A stretch of 56,676 bases of DNA, taken from Martelella radicis. GTDB taxonomy: Bacteria > Pseudomonadota > Alphaproteobacteria > Rhizobiales > Rhizobiaceae. The notes below the pieces were generated by a model. The model was not told where the DNA came from and did no database searches. It worked only from the letters and a program-made list of their open reading frames with translations. The stretch lies in contig NZ_JACIDZ010000019.1 of assembly GCF_014196625.1 (NCBI RefSeq), positions 1-56,676 on the forward strand, read 5' to 3'. The translations under genes were made by a program, and so were the position numbers. Positions 1 through 56,676 of the stretch are shown in pieces (position 1 is the first letter of the stretch; every line of letters begins with the position of its first letter).

Positions 1-62
1 CGACCAGGATGCCGGACGACCTTCCGCCCGCACACATCATACCACAAGCCGCTATACACAGG

Positions 63-83
63 ATGCCGGCTCAAGGCCGGCAT
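63..83. repeat. palindromic intergenic repeat unit
   Basis: An 8-bp inverted repeat (ATGCCGGC / GCCGGCAT) surrounds a TCAAG loop and is followed by a TGACGGAG tail. The same core with the same loop occurs twice near 13.94-14.06 kb. This is the form of the short palindromic elements scattered between genes in rhizobia. The first 120 bases of the window hold nothing else that I can identify. Confidence 0.7.
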
Positions 84-114
84 GACGGAGGAGGGAACTT
101 TGTCAGCAGCCTGA

Positions 115-139
115 CCCCGGTCATTCGGCCGGGGTTTTT
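115..139 (+). terminator. hairpin with T-tract overlapping the eamA stop
   Basis: CCCCGG (115-120) pairs with CCGGGG (129-134) and is followed by TTTTT (135-139), which is a rho-independent terminator reading rightwards. The gene ending here lies on the minus strand, so the T-tract is on the wrong side for it. The hairpin would end plus-strand transcription entering from the left, or act weakly in both directions. Confidence 0.45.
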
Positions 140-1017
140 GCATGTGCGTGCGTGGCGATGGGCGACGGGGCGGGACCGCCTGTCATGCGGCCGAGCCAGA
201 GGCTCGCCAGCACCAGCACGGCGCCTGCGGCCTGTAGCGGCGACAAGGCCTGACCGAGCAGGATCCAGCCGAGCAGGACCGCGCTCAAGGGGCTCAGGAA
301 GCCGAGGAGGGCGGCGCGCGAGGGGCCGATCCTGGCGATGCCGCGGAACCAGAAGAAATAGGTGAGCGCCGCGCCGATGAGGCCGAGCCAGGCAAGGCCG
401 ATCAGGTTTTCAGCCGTCGGAACCGGGAAGGCGGGTTCGAGGATGAGGGCGAGCAGCAGGAGCAGCAGGCCGCCGGTGGTCAGTTGCCAGGCGGTCAGCG
501 TCAGCGGCGGCACGGGAAACTGCCATTTACGGGTGAGTACCGTGCCCGCCGCCATCGACAGCGCGCCGCCGAAAGCTGCGGCAATGCCGAGCGGATCGAG
601 CACGGCGCGCGGCGACAGCACGAGAAAGGCGACGCCTGCGAGCCCGCCGAGCGCGGCCAGCACGCCGAGCGGCCGGATGGCCGTGCCAAGCGCTGCGCGC
701 GACAGGAACAGCACGATCAGCGGCTGGGTTGCGCCAAGGGTTGCGGCAACACCGCCGGGCAGGCGGTAGGCGGCAACGAAGAGCAGGCTCCAGAACAGCG
801 CGAAGTTCAGGAAACCGAGCGCAAACAGGCGCGGCAGCATGGCGGGGGACGGAAATTGCCGGACCACGAGAAGCAGGATCAGACCCGCCGGCAGCGCGCG
901 CAGGAGGCCAAGCGTCAGGGGCAGGCCGGGCGGTAGAAGCTCGGTGGTGACGATATAGGTGCTGCCCCAGATGGCGGGCGCCAGCGCGGTCAGCAGGACA
1001 TCGGATGTTCTCGGCAT
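121..1017 (-). CDS. EamA/DMT-family exporter
   Basis: This 298-residue integral membrane protein has about ten hydrophobic segments arranged as two EamA repeats, the usual build of drug/metabolite transporter (DMT) proteins that export amino acids, metabolites or drugs across the inner membrane. The N-terminus carries the typical 'APAIWGSTYI' signature. An ATG twelve bases further upstream (1029) is in frame, but GGAGG lies at the right distance before the ATG at 1017, so I chose 1017. It is divergent from a MarR regulator and shares with it a palindromic operator, so it is probably the repressed target. The substrate cannot be read from the sequence. Confidence 0.85.
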   Translation of the reverse strand: MPRTSDVLLTALAPAIWGSTYIVTTELLPPGLPLTLGLLRALPAGLILLLVVRQFPSPAMLPRLFALGFLNFALFWSLLFVAAYRLPGGVAATLGATQPLIVLFLSRAALGTAIRPLGVLAALGGLAGVAFLVLSPRAVLDPLGIAAAFGGALSMAAGTVLTRKWQFPVPPLTLTAWQLTTGGLLLLLLALILEPAFPVPTAENLIGLAWLGLIGAALTYFFWFRGIARIGPSRAALLGFLSPLSAVLLGWILLGQALSPLQAAGAVLVLASLWLGRMTGGPAPSPIATHAHAKTPAE

Positions 1018-1030
1018 GGCTGCCTCCATT

Positions 1031-1074
1031 TATCTTGACGTCAAACTATCTGATTATAGCTTGACGTCAAGATA
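1031..1074. promoter_or_regulatory. double palindrome, probable MarR operator
   Basis: Two copies of the perfect palindrome TTGACGTCAA lie at 1035-1044 and 1061-1070. They are themselves arranged symmetrically, with TATC before the first and GATA after the second, so the whole 44-bp block is one dyad. It sits between the exporter start and the marR start, where a MarR dimer pair would block both promoters. Confidence 0.75.
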
Positions 1075-1095
1075 AAATCTCAGCATGGTCGAACC

Positions 1096-1578
1096 ATGGA
1101 TCATGTCGACAGTATTCTTGCCGAGTGGCAGGCCGAGCGCCCGGACCTTGATGCCATGCCGATGGGCGTCATGGGACGCCTCAAACGGCTGCAGCAGCAT
1201 CTTGCGCGCAATCTCGAGACGGTGTTTTCCCGCTACGGACTGAACGCCGCGAGCTTCGACGTGCTGGCAACGCTGAGGCGTTCCGGCCCGCCCTATGCGC
1301 TCTCGCCCTCGGCGCTGATGGAGCGGACGATGGTCTCCTCGGGCACCATGACCAATAGGCTCGACCGGCTGGAGGCGGCGGGCTTCATCTCGCGCGAGCG
1401 CAATCCGGAGGATGGGCGCGGCTTCGTCATCGCGCTGTCAGACAAGGGTTACGCCCTGATCGACGAGGCGGTGACTGCCCATGTCGAAAACCAGCACAGG
1501 CTGATCGCGGCGCTGCCGATGGAAGACCGCGCTGCGCTTGACCGGCTCCTGGCGAAGTGGCTGGCGGCGTTTGAATGA
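1096..1578 (+). CDS. MarR-family transcriptional regulator
   Basis: This 160-residue protein has the MarR winged-helix layout. There is an N-terminal dimerisation helix, a DNA-recognition helix around residues 70-95 (MERTMVSSGTMTNRLDRLE), the wing motif 'RNPEDGRG' that is highly conserved in the family, and a long C-terminal dimerisation helix. MarR proteins are dimeric repressors released by small phenolic or other hydrophobic ligands. It faces the EamA exporter across the double palindrome at 1031-1074, so it most likely represses both that gene and itself. The inducing ligand is unknown. Confidence 0.9.
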   Translation: MDHVDSILAEWQAERPDLDAMPMGVMGRLKRLQQHLARNLETVFSRYGLNAASFDVLATLRRSGPPYALSPSALMERTMVSSGTMTNRLDRLEAAGFISRERNPEDGRGFVIALSDKGYALIDEAVTAHVENQHRLIAALPMEDRAALDRLLAKWLAAFE

Positions 1579-1640
1579 TTGCGGCCGCGCCGAAGGGGCG
1601 AAGGCCGGATGCCTCGACACCCGGCCTCCTTTGCGAAAAC

Positions 1641-2768
1641 TCAGACGAGTTCCGCCAGCGTTTCACGTGAAAAGGCCTGAAGCTTGTCGATCTCGCCGGC
1701 CTCGACCTTCTTCACCCATTCGGGATCCTTGATCAGCGCGCGGCCGACGGCGATCAGGTCGAACTCGTCCTTTTCCATGCGGTTGACCAGCTTGGCGATG
1801 CCGGACGCGGAAGCAGACGTCTCCGCGCCGCCGAAGGAGCCAAGGAAGTCCGCACCATCGAGCCCGACCGAGCCGACCGAAATCGTCGGCACGCCGGTGA
1901 TCTTCTTGGCCCAGCCGGCGAAGTTGAGGCCGTTCTCCCCATCGATCTCGGGGAATTCCGGTTCCCAGAAACGGCGCTGCGAGCAGTGGAGAATATCGGC
2001 GCCGGCATCCACCAGCGGCTCCAGCCATTCGGCCATCTCGGCCGGCGTGGTGGCGATCCTGGCGTTGTAGTCCTGCTGCTTCCACTGGCTGAGGCGGATG
2101 ATCACCGGCATGTCGTCAGAGACGGATTCGCGCACGGCCTTGATGACCTCGGCGGCAAAGCGCGCGCGTTCCGCGATCGCCGGCCCGCCCCAGCGGTCCT
2201 CGCGCAGGTTCAGTTCCGGCCAGAAGAACTGGTCGATCAGATAGCCATGCGCGCCATGGAGTTCGACCACGTCGAAACCGAGGCGTTCGGCGTCGGCGGC
2301 AGCTTTGGCAAAGGCCGAGATTGTGTCGGCGATATCTTCCTCGCTCATGGCGCGGCCGCGCTTCTCGCCGGGCTTGACGAAACCGGAAGGGCTTTCGGTA
2401 TCTTCGGCCTTCGGCCATTCGGGGTGGGCGACGGTGTTGGCCACATGCCAGATCTGCGGGCCCATCTTGCCGTTCGCCGCATGAACGCTATCGATCACAT
2501 TCTTCCAGCCGGAAAGCGCCTTCTCTCCATGAAAATCGGGGATCGCCGGATGGTTCTTGGAGGTCGGGCGGTCAATGACCGTACCTTCGGAGAGGATCAG
2601 GCCGACGTCGTTTTCCGCCCGGCGCCTGTAATAGGCGGCGACATTGTCGCCAGGCACGCCTTCGGGCGAAAAAGTGCGCGTCATCGGCGCCATGACGATG
2701 CGGTTCTTCAGTTCGAGAGACTTGAACTTGAACGGCCTGAACAGGGTTTGGGTGGCTGAACTGGGCAT
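1641..2768 (-). CDS. Old Yellow Enzyme family NADH:flavin oxidoreductase
   Basis: This FMN-containing TIM-barrel protein of about 375 residues belongs to the OYE family. It opens with 'LFRPFKFKSLELKNRIVMAP', carries the conserved 'ELHGAHGYLIDQF' motif in the barrel centre, and ends with the phosphate-binding region ('VGSVG', 'VGRALIKDPEW'). Such enzymes reduce activated C=C bonds or nitro groups with NAD(P)H in the cytoplasm. Two ATGs lie six bases apart (2774 and 2768). AAGGA is better spaced for 2768. The gene is divergent from an HxlR regulator, a frequent arrangement for electrophile-responsive OYE genes. Confidence 0.88.
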   Translation of the reverse strand: MPSSATQTLFRPFKFKSLELKNRIVMAPMTRTFSPEGVPGDNVAAYYRRRAENDVGLILSEGTVIDRPTSKNHPAIPDFHGEKALSGWKNVIDSVHAANGKMGPQIWHVANTVAHPEWPKAEDTESPSGFVKPGEKRGRAMSEEDIADTISAFAKAAADAERLGFDVVELHGAHGYLIDQFFWPELNLREDRWGGPAIAERARFAAEVIKAVRESVSDDMPVIIRLSQWKQQDYNARIATTPAEMAEWLEPLVDAGADILHCSQRRFWEPEFPEIDGENGLNFAGWAKKITGVPTISVGSVGLDGADFLGSFGGAETSASASGIAKLVNRMEKDEFDLIAVGRALIKDPEWVKKVEAGEIDKLQAFSRETLAELV

Positions 2769-2774
2769 GGACAT

Positions 2775-2887
2775 TCCTTTTCGGGCTCAGATGCCTTGGG
2801 ATCGAATGTCGCTATAGGTATAAATTGTGGACCTAGTGTCAATAAGGCACTATATGTTTTTCAGGTATAGTGGAGGAAACCCGAGCC
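2775..2887. promoter_or_regulatory. OYE/HxlR divergent control region
   Basis: This 113-bp AT-rich spacer must hold both divergent promoters. It includes a short inverted repeat, TAGTG (2836-2840) and CACTA (2850-2854), a plausible HxlR binding site. I cannot assign -35/-10 boxes with certainty. Confidence 0.4.
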
Positions 2888-3253
2888 ATGAACGGATGCC
2901 CCCATTTCGATGCCGGCTGCATGAGCCGGGACATTCTCGATCAGATCTCCGGCAAATGGTCGATCATGACGCTGGCCGTTCTCGATCACGGGCCGATGCG
3001 GTTCAACGGCATCAAGCGTCATCTGGAAGGGGTCAGCCAGAAGGCGCTGACGGATACGCTGCGCCGGCTTGAGAGGAATGGGCTCGTCGAACGCCGCGTG
3101 CTGCCGACCTCGCCGGTCGGCGTGGAGTACGCGTTGACCTCGCTCGGCCATTCGGCGAAATCGCTTCATTTCGCCCTCTATCGCTGGACGATTGATAACC
3201 GCGACGAGATCGCCGAGGCGCGCGCGACGTTTGACTCTCGTTCAAAAACGTGA
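2888..3253 (+). CDS. HxlR-family transcriptional regulator
   Basis: This 121-residue winged-helix regulator has the HxlR core: 'ISGKWSIMTLAVLDHGPMRFNGIKR', then 'VSQKALTDTLRRLERNGLV' as the recognition helix, then the wing 'PTSPVGVEYALT'. Cysteines at positions 4 and 11 lie in the N-terminal segment, where many HxlR proteins sense electrophiles or oxidants. A GTG at 2870 is in frame, but the ATG at 2888 has GGAGG upstream and gives the normal family N-terminus. It probably controls the divergent OYE gene. Confidence 0.87.
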   Translation: MNGCPHFDAGCMSRDILDQISGKWSIMTLAVLDHGPMRFNGIKRHLEGVSQKALTDTLRRLERNGLVERRVLPTSPVGVEYALTSLGHSAKSLHFALYRWTIDNRDEIAEARATFDSRSKT

Positions 3254-3329
3254 CCCATGGATAAGAGATGACTGGATGGCGCAGAATCCGGGAAACTAGG
3301 GGTCGGGGTTTTATGAGGGCTTCCCTGCT

Positions 3330-3947
3330 ATGCTCGTATTTGTCGATGAATCGGGGGACCCGGGATTTAAGATCGCGAGAGGGTCATCTGAAGTCTTTGT
3401 GATAGCGATGGCGATATTTCATGATTTGACTGAAGCCCAGTCGGCATCGTCACTAGTTCGCGACGCAATGATTCGAAACAGGGTGAAACCCGAATGGAAA
3501 TTCTCCAAGTCAAGTTTTGACGCAAAAGACGACTTCTTCAGTTCTATCAGTGAGGTAGATTTTTTCTGCAGAGCAATCGTTGTCAAAAAAGAGATAATTA
3601 GGTCAGACCTTTTGAAGAAAAATCCTAGGAAATTTTATAACTTTTTTACGCGCCTTATGTGCTCACATGATGGCGATATATTACAGAATGCAAAGGTAGT
3701 TATCGACGGATCAGGAGATCGCCGATTCAAGCAAGAACTGCAATCCTATATGAGGAAAGAGCTTCCTTCCGGCACAATAAAAAAGATCGAATTTAAAGAT
3801 TCGCGGAAAGACCCTCTTGTGCAATTGGCTGACATGTGTGCCGGAGCAATCGCCCGCTCATATGATGGCGATAAAAAGGAATCAGGTCGCTGGCGATCGA
3901 TGCTATCTCGATCGGGACATTTACACGACGTGTGGGATTTCAAATGA
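3330..3947 (+). CDS. DUF3800 domain protein
   Basis: This 205-residue protein begins 'MLVFVDESGDPGF', the acidic signature of DUF3800, and has a second conserved part, 'KDSRKDPLVQLADMCAGAIARSYD', near the C-terminus. DUF3800 proteins have an RNase H-like core with acidic residues and often sit in accessory or mobile regions; their activity is not firmly known. The gene is much more AT-rich than its neighbours and uses codons such as AAA, AAT and TTT freely, which points to horizontal acquisition. No obvious partner gene is adjacent. The function is left open. Confidence 0.75.
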   Translation: MLVFVDESGDPGFKIARGSSEVFVIAMAIFHDLTEAQSASSLVRDAMIRNRVKPEWKFSKSSFDAKDDFFSSISEVDFFCRAIVVKKEIIRSDLLKKNPRKFYNFFTRLMCSHDGDILQNAKVVIDGSGDRRFKQELQSYMRKELPSGTIKKIEFKDSRKDPLVQLADMCAGAIARSYDGDKKESGRWRSMLSRSGHLHDVWDFK

Positions 3948-4194
3948 AAGGGTGCGCCCCACCTGCCTATCCATACAGCCTGTATGGAACGCACACCCTA
4001 CGGAGACAGTTCGGACAGGTTGGGCGACTTCGCTCTCTTTATATAGCGAAAATACCCGCAATCCACAAGGTCGTATTGACATTTCGTTTTCTGTTTCGAC
4101 TCATCAACAGGTCAGGCTATTAATAGTATTTGTCAAAACCAAGCGAGGCTCACGGCCTCCACTGTTTATCAATACGACCGCCGTGCTTGGGCAC
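3948..4194. other. AT-rich spacer with a 17-bp palindrome
   Basis: This stretch contains no convincing gene. It continues the low-GC composition of the DUF3800 gene. CCATACAG (3971-3978) and CTGTATGG (3980-3987) form a near-continuous palindrome just after the stop codon, which could be a terminator stem or a binding site. The composition returns to normal at the trcR stop. Confidence 0.5.
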
Positions 4195-4896
4195 TTAGCG
4201 GTCATCCTCGTCTTCTTCTTCGTCATTCTTCAGCGAGGCAAAGCGCGAGAACACCTCGTCGGCGGACATTCCCTTGTCTTCCTGCGAGGAGCTTACGCTG
4301 TCGCCGAGGCTTTCCATTTCGGCAGCCGAGGCGAGGCGGGCGTTGTCGAGTTCCTCGGCCGATGGCAGCGGGCGGTCCTTGGCGGATTTTTCGACTTCGA
4401 GATCAAGGTCGATCTGGCTGCAGAGGCCGAGCGTCACCGGATCCATCGGCGTCAGGTTGGCCGAATTCCAGTGGGTGCGGTCGCGGATCTGCTCGATCGT
4501 CGACTTGGTGGTGCCGACGAGGCGCGAAATCTGCGCGTCCTTCAGTTCCGGATGGTTGCGCACCAGCCAGAGGATGGCGTTCGGACGGTCCTGGCGTTTG
4601 GAGACGGGCGTGTAGCGCGGTCCCTTGCGCTTGGATTCCGGCACCCGCACCTTCGGCTCGGAGAGCTTCAGCTTGTGGTTCGGATTGTTCTCCGCGCGCG
4701 CAATCTCGTCACGCGAAAGCTGGCCGGTCGAGATCGGGTCGAGACCCTTGATGCCCTGCGCGCTCTCGCCGTCGGCAATGGCCTTGACTTCCAGCGGGTG
4801 GAGTTTGCAGAGCTCGGCGATCTGATCGAACGACAAGGCCGTGTTGTCCACGAGCCATACGGCTGTCGCCTTGGGCATAAGCAGCTTTTGTGCCAT
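4195..4896 (-). CDS. trcR: TrcR (DUF1013) cell-cycle transcriptional regulator
   Basis: This 233-residue protein matches the alphaproteobacterial DUF1013 family, named TrcR. Its N-terminus 'MAQKLLMPKATAVWLVDNTALSFDQIAELCKLH' and the central block 'RPNAILWLVRNHPELKDAQISRLVGTTKSTIEQIRDRTHW' look like two helix-turn-helix segments. The C-terminal tail is acidic (EEEDEDD). Family members are nearly universal in alphaproteobacteria and are linked to cell-cycle transcription. The gene is monocistronic and divergent from acs. AAGGAC precedes the start. Confidence 0.88.
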   Translation of the reverse strand: MAQKLLMPKATAVWLVDNTALSFDQIAELCKLHPLEVKAIADGESAQGIKGLDPISTGQLSRDEIARAENNPNHKLKLSEPKVRVPESKRKGPRYTPVSKRQDRPNAILWLVRNHPELKDAQISRLVGTTKSTIEQIRDRTHWNSANLTPMDPVTLGLCSQIDLDLEVEKSAKDRPLPSAEELDNARLASAAEMESLGDSVSSSQEDKGMSADEVFSRFASLKNDEEEDEDDR

Positions 4897-5094
4897 TGGA
4901 TAAAGTCCTTCTGTCGTCCGCGCCGGTGTCGCGGTCCGTGGGTGTTTGCCACAATTTCCGGGAATAGTTGGGCCCCATATAATCCCTTAGCGCTTCGAAT
5001 GCAATCACGTCGAAACAATTGACGAATGTCTTATTGAAGACATCGTGTGAGCCTGTATGAATGGGGCAACGGAGGAACTTTCGAGGAGGAAAGT

Positions 5095-7053
5095 ATGTCA
5101 GGCAAGACATATCCGGTTTTGAAGCCGGCAAAGACGCGCGCACTGATCGACGCCAACAAATACGAGAAATGGTACAAGGAAAGTGTCGAGGAGCCGGAAA
5201 TCTTCTGGGACCGGCACGGCCGGCGGATCGACTGGTTCAAGCCCTATACCAAGATCAAGAACACCTCGTTTACCGGCCGGGTCTCGATCAAGTGGTTCGA
5301 GGACGGACAGACCAACGTCTCCTATAACTGCATCGACCGGCACCTGAAGACGCACGGGGAACAGACCGCCATCATCTGGGAAGGCGACAACCCCTATATC
5401 GACAAGAAGATCACCTATAACCAGCTTTACGATCAGGTTTGCCGCATGGCGAATGTGATGAAGAAGCACGGCGTCAAGAAGGGCGACCGGGTGACAATCT
5501 ACATGCCGATGGTGCCGGAAGCAGCCTTCGCCATGCTCGCCTGCGCGCGCATCGGCGCCATCCATTCGGTCGTCTTCGCCGGCTTCTCGCCGGAAGCGCT
5601 GGCCGGCCGCATCGTCGATTGCGAATCGACCTTCGTCATCACCTGCGATCAGGGCGTGCGGGGCGGGAAGCCGATCCAGCTTAAGGAAAATGTCGACCTC
5701 GCCATCGATATCGCCGCCAAGCAGTATGTCATGGTCAACCACGTGCTCTGCGTGCGCCGCACCGGCGGTCATGTCGGCTGGGCCCGCGGGCGCGATCTCT
5801 GGTATCACGAGGAAATCAAGACGGTGAAGGGCGATTGCCCGCCGGTGAAGATGCGCGCGGAAGACCCGCTGTTCATCCTCTATACCTCCGGTTCGACGGG
5901 CAAGCCGAAGGGCGTGCTGCACACCACCGGCGGCTATCTCGTCTGGGCCTCGATGACCCATGAATATGTGTTCGACTACAAGGAGGGCGAGATCTTCTGG
6001 TGCGCGGCCGATGTCGGCTGGGTCACCGGCCATTCCTATATCGTCTACGGGCCGCTCGCCAATTGCGCGACGACGGTGATGTTCGAGGGCGTGCCGACCT
6101 TCCCGGATTCCGGACGGTTCTGGGAAGTGGTCGACAAGCACAAGGTCAACATCCTCTACACGGCGCCGACTGCGATCCGCGCGCTGATGGGCGCGGGCGA
6201 CGATCTGGTGAAGAAATCCTCGCGCGAGAGCCTGCGCCTGCTCGGCTCGGTCGGCGAGCCGATCAACCCGGAAGCCTGGGAATGGTATTACCGTGTCGTT
6301 GGCGAGGAGCGTTGCCCGATCGTCGACACCTGGTGGCAGACGGAAACCGGCGGCATGATGATCACGCCGCTGCCGGGCGTCACCGACCTGAAGCCCGGTT
6401 CGGCGACGAAACCCTTCTTCGGCGTCCAGCCGCAGCTTGTCGACAATGAAGGGAATGTGCTGGAGGGGGCGGCCGACGGCAACCTCTGCATCACCGACAG
6501 TTGGCCGGGGCAGGCGCGCTCGGTCTATGGCGACCATCACCGTTTCGTCCAGACCTATTTCTCCACCTATAAGGGGAAATATTTCACCGGCGACGGCTGC
6601 CGGCGCGACGAGGACGGCTATTACTGGATCACCGGCCGCGTCGATGACGTGCTCAATGTTTCCGGCCACCGTCTCGGCACGGCGGAAATCGAGAGCGCGC
6701 TGGTCTCGCATCACTTCGTGTCCGAGGCCGCCGTTGTCGGCTATCCGCATCCGGTGAAGGGGCAGGGCATCTATTGCTATGTCACGCTGATGAGCGAGCA
6801 TGATCCCGACGAGGCGCTCCGCCAGGAACTGATCAAATGGGTGCGCGCCGAAATCGGCCCGATCGCGACGCCCGACAAGATCCAGTTCGCGCCCGGCCTG
6901 CCGAAGACGCGCTCCGGCAAGATCATGCGCCGCATCCTGCGCAAGATCGCCGAGGATGACTTCGGCGCGCTCGGCGACACATCGACGCTCGCCGACCCCG
7001 GCGTCGTCGACGACCTCATCGAAAACCGCCAGAACAAGTCCAAGGCGGCGTGA
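5095..7053 (+). CDS. acsA: acetyl-CoA synthetase
   Basis: This 652-residue ANL-superfamily enzyme activates acetate to acetyl-AMP and then acetyl-CoA in the cytoplasm. The ATP-binding P-loop '[11 protein letters not shown]' begins near residue 263, 'WWQTETGG' marks the A5 motif, and the C-terminal '[13 protein letters not shown]' holds the catalytic lysine (Lys609), the residue normally controlled by acetylation. The length matches the bacterial Acs family. A GTG 48 bases upstream is in frame, but GAGGAGGA stands directly before the ATG at 5095. The gene is divergent from trcR across about 200 bp. Confidence 0.97.
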
Positions 7054-7061
7054 TCAAGGAC

Positions 7062-7087
7062 CGGAAAGCCGTTTCGGCGGCTTTCCG
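7062..7087 (+). terminator. stem-loop after acs
   Basis: A 10-bp stem, CGGAAAGCCG (7062-7071) with CGGCTTTCCG (7078-7087), starts nine bases after the acs stop. There is no good T-tract, so it may be a weak terminator or a transcript-stabilising hairpin. Confidence 0.5.
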
Positions 7088-7113
7088 ATTGCCCTGGGTG
7101 GGGAGGAAACGCG

Positions 7114-7611
7114 ATGAGCCGGATCGCAATTGCGGCTGCCATATCGCTTGTTGCAGTGACGGCGACGTGGGCGGATGACCTGAAACCGGGTTGGAGCGTT
7201 CAGTTCCACCAGGATACCTTCGACAGGACGATCGTGCCGCTGGCGATGGTGAGCGAGGAAGGCGACGATTTCGACAAGGCTTCCCTCGGCGCCCTCTGCT
7301 CGGGTGAGGGAGATGTCATCATCTTCTTCCAGCCCGAGCGGTTCATGTTTTTCGACACCTCGGCCAAGCTTGCCCTGCGTTCGGGCGACGCGGTCACGGA
7401 ATACAATTTCGTTGCCGAGAAACTTCCGGCTTTCGGAAACCTGCTTGCCGTGGATCCCGAGCAGTCGCAGAAGATCATGATCCTGTTTGCCGATGCCGGC
7501 GGAGCCGATCTCGCCTTCCGGACCGATGAAAAGAATGGGCTGATCAGCAGTATCGGGGCCGGAAAGGCCTTTGAGATCGTCAAGGCCAACTGCCCTGTTT
7601 TGCCTCGTTAG
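7114..7611 (+). CDS. secreted protein of unknown function
   Basis: This 165-residue protein has a classical Sec signal peptide: 'MSRIAIAAAISLVAVTATWA' followed by DDL, with cleavage expected after residue 20. The mature part is acidic and rich in beta-type sequence, with two cysteines (in 'LCSGEG' and 'NCPVL') that could form a disulfide in the periplasm. GGGAGGAAA is well placed before the ATG. It follows acs in the same direction but a stem-loop lies between, so co-transcription is uncertain. I do not recognise the family. Confidence 0.7.
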   Translation: MSRIAIAAAISLVAVTATWADDLKPGWSVQFHQDTFDRTIVPLAMVSEEGDDFDKASLGALCSGEGDVIIFFQPERFMFFDTSAKLALRSGDAVTEYNFVAEKLPAFGNLLAVDPEQSQKIMILFADAGGADLAFRTDEKNGLISSIGAGKAFEIVKANCPVLPR

Positions 7612-7834
7612 GCCATTATAGGAAGAGAGCCATTTCTTCCTGCCGATAGGGTCCCGGCGCGCCTCTTGTGAGAGGCACCACGTTTTCTCCAAAGACAGAC
7701 TTCACCGTTTACGATGCCGATCCGGGCGCAGTGCGCCGGATAATCATGCAACCCTGGCCGCCGGCATCGCGCTTTACCCTTGCCTGCACGTTCAATCTCG
7801 ATTATGCACGTTTATGCACGATTTGGGCGAGACC
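7612..7834. promoter_or_regulatory. spacer with direct repeat before the DeoR gene
   Basis: Two copies of TTATGCACG (7802-7810 and 7812-7820) stand one helical turn apart directly upstream of the deoR-type gene. This is a good candidate for its own operator. No gene is visible in the rest of the spacer. Confidence 0.45.
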
Positions 7835-8605
7835 ATGCATCTGATCCGCGAACGACAGGACATCATTCTGCAACGGCTGAAAACCGGCAACCGGGTTCTG
7901 GCCGCCGATCTGGCGGCGGAGTTTTCCGTGTCCGAGGACACGATCCGCCGGGACCTGCGTGAGCTTGCCGCGCGCGGATTGTGCGAACGCGTCTATGGCG
8001 GGGCGCTGCCCGTTGCGCCGGCCGCGGGGCCGTTGAAGGCCCGCGACAAGAAGAATGACGCGGAGAAGCAGGCGCTCGGCCGCCTGCTTGCCGGCGAAAT
8101 CCGCGATGGCATGAGCGTCTTTCTCGATGCCTCCAGCACGAATATCGCCGCCGCCCGCGCTCTGCCGGAGACCCTCCGAGCGGTGATCGTCACCAACGCG
8201 CCGGCCATTGCCGCCGCCCTCGACGGGCACCAGACGCTTGATGTGATCATAATCGGCGGCCGCATCCACCGCGAGGTCGGCGGGGCCATCGGCGCGGGCG
8301 CGATCGAAGACCTTCAGGCCTTTCATTTCGATCTTTGTCTGCTCGGCGCCTGCGGGATCGACGTCGAGGCGGGACTGACCTGTTTTCACTATGAGGACGC
8401 CCTGTTCAAGCGCGAGGCCGCCGCTTGCGCCCGCCGCGTCGTCACCGCCATGACGGCCGCGAAATTTGCCACCCGTGCGCCCTGCAGCGTCATCGCGCTC
8501 GACGCGCTTGATGCGCTTGCCGTCCCGGAAACGCTCGATGCCGCGGCACGGGCAGCGCTTAAGGAAACCGGCCTGGAACTGATCGGGGAGGAAGCGGAAC
8601 GATGA
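7835..8605 (+). CDS. DeoR/GlpR-family transcriptional regulator
   Basis: This protein of about 256 residues has an N-terminal DeoR helix-turn-helix (start 'MHLIRERQDIILQRL', recognition region 'FSVSEDTIRRDLRELAARGL', followed by 'RVYGGAL') and a C-terminal sugar-phosphate-binding domain of the ribose-5-phosphate isomerase fold. I chose the ATG at 7835 because it gives the family N-terminus; an in-frame ATG at 7814 lies inside the repeat. It heads an operon with a VOC protein and an MFS transporter, and its stop overlaps the next start by ATGA. The effector is probably a phosphorylated sugar or sugar-like compound. Confidence 0.88.
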   Translation: MHLIRERQDIILQRLKTGNRVLAADLAAEFSVSEDTIRRDLRELAARGLCERVYGGALPVAPAAGPLKARDKKNDAEKQALGRLLAGEIRDGMSVFLDASSTNIAAARALPETLRAVIVTNAPAIAAALDGHQTLDVIIIGGRIHREVGGAIGAGAIEDLQAFHFDLCLLGACGIDVEAGLTCFHYEDALFKREAAACARRVVTAMTAAKFATRAPCSVIALDALDALAVPETLDAAARAALKETGLELIGEEAER

Positions 8606-8997
8606 CCGCCATTCGCATTGCCCATGTCGCCCTCTGGACTGCCGATCTCGAACGACTTGCGGCCTTTTATGAGCGCGTCTTCGCCGCGCATGCCGGCGCG
8701 CGCTATGAAAGCCGCCGCCGTCCCGGTTTCGTCTCGCGCTTCATGACGCTGTCAGACGGTCCTGCTATCGAGATCATGCAGGCGCCCTGGCTCGACCCGG
8801 CCGAGGATCCGGCGGGCGAGCGTCCGGGTTATGCCCATATCGCCATCAGCCTCGGCAGCGCGGCGGCGGTTGACCAGCTGGCGGAGGAAGCGGATCAAGG
8901 CGGCTTTCTGAAAAGTCCGCCGCGCCGGACCGGCGACGGCTTTTACGAGGCCATGCTGACCGATCCGGACGGTAATCTGATTGAAATCACTGCATGA
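8602..8997 (+). CDS. VOC-superfamily (glyoxalase-like) protein
   Basis: This 131-residue protein has the two beta-alpha-beta-beta-beta modules of the vicinal oxygen chelate fold, starting 'IAHVALWTADLERLAAFYERVF' and ending 'FYEAMLTDPDGNLIEIT'. Candidate metal ligands are the first His, a Glu in 'IEIMQ', the His in 'YAHIAI' and the terminal Glu. It is translationally coupled on both sides (ATGA overlaps) to the DeoR regulator and the MFS transporter. The closest look is to lactoylglutathione lyase-like proteins of unknown substrate. Confidence 0.85.
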   Translation: MTAIRIAHVALWTADLERLAAFYERVFAAHAGARYESRRRPGFVSRFMTLSDGPAIEIMQAPWLDPAEDPAGERPGYAHIAISLGSAAAVDQLAEEADQGGFLKSPPRRTGDGFYEAMLTDPDGNLIEITA

Positions 8998-9008
8998 CGA
9001 GAAGACCA

Positions 9009-10196
9009 ATGACCGACACCCCGCTTGACGAGACCCGCCGCCCGCGCCGCTACATGTCGCCTCACCGCCTCGGCGTGTCGCTGCTCTTTCTCATGAACGG
9101 CTTCTACATGGGGTCCTGGGCGCCGAAGATCCCGATCTTCGCCGAGAAGCTTGGGCTGTCGGAAGGCGAGCTGGGGCTGATGATCCTCGTTTTCGGTGTC
9201 GGCTCGATCCTCGCCATGCCGCTCACCGGCATTTTCAACGCCCGCTACGGCTCGACAAAGGTCGGCAAGGCGGCGGCGCTGATGTTCCTGCCGATGCTGA
9301 TCCTGATCACGCTTTCCAACACCGTCTGGCTGGCGGCGATCGTGATCTTCCTGTTTGGCGGCCTGATGGCCTCGATGGATGTGTCGATGAACGCCAATAC
9401 GGTCGCCGTTGAAAAGGTCGAACATCGGGCGATCATGTCCTCCTGTCACGCCTTCTGGAGCCTTGGCGGACTTCTGGGCGCCGCGATGGGCGGCTTTCTG
9501 ATCGAAATGACGGGGCCGCTCGGCCACGCGATTGCGGCAACTTTAGTGGCGGGGCTGTTCCTGGCGATCGGCTTTCCACGCCTTGTCGAAGACACGCCCT
9601 CCGGCGAGGAGCGTCAGCAGAAAATCCGCCTGCCGATGACGCCGCTGCCCTGGCTGATCGGCGTCGTCGCGCTGTTCTCGATGATCCCCGAAGGCGCGAT
9701 CATGGATTGGAGCGCGCTTTATCTGCGCAATGAGCGCGGCGTCGATATCGCCCTTGCCGGTTTCGGCTTCGCCGCCTTCCAGCTCTCCATGACGACGATG
9801 CGCTTTGCCGGCGACCATGTGCGCGACCGCCTTGGCGGGGTCAAAACCATGCGGATCTGCGCCGTGCTTTCGGTCACGGGGCTGTTGCTTGCCGGCCTTG
9901 CGCCGACCACGCCGCTGATCATCTTAGGGTTTGCCATTGCCGGCCTCGGCATTTCCAACATGGTGCCGATCGCCTTTTCGGCCGCCGGCAATCTGCCGGG
10001 CATGGCCCCGGGCATCGGCCTGTCGGTCACGACCACGCTCGGCTATTCCGGCATTCTGGTTGCTCCATCGCTGATCGGCTTTCTCGCCGAGCACACGGGC
10101 TTCTCGCCGATCTTCATGGGCCTGTCGCTTCTCCATGTCATCGTCTTCCTGCTGGCGCCGCTGATGCGCTACGCCGACCGCGACCGGGTGGGCTGA
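9009..10196 (+). CDS. MFS transporter, YbjJ-like
   Basis: This integral membrane protein of 395 residues has twelve predicted helices and resembles the YbjJ/FucP-like branch of the major facilitator superfamily ('[34 protein letters not shown]', with an acidic-rich cytoplasmic loop after helix 6). An ATG at 8994 overlaps the previous stop, but GAGAAG precedes the ATG at 9009. It is the last gene of the DeoR-VOC-MFS operon, so it probably moves the compound sensed by the regulator. The substrate is unknown. Confidence 0.88.
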
Positions 10197-10255
10197 CAGT
10201 TGACAAGACCGCGCCATTGTACCACCTGAAGGGCAGAGCCGTTCCGGAGAAGATC

Positions 10256-11515
10256 ATGACGCTTGCCGCTCCCCGCAATTTCGACCCCTTGCCCCGCCGC
10301 GCCTCGGTCGCCGTCGATGTCGGCGGCGTCATTGTCGGCGGCGGCGCGCCGGTGGTCGTGCAGTCGATGACCAACACGGATACGGCCGATATCGACGCCA
10401 CCGTGGCCCAGGTTGCGGCCTTGTCGAAGGCCGGCTCCGAACTGGTGCGCATCACCGTTGATCGCGACGAGGCGGCCGCCGCCGTGCCGCGCATACGCGA
10501 ACGGCTGGAGCATCTGGGGCTTGATGTGCCGCTCGTCGGTGATTTCCACTATATCGGCCACAAGCTTCTGGCCGATCACCCGGCCTGCGCCGAGGCGCTT
10601 GCCAAATACCGCATCAATCCCGGCAATGTCGGCTTCCGCGACAAGCGCGACAAGCAGTTTGCCGAGATCATCGAAATGGCGATCCGTTACGACAAGCCGG
10701 TCCGCATCGGCGTCAACTGGGGCTCGCTCGACCAGGAATTGCTGACCCGGCTGATGGACGAGAATGCCGAGGCCGGTTCGCCGCTTTCGGCCCGCGATGT
10801 GACGCGTGAGGCGATCGTGCAGTCCGCGCTGCTCTCGGCTGAGCTGGCCGAAGAGATCGGCCTTGCGCGCAACCGCATCATCCTCTCGGCCAAGGTCTCC
10901 CAGGTTCAGGACCTGATTGCCGTCTATTCCATGCTCGCCGAACGCTCCGACCATGCGCTGCATCTGGGGCTCACCGAAGCGGGCATGGGCACCAAGGGCA
11001 TCGTAGCCTCCTCGGCTTCCATGGGCTATGTGCTGCAGCACGGCATCGGCGATACGATCCGGGTTTCGCTGACGCCGGAACCCGGCGGCGATCGCACCCG
11101 CGAGGTTCAGGTGGCGCAGGAGCTGCTGCAGGTCATGGGTTTCCGCCAGTTCGTGCCGGTGGTGGCGGCGTGTCCCGGTTGCGGGCGCACGACCTCGACC
11201 GTGTTTCAGGAACTGGCGTCGAAGATCCAGGCCGATATCCGCCGCAATATGCCGGTCTGGCGGGAGAAATATCCCGGCGTGGAAGCGCTGAACGTCGCCG
11301 TCATGGGCTGCATCGTCAATGGTCCCGGCGAAAGCAAACATGCCGATATCGGCATCTCGCTGCCCGGCACCGGCGAAACGCCCGCCGCCCCAGTTTTCAT
11401 CGACGGCAAGAAGGCCAAGACGCTTCGCGGCCCGAACATCGCCGCCGATTTCGAGGCGATGGTCAGCGATTATATCGAGAACCGCTTTGGTTCGGGCAGT
11501 CAGGCTGCGGAATAA
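10256..11515 (+). CDS. ispG: 4-hydroxy-3-methylbut-2-enyl diphosphate synthase (IspG/GcpE)
   Basis: This 419-residue [4Fe-4S] enzyme of the MEP isoprenoid pathway converts MEcPP to HMBPP. The N-terminal TIM-barrel starts at '[14 protein letters not shown]'. Two cluster cysteines lie in 'CPGCGRT' (about residues 306 and 309) and the third in '[11 protein letters not shown]' (about 352), exactly as in the family. The ATG at 10256 is preceded by CCGGAGAAG; an in-frame TTG at 10217 is less likely. It follows the MFS gene by about 60 bases but is probably independently regulated. Confidence 0.97.
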
Positions 11516-11523
11516 GAAGCATA

Positions 11524-11550
11524 GAGGCCGCCCATGAGTTGAGCGGCCTC
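11524..11550 (+). terminator. terminator after ispG
   Basis: GAGGCCGC (11524-11531) pairs with GCGGCCTC (11543-11550), nine bases past the ispG stop. The following TTGCGTTTTAG is T-rich. The stem could also end the minus-strand small gene that stops at 11561. Confidence 0.65.
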
Positions 11551-11560
11551 CAGTTGCGTT

Positions 11561-11764
11561 TTAGTGCTTCTTCTTACTCAAAGCCACGTCTCGACTTCCA
11601 GGGTGACGCTTCCCCGTTTTGACTTCCGAAATCCGACCGCCATTTGTGTCAAACTTCGCAGCAATACGGCTTTGGAGCCAGCCATCAAGAAGTAGTTGGT
11701 GGACGACTACAGCTTCATCAAATGTAAGCCTGTGAGAAGGTCTTCCAGTGCTGTTAGCTTTCAT
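11561..11764 (-). CDS. small helix-turn-helix protein
   Basis: This 67-residue basic protein reads 'RLTFDEAVVVHQLLLDGWLQSRIAAKF', which fits a homeodomain-like helix-turn-helix as in small phage or plasmid DNA-binding proteins, and ends in a lysine-rich tail. No strong Shine-Dalgarno is evident. Codon use and base composition are more AT-rich than the surrounding genes, so the piece may be foreign or degenerate. Evidence that it is translated is limited to the HTH-like pattern. Confidence 0.45.
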   Translation of the reverse strand: MKANSTGRPSHRLTFDEAVVVHQLLLDGWLQSRIAAKFDTNGGRISEVKTGKRHPGSRDVALSKKKH

Positions 11765-11769
11765 TTTTC

Positions 11770-11917
11770 GTTCCTATGAAAGCGATATCAGGCTTGACCC
11801 GAGGAGTCCGCAGACTGTAACGTCTGCTTTGCATACACTGCTCGGTCCCACACCTGATAACAATTTAGGTGGGATTGAAATTGAAGACCGTCACCTGCCA
11901 GTGACGGTTTTCTTCTT
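11770..11917 (+). ncRNA. candidate small RNA with terminal hairpin
   Basis: No good protein-coding frame is present here, yet the stretch has several stems and ends in a textbook terminator: ACCGTCAC (11887-11894), loop CTGCCA, GTGACGGT (11901-11908), then TTTCTTCTT. Upstream are GCAGAC/GTCTGC and a CCCAC...GTGGG stem. A possible TTGACC promoter box lies near 11793. The reading frame that crosses the region (11748-11966) has no family features. The call is tentative. Confidence 0.35.
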
Positions 11918-12089
11918 CAAGCAACACTATATATATGGATCGACTCGCTTTTTCCTGTCAACTTGAAGTGTCTATATGCATTGGGAATGCACATTTCGAT
12001 GTGATTTCTAAGAGAAAAACCACAGGATTCTGTGTTTATTGATCGGCTGGGCTTGTCAAAACAGCCAATTTGGCTGCTCTGATGGCGAA
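11918..12089. other. AT-rich spacer without recognised content
   Basis: This stretch is AT-rich, has no convincing gene and no recognised repeat. It includes several poly-A and poly-T tracts. Together with the small HTH gene it forms an atypical patch of about 0.5 kb between ispG and the next normal genes. Confidence 0.5.
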
Positions 12090-12308
12090 TCACCTCTTCA
12101 CATAAACGCGGCCGCCGCCCTTCTTGCGGCCGGTGTCTTCAACGCCGGGAAAGCGGCCCTTGCGCACGGCGTTGAGGAATTCGCGGCCGATTTTCACCTT
12201 GTCGCCGATATAGAGCCGGTTCCAGCCTTCGCCGTAAAGTTCCGGGAAATGAAATTCGCCCGGCTCCAGCGCGAGGAGCCGATTTGCGATCTCGTCTTCG
12301 TCGAGCAT
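12090..12308 (-). CDS. small DUF1413-like protein
   Basis: This 72-residue protein reads 'LEPGEFHFPELYGEGWNRLYIGDKVKIGREFLNAV' and then 'GVEDTGRKKGGGRVYVKR'. The pattern (a Pro-Gly-x-Phe start, an L-Y/F-G-x-x-W block, and L/I-G-R-x-F) is what I associate with DUF1413, a short family of unknown function. It begins one base after the lysE-like stop, so it is translationally coupled to that gene. Confidence 0.6.
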   Translation of the reverse strand: MLDEDEIANRLLALEPGEFHFPELYGEGWNRLYIGDKVKIGREFLNAVRKGRFPGVEDTGRKKGGGRVYVKR

Positions 12309-12309
12309 G

Positions 12310-12951
12310 TCAGAACCTTGTCGTCAGCAGTTTCAGGCCGGCAAGCGTGAAGAGCGCGGCCATGGTCCCCTCGATGGCGCGACGGCCCTTGCGGTAGCCG
12401 CGCACGACAACGTCGGACGAAAACATCAGCGCCAGCGCGTTGAAGGTCAGAAAGCCGATGATATTGGCGCCGGCGATGAACAGGATGATGGTGCCATGAT
12501 CGGCATCCTTCGGCAGGCCGATGGATACGAGCGAAACCCAGGCAAAGATCGCCTTCGGATTGGTGAGGTGAATATAGAGGCCACGCCGGTAGAAGGCGGC
12601 GAGGCTGAGACGCCCGGCTATCTTCGGCGCCATGTCGGCGGCGTCCGCGCGCATGGCGGCGCGGAAACTCTTGTAGGCAAGGTACAGCAGATAACATCCG
12701 CCGATGATCTTCAGCGCCATCAGCCCATAGGCAAGCTTGGTCACCACGGCGGCCATGCCGGCGCCGGCCAGCACAGCCCAGAAGAAGGACCCGGTCAGAA
12801 CGCCGTTTGCCAGCGCCACGGCCTGCCGCCTGCCCTGGCCCATGGCCGTGCCGGCAATGGCAAGCGTTGCCGGGCCGGGGCTGACGACGGCGATGAAATA
12901 GGCCGCCCAGGCAAGCGCCAGAGAACCCAGAAGCTGCGGCGTATCCATCAT
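12310..12951 (-). CDS. LysE/RhtB-family exporter
   Basis: This 213-residue protein has six hydrophobic segments and the LysE signature 'VVSPGPATLAIAGTAMGQGRRQAVALANGVLTG' in the first helix pair, plus 'YLLYLAYKSFR' and 'NPKAIFAWVSL'. Family members export amino acids or their derivatives across the inner membrane. It follows the ProC-like gene on the same strand with a nine-base gap, suggesting one transcript that links an amino-acid reductase with an amino-acid exporter. ACAGGA stands before the start. Confidence 0.9.
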   Translation of the reverse strand: MMDTPQLLGSLALAWAAYFIAVVSPGPATLAIAGTAMGQGRRQAVALANGVLTGSFFWAVLAGAGMAAVVTKLAYGLMALKIIGGCYLLYLAYKSFRAAMRADAADMAPKIAGRLSLAAFYRRGLYIHLTNPKAIFAWVSLVSIGLPKDADHGTIILFIAGANIIGFLTFNALALMFSSDVVVRGYRKGRRAIEGTMAALFTLAGLKLLTTRF

Positions 12952-12960
12952 CGTGTCCTG

Positions 12961-13746
12961 TCAGTCGGAAGAGGGTTTCGCATTCTCGAACCGATCCCAG
13001 ATGCCGTCAAGCGCCTTTGAAAACGCGGTGTAGACGTTGTTGTCCTTCAAATGCTTGAGCACCTGTTCATTGGTGCCGCCGCGCGTTGCCGATTCATGCG
13101 TCAGTTCGGAAAACGACATCTCCGGCGCGTTGCGAGCCGTTGCGGCAAGCGCGTAGAACACGGCGCCGGAAAAGGCCCGTGCCTTGTCGGCCGGCAGGTT
13201 CTTCGCCTGCAGCCAGTCGGCAATCGTCTCGTAATAGGCATAGGCGCCGGCAAGCGAGGCGGTGGCGACGCACATCGCCTGGTATTCGTCATCCGTCTCG
13301 GCGGCAACCACGGTGCCGAGCGGATCGAACATCGCAATCGCATCCTCATCCGGCGGGAAGACCGGCGTCGGGCCGCCGTGAAAGGCGACCGCAGGCAGCG
13401 GCGTCACCAGCGTGATCCGCGTCGCCGGGGCGACGATCCCTGAAAGCCGCGCCTGGCTGAAGGTCGGCATGAAGCTGATGACGTGGTGCGATGGACCGAA
13501 TTTCAGTGTCTTGATGATCTCTTCGGCATCGCCCGGCCTCAGCGCCAGGCACACGGTTTCCGCGCCGTCAATCACGGCCTGATTGCTCGCCGCGATTTCG
13601 ACATTCTCGAAGCGGTCGGCAAGTCCGGCCGCGATCTCCTCATTGCGCGGCGAGACAAGGATGGTCGGCTTCTCGCCATCGACCGTGCTCATGCCGGTCA
13701 CCACGGCTTTCGTGATTTCGCCCGTTCCGATAAACCCGATTGTCAT
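12961..13746 (-). CDS. pyrroline-5-carboxylate reductase family protein
   Basis: This 261-residue protein has an N-terminal Rossmann fold ('MTIGFIGTGEITKAVVTGM') and the C-terminal dimerisation domain of ProC, including 'ESATRGGTNEQVLKHL', which corresponds to the conserved 'T(S)PGGTT' region. ProC reduces pyrroline-5-carboxylate to proline with NAD(P)H. Some positions deviate from housekeeping ProC (no 'GGTT' after the Pro), so it may act on a related imine or pyrroline. AGGAAGGA precedes the ATG. It probably heads the operon with lysE and the DUF1413-like gene. Confidence 0.83.
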   Translation of the reverse strand: MTIGFIGTGEITKAVVTGMSTVDGEKPTILVSPRNEEIAAGLADRFENVEIAASNQAVIDGAETVCLALRPGDAEEIIKTLKFGPSHHVISFMPTFSQARLSGIVAPATRITLVTPLPAVAFHGGPTPVFPPDEDAIAMFDPLGTVVAAETDDEYQAMCVATASLAGAYAYYETIADWLQAKNLPADKARAFSGAVFYALAATARNAPEMSFSELTHESATRGGTNEQVLKHLKDNNVYTAFSKALDGIWDRFENAKPSSD

Positions 13747-13935
13747 GACATTCCTTCCTGAATTGCTGCCCCAGCATAGGAAGCCATGACCAGTTTGAAA
13801 ACGGGGGTCGCCCGGAAAAGCGGGTCCAGGGCGGCGCGCGGCGTTGCCGCCGGAGGAGACTTGCGCCGCCCTGTATTGCTGAAGCGCCTGAATTGATCAG
13901 GCCCTCAGTTTGTTGACAAAGTTCGCCTCACTCTC

Positions 13936-14058
13936 CTCCGTCATGCCGGCCTTGAGCCGGCACCCAGGGCCGAATAGCGATAACGCTCGCGATTAAGGCA
14001 CTGTTACAAAATGTGTTTTTGTGGCCCTGGACCCCGGCTCAAGGCCGGGGTGACGGAG
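13936..14058. repeat. pair of inverted palindromic repeat units
   Basis: A 36-base unit (13936-13971, core ATGCCGGC-CTTGA-GCCGGCA) reappears in inverted orientation at 14023-14058 (core CCCCGGC-TCAAG-GCCGGGG), with roughly 50 bases between. Both carry the CTCCGTCA flank seen at 63-92. The pair resembles the mosaic palindromic elements of rhizobia and fills the 400-bp gap between the ProC-like and aldehyde dehydrogenase genes. No gene is visible in the gap. Confidence 0.75.
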
Positions 14059-14143
14059 AACGGGAGCAGGGTCATTGCTTCTGCAACAGATTTTCTCAGC
14101 AGTCTGGGGCCTGAAATGATCCGGCCCTCATTTTCCGCAGCGC

Positions 14144-15610
14144 TCACGCCATATGGATCGACTTGGTCTCCAGATAGTTGGCGAGCCCCTCAAGACCGCC
14201 CTCGCGGCCCATGCCGGATTCCTTGAACCCGCCGAAGGGCATGCGCGGATCGACGATCACGCCGTTGACGGTGATGTTGCCGGCCCGCACCTGGCGGGCC
14301 AGGCGGAAGGCCCGTTCCGGATCGCCGGCATAAATCGAGGCGTTGAGGCCGTAGACGCTGTCATTGGCCTTGCGGATCGCATCCGCCTCGCCGTCATAGG
14401 TGATGATCGAGACGACCGGGCCGAAGATCTCCTCCTGGGCGATGCGCATCGAGGGATCGACATCGACAAAGACGGTCGGCTCGACGAAATAGCCCTTGTC
14501 GAGGCCGGCCGGCCGGCCGCCGCCGCAGGCAAGCGTCGCGCCCTCGCTGCGACCGAGATCGATGTAATTGGTCACCCGGGCATATTGCTCGGCCTTGGCC
14601 AGCGGACCCATCAGCGTTGCCGGATCCATCGGATCGCCGACGGTCACGCCCTTGAGCGCGCCGACATAAAGATCGACAAATTCCTGCTTGCGGGATTCGG
14701 GCACCAGAATGCGGGTGAGCGAGAAGCAGACCTGCCCGGTGATCGGCATGGTATAGACCATCAGCGAGGGAAGGGCGGCGGCAAAGTTCGCATCCTCCAT
14801 CAGGACGGCGGCCGACTTGCCGCCGAGCTCCAGGCTGACGCGGGCCAGACGTTCGGAGCAGGCGGCTGCGATCTTCTTGCCGGCGGCGGTTGAGCCGGTA
14901 AAGGCCACCTTGTCGATGCCGGGATGGCGCACGAGATGATCGCCGCCTTCGCGGCCCGCCGGTACCAGGTTGAACACGCCGCGCGGAAGGCCTGCCTTCT
15001 CGATGCATTCGGCCAGGATATAGGCCTCAAGCGGCGTTTCCGGCGAGGGCTTGGCCACCATGGTGCAGCCGGCGGCGAGCGCTGCGGAGACCTTGTAGGT
15101 CAGAAGCACCAGAGGTGCGTTCCACGGCGTGATCGCGCCGACGACCCCGACCGGTTCCTGCGCCACGCGGGTGACGCCGCCGTCGAGCCGGTCGCGCGGA
15201 TCGACGAAGGGATAGGTCTCGATGATATCGGCGTAATTGTCGAAGAGCAGCGGGCTCTGGCCGGCGAGCTTCTTCGTCAGCGAGATCGGCGCGCCCATCT
15301 GCCACGACCAGTCATGGGCGACATCGTCCAGCCGTTCGCGCAGATGTTCGGCGACCTTGCGCAGATAGCGGGCCCGCTCCGCCGGCGCCATATGCGGCCA
15401 GGGGCCGTTGTCGAAGGCCTCGCGCGCGGCGGCAACCGCATGGTCGATATCCGCCGTCGAGGCTTCCGGATAGGTCATCACGACCTCCTCGGTGACCGGC
15501 GAGACCACGTTGATTTTGGCAGACGACAACGGCGCGACCCACGCGCCGTCGATGAAGAATTTGTCCGGCGCGCGCGTTGCCGCCTGTTTCACGTCCTGTG
15601 CAATATTCAC
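14144..15610 (-). CDS. NAD(P)-dependent aldehyde dehydrogenase
   Basis: This 488-residue protein of the ALDH superfamily has Asn164 in 'TPWNAPL', the general base Glu261 in 'LELGGKS' and the nucleophile Cys295 in '[10 protein letters not shown]', and it ends with '[16 protein letters not shown]'. It oxidises an aldehyde to the acid. As the last gene of the ligAB operon it is a reasonable candidate for vanillin or syringaldehyde dehydrogenase, as in lignin-monomer pathways, but this is inference from position. The start is GTG at 15610 with GGGAGGAGAAG upstream. A 97-base spacer separates it from folD. Confidence 0.9.
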
Positions 15611-15707
15611 TGGTCTTCTCCTCCCTATGTCAGACCGCGATGATGTATTCTACAGTCACAGATTGCGCTTGGCCCGCGAAAAACACCATCCTCCGGAAGG
15701 AGGGGCA

Positions 15708-16610
15708 TCAGGCCGTAAGCTCCTCCGGTTCGGCAAGGCCGTGGCGGCGGCAGGCGGCCGTCAGCGTGTTGGCAAGCAGGCAGGCGATCGTCATCGGGCC
15801 GACGCCGCCCGGAACCGGCGTGATCGCGCCGGCGACAGCGCTTGCGGCGGCGAAATCGACGTCGCCCGTCAGCCGGGTCTTTCCTTCCCCGCGTTCCGGC
15901 GCATCGATGCGGTTGATGCCGACATCGATCACGCTCGCGCCGGGCTTGATCCAGTCGCCCTTGACCATGTTCGGCCTGCCGACGGCGGCGACCACGATAT
16001 CGGCGCGGCTGACGACTGCTTTCAGGTCTCTTGTGCGCGAATGGGCGATGGTGACGGTGGCGTTGGCGGAAAGCAGCAATTGGGCCATCGGCTTGCCGAC
16101 GATGTTGGAGCGGCCGATGACGACGGCTTCAAGGCCCGAAAGATCGCCATGTTCGGCCTTCAGCATCATCAGACAGCCAAGCGGGGTGCAGGGCACCATC
16201 GCCTTCTGTCCGGTAGCGAGAAGCCCGACATTGTGGATGTGAAAACCGTCGACATCCTTCGCCGGGTCGATCGCCGCCAGAACCTCGGCTTCGGCAATAT
16301 GGGCGGGCAGGGGCAATTGCACGAGAATGCCGTCGACCGCGTCGTCGGCGTTCAGCCGGGCGACCAGCGCCAGAAGGTCAGCGGCGGACGTTTCCTCCGG
16401 CAGGCGGTGCTCGAAGGAATTCATGCCCGCCTCAACCGTCTGCTTGTGCTTGGCGCGGACATAGACCTCGGATGCCGGATCATTGCCGACGAGAACCACG
16501 GCAAGGCCGGGCGTTACGCCGTGTTTGGCCTTCGTCCGCGATACGTGGCAGGCCACCGCGCCGCGAATGCGGGCCGCAAAGGCCTTTCCGTCAATGATCT
16601 TCGCCGTCAT
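15708..16610 (-). CDS. folD: methylene-THF dehydrogenase / methenyl-THF cyclohydrolase (FolD)
   Basis: This 300-residue bifunctional enzyme converts 5,10-methylene-THF to 10-formyl-THF. Visible motifs are the 'YVRAKHKQT' catalytic Tyr/Lys region, 'QLPLPAHI', '[14 protein letters not shown]' in the Rossmann part and 'PGGVGPMT'. Its place in the ligAB operon, rather than with purine genes, suggests a catabolic copy that processes one-carbon units released by LigM. GAGGAGAAC precedes the ATG. Confidence 0.95.
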
Positions 16611-16646
16611 GTTCTCCTCCCGTCGGCGTTTCCCATGCGAGCCGGC

Positions 16647-16979
16647 TCACTCTGCCGGAAGGCGCGGGCTCATCGGCTCGCTGATCCGCCCGACCTGGAA
16701 CGTGTCGGGCAGGGGGGTCAGCTCGATGGTCGCGATAATGCCGGCCTTGCGGAAGGGGTCGCCCTCGGCAAAGGCTTGGGCATCGGCGCGGCTTTTGGCT
16801 TCCAATATGCCGAAATTGCCGCAGGAGCTGCCCTTGTCATCGACAAGCGCCGAGCCGATCAGCACCGAGACCAGACCATTGCCGCCGGAGCCCACCCATT
16901 CGCGGTGCTGCGGGCGGATTTTTTCGCGCAATTCATGGACATCCGGATTGTTCAGGCAGCGCATCAGGAAAAACGCCAT
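16647..16979 (-). CDS. YciI-like small protein
   Basis: This 110-residue protein starts 'MAFFLMRCLNNPDVHELREKIRPQHREWV' and has the pattern of the YCII/dimeric alpha-beta barrel family ('FGILEAKSRADAQAFAEGDPFRKAGI' is a typical YciI segment). Members can be small isomerases or chlorohydrolases; none is firmly assigned here. Its ATG overlaps the ligB stop by one base (TGATG), so its amount is tied to that of the dioxygenase. It may act on the ring-cleavage product, but that is speculation. Confidence 0.8.
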   Translation of the reverse strand: MAFFLMRCLNNPDVHELREKIRPQHREWVGSGGNGLVSVLIGSALVDDKGSSCGNFGILEAKSRADAQAFAEGDPFRKAGIIATIELTPLPDTFQVGRISEPMSPRLPAE

Positions 16980-17818
16980 CACGCGTTCTCCAGCACGACC
17001 ATGCCGGCGCCGGTGAGCGAGGCGGGGGCATAATAATGCCTGTGCTTCATCTCCACATGCGGGTTCATCGCCGCCCGCATCACCAGCCACATGATCAGTT
17101 CCGCGCCTTCCGAGCCGAACTGGTCGACATAGTCCTTGCGGCTCATGTTCCGGTATTTCTCGTAGTCATTTGCGATGCCGTCGAGCCAGGCCTCGTCGGC
17201 CTCGCGGTTGATGAAGCCGGCGCGGCTGCCCTGAAGCTGGTGCGAAAGTCCGCCCGTGCCCATGATCACCACGCGCTCATCGCCGGGGAAGCTTTCGATC
17301 GCCTTGCGCAGCACCTTGCCCATCTCCCAGCAGCGCTGCGGGGTGGGGATCGGGTACTGGATGGTGTTGACCCAGATCGGCACCACCTTGACCGGCCAGT
17401 GTTCGGGACGGCCGAAGAACAGTTCCAGCGGCACCTGAAGGCCGTGGTCGACCTCGATCTCGCGGCAGACCAGCGGGTCGAAGTGGTTTTCCACCATCGT
17501 GTCGACGATATGCCATGAGAGATCGACGGCGCCCTCGAATTCCGGCACGGCGCGCGGGCCCCAGCCCTCGTCCACCGGCTTGTAGCTGTCGGCAACGCCG
17601 ATGGCGAAGGTCGGCACGCGGTCGAGGAAGAAGGTGTTGCCATGATCGTTGAAGATGACGACCGCAACGTCGGGCTTCTTGTCCGCCATCCACTTCTTGC
17701 CGGGAATATAGCCGTCGAAGAACGGCTTCCAGTCGGGCGTTTCGGCAAGGCCCTTGTCGAGCGCCACGCCAATCGAGGGTACGTGGCTGGTGCCCACGCC
17801 GCCAATGATTTCGGCCAT
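16979..17818 (-). CDS. ligB: class III extradiol ring-cleavage dioxygenase, LigB-type catalytic subunit
   Basis: This 279-residue protein closely follows protocatechuate 4,5-dioxygenase beta subunit. Expected Fe(II) ligands are His12 ('GTSHVP') and His59 ('FNDHGN') with a Glu in 'GSEGAELIMW' (237-240), and the catalytic His193 is in 'GTGGLSHQLQG'. Such enzymes open protocatechuate, gallate or 3-O-methylgallate beside the hydroxyls. The downstream genes in the island handle 4-oxalomesaconate and none encodes LigC or LigI, so gallate or 3-O-methylgallate is the likelier substrate. It is coupled to ligA by a one-base TAATG overlap. Confidence 0.93.
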   Translation of the reverse strand: MAEIIGGVGTSHVPSIGVALDKGLAETPDWKPFFDGYIPGKKWMADKKPDVAVVIFNDHGNTFFLDRVPTFAIGVADSYKPVDEGWGPRAVPEFEGAVDLSWHIVDTMVENHFDPLVCREIEVDHGLQVPLELFFGRPEHWPVKVVPIWVNTIQYPIPTPQRCWEMGKVLRKAIESFPGDERVVIMGTGGLSHQLQGSRAGFINREADEAWLDGIANDYEKYRNMSRKDYVDQFGSEGAELIMWLVMRAAMNPHVEMKHRHYYAPASLTGAGMVVLENA

Positions 17819-18159
17819 TACATCTTCCCCAGTCTTGTCTTGAGAAATTCTTCCTGGCTCATGCCGGCCTGCGCCGCGCCGATCTCGGCCATGCTGGCCG
17901 GGTCGATCGCCGCGATCTTCAGGATGAAGAAGAGATTGCCGCCAAGGGAGACCATCCTGTGCCAGTCGCGGTTCATGACCGCCTGTTTCTCCGCCTCGCC
18001 GAGGCCGAAACTGTCAAGGAACGCCTCCTCGTCGGCGATGAAGGCCGCGCGGTTTTCCGGCTTGCCGAGCGACATGGCCATCTTGTTCATCCGGTAGCCG
18101 TTTTTCGAGCGCTCTCGCTCGAAGAGCGGCGTTTCGGGGATTTCGAGCACGTCAGACAT
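17818..18159 (-). CDS. ligA: LigA-type small subunit of extradiol dioxygenase
   Basis: This 113-residue helical protein matches the alpha subunit of LigAB ('KNGYRMNKMAMSLGKPENRAAFIADEEAFLDSFGL', 'RDWHRMVSLGGNLFFILKIAAI'), which caps the LigB active site. The ATG at 18159 follows AAGGAGGTGCTCA, a strong site, and overlaps the stop of the upstream hydrolase gene. The subunits stay separate here, whereas gallate dioxygenases of the DesB/GalA type are single fused chains. Confidence 0.92.
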   Translation of the reverse strand: MSDVLEIPETPLFERERSKNGYRMNKMAMSLGKPENRAAFIADEEAFLDSFGLGEAEKQAVMNRDWHRMVSLGGNLFFILKIAAIDPASMAEIGAAQAGMSQEEFLKTRLGKM

Positions 18160-18862
18160 TGAGCACCTCCTTGTGCTGATCGAGCCAGCCGGTGATGGCG
18201 GCAACCGTTTCGTCCGGGCGCTCGACGGGCATGAAATGCCCGGCGCCGTCGATGATCTGAAGCTCGGAGACCGCAAGCTTCTCGGCGATTTCGCGATGCT
18301 GCTTTTCCGGCGACCAACTGTCCTGCGCGCCTGTGAGCAGCAGAACCGGACAGGCGATGTCGGCGATGTAGTCCATCGCGTTCGGGCGCTCCATTATGGC
18401 GCGGATCTGGCGGGCATGAATGTCGGGACCGGCTTTCAGCACCATGTCCGTCAGGTCGTCGACAAGCGCCGGGTCCGGCGTGACGCCTTCAGCGAGCATC
18501 GGCGGCAGCCATTCGGCGGCAAGGGCCGTCATGTCCTCGTAGCCGCGGGCGATCTTGGCGAGCCGCTTGGGCGCCTCGTTCTCTCCCACGCCGTCATGCC
18601 CGGTATTGGCCAGAACGAGGCCGCGCACGCGCTCCGGCGCCTGGTGCGCCATTTCCATGGCAACGCGCCCGCCCAGGGAATGGCCGACGGGGATCAGAGG
18701 GCCGTCGTTCTCGCGCAGGAGCCTGGCCGCCATGTCCTCAATGGTCGGTTCGCGGGTGATGTCGGCGTTGGCCGCGGACAGCCATTCCGGCGCGGCCTGG
18801 GCAACAGCGCGCCAGACGCGGGCATCCGACACCAGGCCGGGAATGAGAAGCAATGTGGTCAT
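18152..18862 (-). CDS. alpha/beta hydrolase
   Basis: This 236-residue protein is of the alpha/beta-hydrolase fold. It starts 'MTTLLLIPGLVSDARVW' with the nucleophile Ser in 'VGHSLGGRVAM' (G-H-S-L-G), an Asp in 'LTGAQDSWSP' and the terminal His in 'GAGHFMPVE'. It is the first gene of the ligAB operon. In syringate degradation a methylesterase is needed when 3-O-methylgallate is cleaved directly, since the product carries a methyl ester. This gene is a good positional candidate for that step, but a general carboxylesterase or meta-cleavage hydrolase is also possible. Confidence 0.88.
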   Translation of the reverse strand: MTTLLLIPGLVSDARVWRAVAQAAPEWLSAANADITREPTIEDMAARLLRENDGPLIPVGHSLGGRVAMEMAHQAPERVRGLVLANTGHDGVGENEAPKRLAKIARGYEDMTALAAEWLPPMLAEGVTPDPALVDDLTDMVLKAGPDIHARQIRAIMERPNAMDYIADIACPVLLLTGAQDSWSPEKQHREIAEKLAVSELQIIDGAGHFMPVERPDETVAAITGWLDQHKEVLNV

Positions 18863-18946
18863 GATCGGCCCTCCCAACGCCGTCGTGAATACATTTTTTG
18901 TAGGGTTAGCGAAAAATATGGGGTAAATCAACCAAAAATCGCCCAT

Positions 18947-18958
18947 TATGTATACATA
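18947..18958. promoter_or_regulatory. GntR operator candidate before the ligAB operon
   Basis: TATGTATACATA is a perfect 12-bp palindrome 84 bases upstream of the hydrolase start. The same core ATGTATACAT recurs at 19021, 19915 and 25793. GntR/FCD regulators typically bind short palindromes of this size. Confidence 0.75.
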
Positions 18959-19020
18959 GATCGATCGAAAGACGTTCAGGGCGGGCTGGCGGCTCGGATG
19001 AGCTTGCCCCGGTTCGTACT

Positions 19021-19030
19021 ATGTATACAT
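19021..19030. promoter_or_regulatory. GntR operator candidate before gntR
   Basis: ATGTATACAT lies 50 bases upstream of the gntR start and 60-70 bases from the operator on the other side of the divergent region, so one GntR dimer or a looped pair could control both directions. It also contains an in-frame ATG that should not be mistaken for the gene start. Confidence 0.72.
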
Positions 19031-19080
19031 TAGGCGTTCATGACCCGGTCCAGCGGGTCGCATCAGGTCCGGAGGTAGGA

Positions 19081-19836
19081 ATGGACAGGCAAACGACGGC
19101 GAAGACCCACACGATGCGGGCGCTGGTGGAACTGCGCAAGCGGATTCTCGACGGCGCCATTCCGGGCGGCACGCGCCTGTTCGAGGTGGCGTTGGCCGAC
19201 GACCTTCAGATTTCGCGGACCCCCGTGCGCGAGGCAATGTCGCGTCTGGCCGAAGAGGGACTTCTGGAGCGCGCCCGCAGCGGTGGCTTTCTGGTTCGCA
19301 GCTTCGCCTATGCCGATGTGCTGGACACGATCGAACTGCGCGGCGTGCTGGAGGGGACGGCGGCGCGGCTTGCGGCCGAACGCGGGGCGAGCGAGAAGGA
19401 GCTGAAGGAGATATCCGCCATTGTCCGCGCGCTTGACGGCTGTGTCGGCGTTCATCCCGACGAGGTGGACTTCGAGACCTATTCGGAACTCAACAGCGAG
19501 TTTCACGATGCGCTTGCCGCCCTGCCGCGCTCGGCCACGCTGGAGCGCGAACTGGCCCGTGCCAAGCAATTGCCGTTTGCCTCGCCCTCTGCCTTCCTGC
19601 CGGACAAGACCAAGCTTTCCGACTTCCGCCGCTCGCTGCAGGTGGCCCAGGAGCAGCACCGCGAGATCGTCACCGCGATCGCGCAGCGACAGGGGTCGCG
19701 GGCGGAAGCCCTGACGCGCGAACATGCCTGCGCGGCGCGGCGAAACCTCGAATATATCTTCTCCAAGGACCGCAATCTCGTCAGCACCGTGCCCGGCCTT
19801 GCGCTGGTGGCGCCGAACGACCCGGCACTGCCCTGA
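19081..19836 (+). CDS. GntR-family (FCD) transcriptional regulator
   Basis: This 251-residue protein has an N-terminal winged helix ('LRKRILDGAIPGGTRLFEVALADDLQISRTPVREAMSRLAEEGLLE', typical GntR) and a C-terminal all-helical FCD ligand domain with metal-type His residues. The ATG at 19081 has GGAGGTAGGA upstream; the ATG at 19021 is inside the operator. It lies between the ligAB operon and ligM and is the likely regulator that binds ATGTATACAT, with an aromatic acid or ring-cleavage intermediate as effector. Confidence 0.9.
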   Translation: MDRQTTAKTHTMRALVELRKRILDGAIPGGTRLFEVALADDLQISRTPVREAMSRLAEEGLLERARSGGFLVRSFAYADVLDTIELRGVLEGTAARLAAERGASEKELKEISAIVRALDGCVGVHPDEVDFETYSELNSEFHDALAALPRSATLERELARAKQLPFASPSAFLPDKTKLSDFRRSLQVAQEQHREIVTAIAQRQGSRAEALTREHACAARRNLEYIFSKDRNLVSTVPGLALVAPNDPALP

Positions 19837-19914
19837 GCGCGCGTGCCAGTATCGCGAGAATTTGCAGGCGGGGTGATTTTTCCGCTTGCATTCTCGAGGC
19901 CGACTTGCAAATGT

Positions 19915-19924
19915 ATGTATACAT
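19915..19924. promoter_or_regulatory. GntR operator candidate before ligM
   Basis: ATGTATACAT is repeated exactly, 27 bases upstream of the ligM start and therefore overlapping or close to its promoter. It is embedded in an ATGT/ATTT AT-rich stretch. Confidence 0.72.
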
Positions 19925-19951
19925 TTTTTACGAGCTGGGAGGAGCGAGAAA

Positions 19952-21364
19952 GTGTCAGGTCAAAGCCTTTCGACTGTAATGAAGGGGTTTTCAAACCCTG
20001 TAGAGCTTTTGAGGAATTCGCGTTCGGGGATTTATGTATACCCCGTCGTGGCGCCTGAGTTTTCCAACTGGCGCAGCGAACAGATGGCATGGCGCCACAC
20101 CGCCGTGCTGTTCGACCAGACCCATCACATGGACGAGCTGATCGTCGAGGGTCCGGACGCCGAGGCGTTTCTCGCCTATGTTGGTATCAATGCGTTTTCG
20201 AATTTCGATCAGAACCGCGCCAAGCATTTCGTGCCGGTCACGCCCGCGGGCCATGTCATCGGCGACATGATCATCTTCCGCGAGCGCGAGGACAAGTTCG
20301 TGCTCGTCGGTCGTCAGCCGACCGCCAACTGGACCAAGTTCCAGGCCGCCATCGGCAAGTGGAACGTGCGCCTCATCCACGATCCGCGTTCGGATTCGCG
20401 GCCCGAGGGCGAGCGCGTGCTGCGCACCCACTATCGCTACCAGATCCAGGGTCCGGACGCGAACAAGATCCTCGACGCCATCAATGGCGGTCCGGTTCCC
20501 GAAATCAAGTTCTTCCATGTCGACTGGATCAATGTCGGCTCGAAGCGGGTGCAGGCGCTGCGCCACGGCATGGCCGGCGCGCCGGGCCTGGAAATCTGGG
20601 GTCCCTATTCCGACAAGGCCTATGTCCTGTCGGTCATCCTTGAAGCGGCGGCCAAGACCGGCGTCGATCTGCGCCGCGTCGGTTCGCGCGCCTATTCCAC
20701 CAACACGCTGGAATCCGGCTGGATTCCCTCGCCGCTGCCGGGCATCTATTCCGGCGACGGCATGATGGCCGACTATCGCGACTGGCTGGGCGCCGATGCC
20801 TATGAGGCCGTCGGTTCCATCGGCGGTTCCTTCGTCTCCGACAATGTCGAGGACTACTACACCAACCCGTTCGAGCTCGGCTACGGCTTCTATATCGGCT
20901 GGAAGAAGGATGATTTCATCGGCAAGGACGCGCTCGCCAAGCTGAAGGACGCGCCGACCAACCGCAAGAAGGTCACCTTCGAGTGGAACCCGGAAGATGT
21001 CCTGAAGGTCATCGCCTCGAATTTCGAGGACGGCACGCCCTACAAGTGGATCGATTTCCCGCAGCCGAACTATGCGTCGTCGACGGCCGACATGGTCATG
21101 AACGGCGACAAGATGGTCGGCATGTCGATGTTCAACGGCTATTCCTACAATGAGCGCCGGGTTCTCTCGCTCGGCGTCGTCAGCCCGGACGTCAATGTCG
21201 GCGACGTGCTGACGCTGAAATGGGGCGAGCCGGAGGCCACGCAGAAGACTTCGGTCGAGCCGCATCGCCAGGCCGAGATCCGCGTGCGCGTTTCGCCGAC
21301 GCCCTATGCGGCCGAGGCCCGCGAGAACTACGCCGACAGCTGGCGCACCAAGGCGAGCCGCTGA
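19952..21364 (+). CDS. ligM: LigM/DesA-type tetrahydrofolate-dependent O-demethylase
   Basis: This 470-residue protein of the GcvT fold opens with 'NPVELLRNSRSGIYVYPVVAPEFSNWRSEQMAWRHTAVLFDQTHHMDEL', which is very close to LigM of Sphingobium. LigM moves the methyl group of vanillate or 3-O-methylgallate to THF and gives protocatechuate or gallate plus 5-methyl-THF. I chose the GTG at 19952 because GGGAGGAG sits seven bases upstream and the family N-terminus begins there. A GntR operator is just upstream. The other folate enzymes needed to recycle the methyl group are close by (folD, purU, metF-like). Confidence 0.93.
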   Translation: MSGQSLSTVMKGFSNPVELLRNSRSGIYVYPVVAPEFSNWRSEQMAWRHTAVLFDQTHHMDELIVEGPDAEAFLAYVGINAFSNFDQNRAKHFVPVTPAGHVIGDMIIFREREDKFVLVGRQPTANWTKFQAAIGKWNVRLIHDPRSDSRPEGERVLRTHYRYQIQGPDANKILDAINGGPVPEIKFFHVDWINVGSKRVQALRHGMAGAPGLEIWGPYSDKAYVLSVILEAAAKTGVDLRRVGSRAYSTNTLESGWIPSPLPGIYSGDGMMADYRDWLGADAYEAVGSIGGSFVSDNVEDYYTNPFELGYGFYIGWKKDDFIGKDALAKLKDAPTNRKKVTFEWNPEDVLKVIASNFEDGTPYKWIDFPQPNYASSTADMVMNGDKMVGMSMFNGYSYNERRVLSLGVVSPDVNVGDVLTLKWGEPEATQKTSVEPHRQAEIRVRVSPTPYAAEARENYADSWRTKASR

Positions 21365-21679
21365 TCGCCCTTTCGTCTAAACGGCGCCGCCTTTGTCTAG
21401 GGCGGCGGCCGGTAATGTGCTAGGTTGCAATGCGCTGCGCGGCGTCATGGCGGTTGCCATCGTCGCCGGCGCGGCAAATGGGTGGAACTCGGGGTTCCGG
21501 GAAGGCCGAGGAGGGCCTGCCGGGTCGCTGCCCTGGCCACCTCCCTGTTGCAACTGATGCATGGCCGCAGCATTTCCGGCTTTCGTGGCCGGAGCGGCGC
21601 AAAATGGAACATCCGAGCGTGGCCGCGGACCAGCGGACACGCTCACGCTTTCAAGTCATGAAACCTGGGGAGGAGAATC
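21365..21679. other. spacer with GC-rich stem-loop after ligM
   Basis: CGCCGCC (21385-21391) pairs with GGCGGCG (21401-21407) shortly after ligM and could terminate it, though no T-tract follows. The remaining 270 bases hold no convincing gene. GGGGAGGAG before 21680 is the Shine-Dalgarno of the next gene. Confidence 0.55.
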
Positions 21680-22666
21680 ATGATCTACAGGTCCCTGCGC
21701 ACTCTTGCCGTATCCGCCGCGATTTTTGCCGGCGCTGCTGCGGCCTCTTCGGCGGAAGAACTGTCTTTCGCCCATTTCGTTCCTCCGCAGCACACGCTGA
21801 CCGGCTCGGTCATCGAGCCGCTGCAGGACGGTATCGCCAACGAGGTCGGCGATGATCTGACCATCCGCGTCTATCCCGGCGGCGAGCTCGGCAAGGGCCC
21901 GCTGGAACAGTATGTCCGCGTGCTTCAGGGCGTCGCCGACATCGTCTGGGGCCTGCCGGGCTACACCTCGTCGCAGTTCCCGAAAACCATGATCGCCGAA
22001 ATGCCGGGCGTGATCGAGCTCGGCGAGCCCGGCTATCCGGCAATCTGGCGTTCCATGGACATGATCAAGGACGAGTTCCCGGGCACCAAGCCGCTGGCGC
22101 TGTGGACCTCGGAGCCGAACATCTTCATCATGAAGGACAAGGACGTCCGCACGCCTGATGACCTGAAGGGCCTGAAGATCCGCGCCGCAGGCTCGACGTC
22201 TGCCGCCGTTCTCGAAGCGCTCGGCGCCACGCCGGTGCAGATGCCGGCCGGCGAAATCTACAATGCGCTGCAGACCGGCCTGATCGACGGTGTCGTCACC
22301 GGCGCGTCCGCCGTCACCGATTTCAAGCTTTCCGAAGTCGCCGACAGCTACACGATCGGCGCGCCGCTCGGCCGCCTCACCTTCTATGTGGTCATGAGCC
22401 AGGCACGCTATGACGGCCTTACCGACGAGCAGAAGGCGGCGATCGACAAATATGCCGGCGAATATCTCTCCGAAAGCGCGGAGACGGCTTGGAACCGCGT
22501 TGCCGAAGAGACCATCGCCGGCCTTGAGGCCGATCCCAACAAGACCGTGATCACACTCGATGCCGATCAGGCGGCAGCCTTCGGCGCGATCACCATTCCG
22601 GTGACCGAGGAGATCGTGACCGAGCTCGGCGCCGAGGATGTTCTTGCCTCGATGCGTGGTGAATAA
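21680..22666 (+). CDS. TRAP transporter solute-binding protein (DctP family)
   Basis: This 328-residue protein is periplasmic. A signal peptide (residues 1-25, ending SAEE) precedes the DctP domain with 'YPGGELGKGPLEQYVRVLQGVADIVWG' and 'LKGLKIRAAGSTSAAVLEALGATPVQMPAGEIYNALQTGLIDG', a strong TRAP signature. The SBP delivers an acid to the DctQM permease encoded next. Between ligM and the C1 genes, the ligand is likely a methoxylated aromatic or hydroxycinnamic acid. Confidence 0.93.
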   Translation: MIYRSLRTLAVSAAIFAGAAAASSAEELSFAHFVPPQHTLTGSVIEPLQDGIANEVGDDLTIRVYPGGELGKGPLEQYVRVLQGVADIVWGLPGYTSSQFPKTMIAEMPGVIELGEPGYPAIWRSMDMIKDEFPGTKPLALWTSEPNIFIMKDKDVRTPDDLKGLKIRAAGSTSAAVLEALGATPVQMPAGEIYNALQTGLIDGVVTGASAVTDFKLSEVADSYTIGAPLGRLTFYVVMSQARYDGLTDEQKAAIDKYAGEYLSESAETAWNRVAEETIAGLEADPNKTVITLDADQAAAFGAITIPVTEEIVTELGAEDVLASMRGE

Positions 22667-22670
22667 GACC

Positions 22671-23183
22671 ATGCTTTCCACGCTCCGCAGGCTCGCGGAT
22701 GGGCTGATTTCGCTCTCCGCTTTTGCCGGCACGCTCGGGCTGATCTTCGTGACGCTGGTCGTGCTTGCGGACGTGATCGGACGGGCATTCGGCGCGCCGC
22801 TTCGCGGCGCGCAGGACTTCTACCAGATGGGCATGGTCATCATCGTCTTCGGCGGCATGGCGCTGTGCGACAAGCTCGGCGGCCATGTCGCGGTCGATGT
22901 CTTCGAGGATCATTTCCCTGATGCCTTCAATCACTGGCTCAACATCTTCGCCGCGCTTCTCGGCGCGGTGATCTTCGTCGGCATCGCCTATACCGTCTAC
23001 GATTCATCGAAACTGTCGCAGATGCTCAAGCTTGCCACCAATATCGTGCGCATGCCCAAATGGTATTTCCAGTGGGCCTTGTCGATCATGGCGCTGATCA
23101 CCGCCATCGGCATGGCGCTTCGCGCCGTTGAGCTGGCGCTGTCCGGGCCTTACGGCCGAGCCAGGCGGGAGTTTGAGGAATGA
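22671..23183 (+). CDS. TRAP transporter small permease (DctQ family)
   Basis: This 170-residue protein has four hydrophobic helices and the DctQ signature 'DVIGRAFGAPLRGAQDFYQMGMVIIVFGGMAL'. The ATG at 22671 lies four bases after the dctP stop with no strong Shine-Dalgarno, so translational coupling is likely. Its stop overlaps the dctM start by ATGA. DctQ holds the DctM channel subunit in the inner membrane. Confidence 0.92.
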   Translation: MLSTLRRLADGLISLSAFAGTLGLIFVTLVVLADVIGRAFGAPLRGAQDFYQMGMVIIVFGGMALCDKLGGHVAVDVFEDHFPDAFNHWLNIFAALLGAVIFVGIAYTVYDSSKLSQMLKLATNIVRMPKWYFQWALSIMALITAIGMALRAVELALSGPYGRARREFEE

Positions 23184-24484
23184 GCGGAGAACTGGTGGGC
23201 CTGGTCGGTCTTGCCGTCCTGTTTGTGCTGCTGGTGATCCGCGTGCCGGTGGCGCTGGCAATGTTTTCTGTCGGCTTTGCCGGAATCTGGGCATTGCGCG
23301 ACCTGAAGGCGGCGATGAGCCTGATGGCCTCGGAAAGCTTCACGCTTGCCTCCTCGGCCGAACTGGTGGTGGTGCCGCTGTTCATCCTGATGGGCAATGT
23401 CGCCTCGGTCACGGGCATGAGCGGCAGGCTGTATGATGCGGCCTATGCCATTGTCGGGCGGTTTCGCGGCGGGCTCGCCTCGGCCACCGTGCTCGGCTGC
23501 GCGGGCTTTGCCGCGCTTTCCGGCTCCTCGGTCGCCTCTGCGCTGACCATGGGCAAGGTGTCCATGGCCGAGATGGACCGCTTCAATTACGACAACCGGC
23601 TGTCGACCGGGGTGGTTGCCGCCGGCGGCACGCTCGGCATCCTGATCCCGCCCTCGACCGGCTTCGTCATCTACGCGATCCTGACGCAGCAGTCGATCGG
23701 CCGGCTTTTTCTGGCAGGCGTTTTGCCGGGCATTCTGCTGCTTTCGATGTTCATCGCCACCATCACCATCCTGTGCTGGCTGAGGCCCGGCTTCGGCCCC
23801 GCCGGCCCGCGCACGACGATGGGCGAAAAGACGAAGAAACTCGTCGGCGCGCTTCCGGTGCTCTCTGTTGTGATCCTGACGATCGGCGGCATTTATGCCG
23901 GGATCTTCTCGCCGGTCGAGGCCTCCGCCGTCGGCGCCGGGCTGATCATCGTCATCGGCGCGGCGACGGGCAAGCTGACGCCAAAAACATTCTGGACGGC
24001 GGCCAAGGATTCGGTCGTGACCACGGCGGCGGTGATGCTGATCCTGATTTCCGCCCATATCCTCAACCCGTTCCTGGCGCTTACCCACATTCCCGATCTG
24101 GTCGGCACTTTCCTGGAAGGCCTTGAGGTCGGGCCGCTCACGGTTCTGGCGCTGATCCTGCTGACCTATCTGGTGCTCGGCTGCTTCCTTGAAGGCTTCG
24201 CCATGCTGGTGCTGACCATGCCGATCTACTTCCCGGTGATCTCGCAACTCGGGATCGATCCGATCTGGTTCGGCGTGCTGGTGGTGCTGACGCTGGAAAT
24301 GGGTCTGATCTCGCCGCCGGTCGGGGTCAATGTGTTCATCGTCAAATCGGTGGCCCGCGACGTGCCGCTCGCCCGCATCTTTGCCGGCGTCACGCCGTTC
24401 TGGTTCGCGATGCTGGCGACGCTGATCGTGCTGATCGCCTTTCCGCAGATCACGCTGATCCTGCCGAACACGATGATGAACTAG
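23180..24484 (+). CDS. TRAP transporter large permease (DctM family)
   Basis: This 434-residue protein has about twelve transmembrane helices. 'VVPLFILMGNVA', 'SGSSVASALTMGKV' and 'GGTLGILIPPSTGFVIYAILTQQSIGRLF' are typical DctM segments. It works with the SBP and DctQ subunits as a Na+- or H+-coupled importer of organic acids. The overlap with dctQ indicates one transcript of all three TRAP genes. Confidence 0.94.
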   Translation: MSGELVGLVGLAVLFVLLVIRVPVALAMFSVGFAGIWALRDLKAAMSLMASESFTLASSAELVVVPLFILMGNVASVTGMSGRLYDAAYAIVGRFRGGLASATVLGCAGFAALSGSSVASALTMGKVSMAEMDRFNYDNRLSTGVVAAGGTLGILIPPSTGFVIYAILTQQSIGRLFLAGVLPGILLLSMFIATITILCWLRPGFGPAGPRTTMGEKTKKLVGALPVLSVVILTIGGIYAGIFSPVEASAVGAGLIIVIGAATGKLTPKTFWTAAKDSVVTTAAVMLILISAHILNPFLALTHIPDLVGTFLEGLEVGPLTVLALILLTYLVLGCFLEGFAMLVLTMPIYFPVISQLGIDPIWFGVLVVLTLEMGLISPPVGVNVFIVKSVARDVPLARIFAGVTPFWFAMLATLIVLIAFPQITLILPNTMMN

Positions 24485-24776
24485 CGGAATTCGCAGAAGG
24501 GCGGAGACGGTTCTCCGCCCGCAGGTGCGTTGGAAATATCGGCGGAGCCTTTGACCGAAAGGCGGCGCCCGGCAATGCCGTGAAAGACAATCGAAGCCTT
24601 GACTGCCGGCGTGGACTGCGCGCCGGCAGCGGGAAAACGCGCGCCGAAACGGCCGGAGAGCCGCAACGCGGCGTCATGAAGGAATGAAAGATCGTTCGCC
24701 GCCCGCAAGAGGGTGGGAACACATGCTGTCTGAAAGGGGCGGGTTTCCGCGCCCCGATTTGGAGGAGATCCCTGCG
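24485..24776. other. spacer between the TRAP genes and purU
   Basis: GGGCGGAG (24499-24506) and CTCCGCCC (24513-24520) form a stem directly after dctM, a possible terminator without a T-tract. The rest holds no supported gene. A reading frame on the minus strand (24481-24708) has no start signal or family features. GGAGGAG before 24777 serves purU. Confidence 0.5.
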
Positions 24777-25625
24777 ATGAAGTCCTATGTCCTGACCATC
24801 AAATGCGCCAACCGTCCCGGCATCGTCGCCGCCGTTGCCACGCTTCTTGCCCGCGCCGAGGGCGATATCACCGAGGCGCGCCAGTTCGACGATGCCGTGA
24901 GCGGCACCTTCTTCATGCGCGTTGTCGTGGAATATCCCGGCGATGAGGCCGCCTTGCGCGCGGAGATGGATAAGCTCGCGGCCGAATACGGCATGACCTG
25001 GGAATTGTGGGACATGGCGCGGCGGCCGAAAGTGCTGATGATGGTCTCGAAATTCGATCATTGTCTCGGCGACCTGCTTTACCGTAACCGGATCGGCGAA
25101 CTGGACATGGAGGTCGTCGCGATTGCCTCCAACCATCCGAAAGAGGCGCTGAACCTGACGCTGATGGGCGATATTCCCTATCATCACCTGCCGATCACCA
25201 AGGACACCAAGCCGCAGCAGGAGGCCGCGATCAAGGCGCTGGTGAACGAGACGGGGGCGGAGCTGGTCGTGCTCGCGCGCTACATGCAGATCCTCTCGGA
25301 TGATCTCTCGGCGTTTCTGTCCGGACGCTGCATCAATATCCACCACTCATTCCTGCCGGGCTTCAAGGGTGCGAAACCCTATCACCAGGCCTTCGAGCGC
25401 GGGGTGAAGATGATCGGCGCGACCTCGCATTACGTGACCGAGGACCTCGACGAGGGCCCAATCATCGCCCAGGACGTCGAAGCCGTCACCCATGCCGATA
25501 CGCCGGAAGATCTGGTGCGCAAGGGCCGCGACATCGAGCGCCGGGTTCTGGCCAAGGCCGTGACCCTGCATCTTCAGCGCCGGGTGATGCTGAACGGGAA
25601 GAAGACCGTCGTCTTCGAAAAATAG
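24777..25625 (+). CDS. purU: formyltetrahydrofolate deformylase (PurU)
   Basis: This 282-residue protein has an N-terminal ACT domain ('[36 protein letters not shown]') and a C-terminal formyltransferase-like domain with the catalytic '[19 protein letters not shown]' and '[14 protein letters not shown]'. PurU hydrolyses 10-formyl-THF to formate and THF. In Sphingobium the corresponding step of O-demethylation is done by the reversible formyl-THF ligase LigH; here PurU appears to take its place, which makes THF regeneration irreversible. GGAGGAG precedes the ATG; an ATG at 24684 is less likely. Confidence 0.94.
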
Positions 25626-25792
25626 AACCGGTTGCGGGGAGGGCGTCTTTTAGCCTTGGGGCGGGAGCGCTGCGGCAGGCGTCGATGGCGCTCCGGTGTC
25701 GCAAACGCCAAAGCAGGGCGCGCCTTGTCATGCATACAGTCAGAGAATGCCTGCGGAAAGAATTGGCGAAAAGCTTGCCAGACGAGAGTCAA

Positions 25793-25802
25793 ATGTATAC
25801 AT
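25793..25802. promoter_or_regulatory. GntR operator candidate before the metF-like gene
   Basis: ATGTATACAT recurs here in a perfect 14-bp palindrome (AAATGTATACATTT, 25791-25804), 35 bases upstream of the metF-like start. This site and those at 18947, 19021 and 19915 share the full ten-base core. Confidence 0.75.
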
Positions 25803-25836
25803 TTGATTCATCCCAACCTGGAGGAGGGTCTGCGGA

Positions 25837-26757
25837 ATGATTGGATTTCTGGGCAGGCGCGGCAAGCAGGCCGCCGCCGACAACGCCGCCATCGAGCCTT
25901 TGATAGAAGGTTTTTCGATCGAGGTCATGCCGCGCACCGCGGCCAAGGTGGATGATTTCAAGGCGTTGCTGCCGGCCGGTACCCGTGTATACATAGCCCA
26001 TATCGAAGGCACGCCGATCGAAGAGATGGTGGGCACCGCGCGGCGTCTGTCGGACGATGGTTTCCCGGTCATGCCGCATTTTCCCGCCCGCATCATCAAG
26101 GACAGGGCGACGCTGGAAGACTGGATCGCGCGCTATCAGGGCGAGGCCGGCGTCGACCAGGCGCTGTTGCTGGCCGGCGGCGTCGCCGCGCCGGTCGGCG
26201 AATTTCATTCCTCGATGCAGCTGATGGAAACCGGCCTGTTCGACAAGGCGGGGTTCCGGCGGCTTCATGTGGCCGGCCATCCGGAAGGCAACAAGGATAT
26301 CGATTCCGACGGGTCGACCGGCAATGTCGACGCCGCCCTCAGGTGGAAGCAGGACTTTGCCGAGCGCACCGACGCCGAAATGGCGATCGTCACCCAGTTC
26401 GCCTTCGAGGCGGCGCCGGTGCTGGCCTGGATCGAGCGGCTGCGTGGTTTCGGCGTCGACCTGCCCGTTCATGTCGGCATTGCCGGGCCGGCCAAGCTGC
26501 AGACGCTGATCAAGTTCGCGATCGCCTGCGGCGTCGGCTCGTCGCTCAAGGTGCTGCAGCGCCGGGCGATGGATGTGTCCAAGCTGGTGCTGCCCTATGA
26601 GCCGACGGATGTTCTTGCCGATTTCGCCGATGCGGCGAAACGGGATGGCGGCTCAGCCGTGGCCCAGATCCACTTCTTCCCGCTGGGCGGCATCGGCGCC
26701 TGCGCCAACTGGGCGGCCCGACGCAGCGCCGCCGCCCCCGCCTCGGCCGCCGTCTGA
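25837..26757 (+). CDS. metF: methylenetetrahydrofolate reductase-like protein
   Basis: This 306-residue TIM-barrel protein matches bacterial methylene-THF reductases ('IAHIEGTPIEEMVGTARRLSDDGFPVMPHFPARIIK', 'LLLAGG', 'AGHPEGNKDID', 'TQFAFEAAPVLAWIERLRGFGVDLPVHVGIAGP'). It belongs to the divergent branch found beside ligM, where it would oxidise 5-methyl-THF from O-demethylation to 5,10-methylene-THF rather than make methionine precursors. A GntR operator lies 35 bases upstream and a strong terminator follows. Confidence 0.9.
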   Translation: MIGFLGRRGKQAAADNAAIEPLIEGFSIEVMPRTAAKVDDFKALLPAGTRVYIAHIEGTPIEEMVGTARRLSDDGFPVMPHFPARIIKDRATLEDWIARYQGEAGVDQALLLAGGVAAPVGEFHSSMQLMETGLFDKAGFRRLHVAGHPEGNKDIDSDGSTGNVDAALRWKQDFAERTDAEMAIVTQFAFEAAPVLAWIERLRGFGVDLPVHVGIAGPAKLQTLIKFAIACGVGSSLKVLQRRAMDVSKLVLPYEPTDVLADFADAAKRDGGSAVAQIHFFPLGGIGACANWAARRSAAAPASAAV

Positions 26758-26805
26758 AGTCGCTGCGAGGGAAGCCGGATCACAACCAGGCAAAGCCATG
26801 ACCCG

Positions 26806-26842
26806 ACCGGTCCGTCTGTTAGAGCGACGGGCCGGTTTTTTT
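26806..26842 (+). terminator. rho-independent terminator after the metF-like gene
   Basis: ACCGGTCCGTC (26806-26816) pairs with GACGGGCCGGT (26826-26836, one mismatch) and is followed by TTTTTTTG. This is the clearest terminator in the window and closes the folate/O-demethylation unit. Confidence 0.9.
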
Positions 26843-27467
26843 GCGCAGGCCGCGTAAGTGAGTCCCGACGCGGCTGGTCAATCGTGCACTTTTCACGCAA
26901 AATGTATACGCAACCTGTTGATAGACTTTTTCCATTTTGTATATAAACATCGATTTTCTTCAAAATACGCGCTAATTTTGTTTATTTATTGAGTATACTG
27001 GGCTAAAGTATAAGCACGGTCAGATTGAAACATGTATCGGCGTATACATTGAGACCGGAGACCTCCGCGTTTGTTCCCGTCTGGGAGGTCGGGAAAATGG
27101 GCCTCAAAAGCCTGCGGAGGGACGAGATCGCGTCAGGCCTGAACGCCGTTTTCGACAGAGCGGGCGACGCGATACGAGGAGCAATTCCAGCCGGTGGGGT
27201 AGGCCGGCTGCGCATGCCCGCCCGGCCTGTGCCGGAAATTTAGCGGTTTTAGACAATGCTGTCCCGTTTCAGCGTCCGGTCTCTATTCGCGACGGATGTG
27301 CGGGAGGCGGTGTGCCCGGTTGCTGCGGCTATCTTAAGAGACTGAGCCGTCAGCCAGAAGGTCAACCACCCGGATAGAGGGGCTGCAGGGCCGCGCGCTC
27401 ATGGCGGACGTCGAGGACGGAGGAGGTCCGGGCATCCGTGTCACTGATCCTAGAGGGAGGAGAACAG
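26843..27467. promoter_or_regulatory. long control region before the Tct/amidohydrolase unit
   Basis: This 620-bp spacer has an AT-rich part (26880-27050) with degenerate GntR-type sites: ATGTATACGC at 26902-26911 and the pair ATGTAT...GTATACAT at 27032-27049. The second half is GC-rich, with no convincing gene. The reading frame 27025-27243 shows no family features. The promoter of the nine-gene unit should lie here. Confidence 0.5.
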
Positions 27468-28562
27468 ATGAAACTCAATGCGATTATCAGATCCGGCATG
27501 GCGGCGGTGTCCGTTGCCGCGATCATGCTGGCGGGAGGCGTCGCCGCCAAGGCCGATCCGATCGACCTGGAAGGCGAAACGGTGACGCTGGTGCACAATG
27601 TCGCGCCCGGCGGCGCAACGGCGATCAGCGCCCAGGTGCTGGCCGACGCCTGGTCCAAGACCATGGCGGATCATCCGACCATGGTGGTGCAGTCGGTCTC
27701 CGGCGGCGCGCTGACCAAGGGCATCGACTATGTCATGGACGCCCGGCCGGACGGCAAGACGCTCGGCTATCTCGCCTGGCAGGGCACGACGCGCATCCTC
27801 GATCCCGAAGTCCTGCAAATCCCGTTCCAAGATTTCGGCGTGATTGGCGGCATTGGCGGCTCCAACTTCCTGTTCCACGTCAGAACCGATGTTGGCGGCG
27901 GGATTGAAGACCGCGACGATCTCGCCAATCTCGACGGCGTCACGGTCGGCGTCTATTCGCCGCGCATGACCCAGGGCATGCAGACGGCCGCGGCGCTCGA
28001 TCTTCTCGGCGTCGACTGGACGTTCGTCTCGGGCATGCTTGGCGACGGCCCGCTTTATGCGGCGATGCAACGCGGCGAGATCGATGCCTATCCGGCCACC
28101 ACGTCCCAATACATCTCCGAACTCGGCGATGGTCCGATCGCCAGCGGCGAGACCATGGCGATCTGGCAGACGGGTCCGATCGAGGCGGACGGTTCGATGA
28201 AGCTCGATCCGGCGCTCGAAGGCGTGCCGACGGTTGGCGAATATATCGAAAAGGCGACCGGAAAGGCGCCGGAAGGACCGCTTTGGGATCTGATCATGTA
28301 TCACGCCCAGTCGTCCGCGCCGGTCAACTGGATCATCGTCGCGCCCCCCGGCACGCCGCAGGACCACCTCGACATGCTGCGCACGAGCTTCGATGAAGCG
28401 ACAGCCTCGCCGGACTATCTGGAAGCGGCCACCAAGGTCTATGGCTCGCCGCCGAATATCGTCCACTGGCAGGAGATGACCAAGATCATCAACGATGTCC
28501 AGAACACCTCCGAGGACATCAAGGACACGATGCGCCAGCTGGTCGAGCGGATCGAGCAGTAG
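27468..28562 (+). CDS. TctC/Bug-type tripartite tricarboxylate transporter substrate-binding protein
   Basis: This 364-residue protein has a signal peptide (about residues 1-30, ending AAKADP) and is secreted to the periplasm. Its 'VTLVHNVAPGGATAISAQVLADAWSKTMADHPTMVVQSVSGGALTKGIDYV' and 'VGVYSPRMTQGMQTAAALDLLGVDWTFVSG' fit the Bug fold, in which two domains clamp a carboxylate. It is longer than typical members by about 40 residues. GGGAGGAGAACAG precedes the ATG. It is the first gene of the transporter-amidohydrolase-ferredoxin unit. An aromatic or other carboxylic acid is the probable ligand. Confidence 0.87.
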   Translation: MKLNAIIRSGMAAVSVAAIMLAGGVAAKADPIDLEGETVTLVHNVAPGGATAISAQVLADAWSKTMADHPTMVVQSVSGGALTKGIDYVMDARPDGKTLGYLAWQGTTRILDPEVLQIPFQDFGVIGGIGGSNFLFHVRTDVGGGIEDRDDLANLDGVTVGVYSPRMTQGMQTAAALDLLGVDWTFVSGMLGDGPLYAAMQRGEIDAYPATTSQYISELGDGPIASGETMAIWQTGPIEADGSMKLDPALEGVPTVGEYIEKATGKAPEGPLWDLIMYHAQSSAPVNWIIVAPPGTPQDHLDMLRTSFDEATASPDYLEAATKVYGSPPNIVHWQEMTKIINDVQNTSEDIKDTMRQLVERIEQ

Positions 28563-28867
28563 CAGGCAGACCAAGGGCGGCGCATGTATCGCCGCCCCGA
28601 GAGCCGGAGCCTGGAAAGGAGCACCGGGCGGTCGATCGCGCATTGATGCGATCGCCCCTTGCCGTCGCCGATCGCATCGCCGGCAGCGCAATGCGCTCGA
28701 GGTCAGGCCCGCGGTCTCCATCGGTTCTACCGATTTGTTTTCGTGCCCTTTTTTCGGAGGTGGCGCTCGCCATTCGCGGCGGAGCGCAATCTGAAGAGGT
28801 CTATTTCGTCATCTTTCGCTCAAATGGCGAGCGATGATCAGCCAAGCTGACCTGGAGCTGGAACTTC
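28563..28867. other. spacer between tctC-like and tctAB genes
   Basis: This 305-base stretch contains no supported gene. A stem-loop (GGGCG...GATCGC with GCGATC...CGCCC around 28627-28657) may attenuate or process the transcript so that the binding protein is made in excess over the permease. Confidence 0.5.
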
Positions 28868-30847
28868 ATGTTCGATTCATTCATGACAGGGCTGTCGCTG
28901 GTTCTGTCCTTTCCCGGTTTTCTTTATCTGCTGGCAGGCATTGCCGTCGGCCTCTGGCTCGGCATCGTCCCGGGCCTCGGCGGGGTTACCGGCATGGTGG
29001 TGCTTCTGCCGCTCACCTTCGGCATGGATCCGGCCTCGGGCCTTGCCATGCTGCTCGGCATGTTCGCGGTGGTCTCCACCTCCGATACGATCACATCGGT
29101 CATGCTCGGCATTCCCGGCACGATCGCCAGCCAGGCGACCGTGATCGACGGCAATGCCATGGCCAAGCGCGGCCTGGCGCAGACGGCGTTCGGCGCGGCC
29201 TTTGTCAGTTCGGCCTTTGGCGGGGTGCTCGGCGGCCTGGCGATGGCGGCCTCGCTGCCCTTTGCGCTGGCGATCATTCTCGCTTTCGGCTCGCCGGAAT
29301 TCTTCCTTCTGTCGCTGCTCGGCCTTCTCATGGTCGGCGCGGTCAGCGGCAATGCGGTCTCAAAGGGGCTTGGGGCGGCTGTTCTCGGGCTGATGCTCTC
29401 CCAGATCGGCTATCCCGTCGCAAGCTCCATGCCGCGCTATTTCTTCGGCGAACGCTCGCTGCTTGACGGTCTGCCGCTGGTGCCGGTCATCCTCGGGCTC
29501 TTTGGCCTGCCGGAAATGATGGATCTTGCCGCCCGGCGCACCGCGATCGCCCATCTCAGCGACGAGCATACGGCCGACGACAGTATCCTGAGCGGTGTGC
29601 GCGCGGCGATCCGCAATCGCTGGCTGGTGATCCGCTGTTCGCTGATGGGCGTCTATGTCGGCATGTTGCCGGCCATCGGCTCATCCGTGGTCGACTGGCT
29701 TGCCTATGGGCACGCCACGCAGAGCTGCAAGACCGATCCGCAATTCGGCAAGGGCGATGTGCGCGGCGTGATCGCGCCGGAGGCGGCCAATAACGCCGTG
29801 CTTGGCGGGTCGCTGATCCCGACGCTCGCCTTCGGCATTCCCGGCAGCGGCGCCATGGCGGTGCTTCTGGGCGCGTTGACCATCCACGGCTTCTCGCCCG
29901 GCCGTAACATGCTGAGCGACAATCTCGACATCACCTTCTCGATGGTGTGGACGATCATCATCGCCAATATCATCGGTGCCGCGGCGTTGATGATGTGGGG
30001 CCGCCAGGTGGCGCGCGCCGCGTTTGTCGACGGCAATTTCATCGTGCCGGCGGTGATCCTGTTCATCTTCATGGGCTCCTGGGTCTGGCAGCCGGGCATG
30101 TTCACCTGGATCACGCTTTTAGGGGTCGGTCTGCTCGGCTACATCATGAAGGCTGCCGGCTGGCCGCGCCCGCCCTTCATTCTCGGCTTCGTGCTCGGGC
30201 CTGTCCTCGAAAACGCCATGTCGATCACATGGCAGAGCTACACGGTGATGGAAGTGATCACGCGCCCCACGGTGATCGGCCTCGTCATCGTGCTTGCTCT
30301 CGTCTTCTTTTTCGCGCTGCGCTCGACCCGTCAGGGGCTTGCTGCCCACGCGATCGAGGATACCGTGGAGAGCAAGGCAAGCCTGATCCTGTCGTCAACA
30401 CTGGCGGTGGCGCTCATCGCCCTCTTCGGCGCGGCGGTCTGGATGGCGCGCGACTGGAAGCTCCTCGCCAAGGTCTCGCCGATGGCCTTTGGCCTGGCGG
30501 GGATCGTCATCATGGGCTTTGTCCTGTTTCAGGACCGCAACCGGCTTCAGGCGATCGCCGCCGCGCGGCGGGCAGGTGATGCGCTCGCGGGTGGAACCGT
30601 GCAGCAGTTCATTGCCGCGAACCAGCGGCAAATCATTACCTTTCTGGCGATCGCGCTGATGGCGGCGCTGACGCCGTGGCTCGGCACCTATGCTGCGATC
30701 CTCGGTTTCGCCGCGATCTATACGGCGCTTTGGGGCCGGTTCCGGTGGTGGGTCGTTGCCCTCTACACGGCGGGCCTCGGGGCGGTGCTCTATTTCCTTT
30801 ACGACCGCCTTCTTCATGCCCCGTTCGAATTACCGTTCTTCATGTGA
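28868..30847 (+). CDS. TctA-TctB fusion permease
   Basis: This 659-residue membrane protein has about sixteen hydrophobic helices. Residues 1-500 match the large TctA permease ('AGIAVGLWLGIVPGLGGVTGMVVLLPLTFGMDPASGLAMLLGMFAVVSTSDTITSVMLGIPGT', 'LAFGIPGSGAMAVLLGALTIHG'), and the C-terminal 150 residues have four helices like the small TctB subunit. Normal systems encode these separately, so this is a natural fusion. It pairs with the upstream TctC-type binding protein. The next gene follows after 15 bases. Confidence 0.88.
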   Translation: MFDSFMTGLSLVLSFPGFLYLLAGIAVGLWLGIVPGLGGVTGMVVLLPLTFGMDPASGLAMLLGMFAVVSTSDTITSVMLGIPGTIASQATVIDGNAMAKRGLAQTAFGAAFVSSAFGGVLGGLAMAASLPFALAIILAFGSPEFFLLSLLGLLMVGAVSGNAVSKGLGAAVLGLMLSQIGYPVASSMPRYFFGERSLLDGLPLVPVILGLFGLPEMMDLAARRTAIAHLSDEHTADDSILSGVRAAIRNRWLVIRCSLMGVYVGMLPAIGSSVVDWLAYGHATQSCKTDPQFGKGDVRGVIAPEAANNAVLGGSLIPTLAFGIPGSGAMAVLLGALTIHGFSPGRNMLSDNLDITFSMVWTIIIANIIGAAALMMWGRQVARAAFVDGNFIVPAVILFIFMGSWVWQPGMFTWITLLGVGLLGYIMKAAGWPRPPFILGFVLGPVLENAMSITWQSYTVMEVITRPTVIGLVIVLALVFFFALRSTRQGLAAHAIEDTVESKASLILSSTLAVALIALFGAAVWMARDWKLLAKVSPMAFGLAGIVIMGFVLFQDRNRLQAIAAARRAGDALAGGTVQQFIAANQRQIITFLAIALMAALTPWLGTYAAILGFAAIYTALWGRFRWWVVALYTAGLGAVLYFLYDRLLHAPFELPFFM

Positions 30848-30862
30848 TGAGGAGACTGAAAC

Positions 30863-31945
30863 ATGCTGACAGAGCTTGATGCCGAAACAAGGCCGGAACC
30901 GGCGGCGGGAATCGGCGCCATCGATTGCGACGTGCATCCACGCAGTCCCGAAATGGCCGACCTGATCCCGTTCGTCGACAGTTACTGGAAGGACATGATG
31001 CCCTATCGCAATATCGGGCATATGGAACTGATGTCCTATCCGTTCTCGACCAAGCCCTTCCGGGCGGAAGGGGCGGATGGCGGGGTCGCAAGCCCCGCGC
31101 GGCTGGCGGAAGCCCATCTCGACCCTATGGGCCTTTCGGCGGCGATCCTCAACGTCGTCAACGGCGTCCAGGCGTTGTTCGACCCCTATATGCAGGCGAT
31201 GATGTGCCAGGCGACCAATCGCTGGCTGGCGGCGGAGTGGCTGGATCGCGATCCGCGCCTGCGCGCCGCGCTGCTGGTGCCCTTCCGTCACCCGGAAGAG
31301 GCGGTGGCGGAGATCAGGCGCTATGCCGACGACCGCCGCTTCGTCCAGATCCTGGCGATCTGCATGGGCGAGGCGACGCTCGGCCAGCGCCAGTTCTGGC
31401 CGATCTACAAGGCGGCATCCGATGCCGGCTTTGCCCTCTCGATCCACCCGGGCAGCAATTACCGCCACGCGCCGACGCAATCCGGCTTCATGTCCTATCT
31501 GGTCGAGGAACAGGTCAACTGGTCGCAGGGCTTTGCCAGCCAGGCGGCAAGCCTTCTGAGCGAGGGCGTGCTGACCGAGTTTCCCGACATGAAGGTGGTG
31601 ATGGCGGAAAGCGGGATTTCCTGGCTCTTCGGCGTTTCCTGGCGCATGGCGAAGGACTGGCGCGGCTGCCGCGTCGAGGTGCCGTGGCTGAAGGAGGGCC
31701 CGGACAAGATCATGGAGCGGCAGTTGCGCTTCACCCTGCAGCCCTTCGATCTTCCGGTCGAGCCGGAAGAGGTCGAAGCCGTTGTCGAATGCATCGGCGG
31801 GCCGGAGCTGCTGCTTTATTCATCCGATTTTCCGCATGATCACGGACCGACCGCCGCCGGATGGCCGAAGGGGCTTTCCGCCGATCTTGCCAATGCCATC
31901 TGCCGCGAGAATGTCCTTGCCACCTATCCGAGACTGGAGGTCTGA
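30863..31945 (+). CDS. amidohydrolase-fold (Amidohydro_2) protein, first copy
   Basis: This 360-residue TIM-barrel protein of the amidohydrolase superfamily has metal-site candidates 'DCDVHP' (Asp21, Asp23, His25), His195 in 'SIHPGS', and Asp322/His325 in 'SSDFPHDHG'. At the strand-6 position, where decarboxylases such as LigW carry a His, this protein has Glu249 ('MAESG'). In its partner protein two additional His lie in 'EEHYAFSH'; here the aligned segment is 'EEQVNWSQ', so this copy may be less active. It is followed after one base by its paralogue and then by ferredoxin-type genes. Confidence 0.87.
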   Translation: MLTELDAETRPEPAAGIGAIDCDVHPRSPEMADLIPFVDSYWKDMMPYRNIGHMELMSYPFSTKPFRAEGADGGVASPARLAEAHLDPMGLSAAILNVVNGVQALFDPYMQAMMCQATNRWLAAEWLDRDPRLRAALLVPFRHPEEAVAEIRRYADDRRFVQILAICMGEATLGQRQFWPIYKAASDAGFALSIHPGSNYRHAPTQSGFMSYLVEEQVNWSQGFASQAASLLSEGVLTEFPDMKVVMAESGISWLFGVSWRMAKDWRGCRVEVPWLKEGPDKIMERQLRFTLQPFDLPVEPEEVEAVVECIGGPELLLYSSDFPHDHGPTAAGWPKGLSADLANAICRENVLATYPRLEV

Positions 31946-31946
31946 C

Positions 31947-33047
31947 ATGACTGTTGCCGAACTGGACAGGCCCGACACGGCCAAGACGAAACTGGGGATT
32001 GTCGATTGCGACATTCACCCCGCGATGACCGAAAGGAACGAACTCTCCCGCTTCATGCCGCTGCGCTGGCGCGAGCACGTGCGCGATTTCGGCATGCGGT
32101 CGGGCGGTTCGCTCGTCGGCATGCTGCAATATCCGCGGCTGAACCATGGCGGCATGCGCCAGGATGCCTATCCGCCGGAGGGCGGTCCGCCGGCCTCCAG
32201 CCTCGCCTTCCTGCAGAAGCAGCTTCTGGACGAGCTCAATATAGAGTTTGGCATGCTGCAGGCGCTGAACCCCGGACCGTCACTGCAGAACCTCGAATTA
32301 AGCGCGGCCGTCTGCGCGGCGATCAACGACTGGCAGGTCGACAAATGGCTGGCGCCCGAACCGCGCCTGAAGGGCGGCATCTCCATTGCCCAGGAAGACG
32401 CCGAAGCCTCGGTGCGCGAAATCGAGGAGCGGTTGAAGGACAAGCGCTTCGCCCAGCTGCAATTCGTGCCGCGCAGTCTCGAACCGGCCGGCCGCAAGCG
32501 CTACTGGCCGATCTACGAGATCGCCGAGGCGCATGACCTGCCGATCGCCGTCCATCCGGCGGCAACGGGCTGGCACGCCAATACCGGCGCGGGCTGGGCC
32601 TCCTTCTATGTCGAGGAGCACTATGCCTTTTCGCATTCGATCCAGACCATCCTGATCTCGATGATCTTCGAGGGCGTGTTCGAGCGGTTCCCGAAGCTCA
32701 AAGTGGTGCTGGTCGAGGGCGGCTTCGCCTGGCTGCCGTCGCTGATGTGGCGCATGGACCGGGAATGGGAGCGCATGCGCGGGGAAGTGCCGCATGTGAA
32801 GCGCCGCCCATCCGACTATATCCGCCGCAATATCTGGATCACCACGCAGCCGATCGAGGAACCGCCGAACGTCCGGCACATGAACAACCTCCTTCAGTGG
32901 ATCGGGGCGGACCGGCTGATGTTCTCCACCGACTATCCGCACTGGGACTTCGACCATCCGGACCGGGCCTTCCGCGTCGGGCTGAGCGAAGAGGCAAAGC
33001 GCGGCATCATGCGTGACAACGCCTTTGCCGTTTACGGACTGGGTTGA
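31947..33047 (+). CDS. amidohydrolase-fold (Amidohydro_2) protein, second copy
   Basis: This 366-residue paralogue of the preceding protein is also a TIM-barrel amidohydrolase. Candidate metal ligands are 'DCDIHP' (Asp20, Asp22, His24), His203 ('AVHPAA'), His225 and His230 in 'EEHYAFSH', Glu257 ('LVEGG') and Asp329/His332 in 'STDYPHWDFDHP'. GGAGG precedes the ATG, and the stop is nine bases before the Rieske gene. An amidohydrolase-fold non-haem diiron monooxygenase (PtmU3, platensimycin biosynthesis) is known, and the electron-transfer genes here suggest that one of these two proteins acts similarly. Confidence 0.87.
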   Translation: MTVAELDRPDTAKTKLGIVDCDIHPAMTERNELSRFMPLRWREHVRDFGMRSGGSLVGMLQYPRLNHGGMRQDAYPPEGGPPASSLAFLQKQLLDELNIEFGMLQALNPGPSLQNLELSAAVCAAINDWQVDKWLAPEPRLKGGISIAQEDAEASVREIEERLKDKRFAQLQFVPRSLEPAGRKRYWPIYEIAEAHDLPIAVHPAATGWHANTGAGWASFYVEEHYAFSHSIQTILISMIFEGVFERFPKLKVVLVEGGFAWLPSLMWRMDREWERMRGEVPHVKRRPSDYIRRNIWITTQPIEEPPNVRHMNNLLQWIGADRLMFSTDYPHWDFDHPDRAFRVGLSEEAKRGIMRDNAFAVYGLG

Positions 33048-33056
33048 GGAGAGGCC

Positions 33057-33470
33057 ATGACCGATCACATCATCTGCAAGGTCGATGAAATTCCCGAGGG
33101 AAAAGCGAAAAGGGTCGAGGTCGCCGGCCGCGTCATTGCCATCTTCAACCTCGGTGATCGCTTCGCGGCGATCACCAACACGTGCCCGCATGAGGGGGCG
33201 GAACTCTGTCACGGCAGGGTCGCCGCGCTCGTGAATGCCGATGGCCCAGGCGCCTACCGCACCGAGGACGAGAAGATCATGGTCCGCTGCCCCTGGCACG
33301 GCTGGGAGTTCGATCTTGAGAACGGCCGCTCCTACTGCGACCCGAGCCGGATGCGGGTGAAGATCTTCGACGTCAAGGTGGCGCATGGCCAGAGCCTGGC
33401 GGAAGGGCCTTATCGCGCCGAAATATTCGAGGTCCGCACAGAGGATGATTATGTCGTCCTCACCATCTGA
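33057..33470 (+). CDS. Rieske-type [2Fe-2S] ferredoxin
   Basis: This 137-residue protein has the two Rieske ligand pairs, 'TCPHEGAEL' (Cys43, His45) and 'CPWHGWEF' (Cys78, His81), in a small soluble protein with no catalytic domain. Rieske ferredoxins pass electrons to oxygenases. Here the genes on either side are the amidohydrolase-fold pair and a ferredoxin reductase, and there is no Rieske non-haem iron oxygenase in the window. It should therefore serve a different type of terminal enzyme. Confidence 0.92.
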   Translation: MTDHIICKVDEIPEGKAKRVEVAGRVIAIFNLGDRFAAITNTCPHEGAELCHGRVAALVNADGPGAYRTEDEKIMVRCPWHGWEFDLENGRSYCDPSRMRVKIFDVKVAHGQSLAEGPYRAEIFEVRTEDDYVVLTI

Positions 33471-33951
33471 AAACGGGCGCCTTCCTGTGCTTCCGCTTAT
33501 GGGCGGGTGCCAGTGCGGGGCGCTCAGATACCGGGTGAGCGGGGCGCCGCTCACCTTCTACCTCTGCCATTGCGCGAGCTGCCAGCGCCAGTCCGGCAGC
33601 GCGTTCGGCGAAAGCCTGATGTTTTCCTGCGAGGACCTGACGCTCGACGGCACGCCGCAGGAGCGCTGGACGGTCGGCGGTTCCGGCGTGCCGATCCGGC
33701 AGGTTTTTTGCGGGACGTGCGGCGTGCGGCTGACCCATCAGCGCAAGGACAGTCCGGTTCTGGTGGTCAAGCCCGGCACGCTCGACGATCCGTCCTGGCT
33801 TTTTCCGGCGGCGGAAATCTTCACCGCGTCCCGCCAGCCATGGCTCTCGCCGTTACCCGGCGTGGCGCAATATTCCGGGAGCCCGGACATGGAGCGTCTG
33901 AAAGTCGACTGGGCGCGGTGGCTTGCCGGGCATGAGGAGGCCGGCCGATGA
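33451..33951 (+). CDS. GFA/CENP-V-fold zinc protein
   Basis: This 166-residue protein has the zinc ligands of the glutathione-dependent formaldehyde-activating enzyme family, in order: 'CQCG' (20-23), 'CHCASC' (39-44) and 'CGTCG' (87-91). Some relatives make S-hydroxymethylglutathione from formaldehyde, though many are of unknown role. The ATG at 33451 has GAGG six bases upstream and overlaps the end of the Rieske gene. Its stop overlaps the reductase start (ATGA). If the oxygenase unit removes methyl groups as formaldehyde, this gene would handle that product. Confidence 0.85.
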   Translation: MSSSPSENGRLPVLPLMGGCQCGALRYRVSGAPLTFYLCHCASCQRQSGSAFGESLMFSCEDLTLDGTPQERWTVGGSGVPIRQVFCGTCGVRLTHQRKDSPVLVVKPGTLDDPSWLFPAAEIFTASRQPWLSPLPGVAQYSGSPDMERLKVDWARWLAGHEEAGR

Positions 33952-35153
33952 GCGGTATCGTGGTTGCGGGCGCGGGCCAGGCCGGTCTGGCGCTGGTGGC
34001 GAAGCTGCGCGCCGAGGGCTATCACGGCCCGCTGAAGCTTCTTGGCGAAGAGGCCTGGCCACCCTATCAGCGTCCGCCGCTTTCGAAGAAATTCCTGCTG
34101 GGGGACCTGGCGCGGGAGCGTCTCTATTTGCGCTCAAGGGAGTTCTACGCCGAGCACGATATCGATCTGAGGCTCGGCGCGCGTGTCGAGGCGATCGACC
34201 GAGAAGCAGGGACGGTCACGTTCGGTGATGAGGCACTTGCCTATGACAGGCTGGTACTGACGACCGGTGCAACCCCCCGGCGGCTACCGACAGCAATCGG
34301 CGGCGACCTTGGCAACGTCTTCACCCTGCGCGGGATCGACGATGTCGATGCCATGGCGCCGCTCTTCGTCCCCGGGGCGCGGCTTCTGGTGGTCGGCGGC
34401 GGCTATATCGGCCTGGAGGCGGCGGCCGTTGCCGCGCGCTCCGGTCTCAAGGTGACCCTGATCGAAAGCGCGCCGCGCATTCTCGGCCGCGTCGCGGCGA
34501 AGGAAACGGCGGATTATTTCCGCGCCCTTCACCGCGAAAACGGCGTCGACCTGCGAGAGGGAACGCGGCTTCGCCGGCTTCTTGGCGGCAAGACAGTGGA
34601 GGCCGCGGAACTTGCCGATGGCGCGACGGTTTACGTCGATCTGGTGATTGTCGGCATCGGCGTTCAGCCCGCGACGGCGCTTGCCGAAGAGGCGGGGCTG
34701 GTGGTTGACAACGGCATTGCCACGGACGCCTTCGGGCGCACGGCGGATCCGGCGATCTGGGCAGCGGGGGATTGCGCCAGCTTTCCAAACGCGGGCGGCA
34801 GGCTTCGGCTGGAGAGCGTGCAGAACGCCATCGAACATGCCGAATGCGTGGCCAGGAACCTGCTGGGCGCAGAAATGCCCTACCGGCCCGAGCCCTGGTT
34901 CTGGTCGGATCAGTATGAGGTCAAGCTGCAGATTGCCGGTCTCAATACAGGCTATGACCGAGTCGTGGTGCGCAAGGGAGACCGCGAAGGTTCGGTCTCG
35001 CACTGGTATTTCACCGGCAGGCGCTTCATCGCCATCGACGCGATGAACGATCCGCGCGCCTACATGACCGGAAGGCGGTTGCTTGGCGCGGGGATCAGCC
35101 CGGACCCTGACGATCTGGCCGCAGCCGACCTGAAGACGCTGACAGCGGCCTGA
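33948..35153 (+). CDS. FAD-dependent ferredoxin reductase
   Basis: This 401-residue flavoprotein resembles rubredoxin/putidaredoxin-type reductases. It has an FAD-binding 'GAGQAGLALVAKL', an NAD(P)H-binding 'VVGGGYIGLEAAAVAARSG', a second FAD motif 'WAAGDCASF' and a C-terminal reductase domain starting near 'RLESVQNAIEHAE'. It would take electrons from NAD(P)H and pass them to the Rieske and/or plant-type ferredoxin beside it. Confidence 0.93.
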   Translation: MSGIVVAGAGQAGLALVAKLRAEGYHGPLKLLGEEAWPPYQRPPLSKKFLLGDLARERLYLRSREFYAEHDIDLRLGARVEAIDREAGTVTFGDEALAYDRLVLTTGATPRRLPTAIGGDLGNVFTLRGIDDVDAMAPLFVPGARLLVVGGGYIGLEAAAVAARSGLKVTLIESAPRILGRVAAKETADYFRALHRENGVDLREGTRLRRLLGGKTVEAAELADGATVYVDLVIVGIGVQPATALAEEAGLVVDNGIATDAFGRTADPAIWAAGDCASFPNAGGRLRLESVQNAIEHAECVARNLLGAEMPYRPEPWFWSDQYEVKLQIAGLNTGYDRVVVRKGDREGSVSHWYFTGRRFIAIDAMNDPRAYMTGRRLLGAGISPDPDDLAAADLKTLTAA

Positions 35154-35177
35154 GCCCCAACAAGGAGAAACCTGGAA

Positions 35178-35501
35178 TTGGTGAAGATTATCTATATCGA
35201 GCATGCCGGGAAGCGCCACGAGCTTGACGTCGCCGCGGGCCAGAGCGTCATGGAGGGCGCGCGCGACAATGGGGTCAACGGCGTTGTCGCCGAATGCGGC
35301 GGTTGCTGTTCCTGCTCCACCTGCCACGTCTATGTGGCCGAGGACTGGTTCGACCGTCTGCCGCCGATCGAGCCGATGGAAGAGGACATGCTCGATTTCG
35401 CGCCGGGCATGGAGCCCGGCCGCTCGCGGCTTTCCTGTCAGTTGACCGTCACCGAAGAGCTTGACGGGCTGACGGTTCAGGTTCCCGCCGAACAGGCGTG
35501 A
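35178..35501 (+). CDS. [2Fe-2S] ferredoxin, adrenodoxin/putidaredoxin type
   Basis: This 107-residue protein has cluster cysteines at 40, 46, 49 and 87 (C-x5-C-x2-C-x37-C, in 'CGGCCSCSTC' and 'LSCQL'), typical of ferredoxins that serve monooxygenases. The start is TTG at 35178 with GTG directly after it; AAGGAG lies ten bases before the TTG. It is the last gene of the unit. Three stops in and around 35501 separate it from the convergent LysR gene. Confidence 0.92.
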   Translation: MVKIIYIEHAGKRHELDVAAGQSVMEGARDNGVNGVVAECGGCCSCSTCHVYVAEDWFDRLPPIEPMEEDMLDFAPGMEPGRSRLSCQLTVTEELDGLTVQVPAEQA

Positions 35502-35504
35502 ACC

Positions 35505-36707
35505 TCACTCAGAACCAGGAAGCGAAGCCGCCTTGTCGCGCAGAAGCTTCAGGAACAGCGCCTGGGCGGCGGTCGGCAGGAAGCCGGCGCGCAAGGTCAG
35601 CCCGATCGGGCGCGCGCTTGCCGGAAGTTCGAACGGCAGGGCGACCATCAGCCCGTGGCCGATTTCCGCCTCCGCCTGCCGTTTCGAGACGCAGCCGAGA
35701 TGATCGCTCTTTTCCAGAAGTTCGCGCATCAGGATCACCGAGCGTGTTTCCACCAGCCGTGATGGAACGGCAAGCCCGGCGGCCTCGAAAATGCGGTCGA
35801 AATGGCTGCGGATCGGCGTGCCTTCAGGGGCGACGACGAAGGGATAGCGGGCAAGAGCCTCGAATGTCGGCTGCAACAGCGTGCCATCCTTCCTCTCGCG
35901 CAGAAGCGGATGCCCGGGCCCGGCGACCAGAACCACGCTGTCGGTAAACAGTTCCTCCTGGACAATATCGCCGATCGGCGCCGGATCGCGCAGCGCGCCG
36001 ATCAGGAAGTCCGTCTCGCCGCGCCTGAGCCCGGCAAGCAGGTCGTCGTAATCGCCTTCCAGCACATCGACCGGGATCGCGCGACCGAGCGCGCGAAAGG
36101 CGACGATCGCATCCGGCAGCACGCAGGCGCGCGACAGTGGCATGGCGCCGACGACGATCCGGCCGGTCTCCCGCTTCATCGCCTCCGCCAGATCGGCGTC
36201 CGCCTGAGCGAATTCGGCAAAGGCGAGCCGCGCGGCCTGCGCGAGCGCGGATGCCGCGCGGGTGGCGACGATGCCGAAGGAGGTGCGCTCGAACAAAGGA
36301 CGCTCCGCCTCGCTTTCAAGCTGGCTGACGGCGCGGTGAACCGTCGGCTGGGCAAGGCCGAGCCGCTTGGCGGCAAGCGTGAAGTTCTGGGTTTCGGCAA
36401 CGGCGATCAGAGCAAGCAGTTGCGCGCGCGTGACCGTCACCTCCAGGCGCGGCGCGACATCGGCGAGCGCGGGATCGAGATAGGCGAAAGCGCGCCTGAC
36501 TCGGCGTGCAAGCGTCTCGCCGGCCTCGGTGACGAAGAGCCCCTGGGGCGTGCGCGAAAAGAGCGTCGCCCCGGCAAGGCTTGCGATCTTGCCCAGCGCC
36601 TGGGTCACGGCCGGTTGCGAGACGAAGCACAATTCTGCCGCCCGCGTGACCGAATGCGTCTCGGCGACGGCCAGGAAGACCCTGAGATGGCGAAGATTGT
36701 AGGGCAA
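35505..36707 (-). CDS. LysR-type regulator with two HTH domains
   Basis: This 400-residue protein is longer than the usual 300-residue LysR form because the N-terminus has two winged-helix domains: residues 5-63 ('LRVFLAVAETHSVTRAAELCFVSQPAVTQALGKI') and 94-152 ('LLALIAVAETQNFTLAAKRLGLAQPTVHRAVSQL'). The substrate-binding domain follows from about residue 175. The gene is the second in a minus-strand pair with the DUF1932 dehydrogenase. An inverted repeat with LysR-like spacing before galB (37783-37859) makes the gal operon a likely target. Confidence 0.87.
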   Translation of the reverse strand: MPYNLRHLRVFLAVAETHSVTRAAELCFVSQPAVTQALGKIASLAGATLFSRTPQGLFVTEAGETLARRVRRAFAYLDPALADVAPRLEVTVTRAQLLALIAVAETQNFTLAAKRLGLAQPTVHRAVSQLESEAERPLFERTSFGIVATRAASALAQAARLAFAEFAQADADLAEAMKRETGRIVVGAMPLSRACVLPDAIVAFRALGRAIPVDVLEGDYDDLLAGLRRGETDFLIGALRDPAPIGDIVQEELFTDSVVLVAGPGHPLLRERKDGTLLQPTFEALARYPFVVAPEGTPIRSHFDRIFEAAGLAVPSRLVETRSVILMRELLEKSDHLGCVSKRQAEAEIGHGLMVALPFELPASARPIGLTLRAGFLPTAAQALFLKLLRDKAASLPGSE

Positions 36708-36791
36708 GGGCGCCTCCGCGACGTGTTCGGCGGATTTATAGCATGCGGAACGGCGGAAGCGATGGCAAAGGCACGGGTTGGTGCGAGGGCC

Positions 36792-37685
36792 TCAGTCTTC
36801 GGCGCGGGAATTGCTCTTTGCCGAAAGGATCAGTCGAACGCGCTCCGCGAGGTCATCGTCTCTTGCCGTCTTCAGCTCATAGCCCCCGATTTCCGCCTGC
36901 CATGCCGCGGTTGCTGCGCTCATGCGCGGTTCAAGTCCGAGATCGCTCACGGTTGCCGCGACCTCGCGCATTTCCGCGGCGCGCCGTGTGCCGTGCACCA
37001 TCATCCGCTCGAGGCAGTAGGCGGCCTTTTTCGGCCAGTCGATCTGCGGATCGGAGGCGGAAAGCGAGGCGAGAACCGCAGCGCTGACGCCCGCCTTTTC
37101 GGCGGCGAGAAAACACTCCGCCATCAGCGCTTCCGTGCCCTTGATCATCACCGAGCGGATCATCTTCACCGAAGAGGCATCGCCGATCTCAGGGCCGGTC
37201 ACCCGTCCGTTCATGCCAAGGCCTGCCATCGCCTCCGCGCCTTTTCTCGCGTGCGGACCCGAGACGAGGCACGGCGTTTCGTGGCGTTTCGGGTGGATCG
37301 GGCTCATGATCGCGACATCGACGTAACGCGCGCCGGCGGCATCGATCAACGCCGCGTTACGGCGCTTGGTCTCCGGCGAACAGGAATTGCCGTCGAGATA
37401 GAGCGTGCCGGGCCTGATATGCGGCGCGGCCGCCTCTGCAGCGGAAAATGCGTTGTCGGCGGTGACCAGGCTGAAGACGAGATCGCTTCGCTGCAGCAGA
37501 GCGGCGGAAGACGGGGCGCAGAAGACGCCGCGCTCGTCGCAGGCCTCGGTGATTGCTTCTGCCGTGTCGGCCCGCAGCGTCTTGATATCGAAGGCGGCAA
37601 GGGTCGCGGCGATGCCCGCCGCCGCCCAGCCGTCCGCGATTGCGCGCGCGGCCTCGCCGAAACCGATAAATCCGATGGCTGTCAT
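36792..37685 (-). CDS. DUF1932 NAD(P)-binding dehydrogenase
   Basis: This 297-residue protein has an N-terminal Rossmann domain ('IGFIGFGEAARAIADGW') and a C-terminal DUF1932 domain as in 6-phosphogluconate/3-hydroxyisobutyrate dehydrogenase-like enzymes ('PIHPKRHETPCLVSGPHA', 'SSVKMIRSVMIKGTEALMAECFLAAEKAGV'). The substrate is unknown; next to galB-D, an oxo- or hydroxy-diacid intermediate is plausible. The ATG at 37685 has GGAGGAAGA upstream. It is divergent from galB and upstream of the LysR gene in the same direction. Confidence 0.84.
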   Translation of the reverse strand: MTAIGFIGFGEAARAIADGWAAAGIAATLAAFDIKTLRADTAEAITEACDERGVFCAPSSAALLQRSDLVFSLVTADNAFSAAEAAAPHIRPGTLYLDGNSCSPETKRRNAALIDAAGARYVDVAIMSPIHPKRHETPCLVSGPHARKGAEAMAGLGMNGRVTGPEIGDASSVKMIRSVMIKGTEALMAECFLAAEKAGVSAAVLASLSASDPQIDWPKKAAYCLERMMVHGTRRAAEMREVAATVSDLGLEPRMSAATAAWQAEIGGYELKTARDDDLAERVRLILSAKSNSRAED

Positions 37686-37782
37686 GGCTCTTCCTCCGTT
37701 GGTGTCCGCCCTCTCGGCAAACCGGAACCGACATCTAGAACCACGCGGCGGGGCAAAGGCCATTCAAAAGCCCGGCGCGGCT

Positions 37783-37859
37783 ATAAGTATTAGCTATAGA
37801 ACGACGTCATGCTCAAGCCATTCGAATGTTTTCGGCGTGGCTCTATAGCAAATTCTTAT
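37783..37859. promoter_or_regulatory. 20-bp inverted repeat, probable LysR operator of the gal operon
   Basis: A 20-base arm at 37783-37802 is matched, 17 of 20, by the inverted arm at 37840-37859; both hold the motif CTATAGC or its complement GCTATAG. Arm centres are 57 bases apart. The dyad lies between the divergent DUF1932 and galB genes, where a LysR tetramer would bind. Confidence 0.65.
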
Positions 37860-37936
37860 GCGTACGCCGCAATCCGAAATTGTCATTGCGGGCTCTCCGG
37901 CGTGAGATGCGGATCAACGGAGTAACGGAGGAAACC

Positions 37937-38674
37937 ATGCCGGAAACCAACAAGACCGCGCTCGTGATCAGCGCCCATGCCGCCGATTTCGTCTGGCGCT
38001 GCGGCGGGGCGATCGCGCTTCACGCTGCCAAGGGCTATGACGTCACGGTGCTGTGCCTTTCTTTCGGCGAGCGCGGCGAGAGCGCGAAACTCTGGAAGCA
38101 GGAGGGCATGACGCTCGACAAGGTGAAGAGCGAACGCCGCAAGGAGGCCGAACAGGCGGCGGAAGCCCTTGGCGTCCACGATCTCGTCTGTCTCGATCTT
38201 GGCGACTATCCGCTGGAGCTTTCCCGCGAGGACAAGAACAGGGTGGTCGAGGTCATCCGCAAGGTGCAGCCCGCCTTTATGCTGTCGCACTCGCAATATG
38301 ACCCCTACAACACCGACCATATGTACGCCACGCAGGTGGCGCTCGAATGCCGGATGATCGCCCAGGCCTGGGGGCATAATCCCGGTGAGAAGGTGCTGGG
38401 CGCGCCGCAGCTCTATCTGTTCGAGCCGCACCAGACCGAGCAGATGGGCTGGAAGCCGGACACGTTTCTCGACATCACGCCGGTGTGGGAGAAGAAGCGC
38501 GCGGCGATCGAATGCATGGCCGGGCAGGAGCACCTCTGGGAGTATTACACCCGCGTCGCCATCAACCGCGCCAATCATTTCAAGCGCAATTCCGGCGGGC
38601 AGGCCTCGGGGCGCGACTGCAAATATGCGGAAGGGTTCCAGTCGATCTTTCCGCGCACGGTCGACGAACTCTGA
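37937..38674 (+). CDS. galB: 4-oxalomesaconate hydratase, PIG-L/GalB type
   Basis: This 245-residue protein is of the LmbE/PIG-L fold with the zinc motif 'SAHAADFVWR' (His14, Asp17) and a further His in 'NTDHMYAT'. This fold, rather than the amidohydrolase fold of LigJ, is used by GalB of Pseudomonas putida to add water to 4-oxalomesaconate. Its placement with galC and galD supports the assignment. ACGGAGGAAACC precedes the ATG. Confidence 0.9.
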   Translation: MPETNKTALVISAHAADFVWRCGGAIALHAAKGYDVTVLCLSFGERGESAKLWKQEGMTLDKVKSERRKEAEQAAEALGVHDLVCLDLGDYPLELSREDKNRVVEVIRKVQPAFMLSHSQYDPYNTDHMYATQVALECRMIAQAWGHNPGEKVLGAPQLYLFEPHQTEQMGWKPDTFLDITPVWEKKRAAIECMAGQEHLWEYYTRVAINRANHFKRNSGGQASGRDCKYAEGFQSIFPRTVDEL

Positions 38675-38715
38675 GGCGGCGGGAAACGCCTGAAGAAGAA
38701 AGGGGAGGAACAGGA

Positions 38716-39687
38716 ATGACGACGGAACCGACAAATCCGAGCTTCGACATCGCCCATCTCGGCCATGTGGAAGTGCTGACCAACAAGTTCGAGGAGAGCC
38801 TCGATTTCTTCACCCGGATCTACGGGCTGAAACTGTCCGGACAGGACGAGAGTTCGGCCTATCTCAGGGCCTGGGACGATTATGAATATGCAACGCTGAA
38901 GCTGACGAAATCCGACACCACGGGCATCGCCCATATCGGCTATCGCGCCGCCTCGCCGGAAGCGCTGGAACGGCGCGTCGCGGCGATCGAGGCCTCCGAT
39001 TTCAAGGTGATCGGCTGGAACGACGGCGACCTGAGCCACGGCCGGGCCTTCCGTTTCGAGGATCCCTTCGGCCATGTGTTCGAGATCTATTACGACACCA
39101 ACTGGTACGAGCCGCAGGAGGACGCGGAGAAGGCGGCGCTGAAGAACACGGCATCCGCCTTTACCGGCATGCCGCCGCGCCGCCTCGACCATATCAACCT
39201 GCTGTCGGAAGACGTCACCGAATTCCGCCGCTTCATGATCACCTGCCTCGGCGCGCGGGTGACGGAATATATCCTTCTCGACAATGGCCGGCTCGGCGGT
39301 TGCTGGTTCACCATCAACAACAAGAGCTATGACCTCGCCTGCACCGAGGAGCATGGCGGCGGCAAGGGACGACTGCATCACGTGACCTATGCCACCGACC
39401 AGCGCGAGGACATTCTGCGCGCCGCCGACATCTTCCTGCAGAACGGCGTCCACATCGAGACCGGGCCGCACAAGCACGCCATCCAGGGCACCTTCTTCCT
39501 CTATGTGTGGGAGCCGGCGGGCAATCGCGTCGAGCTCGCCAATGCCGGTTCCCGTCTTGTTCTGGCGCCGGACTGGCAGCCGGTCTGCTGGACCGAGGCC
39601 GACCGCAAGAAGGGCCAGGCCTGGGGATTGAAGACGATCGAGAGCTTCCACACCCACGGCACGCCGCCGGTCGCCGGCAAGGAGTGA
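38716..39687 (+). CDS. type I extradiol dioxygenase, catechol 2,3-dioxygenase-like
   Basis: This 323-residue protein has four beta-alpha-beta-beta-beta modules of the VOC fold. The Fe(II) ligands align as His159 ('RRLDHINLL'), His221/222 ('GRLHHVTYAT') and Glu273 ('NRVELAN'), as in catechol 2,3-dioxygenases. It lies between galB and galC, an unexpected place, because ring opening of gallate is already provided by ligAB. It may cleave a related catechol such as 3-O-methylgallate or a side-product. GGGGAGGAA precedes the ATG. Confidence 0.88.
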   Translation: MTTEPTNPSFDIAHLGHVEVLTNKFEESLDFFTRIYGLKLSGQDESSAYLRAWDDYEYATLKLTKSDTTGIAHIGYRAASPEALERRVAAIEASDFKVIGWNDGDLSHGRAFRFEDPFGHVFEIYYDTNWYEPQEDAEKAALKNTASAFTGMPPRRLDHINLLSEDVTEFRRFMITCLGARVTEYILLDNGRLGGCWFTINNKSYDLACTEEHGGGKGRLHHVTYATDQREDILRAADIFLQNGVHIETGPHKHAIQGTFFLYVWEPAGNRVELANAGSRLVLAPDWQPVCWTEADRKKGQAWGLKTIESFHTHGTPPVAGKE

Positions 39688-39690
39688 AGG

Positions 39691-40398
39691 ATGAGCACGG
39701 ACAATCTCAAACTGGCGCCCGGCACGCCCGGCTATGTCATCCAGAATGTGCCGCGCGCCGACGGCGCCGTCATCGACGCGCTCGGCAAGGCGGGCGTTGC
39801 GACCGTGCACGAGGCGCAAGGGCGCATCGGCTGCCTTGCCGCCGATCTTCGCCCGATCTATCGCGGCGCGCAGATCGCCGGTTCCGCCGTCACCATCTCC
39901 GCGGCCCCCGGCGACAACTGGATGATCCATGTGGCGATCGAACAGCTTCAGCCGGGCGACATTCTGGTGCTCGCCCCGACCAGCCCCTGCGACAACGGCT
40001 ATTTCGGCGATCTGCTGGCAACCTCGGCAAAGGTGCGCGGCTGCCGCGGCCTGATCATCGATGCGGGCGTGCGCGATACGAAGGATCTCGAGGCGATGGA
40101 TTTTCCCGTCTGGTCCAAGGCGGTCAGCGTCCAGGGCACGGTCAAGGAAACGCTCGGCTCGGTCAATGTGCCGGTCATCTGCGGCGGGCAGTTGATCGAG
40201 GCGGGCGATATCATCGTCGCCGACGATGACGGCGTCTGCGTCGTGAAACGGGCGGATGCCGAAAAGGTGCTGGCGGCCGCCGAAAAACGCCTCGACAACG
40301 AGGAGATGAAGCGCAAGCGGCTTGCCGCCGGCGAGCTCGGCCTCGACATCTACGACATGCGCCCGCGCCTTGCGGAAAAGGGCCTGAAATATGTCTGA
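39691..40398 (+). CDS. ligK: 4-carboxy-4-hydroxy-2-oxoadipate aldolase / oxaloacetate decarboxylase (GalC/LigK)
   Basis: This 235-residue protein is of the RraA fold with the signature '[28 protein letters not shown]', where Gly-Asp and Arg-Asp bind the divalent metal and substrate. It splits 4-carboxy-4-hydroxy-2-oxoadipate to pyruvate and oxaloacetate, the final step of gallate and protocatechuate 4,5-cleavage. The downstream galD overlaps by eight bases, so both are co-translated. Confidence 0.93.
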
Positions 40399-41452
40399 GG
40401 ACGGCATTGCCTGTCTTTGGATGCGCGGCGGGTCATCCAAGGGCGCCTATTTCCTGGCTTCCGACCTGCCGGACGAGAAGGCCGCGCGCGACGATCTGCT
40501 GCTGCGGATCATGGGCTCGCCCGATCCGCGCCAGATCGACGGCATCGGCGGGGCCGATCCGCTGACCTCGAAGGTGGCGATCCTGTCGCCGCCCTCGCGC
40601 GCGGATGCCGATGTCGATTATCTGTTCCTGCAGGTCTTCGTTGACAAGCCGCTGGTGAGCGACAAGCAGGGCTGCGGCAATATTCTTGCCGGCGTCGGCC
40701 CTGCGGCGATCGAGCGCGGGCTTGTGCCGGCGACGGGCGCGCGGACCGAGGTCAGGATCCATATGGTCAACACCGGCGAGATCGCGGTCGCGCGGATCGA
40801 GACGCCCGGCGGCAGGGTCAATTATGCTGGCGATGCCGAGATTGCCGGGGTGCCCGGCCGTCATGCGGCGATCCCGCTTCTGTTCAAGAACATCGCCGGC
40901 TCCATGTGCGGCGCGCTCTTGCCCACCGGCAATGCGGTGGACGAGATCGAGGGCGTGAAGGCGACGCTGATCGATAATGGCATGCCCTGCGTCATCCTGC
41001 GGGCGGAGGATTTCGGCCTCACCGGCAAGGAAGAGCCGGAGGCGCTGGAAAAGGACACGGAACTGAAGAAACGGCTTGAGGCGATCCGGCTGAAGGCCGG
41101 GCCGATGATGGCGCTTGGCGACGTGACGGAGGCCTCGGTGCCGAAGATGACGCTGGTCTCGGCGCCGGAAAACGGCGGTTCGATTGCCACGCGCTCCTTC
41201 ATTCCGCACAGGGTCCACGCCGCCATCGGCGTGTTTGCCGCCATCTCGGTGGCAACGGCAACGCGGATCGAGGGGTCGGTGGCGAAGGATCTCGCCGTCG
41301 ATCCGGGCGACGGCAATTATCTGGTCGAGCATCCGACCGGGGCGCTGGACGTGTTTCTCGACATCGGCGCGGACGGCGAAATCCTCGGCGCGGGCAATCG
41401 CCGCACGGCCCGCAAGCTGTTCGACGGTCGCGTGTTCCCGCGCGAGGGGTGA
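40391..41452 (+). CDS. galD: 4-oxalomesaconate tautomerase (GalD)
   Basis: This 353-residue protein of the PrpF/DUF453 (diaminopimelate epimerase-like) fold starts with '[16 protein letters not shown]' and carries '[15 protein letters not shown]' and '[24 protein letters not shown]'. GalD turns the keto form of 4-oxalomesaconate into the enol that GalB hydrates. It closes the operon of galB, dioxygenase, galC and galD. The convergent regulator gene starts only seven bases beyond the stop. Confidence 0.92.
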
Positions 41453-41458
41453 GCCGTC

Positions 41459-42049
41459 TCAGCGCGGCGCGCGCTTGGCGAGGATGCGCTGCAGGGTGCG
41501 GCGGTGCATGTTGAGACGGCGCGCGGTTTCCGACACATTGCGGTCGCACATCTCGTAGACGCGCTGGATATGTTCCCAGCGCACGCGGTCGGCCGACATC
41601 GGGTTTTCCGGCGGATCGACCTTTTCGCCCGGCGCCTGGGTCAGGGCATGAACGATATCGTCGGCGTCGGCGGGCTTGGCCAGATAGTCGAGCGCGCCGA
41701 GTTTCACGGCCGTCACGGCGGTGGCGATATTGCCGTAGCCGGTCAGCACCACGATGCGCGTGTCCTCGCGCGCCTCGCGAATGGCGGCGATCACGTCGAG
41801 GCCGGTGCCGTCTTCGAGCCTGAGGTCAACGACGGCATATTTCGGCGGCCGCGCCTTTGCCTTTTCAATGCCTTCGGCAACGGTCTCGGCGGTCTCGATG
41901 GCAAAGCCGCGCGTTTCCATGGCCCGGGCGATGCGGCGCAGGAAGGGCGTGTCGTCATCAACGATCAGAAGGCTCATTTCGCCGTCCGGTTCACCCGTCA
42001 GTGCATCCCGGCCGAAATCGGTTTCTTGCGTGTCGTCCATGTCTGTCAT
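41459..42049 (-). CDS. actR: ActR/RegA-type redox response regulator
   Basis: This 196-residue protein has a receiver domain (phosphoacceptor Asp75 in 'VVDLRLEDG', 'LTGYGNIATAVTAVKLGALDYLAKP' as the switch region) and a C-terminal Fis-type helix-turn-helix ('VRWEHIQRVYEMCDRNVSETARRLNMHRRTLQRIL'). The proline hinge and HTH are diagnostic of RegA/ActR/PrrA, global regulators of respiration, CO2 and nitrogen fixation genes. The cognate kinase lies 10.5 kb away at 52555-53862, not next door. An alternative ATG four codons in cannot be excluded. Confidence 0.93.
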   Translation of the reverse strand: MTDMDDTQETDFGRDALTGEPDGEMSLLIVDDDTPFLRRIARAMETRGFAIETAETVAEGIEKAKARPPKYAVVDLRLEDGTGLDVIAAIREAREDTRIVVLTGYGNIATAVTAVKLGALDYLAKPADADDIVHALTQAPGEKVDPPENPMSADRVRWEHIQRVYEMCDRNVSETARRLNMHRRTLQRILAKRAPR

Positions 42050-42246
42050 GCCTGAATTCTCGTGTGCGGCAAATGACCGCGCGTCAATCCTGTCAAATGG
42101 TTATGGACCTCCTCGGCCCGGGGGTAAACCCTGCACCGCCTCAAAAACGGTCGTATGCGACGCGTCTTGGCGCGGCGCAGGCCGGTTTGGCAGGAGCGAT
42201 CCGGCCGGCTGGCCGGCCGATGGCCTCGAGGGCTCTTGCGGACGGT

Positions 42247-42639
42247 CTATCCGCTCAGCCGGACAAGGGCCGAGAGCACGTCGGAACGGCGCAGGAGACC
42301 GACAAGCCGGTTGCCGTCGGTCACGGGGAAGACGCGGTGCGGATGGGAAATGAAGGCCTCCGCCGCGGCGACCAGATCGGCGCTTGCCGGCAGGCTGACG
42401 ACATTGCGGCTCATATAGTCGCCGACCGTTCCCTTCCATTCCTGGTAATAGCTCGCCTGCAGGGCGGGGTTGAAACAGTCTTTCTGGGTGAGGATGCCGC
42501 AAAGCGCTCCGCCTTCATCGATAACCGGCGCCGCCGCCGCTCTGCTTTCGACAAGCAGCGCAACGGCGCGGCGGATCGGCATTTCCGGCGTGACGGTCAG
42601 CGCGTCGGTCTTGGTGATCTCGGCGATCGTGTCGGTCAT
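42247..42639 (-). CDS. CBS-domain pair protein
   Basis: This 130-residue protein consists of two CBS motifs ('ALTVTPEMPIRRAVALLVESRAAAAPVIDEGGALCGILTQKDCFN' and 'VSLPASADLVAAAEAFISHPHRVFPVTDGNRLVGLLRRSDVLSAL'). CBS pairs bind adenine nucleotides or NAD(P) and act as energy sensors. The ATG at 42639 overlaps the nqrM stop (ATGA), so it is translated with the Nqr genes and could sense nucleotides in relation to Nqr activity. It ends about 190 bases before actR. Confidence 0.85.
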   Translation of the reverse strand: MTDTIAEITKTDALTVTPEMPIRRAVALLVESRAAAAPVIDEGGALCGILTQKDCFNPALQASYYQEWKGTVGDYMSRNVVSLPASADLVAAAEAFISHPHRVFPVTDGNRLVGLLRRSDVLSALVRLSG

Positions 42640-42803
42640 TCGGCCTCGCTCGACAGGCGGTTCGGGCAGCCCTCGCAGGCGGCCTCCTTCATGCAGGCCA
42701 TGCCGCCGCATGAGCCCTTCAGCGGGCCGCGCCCGACGAAGAGGCTGACGCCAAGGCCGGCCATGCCGAGAACGACGATCGCGATTGCCAGCAGGATTTC
42801 CAT
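42636..42803 (-). CDS. nqrM: NqrM, Nqr maturation protein
   Basis: This 55-residue protein has one N-terminal membrane helix ('MEILLAIAIVVLGMAGLGVSLFVG') and a cysteine cluster ('SCGGMACMKEAACEGCPN'). NqrM delivers iron for the membrane [2Fe-2S] site held by NqrD and NqrE. It lies between apbE and the CBS gene on the nqr strand. The reading frame extends further upstream but only the part from the ATG at 42803 matches the family. Confidence 0.9.
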   Translation of the reverse strand: MEILLAIAIVVLGMAGLGVSLFVGRGPLKGSCGGMACMKEAACEGCPNRLSSEAE

Positions 42804-42825
42804 GTCCGTGCTCCCTTCGAGGCGA

Positions 42826-43842
42826 TTATAGCAGATAACGGTCGAAACCGCCCGTTGTTTCACGCCTGAGGTCTTGTCCCTCATGGAAGAGGAAGAGGGC
42901 GGCGATCGACTGGCGGCGGGCCAGCGCCGGGCCATCCTCGCCGGCGGCCGTCAGCGCCGTCGCCCAACCATCGGCCGTCATCGCGTCTTGCGCCAGCACC
43001 GAGACCGAGGCAATCGCGCCCTCGACCGGCACGGCATGGCGCGGATCGATGATGTGGCTGTAGGTATGGCCGGAGAGCGCATAGCTCTGGGCGCGAAGCC
43101 CGGAGGTGGCGACCGCGCCGTCGGCAAGCCGCAGCACGCCGGCGCCGCCGTTGGCGTCCGGCCGTGGATCTTCCACCGCCACCTGCCACGGGCGTCCCGC
43201 CGGATGATTGCCGCGCGCGACCAGTTCGCCGCCGAGATCGATGAGGAAGTCGGAATAGCCGGCACCCATCAGGCGGTCTGCCATCAAGTCGAGCGCGCGG
43301 CCCTTGGCTATGCCGCAAAGATCCATGGTCACGCCGGATTTCGTCTTTTCCAGGCGGTCTCCGTCGACGCCGAGCGCATGCCAGAGCGGCGGCGCGCCAT
43401 CCTCGGCTGCATCGCCTTCGATCGGGCCGAAGCCGTATCGAGCGACCAGAGGCCCGACGCTCGGATCGAACCAGCCGTCGCTCGCGCGCGCCACATCGAG
43501 CGCCGATTGCGCGACGAAGGCGGTCTCGGCCGATACCCGTTTGCCGCCGGGGCCGGCGCGGTTGAAGGCGGTGATCTCGCTGTCGTCCCGCCAGGGCGAC
43601 ATCATCCGGTCGATGCCGGAAAGAAGCGTGTCGATATCGCCGCGAAGCGCTTCCGGCTGTCCGTTATCCGGCACGGCGACCCGCCATGTGGTGGCAAAGG
43701 CCTTGCCGGTGATCTGCCGGGTCGCGGGCGCGGATCTCAGGATCGCGGGCGCTTCGGCCCGGGCAGCGGTCGCGGCCAGAAGGCCTGCTCCGGAAAGCGC
43801 CAGAACGCGGCGGCGGGTCAGATAGGTATGACGTGCTTTCAT
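42826..43842 (-). CDS. apbE: FAD:protein FMN transferase (ApbE)
   Basis: This 338-residue protein has an N-terminal Tat or Sec-type signal ('TRRRVLALSGAGLLAATAARAEA') and the ApbE flavin transferase domain, with 'GKAFATTWRV', 'DIDTLLSGIDRMMSPWRDDSEITAFNRA', 'MDLCGIAKGRALDLMADRL' and 'SHIIDPRHAVPVEGAIASVSV'. It attaches FMN to threonine of Nqr subunits in the periplasm. Only NqrC carries a recognisable acceptor motif in this operon. A short gap separates it from nqrF. Confidence 0.93.
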   Translation of the reverse strand: MKARHTYLTRRRVLALSGAGLLAATAARAEAPAILRSAPATRQITGKAFATTWRVAVPDNGQPEALRGDIDTLLSGIDRMMSPWRDDSEITAFNRAGPGGKRVSAETAFVAQSALDVARASDGWFDPSVGPLVARYGFGPIEGDAAEDGAPPLWHALGVDGDRLEKTKSGVTMDLCGIAKGRALDLMADRLMGAGYSDFLIDLGGELVARGNHPAGRPWQVAVEDPRPDANGGAGVLRLADGAVATSGLRAQSYALSGHTYSHIIDPRHAVPVEGAIASVSVLAQDAMTADGWATALTAAGEDGPALARRQSIAALFLFHEGQDLRRETTGGFDRYLL

Positions 43843-43846
43843 GAGG

Positions 43847-45073
43847 TCAGACTCCGAAATCGTCGTAGAAGATGGACTTCGGCTCGACGCCGAGCCGGTG
43901 CAGCGTATTGGTGACCGCCGAAATCATCACCGGCGGTCCGCACATATAGTATTCGCAATCCTCCGGTGCCGGATGGCGGGAAAGCTCGGCCCGCACGATA
44001 TCGTGGATGAAGCCGCTCGCCCCCGTCCAGCGGTCGCCGGGCGCGGGATCGGAAAGCGCCGGTGTCCACGAGAAATTGTCGTGCTCGGCGGCGATCTTTT
44101 CGAACTCCTCGACATAGAAGAGGTCGGCGACCGAGCGCGCGCCATAGAAGAAGCGCATCCGCCGGGGTGTGTTCTTGCCGATCTGGTCATGGATCATGGC
44201 CCTCAGCGGTGCCATGCCGACGCCGCCGCCGATGAACACCATCTCGCGGTCGGTCGGCTGCACCTCGAATTCGCCGAAGGGGCCGGACGCTTCGATCTCG
44301 TCGCCCGGTTTCAGCGCGAACAGGAAGGAGGAGACGATGCCCGGCGGAATTTCCTGCTCGCGCCCGGGCGGCGGGGCGGCAAGCCGAATGTTGAAGACGG
44401 CGCGCTCGGCCTTCGCGTCCTCCGGCCTGCAGGCGATCGAATAGGCGCGGGTTACGGATTTTTCCGCATAGGACGTCATCTCCGACCAGCCGGACATCGC
44501 CCAGGCGTCGCGGAATGGCGGGTCGATGTCGATGTCGCGGAAGTCGAGCCTGTAGGCGGGCGCTGTCAGCTGCATGAAGCCGCCGGCGATGAAATCAAAC
44601 GGCTGGCCTTCGGGAAGCTGCAACACCAGTTCGCGGATCAGCGGCGCCTTCATCTCGTTGGAGACGACGCGGCAGGTAAAGCCGGTCGCGCCGACGAAGT
44701 CCTGCGGCACGGTTACCGAACAGGGGCCGCGCAGTGCTGTCTGGCAGGCAAGGCGCATATGGGCGCGGCGCTCGGCGGCAGACAGCACGCCGCGCTCGGT
44801 CGCCTGCGGCTCGCCGGCGCCTTCGCCGTCCACATGCACGCGGCAGAGCCCGCAGGTGCCGGATCCGCCGCAGGCAGCGGGAATACCGATGCCCGCCCCG
44901 TGCAGAACGCCGAGCAGGCGGTCGCCGCGATTGGCCTCGATTGTCATGGTTTCGTTGACCGTCACCGTCAGCGCCTCGGCGGGGATCAGGCGCGCGCGGG
45001 TGATCAGGAGCGCGAGCGTCAGCACGAGGACAAGGCCGATGACGACAAGGGCTCCGACTGCAATCTCGTTCAT
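43847..45073 (-). CDS. nqrF: Na+-translocating NADH:quinone reductase subunit F
   Basis: This 408-residue protein begins with a membrane helix and has a plant-type ferredoxin domain with Cys68, Cys74, Cys77 and Cys110, then an FAD domain ('RAYSIACRP') and an NADH-binding domain ('GGGVGMAPLRAM'). NqrF is the electron entry point: it oxidises NADH on the cytoplasmic side. Its start overlaps the nqrE stop by four bases. The full set nqrA-F is present, on the minus strand. Confidence 0.96.
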   Translation of the reverse strand: MNEIAVGALVVIGLVLVLTLALLITRARLIPAEALTVTVNETMTIEANRGDRLLGVLHGAGIGIPAACGGSGTCGLCRVHVDGEGAGEPQATERGVLSAAERRAHMRLACQTALRGPCSVTVPQDFVGATGFTCRVVSNEMKAPLIRELVLQLPEGQPFDFIAGGFMQLTAPAYRLDFRDIDIDPPFRDAWAMSGWSEMTSYAEKSVTRAYSIACRPEDAKAERAVFNIRLAAPPPGREQEIPPGIVSSFLFALKPGDEIEASGPFGEFEVQPTDREMVFIGGGVGMAPLRAMIHDQIGKNTPRRMRFFYGARSVADLFYVEEFEKIAAEHDNFSWTPALSDPAPGDRWTGASGFIHDIVRAELSRHPAPEDCEYYMCGPPVMISAVTNTLHRLGVEPKSIFYDDFGV

Positions 45074-45681
45074 GGCGTCACCATTTGCGCGAATGCGGAA
45101 AAGCCGAGGGACATCATCCCGGCAAGGGTGAAGGTAATGCCAAGCCCGCGCAGGCCCTGCGGCAGGTCGGCATAGGCAAGCCGCGCGCGGATCGCGCCGA
45201 GAAGCACCACGGCAACGCCGAAGCCAAAGCCCTGGCCCAGACCGAAGACCGCCGATTCACCGATGGAATAGTCGCGGTCGACCATGAACAGGCTGCCGGC
45301 GAGGATGGCGCAATGCACGGTCAGAAGCGGCAGGAACACGCCGAAGGAGGCATAGATTGCCGGAAAGAAGCGGTCGAGCACCATTTCCACGAGCTGAACG
45401 GTGGCGGCGATGACGCCGATGAAGGAGATCAGCTTCAGATAGGAAAGGTCGATATCCGGCATGCCGGCCCAGGCCCAGGCGCCCGGCGCCAGCAGCGCGT
45501 GATAGATGACCTGGTTGAGCGGCACTGTGACGCCCATGACGGCGGTCACCGCGATGCCGAGGCCGATGGCCGACGGCGTGCGGCGCGACAGCGCCAGAAA
45601 GGTGCAGAGCCCGAGAAACAGCGTCAGCGGCGCATTCTCGACGAAGGCGGCACTGAGGAACAGGTTCCAGAGGTCGGTCAT
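45070..45681 (-). CDS. nqrE: Na+-translocating NADH:quinone reductase subunit E
   Basis: This 203-residue membrane protein has six helices. Cys26 ('LFLGLCTFLAL') and Cys124 ('LLTVHCAIL') align with the cysteines that share a [2Fe-2S] cluster with NqrD. Its start overlaps the nqrD stop by four bases. The helix layout and N-terminus match NqrE of Vibrio. Confidence 0.96.
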   Translation of the reverse strand: MTDLWNLFLSAAFVENAPLTLFLGLCTFLALSRRTPSAIGLGIAVTAVMGVTVPLNQVIYHALLAPGAWAWAGMPDIDLSYLKLISFIGVIAATVQLVEMVLDRFFPAIYASFGVFLPLLTVHCAILAGSLFMVDRDYSIGESAVFGLGQGFGFGVAVVLLGAIRARLAYADLPQGLRGLGITFTLAGMMSLGFSAFAQMVTP

Positions 45682-46343
45682 TTTCCGGCCTCCTCTGTCT
45701 TCGGCGGGTTGAATTCGGAGGGTTCGGCCTGCTGCGGCAGAACGGTGCGGATCGCCCAGACGAGACCGCCGAGCATGAAGAAGGCGCTCGGGGCGAGCAG
45801 CATCAGATTGAGCGGCGTGAACCAGCCGCCATCGGCGACCACGGGAAAGACCTGATAGCCCATGAGCTTACCCGCGCCGAAGAGCTCGCGCGCGGAACCG
45901 ATGACGATCAGCACCAGCGAATAGCCGAGCCCGTTGCCGAGCGCGTCGACCATGGAGGGAAGCGGCGGGTTGGAACGGGAAAAGCTCTCCGTGCGTCCGA
46001 GCACCAGGCAGTTGGTGGTGATCAGACTGACGAAGACCGAGAGCTTGCGGCTGATGTCAAAGAAATAGGCCTGCAGGAACTGGTCGATGACGACCACCAG
46101 CGACGCGACGATGACGATCTGCACGATCAGCCGGATGGAATCGGGAATATGCCGGCGGATGAGGCTGACGAGCAGGGCCGAGAGCACCAGAACCGTCGTC
46201 AGCGAGGCTGACATGGTGAGCGCGGTCGCAACCGAGGTGGTGACGGCGAGCGCCGAGCAGATGCCGAGGATCTGCAGCGTCACCGGGTTTTGCAGGACCA
46301 GCGGCTCCGTCAGCGTCGACCAGAGATTGGTTGACCGGGCCAT
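45678..46343 (-). CDS. nqrD: Na+-translocating NADH:quinone reductase subunit D
   Basis: This 221-residue protein has six membrane helices. Cys29 ('ILGICSALAV') and Cys112 ('TNCLVLGRTE') are the NqrD half of the intramembrane iron-sulfur site, at the same numbers as in Vibrio cholerae. It is a neighbour of NqrE in the complex and overlaps with its gene by four bases. Confidence 0.96.
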   Translation of the reverse strand: MARSTNLWSTLTEPLVLQNPVTLQILGICSALAVTTSVATALTMSASLTTVLVLSALLVSLIRRHIPDSIRLIVQIVIVASLVVVIDQFLQAYFFDISRKLSVFVSLITTNCLVLGRTESFSRSNPPLPSMVDALGNGLGYSLVLIVIGSARELFGAGKLMGYQVFPVVADGGWFTPLNLMLLAPSAFFMLGGLVWAIRTVLPQQAEPSEFNPPKTEEAGK

Positions 46344-46344
46344 A

Positions 46345-47145
46345 TCAGAACTCCCCGCGCTGAACGGCGTCTATGAACGGGCCGTAGCCCTCGGGTCCGC
46401 CCCAGAAGCGCATGATCTTGGTGAACGCGTTGCCGGTGCGCGTCGCCCCGGTAATGCCGTCGACCTCGTAGTCGTTGCCCGCAGCACCCTTGGCGACGGC
46501 AAAGCGCACCGTGCCCGTTTGATCGGCGAGCTCGGTGCCGGGGAATTGGGCGAGCCAGGCCGGCTCCTCGATGCGCCCGCCAAGGCCGGGGGTTTCGGCC
46601 TGGTTGGTGATCGCAAGGCCCGCGATCGTGTTCATGTCGCCGCGCAGCGCCACGATCGCGTCGATCGGCGCCTGGTAGCCCGGTCCGCTGATCGGCAAGA
46701 GCGCCAGCGAAATGTCGCCAGCCTCGTTGCGAAGAAGATAGATCTGGGCGTAATCCGGCCGCCGGCCGATGCCGGCCGTGTCTTCCGCCGGCGTCAGCGT
46801 GGTCCAGTTGGCTGCGTCATCCAGGGCTGCCGCAAGCGTCGCAGGGGTCACATCCTCCGCGGCCTGCCCCTTCGGCAGGTTGATCACGACGGTGGACAGC
46901 GAACCGCCGGATTGCTCGAGGATTTGCGTCATGCCGGGAATGCCGGCGACGAGCGCTTCAAGCCGGGCCTGTTCTTCCGCCGCGCGGTTTGCCGCCTGGA
47001 TCGGCCGCAGGATGACCGTTGCGCCGGAGACCATGAGGGCGCAGACGGCGGAGACGAGAAAGGCGATGACGACGGTCTTTGTCCGGTTTTCATTGGGCAG
47101 CGCCAGGAACCGGCGCCATGCCGAGAACGGGTTCAGGTCAGCCAT
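46345..47145 (-). CDS. nqrC: Na+-translocating NADH:quinone reductase subunit C
   Basis: This 266-residue protein has one N-terminal membrane helix ('TVVIAFLVSAVCALMVSGATVIL') and a periplasmic domain with the FMN attachment motif in 'DGITGATRTGN' (Thr235 by count), the site modified by ApbE. The upstream ATG (47208) would add residues with no family match, so 47145 is preferred. It lies between nqrB and nqrD. Confidence 0.94.
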   Translation of the reverse strand: MADLNPFSAWRRFLALPNENRTKTVVIAFLVSAVCALMVSGATVILRPIQAANRAAEEQARLEALVAGIPGMTQILEQSGGSLSTVVINLPKGQAAEDVTPATLAAALDDAANWTTLTPAEDTAGIGRRPDYAQIYLLRNEAGDISLALLPISGPGYQAPIDAIVALRGDMNTIAGLAITNQAETPGLGGRIEEPAWLAQFPGTELADQTGTVRFAVAKGAAGNDYEVDGITGATRTGNAFTKIMRFWGGPEGYGPFIDAVQRGEF

Positions 47146-47914
47146 GACGTCTTCTCCTTTGGGCAAGCCACAGCGCAATGGCGGCTTCGTCCAGCAACGG
47201 GGCGGCAAGCGAGGTCAGAAGGGCGGCCGAAACGGCCAATTGGACATGGGCCGCACTCTGCCAACCAAGCGTGAACAGGATGATCATTGCACCGAAAAAG
47301 GCGCCGTTGAGCCAACCGCCGAGCTTTGTCGAGGCGCTGGCCACCGGATCGGCGACAAGCAGCACCAGCACCACGGCGATGGCTGGAAATGCAGGGGCAA
47401 CGGGCAGGCCGGCAAGATGCGCGCCGCCAATGACGATGACAGCGCCGGCGATCACGCGCGCCGGCATGACGCCGAAGAGCGCGCCGAGAAGGGCGGCGGG
47501 TATGGCGGCCCAGGCAAGCGGCAGCGGCGGTTCCGGCCAGGGGGCCGTGACAAAGCCGAAGCCGAGAAAGGCAAGCGTGACAGTCGCCGGGTTCAGCACG
47601 TTGCGGCCCCAGCCGCCGAAGACGAGCTCGGCCATGACCGAGCCGAAAGAGATGCCGAGGACAAGCTGCAGGATGGAGAGGTCCTCCGGCGCCAGCATGG
47701 CAATGGCAAGCGCCGTCAGCGCGCCGGCAAAGGAGGGCGGCTGGGCCCGGGCCAGCATGAAGATGACATGCCAGAGGCCGGAGATGATCAGCGCCAGCAC
47801 CAGAAGGCCGGCGGCATCCAGCCCGCCATACCAGAGCCAGGTCAGAGCCAGCGGCATGACCGAAATCAGCAGCAGGAGGGCGACGGTTTCGCGGTCCCAC
47901 AATCCGTGGTTCAT
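47138..47914 (-). CDS. nqrB: NqrB-like subunit, short form without FMN motif
   Basis: This 258-residue membrane protein is much shorter than the usual 400-residue NqrB. 'VLGISFGSVMAELVFGGWGRNVLNPATVTLAF' and 'VADPVASASTKLGGWLNGAFFGAMIILF' match NqrB well, but the N-terminal 75 residues and the stretch with the SGAT sequence that binds FMN in Vibrio are missing. The start at 47914 overlaps the nqrA stop (ATGA), so the short form is the real gene product and not a frame error. It should form the channel core of the complex without FMN-B. Confidence 0.87.
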   Translation of the reverse strand: MNHGLWDRETVALLLLISVMPLALTWLWYGGLDAAGLLVLALIISGLWHVIFMLARAQPPSFAGALTALAIAMLAPEDLSILQLVLGISFGSVMAELVFGGWGRNVLNPATVTLAFLGFGFVTAPWPEPPLPLAWAAIPAALLGALFGVMPARVIAGAVIVIGGAHLAGLPVAPAFPAIAVVLVLLVADPVASASTKLGGWLNGAFFGAMIILFTLGWQSAAHVQLAVSAALLTSLAAPLLDEAAIALWLAQRRRRHG

Positions 47915-49182
47915 GCGGGCGCCTCCTCTTTCTCGATGGCGTTCAAAAGCCCGCGCAATTGGGCGGAAAGCGATGGTTCGGCAAAGGTGACGTAATCGAC
48001 CAGGGCAAGGTCCTCTTCCAGAAGCGACAGCGCGCCGAGGCGGGCGGCGGCCTCCTGATCGCCGGAGGAAAGCGAGCGCATCAGGGCGGCGGCCGGAATA
48101 TCGCCGCCGAAGGCCTGAGACAGGGCGGCCGTCGGAATGATCGGCAGCGGCCGGGCGGCGCGGGTCAATGCTGCGGAAAACCAATGGCCGCGCCGTTTGC
48201 CGGAACCGCGCGCAAGAACGCTCGCCTGCCGGTCGCGCGGGCCCAGCCAGTGGGCGGGCTGGCCGTCGAGCACGGAGCCTGCGAGCACCTGATAGGGCCC
48301 GGGCTGTACATGGCCGTGACAGAGCCCGCGCAGATCCGCGCCGGGCTGGCAGCGCAGAAGCCGCGGTTCGCGCATGGCCGAACCGGTGACGGTGACGAGC
48401 CGGGTCTCGGGAAGAAGGCCCGAGGCAAGGAGATCGCCGAGATCGGCGACATCCTCGGCGTGGATATCCCAGATGCGGGCGTCGACTGTGGCCGGCGCGT
48501 GGTGGTGGATCTGGATGCCGGGAAGACCCTGCGGGTGCAGCGAACCGCAGGTTATGCGACGGACTTTGGCGCTACCGTCGAGGTCGAGCTTCTTGCCGCT
48601 GGCCTCGCAGAGGAAAACCTGCTCGCCGGCGAGAAGGCCGAGCGCGGAAAGCCCGCGTGAAAGCGCTTCCTCACGGCCGGCAAGCGCCAATCGCGGATCG
48701 GGCGCGGCAGGCCTCGAATCGGTTGCCATCACGAAGATGGCGGCAGGGGTCTCGGAAAGGGCAGGCATATGGCCGAAGGGTCTGCTGCGGAACAGCCGCC
48801 AGAGGCCGGCTTCCTGCATCAGGGACCGCAGCGCCGCTGCATCGCTGTCTGCTTTTTCTGTCGGGAATGAATGCCGGTCGCCGCCATCCTCGCGGAACAG
48901 CAGCATCTGGATCAGCCTTCGGCCGGGATTGAGCTCGATCGCCGCCACCCGCGCGGGCATGGGCGCGACAAGCTTGATCTCCTCTGCCGCACGCAGCGAG
49001 AAGAGCGGCTGCCCCTGGACGACGCGCTGATCGACCTCGACCAGCGGCACGACGCGCAGTTCCTCGCCGGGGGCAGGCACAAGGGCCGCCTCTTCGGTCA
49101 GAAGCGTTTCGGCAGCATGGTCAGAGGGTAATGAAGGGCCGGTCGGCACGGACAGGCCGGCGGAAAAAAGACGGTCCAACAA
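47911..49182 (-). CDS. nqrA: Na+-translocating NADH:quinone reductase subunit A
   Basis: This protein of about 423 residues is the soluble cytoplasmic subunit. It has 'VAPMPARVAAIELNPGRRLIQ' (lipoyl-like N-domain), 'ITCGSLHPQGLPGIQIHHHAPA' and 'WDIHAEDVADLGDLL', matching NqrA. An ATG at 49263 would add 27 residues that have no family match. The TTG at 49182 (or 49179) follows GGGAGTGA and fits the family start, leaving about 120 bases for the divergent promoters. This start choice is uncertain. Confidence 0.88.
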   Translation of the reverse strand: MLDRLFSAGLSVPTGPSLPSDHAAETLLTEEAALVPAPGEELRVVPLVEVDQRVVQGQPLFSLRAAEEIKLVAPMPARVAAIELNPGRRLIQMLLFREDGGDRHSFPTEKADSDAAALRSLMQEAGLWRLFRSRPFGHMPALSETPAAIFVMATDSRPAAPDPRLALAGREEALSRGLSALGLLAGEQVFLCEASGKKLDLDGSAKVRRITCGSLHPQGLPGIQIHHHAPATVDARIWDIHAEDVADLGDLLASGLLPETRLVTVTGSAMREPRLLRCQPGADLRGLCHGHVQPGPYQVLAGSVLDGQPAHWLGPRDRQASVLARGSGKRRGHWFSAALTRAARPLPIIPTAALSQAFGGDIPAAALMRSLSSGDQEAAARLGALSLLEEDLALVDYVTFAEPSLSAQLRGLLNAIEKEEAPA

Positions 49183-49306
49183 GTCACTCCCAAGCGTTTC
49201 GGCGTCAAACAATGCGGTCTTTCCGACATTTGATTTGCCGGAACGGGCCGAATTGTTTAGCATAAGCCTAGCACAGACTATGAATTTTCAGCGGGGGTGA
49301 AAAGCC
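49183..49306. promoter_or_regulatory. divergent promoter region of nqrA and the pentaheme cytochrome
   Basis: This 124-bp AT-rich spacer, assuming the nqrA start at 49182, must carry promoters in both directions. No clear palindrome was identified, but RegA-type sites are poorly conserved and cannot be excluded. Confidence 0.4.
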
Positions 49307-50485
49307 ATGTCTTATGGAGTGAAGCGGTTTTCTTCAACTTTCATTGCAGTTATTGCAGCGACATTGACGTTTGTCAATTCTAGTGGCGTCTCCGCACAGG
49401 ATAGCGGGGAAGGCGAGGCGGCGGTCGAAGCGCTTGAACTCTTCGTCATGCCGCAATCGGGGCCATTCCGTCCGGATCAGATTTCGATCCCGCAGCAGAA
49501 GATGATCGAGGCTTGGGCGCGCTCCGCCCATGCCGATGCCTCTGCCGAAGCCTTTACGCACTGGGATGGCGAAGGCGAAGTTCCCGCGAGCTGTTCCACC
49601 TGTCACTCCGGCGCGGGCTTCCGCGCCTTCCACGGCCTTGACGGCAGCGAGCCGGGCGTGGCGGCGGCCGTGCCGGTCGGCGGCGTCGTCGATTGCGAGA
49701 CCTGCCACAATCCCGGCCTTGCCGAAATCACCGCGATCACGCTGCCGAGCGGCATCGAACATCCGGTCAAGCCCGGCGTCGAGGCGGCTTGTCTCACCTG
49801 TCACGCTGGCCGCGCGGCCGGCGTGACGGTTTCCAATGCCGTCGGCGAAAAGGCCGATGATACGCCGGATCCGGAAATCGGCTTCGTCAATCCGCACTAC
49901 GCTCTGGCCGGCGCCGTGCGTCTCGGCGCTGTCGGGGCAGGCGGTTTCGAATATCCCGGCAAGACCTATTCCGGCCGCTTCTTCCATGCCCGCCCGGTCG
50001 CTGACTGCGCCTCCTGCCACAATCCGCACACGCTGACGGTGGCGGAAGAGACCTGTCTCCCCTGCCACGAGACCGGCAATTTCGACGCGATCCGCATTTC
50101 CCGCGTCAGCTATGACGGCAGCGGCGATCTTTCCAAGGGCATCCGTTCGGATGTCGCCAACAATGCCGCCTTGCTGATGAAGATGATCCAGGATTACGCC
50201 GCCAATGTCGCCGGCACGCCGATCATCTTCGAGCCGCACTATCCGTATTTCTTCGTCGATGCCGATCAGGACGGCCGCGCCGACGAGGTTGACGGACGGT
50301 CAGCGAGCTACAAGGCCTGGACGCCGCGCAGCCTGAAGGCGGCCTATAACTGGAAATTCGTCACCGCCGACCCCGGCGCCTTCGCGCACAATCCGCAATA
50401 TGTGCTGGAACTGCTCTACGATTCGATCGAGGACCTTTCGGGCCCGCTTGAGGTCGATGTCAGCGAGCTGGGTATCCAGCGTTAA
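49307..50485 (+). CDS. periplasmic pentaheme c-type cytochrome
   Basis: This 392-residue protein has a signal peptide (residues 1-30, ending VSAQD) and five CxxCH haem motifs: CSTCH (96-100), CETCH (130-134), CLTCH (162-166), CASCH (234-238) and CLPCH (250-254). It resembles multihaem proteins of the NapC/NrfB or octahaem type in spacing but I cannot place it in a family. Its C-terminal part has no haem. It is divergent from nqrA, so it may act with the Nqr complex or in an alternative electron route. Confidence 0.88.
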   Translation: MSYGVKRFSSTFIAVIAATLTFVNSSGVSAQDSGEGEAAVEALELFVMPQSGPFRPDQISIPQQKMIEAWARSAHADASAEAFTHWDGEGEVPASCSTCHSGAGFRAFHGLDGSEPGVAAAVPVGGVVDCETCHNPGLAEITAITLPSGIEHPVKPGVEAACLTCHAGRAAGVTVSNAVGEKADDTPDPEIGFVNPHYALAGAVRLGAVGAGGFEYPGKTYSGRFFHARPVADCASCHNPHTLTVAEETCLPCHETGNFDAIRISRVSYDGSGDLSKGIRSDVANNAALLMKMIQDYAANVAGTPIIFEPHYPYFFVDADQDGRADEVDGRSASYKAWTPRSLKAAYNWKFVTADPGAFAHNPQYVLELLYDSIEDLSGPLEVDVSELGIQR

Positions 50486-50504
50486 AGGCAGTGATCCAAG
50501 ACTG

Positions 50505-50530
50505 CCCGTCGGGCCTCTCCGCCCGGCGGG
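50505..50530 (+). terminator. stem-loop after the pentaheme cytochrome
   Basis: CCCGTCGGGC (50505-50514) and GCCCGGCGGG (50521-50530) pair almost perfectly around CTCTCC. It starts twenty bases after the cytochrome stop. There is no long T-tract. Confidence 0.6.
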
Positions 50531-50621
50531 ACATTCTGTCCCGTTGCTGCAATCGGTTCGGTCATGTTAACGCAGGGCTCATGCTTGGCGGCATTGCCCG
50601 CCGTTTTTCCTGCCGGACCGG

Positions 50622-51164
50622 ATGATACAATCAATGAACACGAACAAGGCCGAAGCGCCGCGCGCCATCATCGTCATGGGCGTGAGCGGATGCGGAAAAT
50701 CCTCCATCGCAAGGCTGGTCGCCGAACGCCTGGGGTGCGACCAGGTGGAGGGCGACGACCTTCACCCGGCCTCCAACGTCGAAAAGATGAGCGCCGGCAT
50801 CCCGCTAGAGGACGCCGATCGCTGGCCCTGGCTCGATCTCGTCGGCGCTGAACTGGCCAGATCCCGAGCGGAAGGCGTCGTGATCACCTGCTCGGCGCTG
50901 AAAAAGGTCTATCGCGACCGGTTGCGCGCGGCGGCGGGCCAGCCGCTTGCCTTTGTGTTCCTGAACGGCAGCGAGGCGCTTCTGGCTGAGCGGATCGGCG
51001 CGCGCGCCGGTCATTTCATGCCGACGACGCTGCTGAAGAGCCAGCTCGACACCCTCGAGGACCCGACCGGCGAACCCGGCGTGGTCACCGTTGATATCAA
51101 CAATCCGCTGGAGGTGATTGCCGAGGAGGCGATTGCGGGCCTTGGCGCCGTGTCTTTTCGCTAG
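50622..51164 (+). CDS. gntK: gluconokinase
   Basis: This protein of about 176-180 residues is of the P-loop kinase fold: Walker A 'GVSGCGKSSIARLV', 'EGDDLHPASNVEKMSAGIPLEDADRWPWL' (the substrate-binding signature of gluconokinases) and 'CSALKKVYRDRLR'. It phosphorylates gluconate to 6-phosphogluconate. Starts at 50622 and 50634 are both in frame; neither has a strong Shine-Dalgarno. It stands alone here. Confidence 0.9.
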   Translation: MIQSMNTNKAEAPRAIIVMGVSGCGKSSIARLVAERLGCDQVEGDDLHPASNVEKMSAGIPLEDADRWPWLDLVGAELARSRAEGVVITCSALKKVYRDRLRAAAGQPLAFVFLNGSEALLAERIGARAGHFMPTTLLKSQLDTLEDPTGEPGVVTVDINNPLEVIAEEAIAGLGAVSFR

Positions 51165-51298
51165 AGAGCGGCGGCTGCAAGGGCTGCTTCCCGGTCTTTC
51201 ACGCAAGCCTCGGTTGTCGATATCGCCTTATATTAGGCTTGCCTTTCGTATTGCCTTCGGCCAATTTTCACTCCGACATACCGATCGGAGGGTGAAAC

Positions 51299-52564
51299 AT
51301 GGCGGTGACGGCGGGTGAGCGCAACCGGGCGCTTTTTCTGGGAAGTATGGGCGGCGGCCTGGAATTCTATGATTTCGTGATCTACGCCACCTTCGCCTCG
51401 CAGATCGGCAAGACCTTCTTTCCGGCCGAAGAGGCGTCGACCCGGCTTCTGGCGGCCTTCGCCGTGTTCGCCGCCGGCTATCTGGTGCGCCCGATCGGCG
51501 GCATTCTCTTCTCCCATTTCGGCGACAGACACGGCCGCAAGCTGATGCTGCGCCTTTCGATTGCCGGCATGGCAGGGGCAACATTCCTCATCGCCTTTAT
51601 GCCTGGCTATGCGACCTGGGGCATTTCGGCCACCATCGCGCTCGTCGTGTTGCGCATGGTGCAGGGCCTTTGCCTTGGCGGCGAAATCCCCGGCGCGATG
51701 ACGTTGATCACCGAAACCATGCCGAAGCGGCGCGGGCTTGCCTGCGGCTTCCTGTTCATGATCATCAATGTCGGCATGCTGGCGGCCCAGGCGGTGCAAT
51801 GGGCGATCGAACATCTGTTGAGCGATGCGGCGGTGCTCTCCTATGGCTGGCGCATCGGTTTCTTCATCGGCGGGCTGGTGGCCATTGCCGGCTTCATCCT
51901 GCGCGCCCGCCTCGCCGAAAGCCCGGCCTTTGCCGAGATGGAATCGGCGACGCACAAGGTGCCGCTCACAGCACTCTTCCGCGACAATGCCCGCGCCGTC
52001 TGGCTCGGCCTGTTCATCACCGGGCTGGGTGCTGCCGCCGTGCCGCTGCTCTACCTCTACATGAACAGCTACCTGACCGATTTCCTGCACTATGATCCGG
52101 ACCAGGTGGCAACCGCCGTGCTTGTCGGCATCATCGTCTTCTCGCTGCCCATGCCGGTGGCCGGGGCGATCTCCGATTTCATCGGCATCAAGGTTCCGGC
52201 CTTTGTCGCCACCCTTTTGCTCGCGATCGCGGCCATCCCGGTCTATGTCTGGATCCACGAGGGCATCGCCTCGCTGATGCCGGCCATGATCGTGATCTCG
52301 CTGATCGGCGCCTTTGCCTGGGGCGTGGGGCCTGTGCTTTTGACCGCGATCTTCCCGACCGATGTGCGCTATACCGGCGTCGCCTTCGTCTACAATATCG
52401 GCTTTGCCATTGTCGGCGGGCTGACGCCGCTTCTCGCCACCTTCATCATCCAGCAGACGGGCTTCACGCTTGCGCCCGGCTTTCTGCTGGCGCTGTTTGC
52501 GGCGCTCGCCACGGTCGCGATCTTCCTCACCCAGGTGATCCCGGCGGAGAAGTCTCAGCTCTGA
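51299..52564 (+). CDS. MFS transporter, MHS family
   Basis: This 421-residue membrane protein has twelve helices and the motif 'GGGLEFYDFVIYATFASQIGKTFF' plus 'RPIGGILFSHFGDRHGRKLMLRLS', which place it in the metabolite:H+ symporter (ProP/ShiA-like) family. The substrate is a small organic acid or osmolyte, not resolved. GGAGGGTGAAAC precedes the ATG. Its 3' end overlaps the convergent kinase gene by ten bases. Confidence 0.91.
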   Translation: MAVTAGERNRALFLGSMGGGLEFYDFVIYATFASQIGKTFFPAEEASTRLLAAFAVFAAGYLVRPIGGILFSHFGDRHGRKLMLRLSIAGMAGATFLIAFMPGYATWGISATIALVVLRMVQGLCLGGEIPGAMTLITETMPKRRGLACGFLFMIINVGMLAAQAVQWAIEHLLSDAAVLSYGWRIGFFIGGLVAIAGFILRARLAESPAFAEMESATHKVPLTALFRDNARAVWLGLFITGLGAAAVPLLYLYMNSYLTDFLHYDPDQVATAVLVGIIVFSLPMPVAGAISDFIGIKVPAFVATLLLAIAAIPVYVWIHEGIASLMPAMIVISLIGAFAWGVGPVLLTAIFPTDVRYTGVAFVYNIGFAIVGGLTPLLATFIIQQTGFTLAPGFLLALFAALATVAIFLTQVIPAEKSQL

Positions 52565-53862
52565 TCCGCCATATCCGCCTCCATCCGCCAGCGCGGCCAG
52601 GAGACGGTGATGCGCGCGCCGCCGACATTTTCGAAAGTCAGTCGCGCGCCGGAGCGTTCCAGCAGCGTCTTGGCGATGAACAGGCCGAGGCCGAGGCCGC
52701 CGGCGCGGCTGTCGGCCGGGTTCTTCTGCCGGTCGGAGACGAAGGGATCGCCGATGCGCGGCAGGATGTCCGGCGTGTAGCCGCCGCCATCATCGGTGAC
52801 GGTGATCGTCACCCGCGTGTCGCTGTAATGCGCCGTAATTTCCACGGTCTTGCGGGCATGTTCGACAGCGTTCTCGACGATATTGCCGAGCCCGTAAAGA
52901 ATGCCCGGATTGCGGCTGCCGACCGGTTCGCCGCCAGCCTCGCCGGAAACGCGGATCTTCATCTCGGAGACAAAGGGCCGGTGGGGCGCGACGACTTCCT
53001 CGATCAGGGAGGTCAGCGGCAGAAGCCGCATATGAGCCTCGTCCTCCTTGGAAAGCGAGGTGAGGCGGGAGAGAATATCCCGGCAACGCTGGCTCTGGCT
53101 GACGAGAAGCTGCACGTCCTCGCCATGTTCGGGATCATCGGAAAGCGCGCGCGCCATTTCCTTGGCCACCACCGAAATCGTTGCCAGCGGCGTGCCGAGT
53201 TCATGGGCGGCGGCGGCGGCCAGCCCGTCAAGCTGGGAGAGATGCTGCTCGCGCTGCAGTACCAGCTCGGTCGCGGCCAGCGCATCCGAGATTTGCTGCG
53301 CCTCGAGCGTGATGCGCTGGACGTAGAAGGCGGCAAAGCCCAGCATTGAGATGATCGCGATCCAGATGCCGAATTTCAGGATCGGTTCGATCTCGAGGAT
53401 GATCCCCGCATGCCAGGGCAAGGGAAAAGGGCTGAGCGCCAGCGCCGAAACGCCCGACACGGCAAAGGCCAGCAGCGCGAAGGCGTAATGCAGCGGCAGT
53501 GCGGCGAAGGAAATGATCACCGGCACGCAGATCAGCGGCGCGAAGGGGTTGGCAAGTCCGCCGGTCAGGTAGAGAAGCGCGGTCAGCTGCAGAAGGTCGA
53601 AGCCGATCATCCCGAAGGCGATGCGCGGCGAAACGCGCTGGGTGGCCGGGAAGCTTACGCTCAGCACCAGATTGCCGAGCGCGAGCGCGACAATCAGCGC
53701 CAGCACGGGAATGATCGGCATCGGGAAGTCGAGCCCGAAGTGAACCGTCAGCGCCGTCGCCGTCTGGCCGGCAACAGCCAGCCATCTGAGCCGCACCAAC
53801 GTCTGCAGGCGCAGGTTTCCGCGGCGTTCGTGCCCGACCATATCGGTGACCGGTTTGTTCAT
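52555..53862 (-). CDS. actS: ActS/RegB-type redox sensor histidine kinase
   Basis: This 435-residue kinase has six membrane helices, the ubiquinone-binding signature 'GGLANPF' (101-107), the H-box 'AAAAHELGTPLATI' (His220) and the redox-sensitive Cys260 in 'QRCRDIL', all diagnostic of RegB/ActS/PrrB. The ATPase domain contains 'DDGGGYT' and 'GGLGLGLFIAKTLLE'. It would phosphorylate the ActR/RegA regulator at 41459-42049, from which it is separated by the nqr block. GGAGGAATGCG precedes the ATG. Confidence 0.94.
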   Translation of the reverse strand: MNKPVTDMVGHERRGNLRLQTLVRLRWLAVAGQTATALTVHFGLDFPMPIIPVLALIVALALGNLVLSVSFPATQRVSPRIAFGMIGFDLLQLTALLYLTGGLANPFAPLICVPVIISFAALPLHYAFALLAFAVSGVSALALSPFPLPWHAGIILEIEPILKFGIWIAIISMLGFAAFYVQRITLEAQQISDALAATELVLQREQHLSQLDGLAAAAAHELGTPLATISVVAKEMARALSDDPEHGEDVQLLVSQSQRCRDILSRLTSLSKEDEAHMRLLPLTSLIEEVVAPHRPFVSEMKIRVSGEAGGEPVGSRNPGILYGLGNIVENAVEHARKTVEITAHYSDTRVTITVTDDGGGYTPDILPRIGDPFVSDRQKNPADSRAGGLGLGLFIAKTLLERSGARLTFENVGGARITVSWPRWRMEADMADQS

Positions 53863-53873
53863 CGCATTCCTCC

Positions 53874-56321
53874 TTACGTCCCGCGCGGCTTTGCCCGCCG
53901 TGTCGGCTCGGCATCGGCCGGGTCCTCCGGCCAGACATGCTTCGGGTAGCGTCCGCGCATGTCGGAGCGCACATCCTTCCAGGATCCTGCCCAGAAGCCG
54001 GGCAGGTCGCGCGTCGTCTGGATCGGCCGACCGGCGGGCGAGGTCAGTTCCAGAACGAGCGGCACGCCGCCGGCAATCGTCGGATGGTTCTTCAGTCCGT
54101 AGAGCATCTGCACCCGGATCGAAAGAACCGGTTCGTCGCCATCATAACGGATCGGCACGCGGTCGCCGGTCGGCGCTTGAAAATGCGTCGGCGCCAGCCG
54201 GTCGAGATCGGCTGCAAGCAGATAGGGCAGAAGCGCCTGCAGGCCCTGCGTCAGGCTTTTCGGACTGACGGCGGAAAGAGCGGTCACGCCCGTCTGGAAC
54301 GGGGTGAACCATATGTCCAGGCTTTCCAGCAGGCCCGTCTCCGAGACATCCGGCCAGGGATCGCCAAGCTTGCGATGGAGAAAACCGATCCGTTCGACGA
54401 GGTGCGCCGCCTCCTTCGGGAAGGAGAGAAGCGAAAGCCCGTATCGGCGAAGCCCTTCGGCCAGCGCTTCCGCCGCTTCCGCGCCGGATGGTCTTGTCCC
54501 CTGGCGTTCGGAAAGCACCAGCGCATCGAGCCGGGTCACGCTGCGCGCCCGGACGGAGAGGCTGTCGCGGTCGAACACGCATTCCGCGCGGGTGACGATC
54601 GCCTCCGCGCGGGCCTCGAGAATGGTTTCGCGGGTCACGGGGCAGGCGGCAAGCACGCGCCCGCGCGCCGCGGAGCCCGTCAGGTCGGCGATGACGAGAA
54701 AGTCCTCGCTCGCGAGCCGGTCGTCCTCGGCAAGCTCCGCGCCGCGACCGTTTGCCATCAGATAGCGCCCGCGTGCGCCGCGCGCCATGGCGATGCGGTC
54801 GAAAAAGGCTTGGCTCAGGGCCGCGCCGGGATCGAAGGGACCGTTGTCATCGCGGCTGGCGCCCGCCGTCTTCGCGATGCGGGCGGCAAGACCGCGCGCG
54901 GCCTCAGCCCGCGGGCCTTTCTCGGCGCGAAATCGTCTGAGCCTCTCGGAAAGGTCGATGCTGGTGCCGCCAAGTCCCTGCTCGGTCAGGAGCACGGCAA
55001 GCTCGGCCGCCTTGAAGGCCGTGCCGCTTTCCGCCGCCTTGACGACCATGCCCGCAAGGCGCGGCGGCAGGGGAATGGCGCGCAAGAGTTCGCCGGAAGG
55101 CGTCAGCCGCCCCGCCGGATCAAGCGCGCCGAGCATCTGCAGCAACTTGCGCGCCTCGGCAAGGGCAGGTCCCGGCGGCTGGTCGGCAAAGGAAAGCTGC
55201 GCGGGATCGACGACGCCCCAATGGGCAAGGTCGAGAGCCAGCCCGGTGAGGTCGGAAGAGAGGATTTCGGGCGGGTTGAAAGCGGGAAGAGCGGCCGTCT
55301 GGCCCTCGTGCCAGAGCCTCAGCGCAATGCCCGGCGCGGTGCGTCCGGCGCGGCCCGCGCGCTGGTCGGCCGCCGCGCGCGATAGTTTCACGGTTTCAAG
55401 CCGGGTGATCCCGGTTGCCGGCTCGAACACCGGCAGGCGCTGCAGGCCGCTGTCGATCACCACCCGCACGCCGTCGATGGTGATCGCGGTCTCGGCGATC
55501 GCGGTTGCCAGGACGACCTTGCGTTTTCCTGCCGGCGACGGCGCGATCGCTGCGTCCTGTTCGGCCCGCGACAGATTGCCGTAAAGCGGGGCGATGATCA
55601 CATCGTCGGCAACGCTGGCGGCCAGCTTCTCGGCGGTCCGGCGGATTTCGGCCTGTCCGGGCAGGAAGGCAAGGATCGAGCCCTCTTCGCGCGCCAGCAT
55701 GTCGAGCACCGCAGCCGCGACATCATCCTCGATGCGCGAACGGGGCGGGCGCGGCCGGTAGCGGTGTTCGACGGGAAAGGCCCGGCCGGCGCTCTCGATC
55801 ACTGGTGCGCTTTCCAGAAGCGTTGCAATGCGGGCCGTGTCGAGCGTCGCCGACATCACCAGGATCTTCAGGTCCTCGCGCAGTCCGGCGCGGATATCGA
55901 GCGCCAGGGCCAGGCCGAAATCGGCATCGAGCGAGCGCTCGTGAAATTCGTCGAAAATGACCGTGGAAATGCCGGCAAGCTCGGGATCATCAAGCGCCAT
56001 GCGGGCGAACACGCCTTCGGTCACCACCTCGATCCGGGTTCTCGCCGAAATCTTCGTATCAAGCCGCATGCGGTAGCCGACGGTCTCACCCGGGCTTTCG
56101 CCAAGAAGCGAGGCCATGCGGAAGGCGGCAGCGCGCGCGGCAAGCCTGCGCGGCTCAAGCAGGATGATCTTGCCCGTTCCGGCCGTGCCGCTTGCCAGCA
56201 GATGCAGGGGTACAAGCGTCGTCTTGCCGGCGCCGGGCGGGGCAGCAAGCACGGCCCGGCCTTCATCGTCAAGCGCTGCCGCGAGCTCATGCAGAACCTC
56301 ATGGACCGGAAGTTGCTCCAT
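53874..56321 (-). CDS. hrpB: ATP-dependent RNA helicase HrpB
   Basis: This 815-residue DEAH-type helicase has Walker A 'APPGAGKTT', 'FDEFHERSLDADFGL' (DEFH), 'SATLDTARIA' and 'QRAGRAGRT', followed by the HrpB C-terminal domain. Its RNA-related role is not well known. The reading frame goes back to 56516, but the ATG at 56321 ('MEQLPVHEVLHELAAAL') gives the family N-terminus. It is transcribed towards the kinase gene with a gap of 11 bases. Confidence 0.94.
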   Translation of the reverse strand: MEQLPVHEVLHELAAALDDEGRAVLAAPPGAGKTTLVPLHLLASGTAGTGKIILLEPRRLAARAAAFRMASLLGESPGETVGYRMRLDTKISARTRIEVVTEGVFARMALDDPELAGISTVIFDEFHERSLDADFGLALALDIRAGLREDLKILVMSATLDTARIATLLESAPVIESAGRAFPVEHRYRPRPPRSRIEDDVAAAVLDMLAREEGSILAFLPGQAEIRRTAEKLAASVADDVIIAPLYGNLSRAEQDAAIAPSPAGKRKVVLATAIAETAITIDGVRVVIDSGLQRLPVFEPATGITRLETVKLSRAAADQRAGRAGRTAPGIALRLWHEGQTAALPAFNPPEILSSDLTGLALDLAHWGVVDPAQLSFADQPPGPALAEARKLLQMLGALDPAGRLTPSGELLRAIPLPPRLAGMVVKAAESGTAFKAAELAVLLTEQGLGGTSIDLSERLRRFRAEKGPRAEAARGLAARIAKTAGASRDDNGPFDPGAALSQAFFDRIAMARGARGRYLMANGRGAELAEDDRLASEDFLVIADLTGSAARGRVLAACPVTRETILEARAEAIVTRAECVFDRDSLSVRARSVTRLDALVLSERQGTRPSGAEAAEALAEGLRRYGLSLLSFPKEAAHLVERIGFLHRKLGDPWPDVSETGLLESLDIWFTPFQTGVTALSAVSPKSLTQGLQALLPYLLAADLDRLAPTHFQAPTGDRVPIRYDGDEPVLSIRVQMLYGLKNHPTIAGGVPLVLELTSPAGRPIQTTRDLPGFWAGSWKDVRSDMRGRYPKHVWPEDPADAEPTRRAKPRGT

Positions 56322-56618
56322 CTGCGTATTTGTGGTCTCTTTCAAAGCTTTCAAATCCGAAAAATCCGTTTGCGCATTGATTAAGGTAAAAGCGCTGCGC
56401 GAGCAAAGGGCGCAAACTGGTCTTTCAGAGCGGAGGGTCCGCACTGACAGGAGCAGGGAAGAGGACGCGGAAAAAACAGGCAAACGGCATACTTGCCTCA
56501 TCATTGTGCGCAGCAAGAAGCTTAACGGTTCTTAACCTTTGGCGGACTGCGGGGTGATGTATAAACCTCTACAAAAACAGCCACTTAACAAAAATGTCAT
56601 TTTTTTTGATGTTGGTTG
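56322..56618. other. spacer upstream of HrpB
   Basis: This stretch holds the hrpB promoter region and, further right, an AT-rich block (56520-56610) that looks like the UP element of the strong promoter at 56619. No gene was recognised. Confidence 0.5.
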
Positions 56619-56647
56619 TTGACGGTTGGGAGAGTTGGGGTCTATAA
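56619..56647 (+). promoter_or_regulatory. strong promoter reading out of the window, rrn-like
   Basis: TTGACG (56619-56624) and CTATAA (56642-56647) are separated by 17 bases and are preceded by a T-rich AT block. The following GCCGCC...GGGGCGGCG sequence resembles the leader of rhizobial rRNA operons. The rRNA genes themselves would lie outside the window. Confidence 0.72.
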
Positions 56648-56676
56648 GCCGCCTCACCGAACGACGGGGCGGCGCT

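Follow-up and report, generated by a model that had tools for sequence, protein, structure and literature searches.

An AibH1H2-type dinuclear oxygenase locus in Martelella radicis with a putative link to methoxy-aromatic acid catabolism

Amidohydrolase-related dinuclear oxygenases (AROs) were published as a class between 2021 and 2024 (PMC7782822, PMC10401708, PMC10811679). The 2-aminoisobutyrate (Aib) monooxygenase of Rhodococcus wratislaviensis, AibH1H2GF, is encoded with an adjacent PF04909 H1-H2 pair, and the monooxygenase activity of AibH1/AibH2 is proven in print (PMC7782822, PMC10401708). The second-sphere change D342A in AibH2 is reported to diminish activity, and the same paper counts 555 ARO candidates with all six ligands (PMC10401708). 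In published work, a small Rieske gene adjoins 90% of AibH2-like genes. SfbO and the further ARO candidates 8SM7, 8SM8 and 8SM9 have the same fold and a genetically linked Rieske protein; SfbO is described as carrying out oxidative N-dealkylation (PMC10811679). Native substrates of other AROs are stated not to be readily inferred from gene neighbourhoods (PMC10401708, PMC10811679). PtmU3 (PDB 6omp) is likewise an amidohydrolase-fold dinuclear monooxygenase, without association to an H1-like protein.

Organization and class of the oxygenase pair

The window, the whole stretch of 56,676 nucleotides analyzed here, contains eight plus-strand genes that a first-pass annotation had described as one unit. 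All were recovered at or very near the positions given there and matched the families named, with TctC and TctB scoring under their cut-offs (Table 1). Spacing from TctAB to the last ferredoxin is operon-like (15, 1, 9, ∼25, −4 and 24 bp, the fourth value depending on the uncertain GFA start); the TctC-TctAB gap is 305 bp. The last operon gene is followed after 3 bp by the end of a convergent LysR gene. As had been noted, families of Rieske oxygenase alpha subunits, P450s and flavin monooxygenases had no match among the eight proteins.

Table 1. Coordinates of genes and sites in the window
Feature	Position	Strand	Evidence
TGTATACA palindrome, between abh-LigA-LigB genes (-) and GntR (+)	18949..18956		Motif scan
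GntR-family regulator, candidate binder of the palindrome	19021..19836	+	Best model phnR_burk, 99.7 bits, below its cut-off
TGTATACA palindrome over first listed GntR start codon (true start uncertain)	19022..19029		Motif scan
LigM, THF-dependent vanillate/3-O-methylgallate O-demethylase; outside the unit, linked pathway gene	19886..21364	+	620.9 bits, cut-off 580; PDB 5x1i, E 3e-160
TGTATACA palindrome just 5' of LigM homology region	19916..19923		Motif scan
TGTATACA palindrome ∼35 bp 5' of MetF-like ORF	25794..25801		Motif scan
Terminator-like stem and T run between MetF-like gene and ARO operon (suggestive only)	26814..26841	+	Stem scan
Half-degenerate operator-like site TGTATACG, 5' of TctC	26903..26910		Kept in L036
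Half-degenerate operator-like site CGTATACA, 5' of TctC	27041..27048		Kept in L036
TctC-like periplasmic solute-binding protein	27468..28562	+	22.9 bits, below cut-off 27; TctC structure 6hke, E 9.5e-5
Fused TctA-TctB permease, tripartite tricarboxylate transporter (TTT)	28868..30847	+	TctA 381.9 bits (strong); TctB 26.4, below 29.1 (weak)
H1, partner subunit like AibH1, with amidohydrolase fold; mononuclear/structural metal site predicted	30863..31945	+	PF04909 125.1 bits, cut-off 26.4
H2, ARO catalytic subunit of AibH2 type; dinuclear Mn/Fe or Fe2 site predicted	31947..33047	+	PF04909 170.5 bits, cut-off 26.4
Small Rieske [2Fe-2S] ferredoxin, AibG-like role	33057..33470	+	PF00355 62.3 bits; 9 bp 3' of H2
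GFA / CENP-V domain protein	33499..33951	+	97.6 bits; start codon uncertain, candidates 33385 to 33535
FAD ferredoxin reductase, putidaredoxin-reductase / BphA4 type	33948..35153	+	Pyr_redox_2 207.9, Reductase_C 100.7 bits
Putidaredoxin / FdVI-type [2Fe-2S] ferredoxin, TTG start	35178..35501	+	Fer2 40.8 bits
Convergent LysR regulator, PcaQ-like	35505..36707	-	Two HTH_1 matches; 208.4 bits, below cut-off 303.8

H1 and H2 almost certainly form an AibH1/AibH2 pair of the ARO class, judged by sequence, predicted fold, ligands and gene order. AibH2 was the best PDB sequence match of H2 (E 5e-93, 42% identity), and AibH1 entries were the best matches of H1 (E 5e-61, 31% identity). Structure prediction of each protein, proposed earlier as a check, gave the same result: with AlphaFold models as Foldseek queries, AibH2 chains ranked first for H2 (8fuo_D, E 6e-35, TM 0.85) and AibH1 chains for H1 (8ful_G, E 1.9e-32, TM 0.88). 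The metal-type barrel residues that had been noticed in both proteins are real. Those of H2 (D22, H24, H203, E257, D329 and H332) correspond to all six AibH2 ligands (D25, H27, H211, E265, D337 and H340), and those of H1 are D23, H25, H195, E249, D322 and H325. The second-sphere Asp (AibH2 D342) is D334 in H2; H1 has His at this position, as does AibH1. The two are not equivalent, as only H2 carries the full AibH2 signature. A dinuclear Mn/Fe or Fe2 site is expected only in H2, with H1 resembling AibH1, the partner subunit. The six ligands and the D342 equivalent were present in 99 of 99 H2-type homologs from 91 loci, some of which are near-copies.

Similarity to AibH1H2GF extends to the matching subunits, to the small Rieske ferredoxin and then reductase after the pair, and to the permease and LysR genes of the cluster. 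The differences lie in the redox partner and the setting. AibF combines FMN with a 2Fe-2S domain, whereas the window encodes a Pyr_redox_2 plus Reductase_C protein, the FAD reductase, and a separate Fer2 protein. A TTT transporter takes the place of an amino acid permease, GFA is present, and the neighbourhood is one of aromatic and C1 metabolism rather than amino acid catabolism. No serine hydroxymethyltransferase (AibC) match was found among the 24 window genes scanned (the eight unit genes plus 16 neighbours). H2 shares 34.8% identity with SfbO and 38.8% with 8sm7, the two aligned here, and has in common with them the six ligands and a PHWD motif.

A PtmU3-like monooxygenase was considered as the closest kind and ruled out, because AibH1, AibH2 and the 8sm6-8sm9 proteins all outrank PtmU3 in sequence and fold searches with H1 and H2; in the fold searches it stands at rank 37 for H2 (E 1.1e-15) and rank 21 for H1. 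PtmU3, the only relative that the first-pass annotation had named, is more distant than AibH1/AibH2. The earlier proposal of a heteromeric amidohydrolase-fold terminal oxygenase that draws electrons from ferredoxins and a reductase has good support, since H1 and H2 are homologous to AibH1 and AibH2. The suggestion that the system might be new is not supported, as the class is described in the three ARO papers cited above.

Gene content of related loci

Among 78 genome loci, an H1-type ORF lies directly 5' of H2 in 77. The first-pass annotation had held that an oxygenase would be less likely if homologous clusters lacked the redox genes. The outcome of this check was mixed: 63 of 78 loci have a Rieske gene (50 of them within 150 bp), and CxH...CxxH is intact in 63/63; an FAD reductase like that of the window is found in only two loci of 78, and so is a second ferredoxin like that of the window. 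GFA accompanies all five TctAB loci and none of the other 73. Note that the TctAB loci (six with the window) are not independent, because a single clade of seven H2 rows holds them all, the seventh being L038, which is without TctAB. ARO neighbours vary widely and include sugar and peptide ABC genes, dihydroxyacetone kinase, a GMC oxidoreductase and a glycosidase.

Operator-like sites and linkage to LigM

Of the perfect palindrome ATGTATACAT the 4.99-Mb genome has four copies, all of them in the window, at the LigAB, GntR, LigM and MetF-like genes. The window has 12 strand matches to TGTATACR, where 0.22 would be expected, and WTGTATACAW is found at eight places genome-wide, four of them in the window. 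On the ARO side, each site in the window has one degenerate half. Within 1 kb 5' of the operon, a site is present in 5/5 relatives with TctAB versus 2/73 ARO loci without it; in L050 and L051 it lies ∼830-840 bp 5' of TctC, with a divergent GFA gene in between. In a Rhizobiaceae clade keeping LigM near the ARO, sites are at LigM or TRAP genes rather than at the ARO, and three members (L046, L066, L070) had no site in the stretch examined. We read the GntR protein as the FCD subtype and place the ARO operon in a putative GntR-type regulon with LigM, LigAB and the MetF-like gene. The stem at 26814 should be considered in light of the whole scan, which gave 11 terminator-like stems versus 8.5 expected.

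The LigM ORF is listed from upstream of its homology, which begins near 19964. LigM lies within ∼11 kb of an ARO in 11 of 20 ARO genomes; in L071 and L037, the two closest relatives outside Martelella, it is on another contig. In raw counts that ignore kinship, LigM was carried by 7/8 ARO genomes versus 54/286 in the family sample. At the thresholds used, ARO and LigM were both absent from the four same-genus genomes sampled. No P450 was detected anywhere in the M. radicis genome, leaving the putidaredoxin-type pair with no P450 to serve. VanA_C had no match in the genome; DesA had none above its cut-off, the sole match of its model being LigM, under that cut-off. Two ring-hydroxylating alpha subunits are encoded on other contigs.

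Proposed reaction and alternatives

The class is near certain, whereas the evidence for the substrate is circumstantial. An imported aromatic acid is plausible and has independent regulatory support, and the regulon shared with LigM, LigAB and the MetF-like gene points to a methoxylated one. We therefore favor, as probable, an AibH1H2GF-type ARO with its own importer acting on a methoxylated aromatic acid; a link of the cluster to methoxy-aromatic catabolism likewise has a somewhat better than even chance. TctC/TctAB would bring in the carboxylate, and NAD(P)H electrons would pass through the FAD reductase and the putidaredoxin-type and/or Rieske ferredoxin to an H1H2 heteromer in which H1 is presumably non-catalytic. 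The H2 dinuclear Mn/Fe (or Fe2) centre would activate O2 and hydroxylate a C-H bond of the substrate. O2 activation, heteromer and electron route are inferred by homology. The most likely reaction, proposed tentatively, is oxidative O-demethylation, to which the N-dealkylation by SfbO is chemically near. Hydroxylation of the methoxy carbon might convert syringate to 3-O-methylgallate, or para-demethylate veratrate or trimethoxybenzoate, with formaldehyde set free. GFA, going by its family name, is a putative handler of this formaldehyde. The next methyl group would then go to tetrahydrofolate through LigM, although LigM itself might take both. Weighing against this reading, the ARO activities reported in the cited papers are on Aib and sulfonate buffers, none on an aromatic acid, and two ring-hydroxylating alpha subunits are encoded elsewhere in the genome. 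LigM and DesA act in the same proposed class of step, and LigM in the same putative regulon, but their family (GCV_T) and chemistry are unrelated: the methyl group is transferred to tetrahydrofolate, without O2.

It is unlikely, though a serious alternative, that the ARO is a monooxygenase for a non-aromatic imported acid, with the LigM neighbourhood fortuitous and GTATAC an operator core common to related GntR regulators. This would suit the varied ARO neighbours, the one H1H2-type ARO with a reported native substrate (Aib), and LigM lying elsewhere in the closest non-Martelella relatives. In those relatives' genomes, GntR proteins of one subfamily are near the ARO and near LigM, and the two may thus be regulated separately. 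Against it stand the genome-wide confinement of the perfect palindrome to this cluster, the recurrence of the site 5' of related operons, the LigM counts (kinship ignored) and the same-genus genomes with neither gene.

Hydroxylation of the aromatic ring, for example vanillate to 3-O-methylgallate, with LigM and LigAB processing the product, is less probable still. LigM by its family name accepts 3-O-methylgallate, and genes for a 4-oxalomesaconate tautomerase and a CHA aldolase, both above their profile cut-offs, are present in the window and fit a gallate-type end product; gallate is converted to 4-oxalomesaconate in SYK-6. ARO reactions described in the cited papers are, however, on aliphatic C-H bonds, and GFA would be left without explanation. 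That H1 and H2 are ordinary mononuclear-metal decarboxylases or hydrolases, with the redox genes serving something else, is very improbable. Gamma-resorcylate (LigW) and 5-carboxyvanillate decarboxylases share the fold, and some decarboxylases outrank PtmU3 in H2 searches, but they fall below all AibH and 8sm6-8sm9 entries, with much weaker matches than AibH in sequence and fold; H2 has every ligand and the D342 equivalent, and the H1-H2-Rieske grouping is widespread.

To the published class, this locus adds regulatory and pathway context, its DNA sites suggesting a role in the breakdown of methoxylated plant (lignin-type) acids. If the methoxy-aromatic reading is wrong, the window still holds an ordinary, well-formed ARO locus. 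AROs are widespread, and for one clade the shared operator-like site, LigM and the lack of a detected P450 or VanA give a testable substrate class. It is possible, if on balance doubtful, that this clade adds one more class to the bacterial aryl O-demethylases, beside the Rieske (VanA), P450 (GcoA) and THF-dependent (LigM, DesA) types, one that would share LigM's GntR operator and take the first methyl of a di- or trimethoxylated lignin acid off as formaldehyde. If so, a dinuclear Mn/Fe or Fe2 enzyme would join the few bacterial demethylases of methoxy-aromatics that matter for lignin conversion.

Identity of the H1–H2 pair

The operon almost certainly encodes an amidohydrolase-related dinuclear oxygenase (ARO) of the AibH1H2 type. 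Sequence searches against solved structures gave AibH2 as the best match for H2 (E 5e-93) and AibH1 as the best match for H1 (E 5e-61). AlphaFold models of the two proteins (mean pLDDT 84.9 for H2 and 83.2 for H1) were compared with known structures using Foldseek, which placed AibH2 chains at the top for H2 and AibH1 chains at the top for H1; PtmU3 ranked 37th and 21st, respectively. By alignment, H2 residues D22, H24, H203, E257, D329 and H332 correspond to AibH2 D25, H27, H211, E265, D337 and H340, and H2 D334 corresponds to the second-sphere residue D342 of AibH2. The six ligand-type residues are also present in H1. A reading in which both subunits are catalytic was rejected because H1, like AibH1, carries His at the D342 position. 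Conservation was surveyed in a set of 195 homologs that came from 91 loci and contained near-copies. Each homolog was assigned to H1 or H2 by whichever tblastn score was higher, so the classes are not independent of the motif. DHHEDH+D was present in 99/99 H2-type homologs, and the H1-type homologs kept the six residues in 93/96 cases and had Asp at the seventh place in 0/96.

An identity as LigI, LigJ or LigW was likewise rejected: in the structure matches listed for H1 and H2, AibH proteins are placed far above the LigW-type entries, and neither LigI nor LigJ appears by name. The genome holds seven PF04909 members including the pair, and one of these (C27) is nearer to 4mup than to LigI.

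PMC7782822 shows that AibH1H2 is active only when both H subunits are combined with the Rieske protein and reductase, and assigns two Fe to AibH2 and one Zn to AibH1. According to PMC10401708, Mn is required and a Mn/Fe centre is located in AibH2. PMC10811679 names the ARO class, ties it to small Rieske genes and describes oxidative N-dealkylation by SfbO. The first-pass annotation had proposed a possible new oxygenase system built on two amidohydrolase-fold proteins. The kind of system is borne out by the AibH1 and AibH2 best matches, the fold and the ligands; its newness is not, AROs having already been published.

The operon and its distribution

All eight genes named in the first-pass annotation were recovered by profile search, each matching its named family, with the TctC and TctB matches falling below curated cut-offs. 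Intergenic gaps from TctAB to the last ferredoxin are operon-like (15, 1, 9, about 25, -4 and 24 bp); TctC lies 305 bp from TctAB. The LysR gene converges on the operon and ends 3 bp past the last stop codon. A stem followed by a stretch of T residues, resembling a terminator, lies 3' of the upstream MetF-like gene; as a terminator it is only suggestive, regional stems (11 versus 8.5 in shuffles) not being enriched. A sigma-70 scan found no promoter.

Positions of features in and around the ARO operon
Feature	Position	Observation
TGTATACR, ATGTATACAT	18949, 19022, 19916, 25794	Around the GntR gene
MetF-like gene	25837-26757	Very divergent (TIGR00676 20.9 bits, cut-off 293.7); no Pfam match; perfect palindrome about 35 bp 5' of this divergent gene
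TGTATACR	25986	Within MetF-like coding sequence; probably not regulatory
TGTATACR	26903, 27041	Before the ARO operon; one half changed (degenerate); both kept in M. lutilitoris
TNGTATACNA	26937	Before TctC (one mismatch allowed)
H1	30863-31945	AibH1-like
H2	31947-33047	AibH2-like
LysR-type regulator	35505-36707	400 aa; two HTH_1 matches, an unusual duplicated helix-turn-helix arrangement
DUF1932 / 6PGDH-like dehydrogenase	36792-37763	Kept with Gal-type genes in genome G070 (locus L029; 43% identity)
VOC (catechol-2,3-dioxygenase-type) enzyme	38710-39687	In GalB-like/aldolase/tautomerase operon, in the place of an expected class III gallate dioxygenase

The window corresponds to contig C19 in a genome of 4.99 Mb. 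Among named relatives, Martelella lutilitoris GH2-6 is the nearest; its H2 is 95% identical, and in it a 21-kb stretch contains 19 window genes in unchanged order. A scan of one genome per species (84,980 species) gave 582 confirmed matches, of which the best 80 yielded 78 loci; more exist, and some locus contigs are short, so gene absences are not firm. Among these 78 loci from the best 80 of 582 matches, an H1-type ORF lies directly 5' of H2 in 77 (the sole exception being L054, where H1 is truncated by the contig edge), plain tblastn finds a Rieske gene in 63, within 150 bp in 50, all 63 of these Rieske genes keep CxH...CxxH, and a window-like FAD reductase and a putidaredoxin-type ferredoxin are rare, at two loci each. 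A count of H1 in 78/78 loci was replaced by 77/78 because the H1 query also matches H2. A Rieske count of 91/91 from an iterated profile was discarded since the profile drifted onto amidohydrolase ORFs; the counts from this profile for the FAD reductase (8/91 loci) and the second ferredoxin (3/91) may be affected by similar drift. Retention of the redox genes in homologous clusters thus gives a mixed picture, mostly holding for the Rieske gene and mostly failing for the FAD reductase and second ferredoxin. Two annotated plasmids, from Sulfitobacter and Mesorhizobium, encode near the ARO an FAD-dependent oxidoreductase along with a protein labelled as the ferredoxin subunit of a non-heme iron oxygenase, which could be of Rieske or putidaredoxin type.

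Tandem H1-H2-H1'-H2' sets occur in several Rhizobiaceae relatives. Two ARO pairs with one Rieske gene (H1-H2-H1'-H2'-Rieske) were seen at L028, L029, L030, L040, L060, L069 and L070, L030 and L069 being the same region. Outside Pseudomonadota, an ARO pair with a Rieske gene was present at L056, in a MAG labelled Candidatus Eremiobacterota.

The GFA gene was present in 5/5 loci with TctAB and 0/73 others (78 loci from the best 80 of 582 matches), and beside the ARO in one more family genome (L034). The H2 rows of the TctAB loci, the window and L038, which has no TctAB, number seven and group into a single clade. Because the TctAB loci share one clade, their co-occurrence with GFA represents a single lineage. 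The nearest structure to GFA is 8ajq, a CENP-V/GFA protein. Going by its family name, GFA would fit an oxidative demethylation if formaldehyde were bound via glutathione.

A shared DNA site and the pathway neighbourhood

Counting both strands, TGTATACR matches the window 12 times, at seven places, versus 0.22 expected in shuffles. The form WTGTATACAW is present at 8 genomic positions (2 for the control pattern), 4 of them in the 57-kb window, and all four genomic copies of ATGTATACAT are in the window, a clustering that could be the signature of a compact regulon. The stricter ten-base TNGTATACNA, with one mismatch allowed, showed no enrichment (3 matches, 2.0 expected). Palindromes of this GT-AC kind serve as binding sites for GntR proteins. 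In a tree built from ten GntR proteins, that of the window may be of either the ARO-linked or the LigM-linked type; the nearer ones were 46-61% identical to it and four others 31-34%.

Among the loci from the best 80 of 582 matches, a TGTATACR-type site lies within 1 kb 5' of the operon in 5/5 with TctAB and in 2/73 without it. At L036 (M. lutilitoris), L037 and L071 the site occupies the gap separating the operon from the gene upstream of it; at L050 and L051 it is less convincing, since a divergent GFA gene stands between it and the operon. LigM is on another contig in the L037 and L071 genomes, where the GntR-LigM region also has the core (L133, L132). Members of the Rhizobiaceae clade have the site near LigM or TRAP genes but not at the ARO; the stretches scanned at L046, L066 and L070 contained no site.

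Upstream of the operon are LigB- and LigA-like genes, GntR, LigM (scoring above its curated threshold), a TRAP transporter, PurU and the very weak MetF-like gene. Downstream are a PcaQ-like LysR, the DUF1932 dehydrogenase, a PIG-L protein, the extradiol VOC dioxygenase, and CHA aldolase and 4-oxalomesaconate tautomerase genes, these last two above cut-off. We call the PIG-L protein GalB-like on the basis of its position and family. The nearest structure to the VOC dioxygenase is 9wgj, deposited as a catechol 1,2-dioxygenase; its grouping with the GalB-like, aldolase and tautomerase genes is kept in G070 (L124, L029).

Association with LigM and possible role

A LigM homolog (E ≤ 1e-100) was found in 20/20 genomes, which were selected because their AROs are closest to that of the window (several of the loci share a genome), and in 11 of the 20, M. 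lutilitoris among them, LigM is on the same contig within about 11 kb of the ARO. The ARO/LigM arrangement is unlike among Martelella, G070 and the Neorhizobium group; therefore, their proximity survived rearrangement. Within the family, LigM at E ≤ 1e-180 was present in 7/8 ARO genomes versus 54/286 others (Fisher p 8e-5, kinship ignored), counting the window's own genome, assuming that the eighth ARO genome (G152) is in the second of two slightly unequal samples (297 and 294 genomes). Note that kinship among genomes weakens any such p-value. Four other genomes of the genus had neither ARO nor LigM at the thresholds used.

According to PMC6888825, SYK-6 converts syringate to gallate via DesA and LigM, and gallate to 4-oxalomesaconate via DesB and LigAB. 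Searched against the Martelella genome, the DesA model matched only LigM, below cut-off, the VanA_C model had no match, and no P450 was found genome-wide (control positive in 7/14 genomes); two ring-hydroxylating alpha subunits are on other contigs. Because these models found no standard enzyme for the first syringate demethylation, the ARO is a candidate for that step by elimination, unless LigM removes both methyl groups. Since no P450 was found, the putidaredoxin-type pair is also without its usual partner. PMC10269927 gives Martelella as 1.16% of a marine lignin consortium with no ligM counted in its metagenome, a result of little relevance to the M. radicis strain. A literature search covering CC-licensed PMC papers returned the three ARO papers and no title or abstract start tying an ARO to methoxy-aromatic catabolism.

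On balance we favor membership of the ARO operon in a methoxy-aromatic regulon. O-demethylation is the leading choice of activity for the ARO, held tentatively and with less confidence than the regulon. The kind of enzyme was known; what this locus adds is a member whose electron chain differs from that of the Aib system, together with a testable substrate class.
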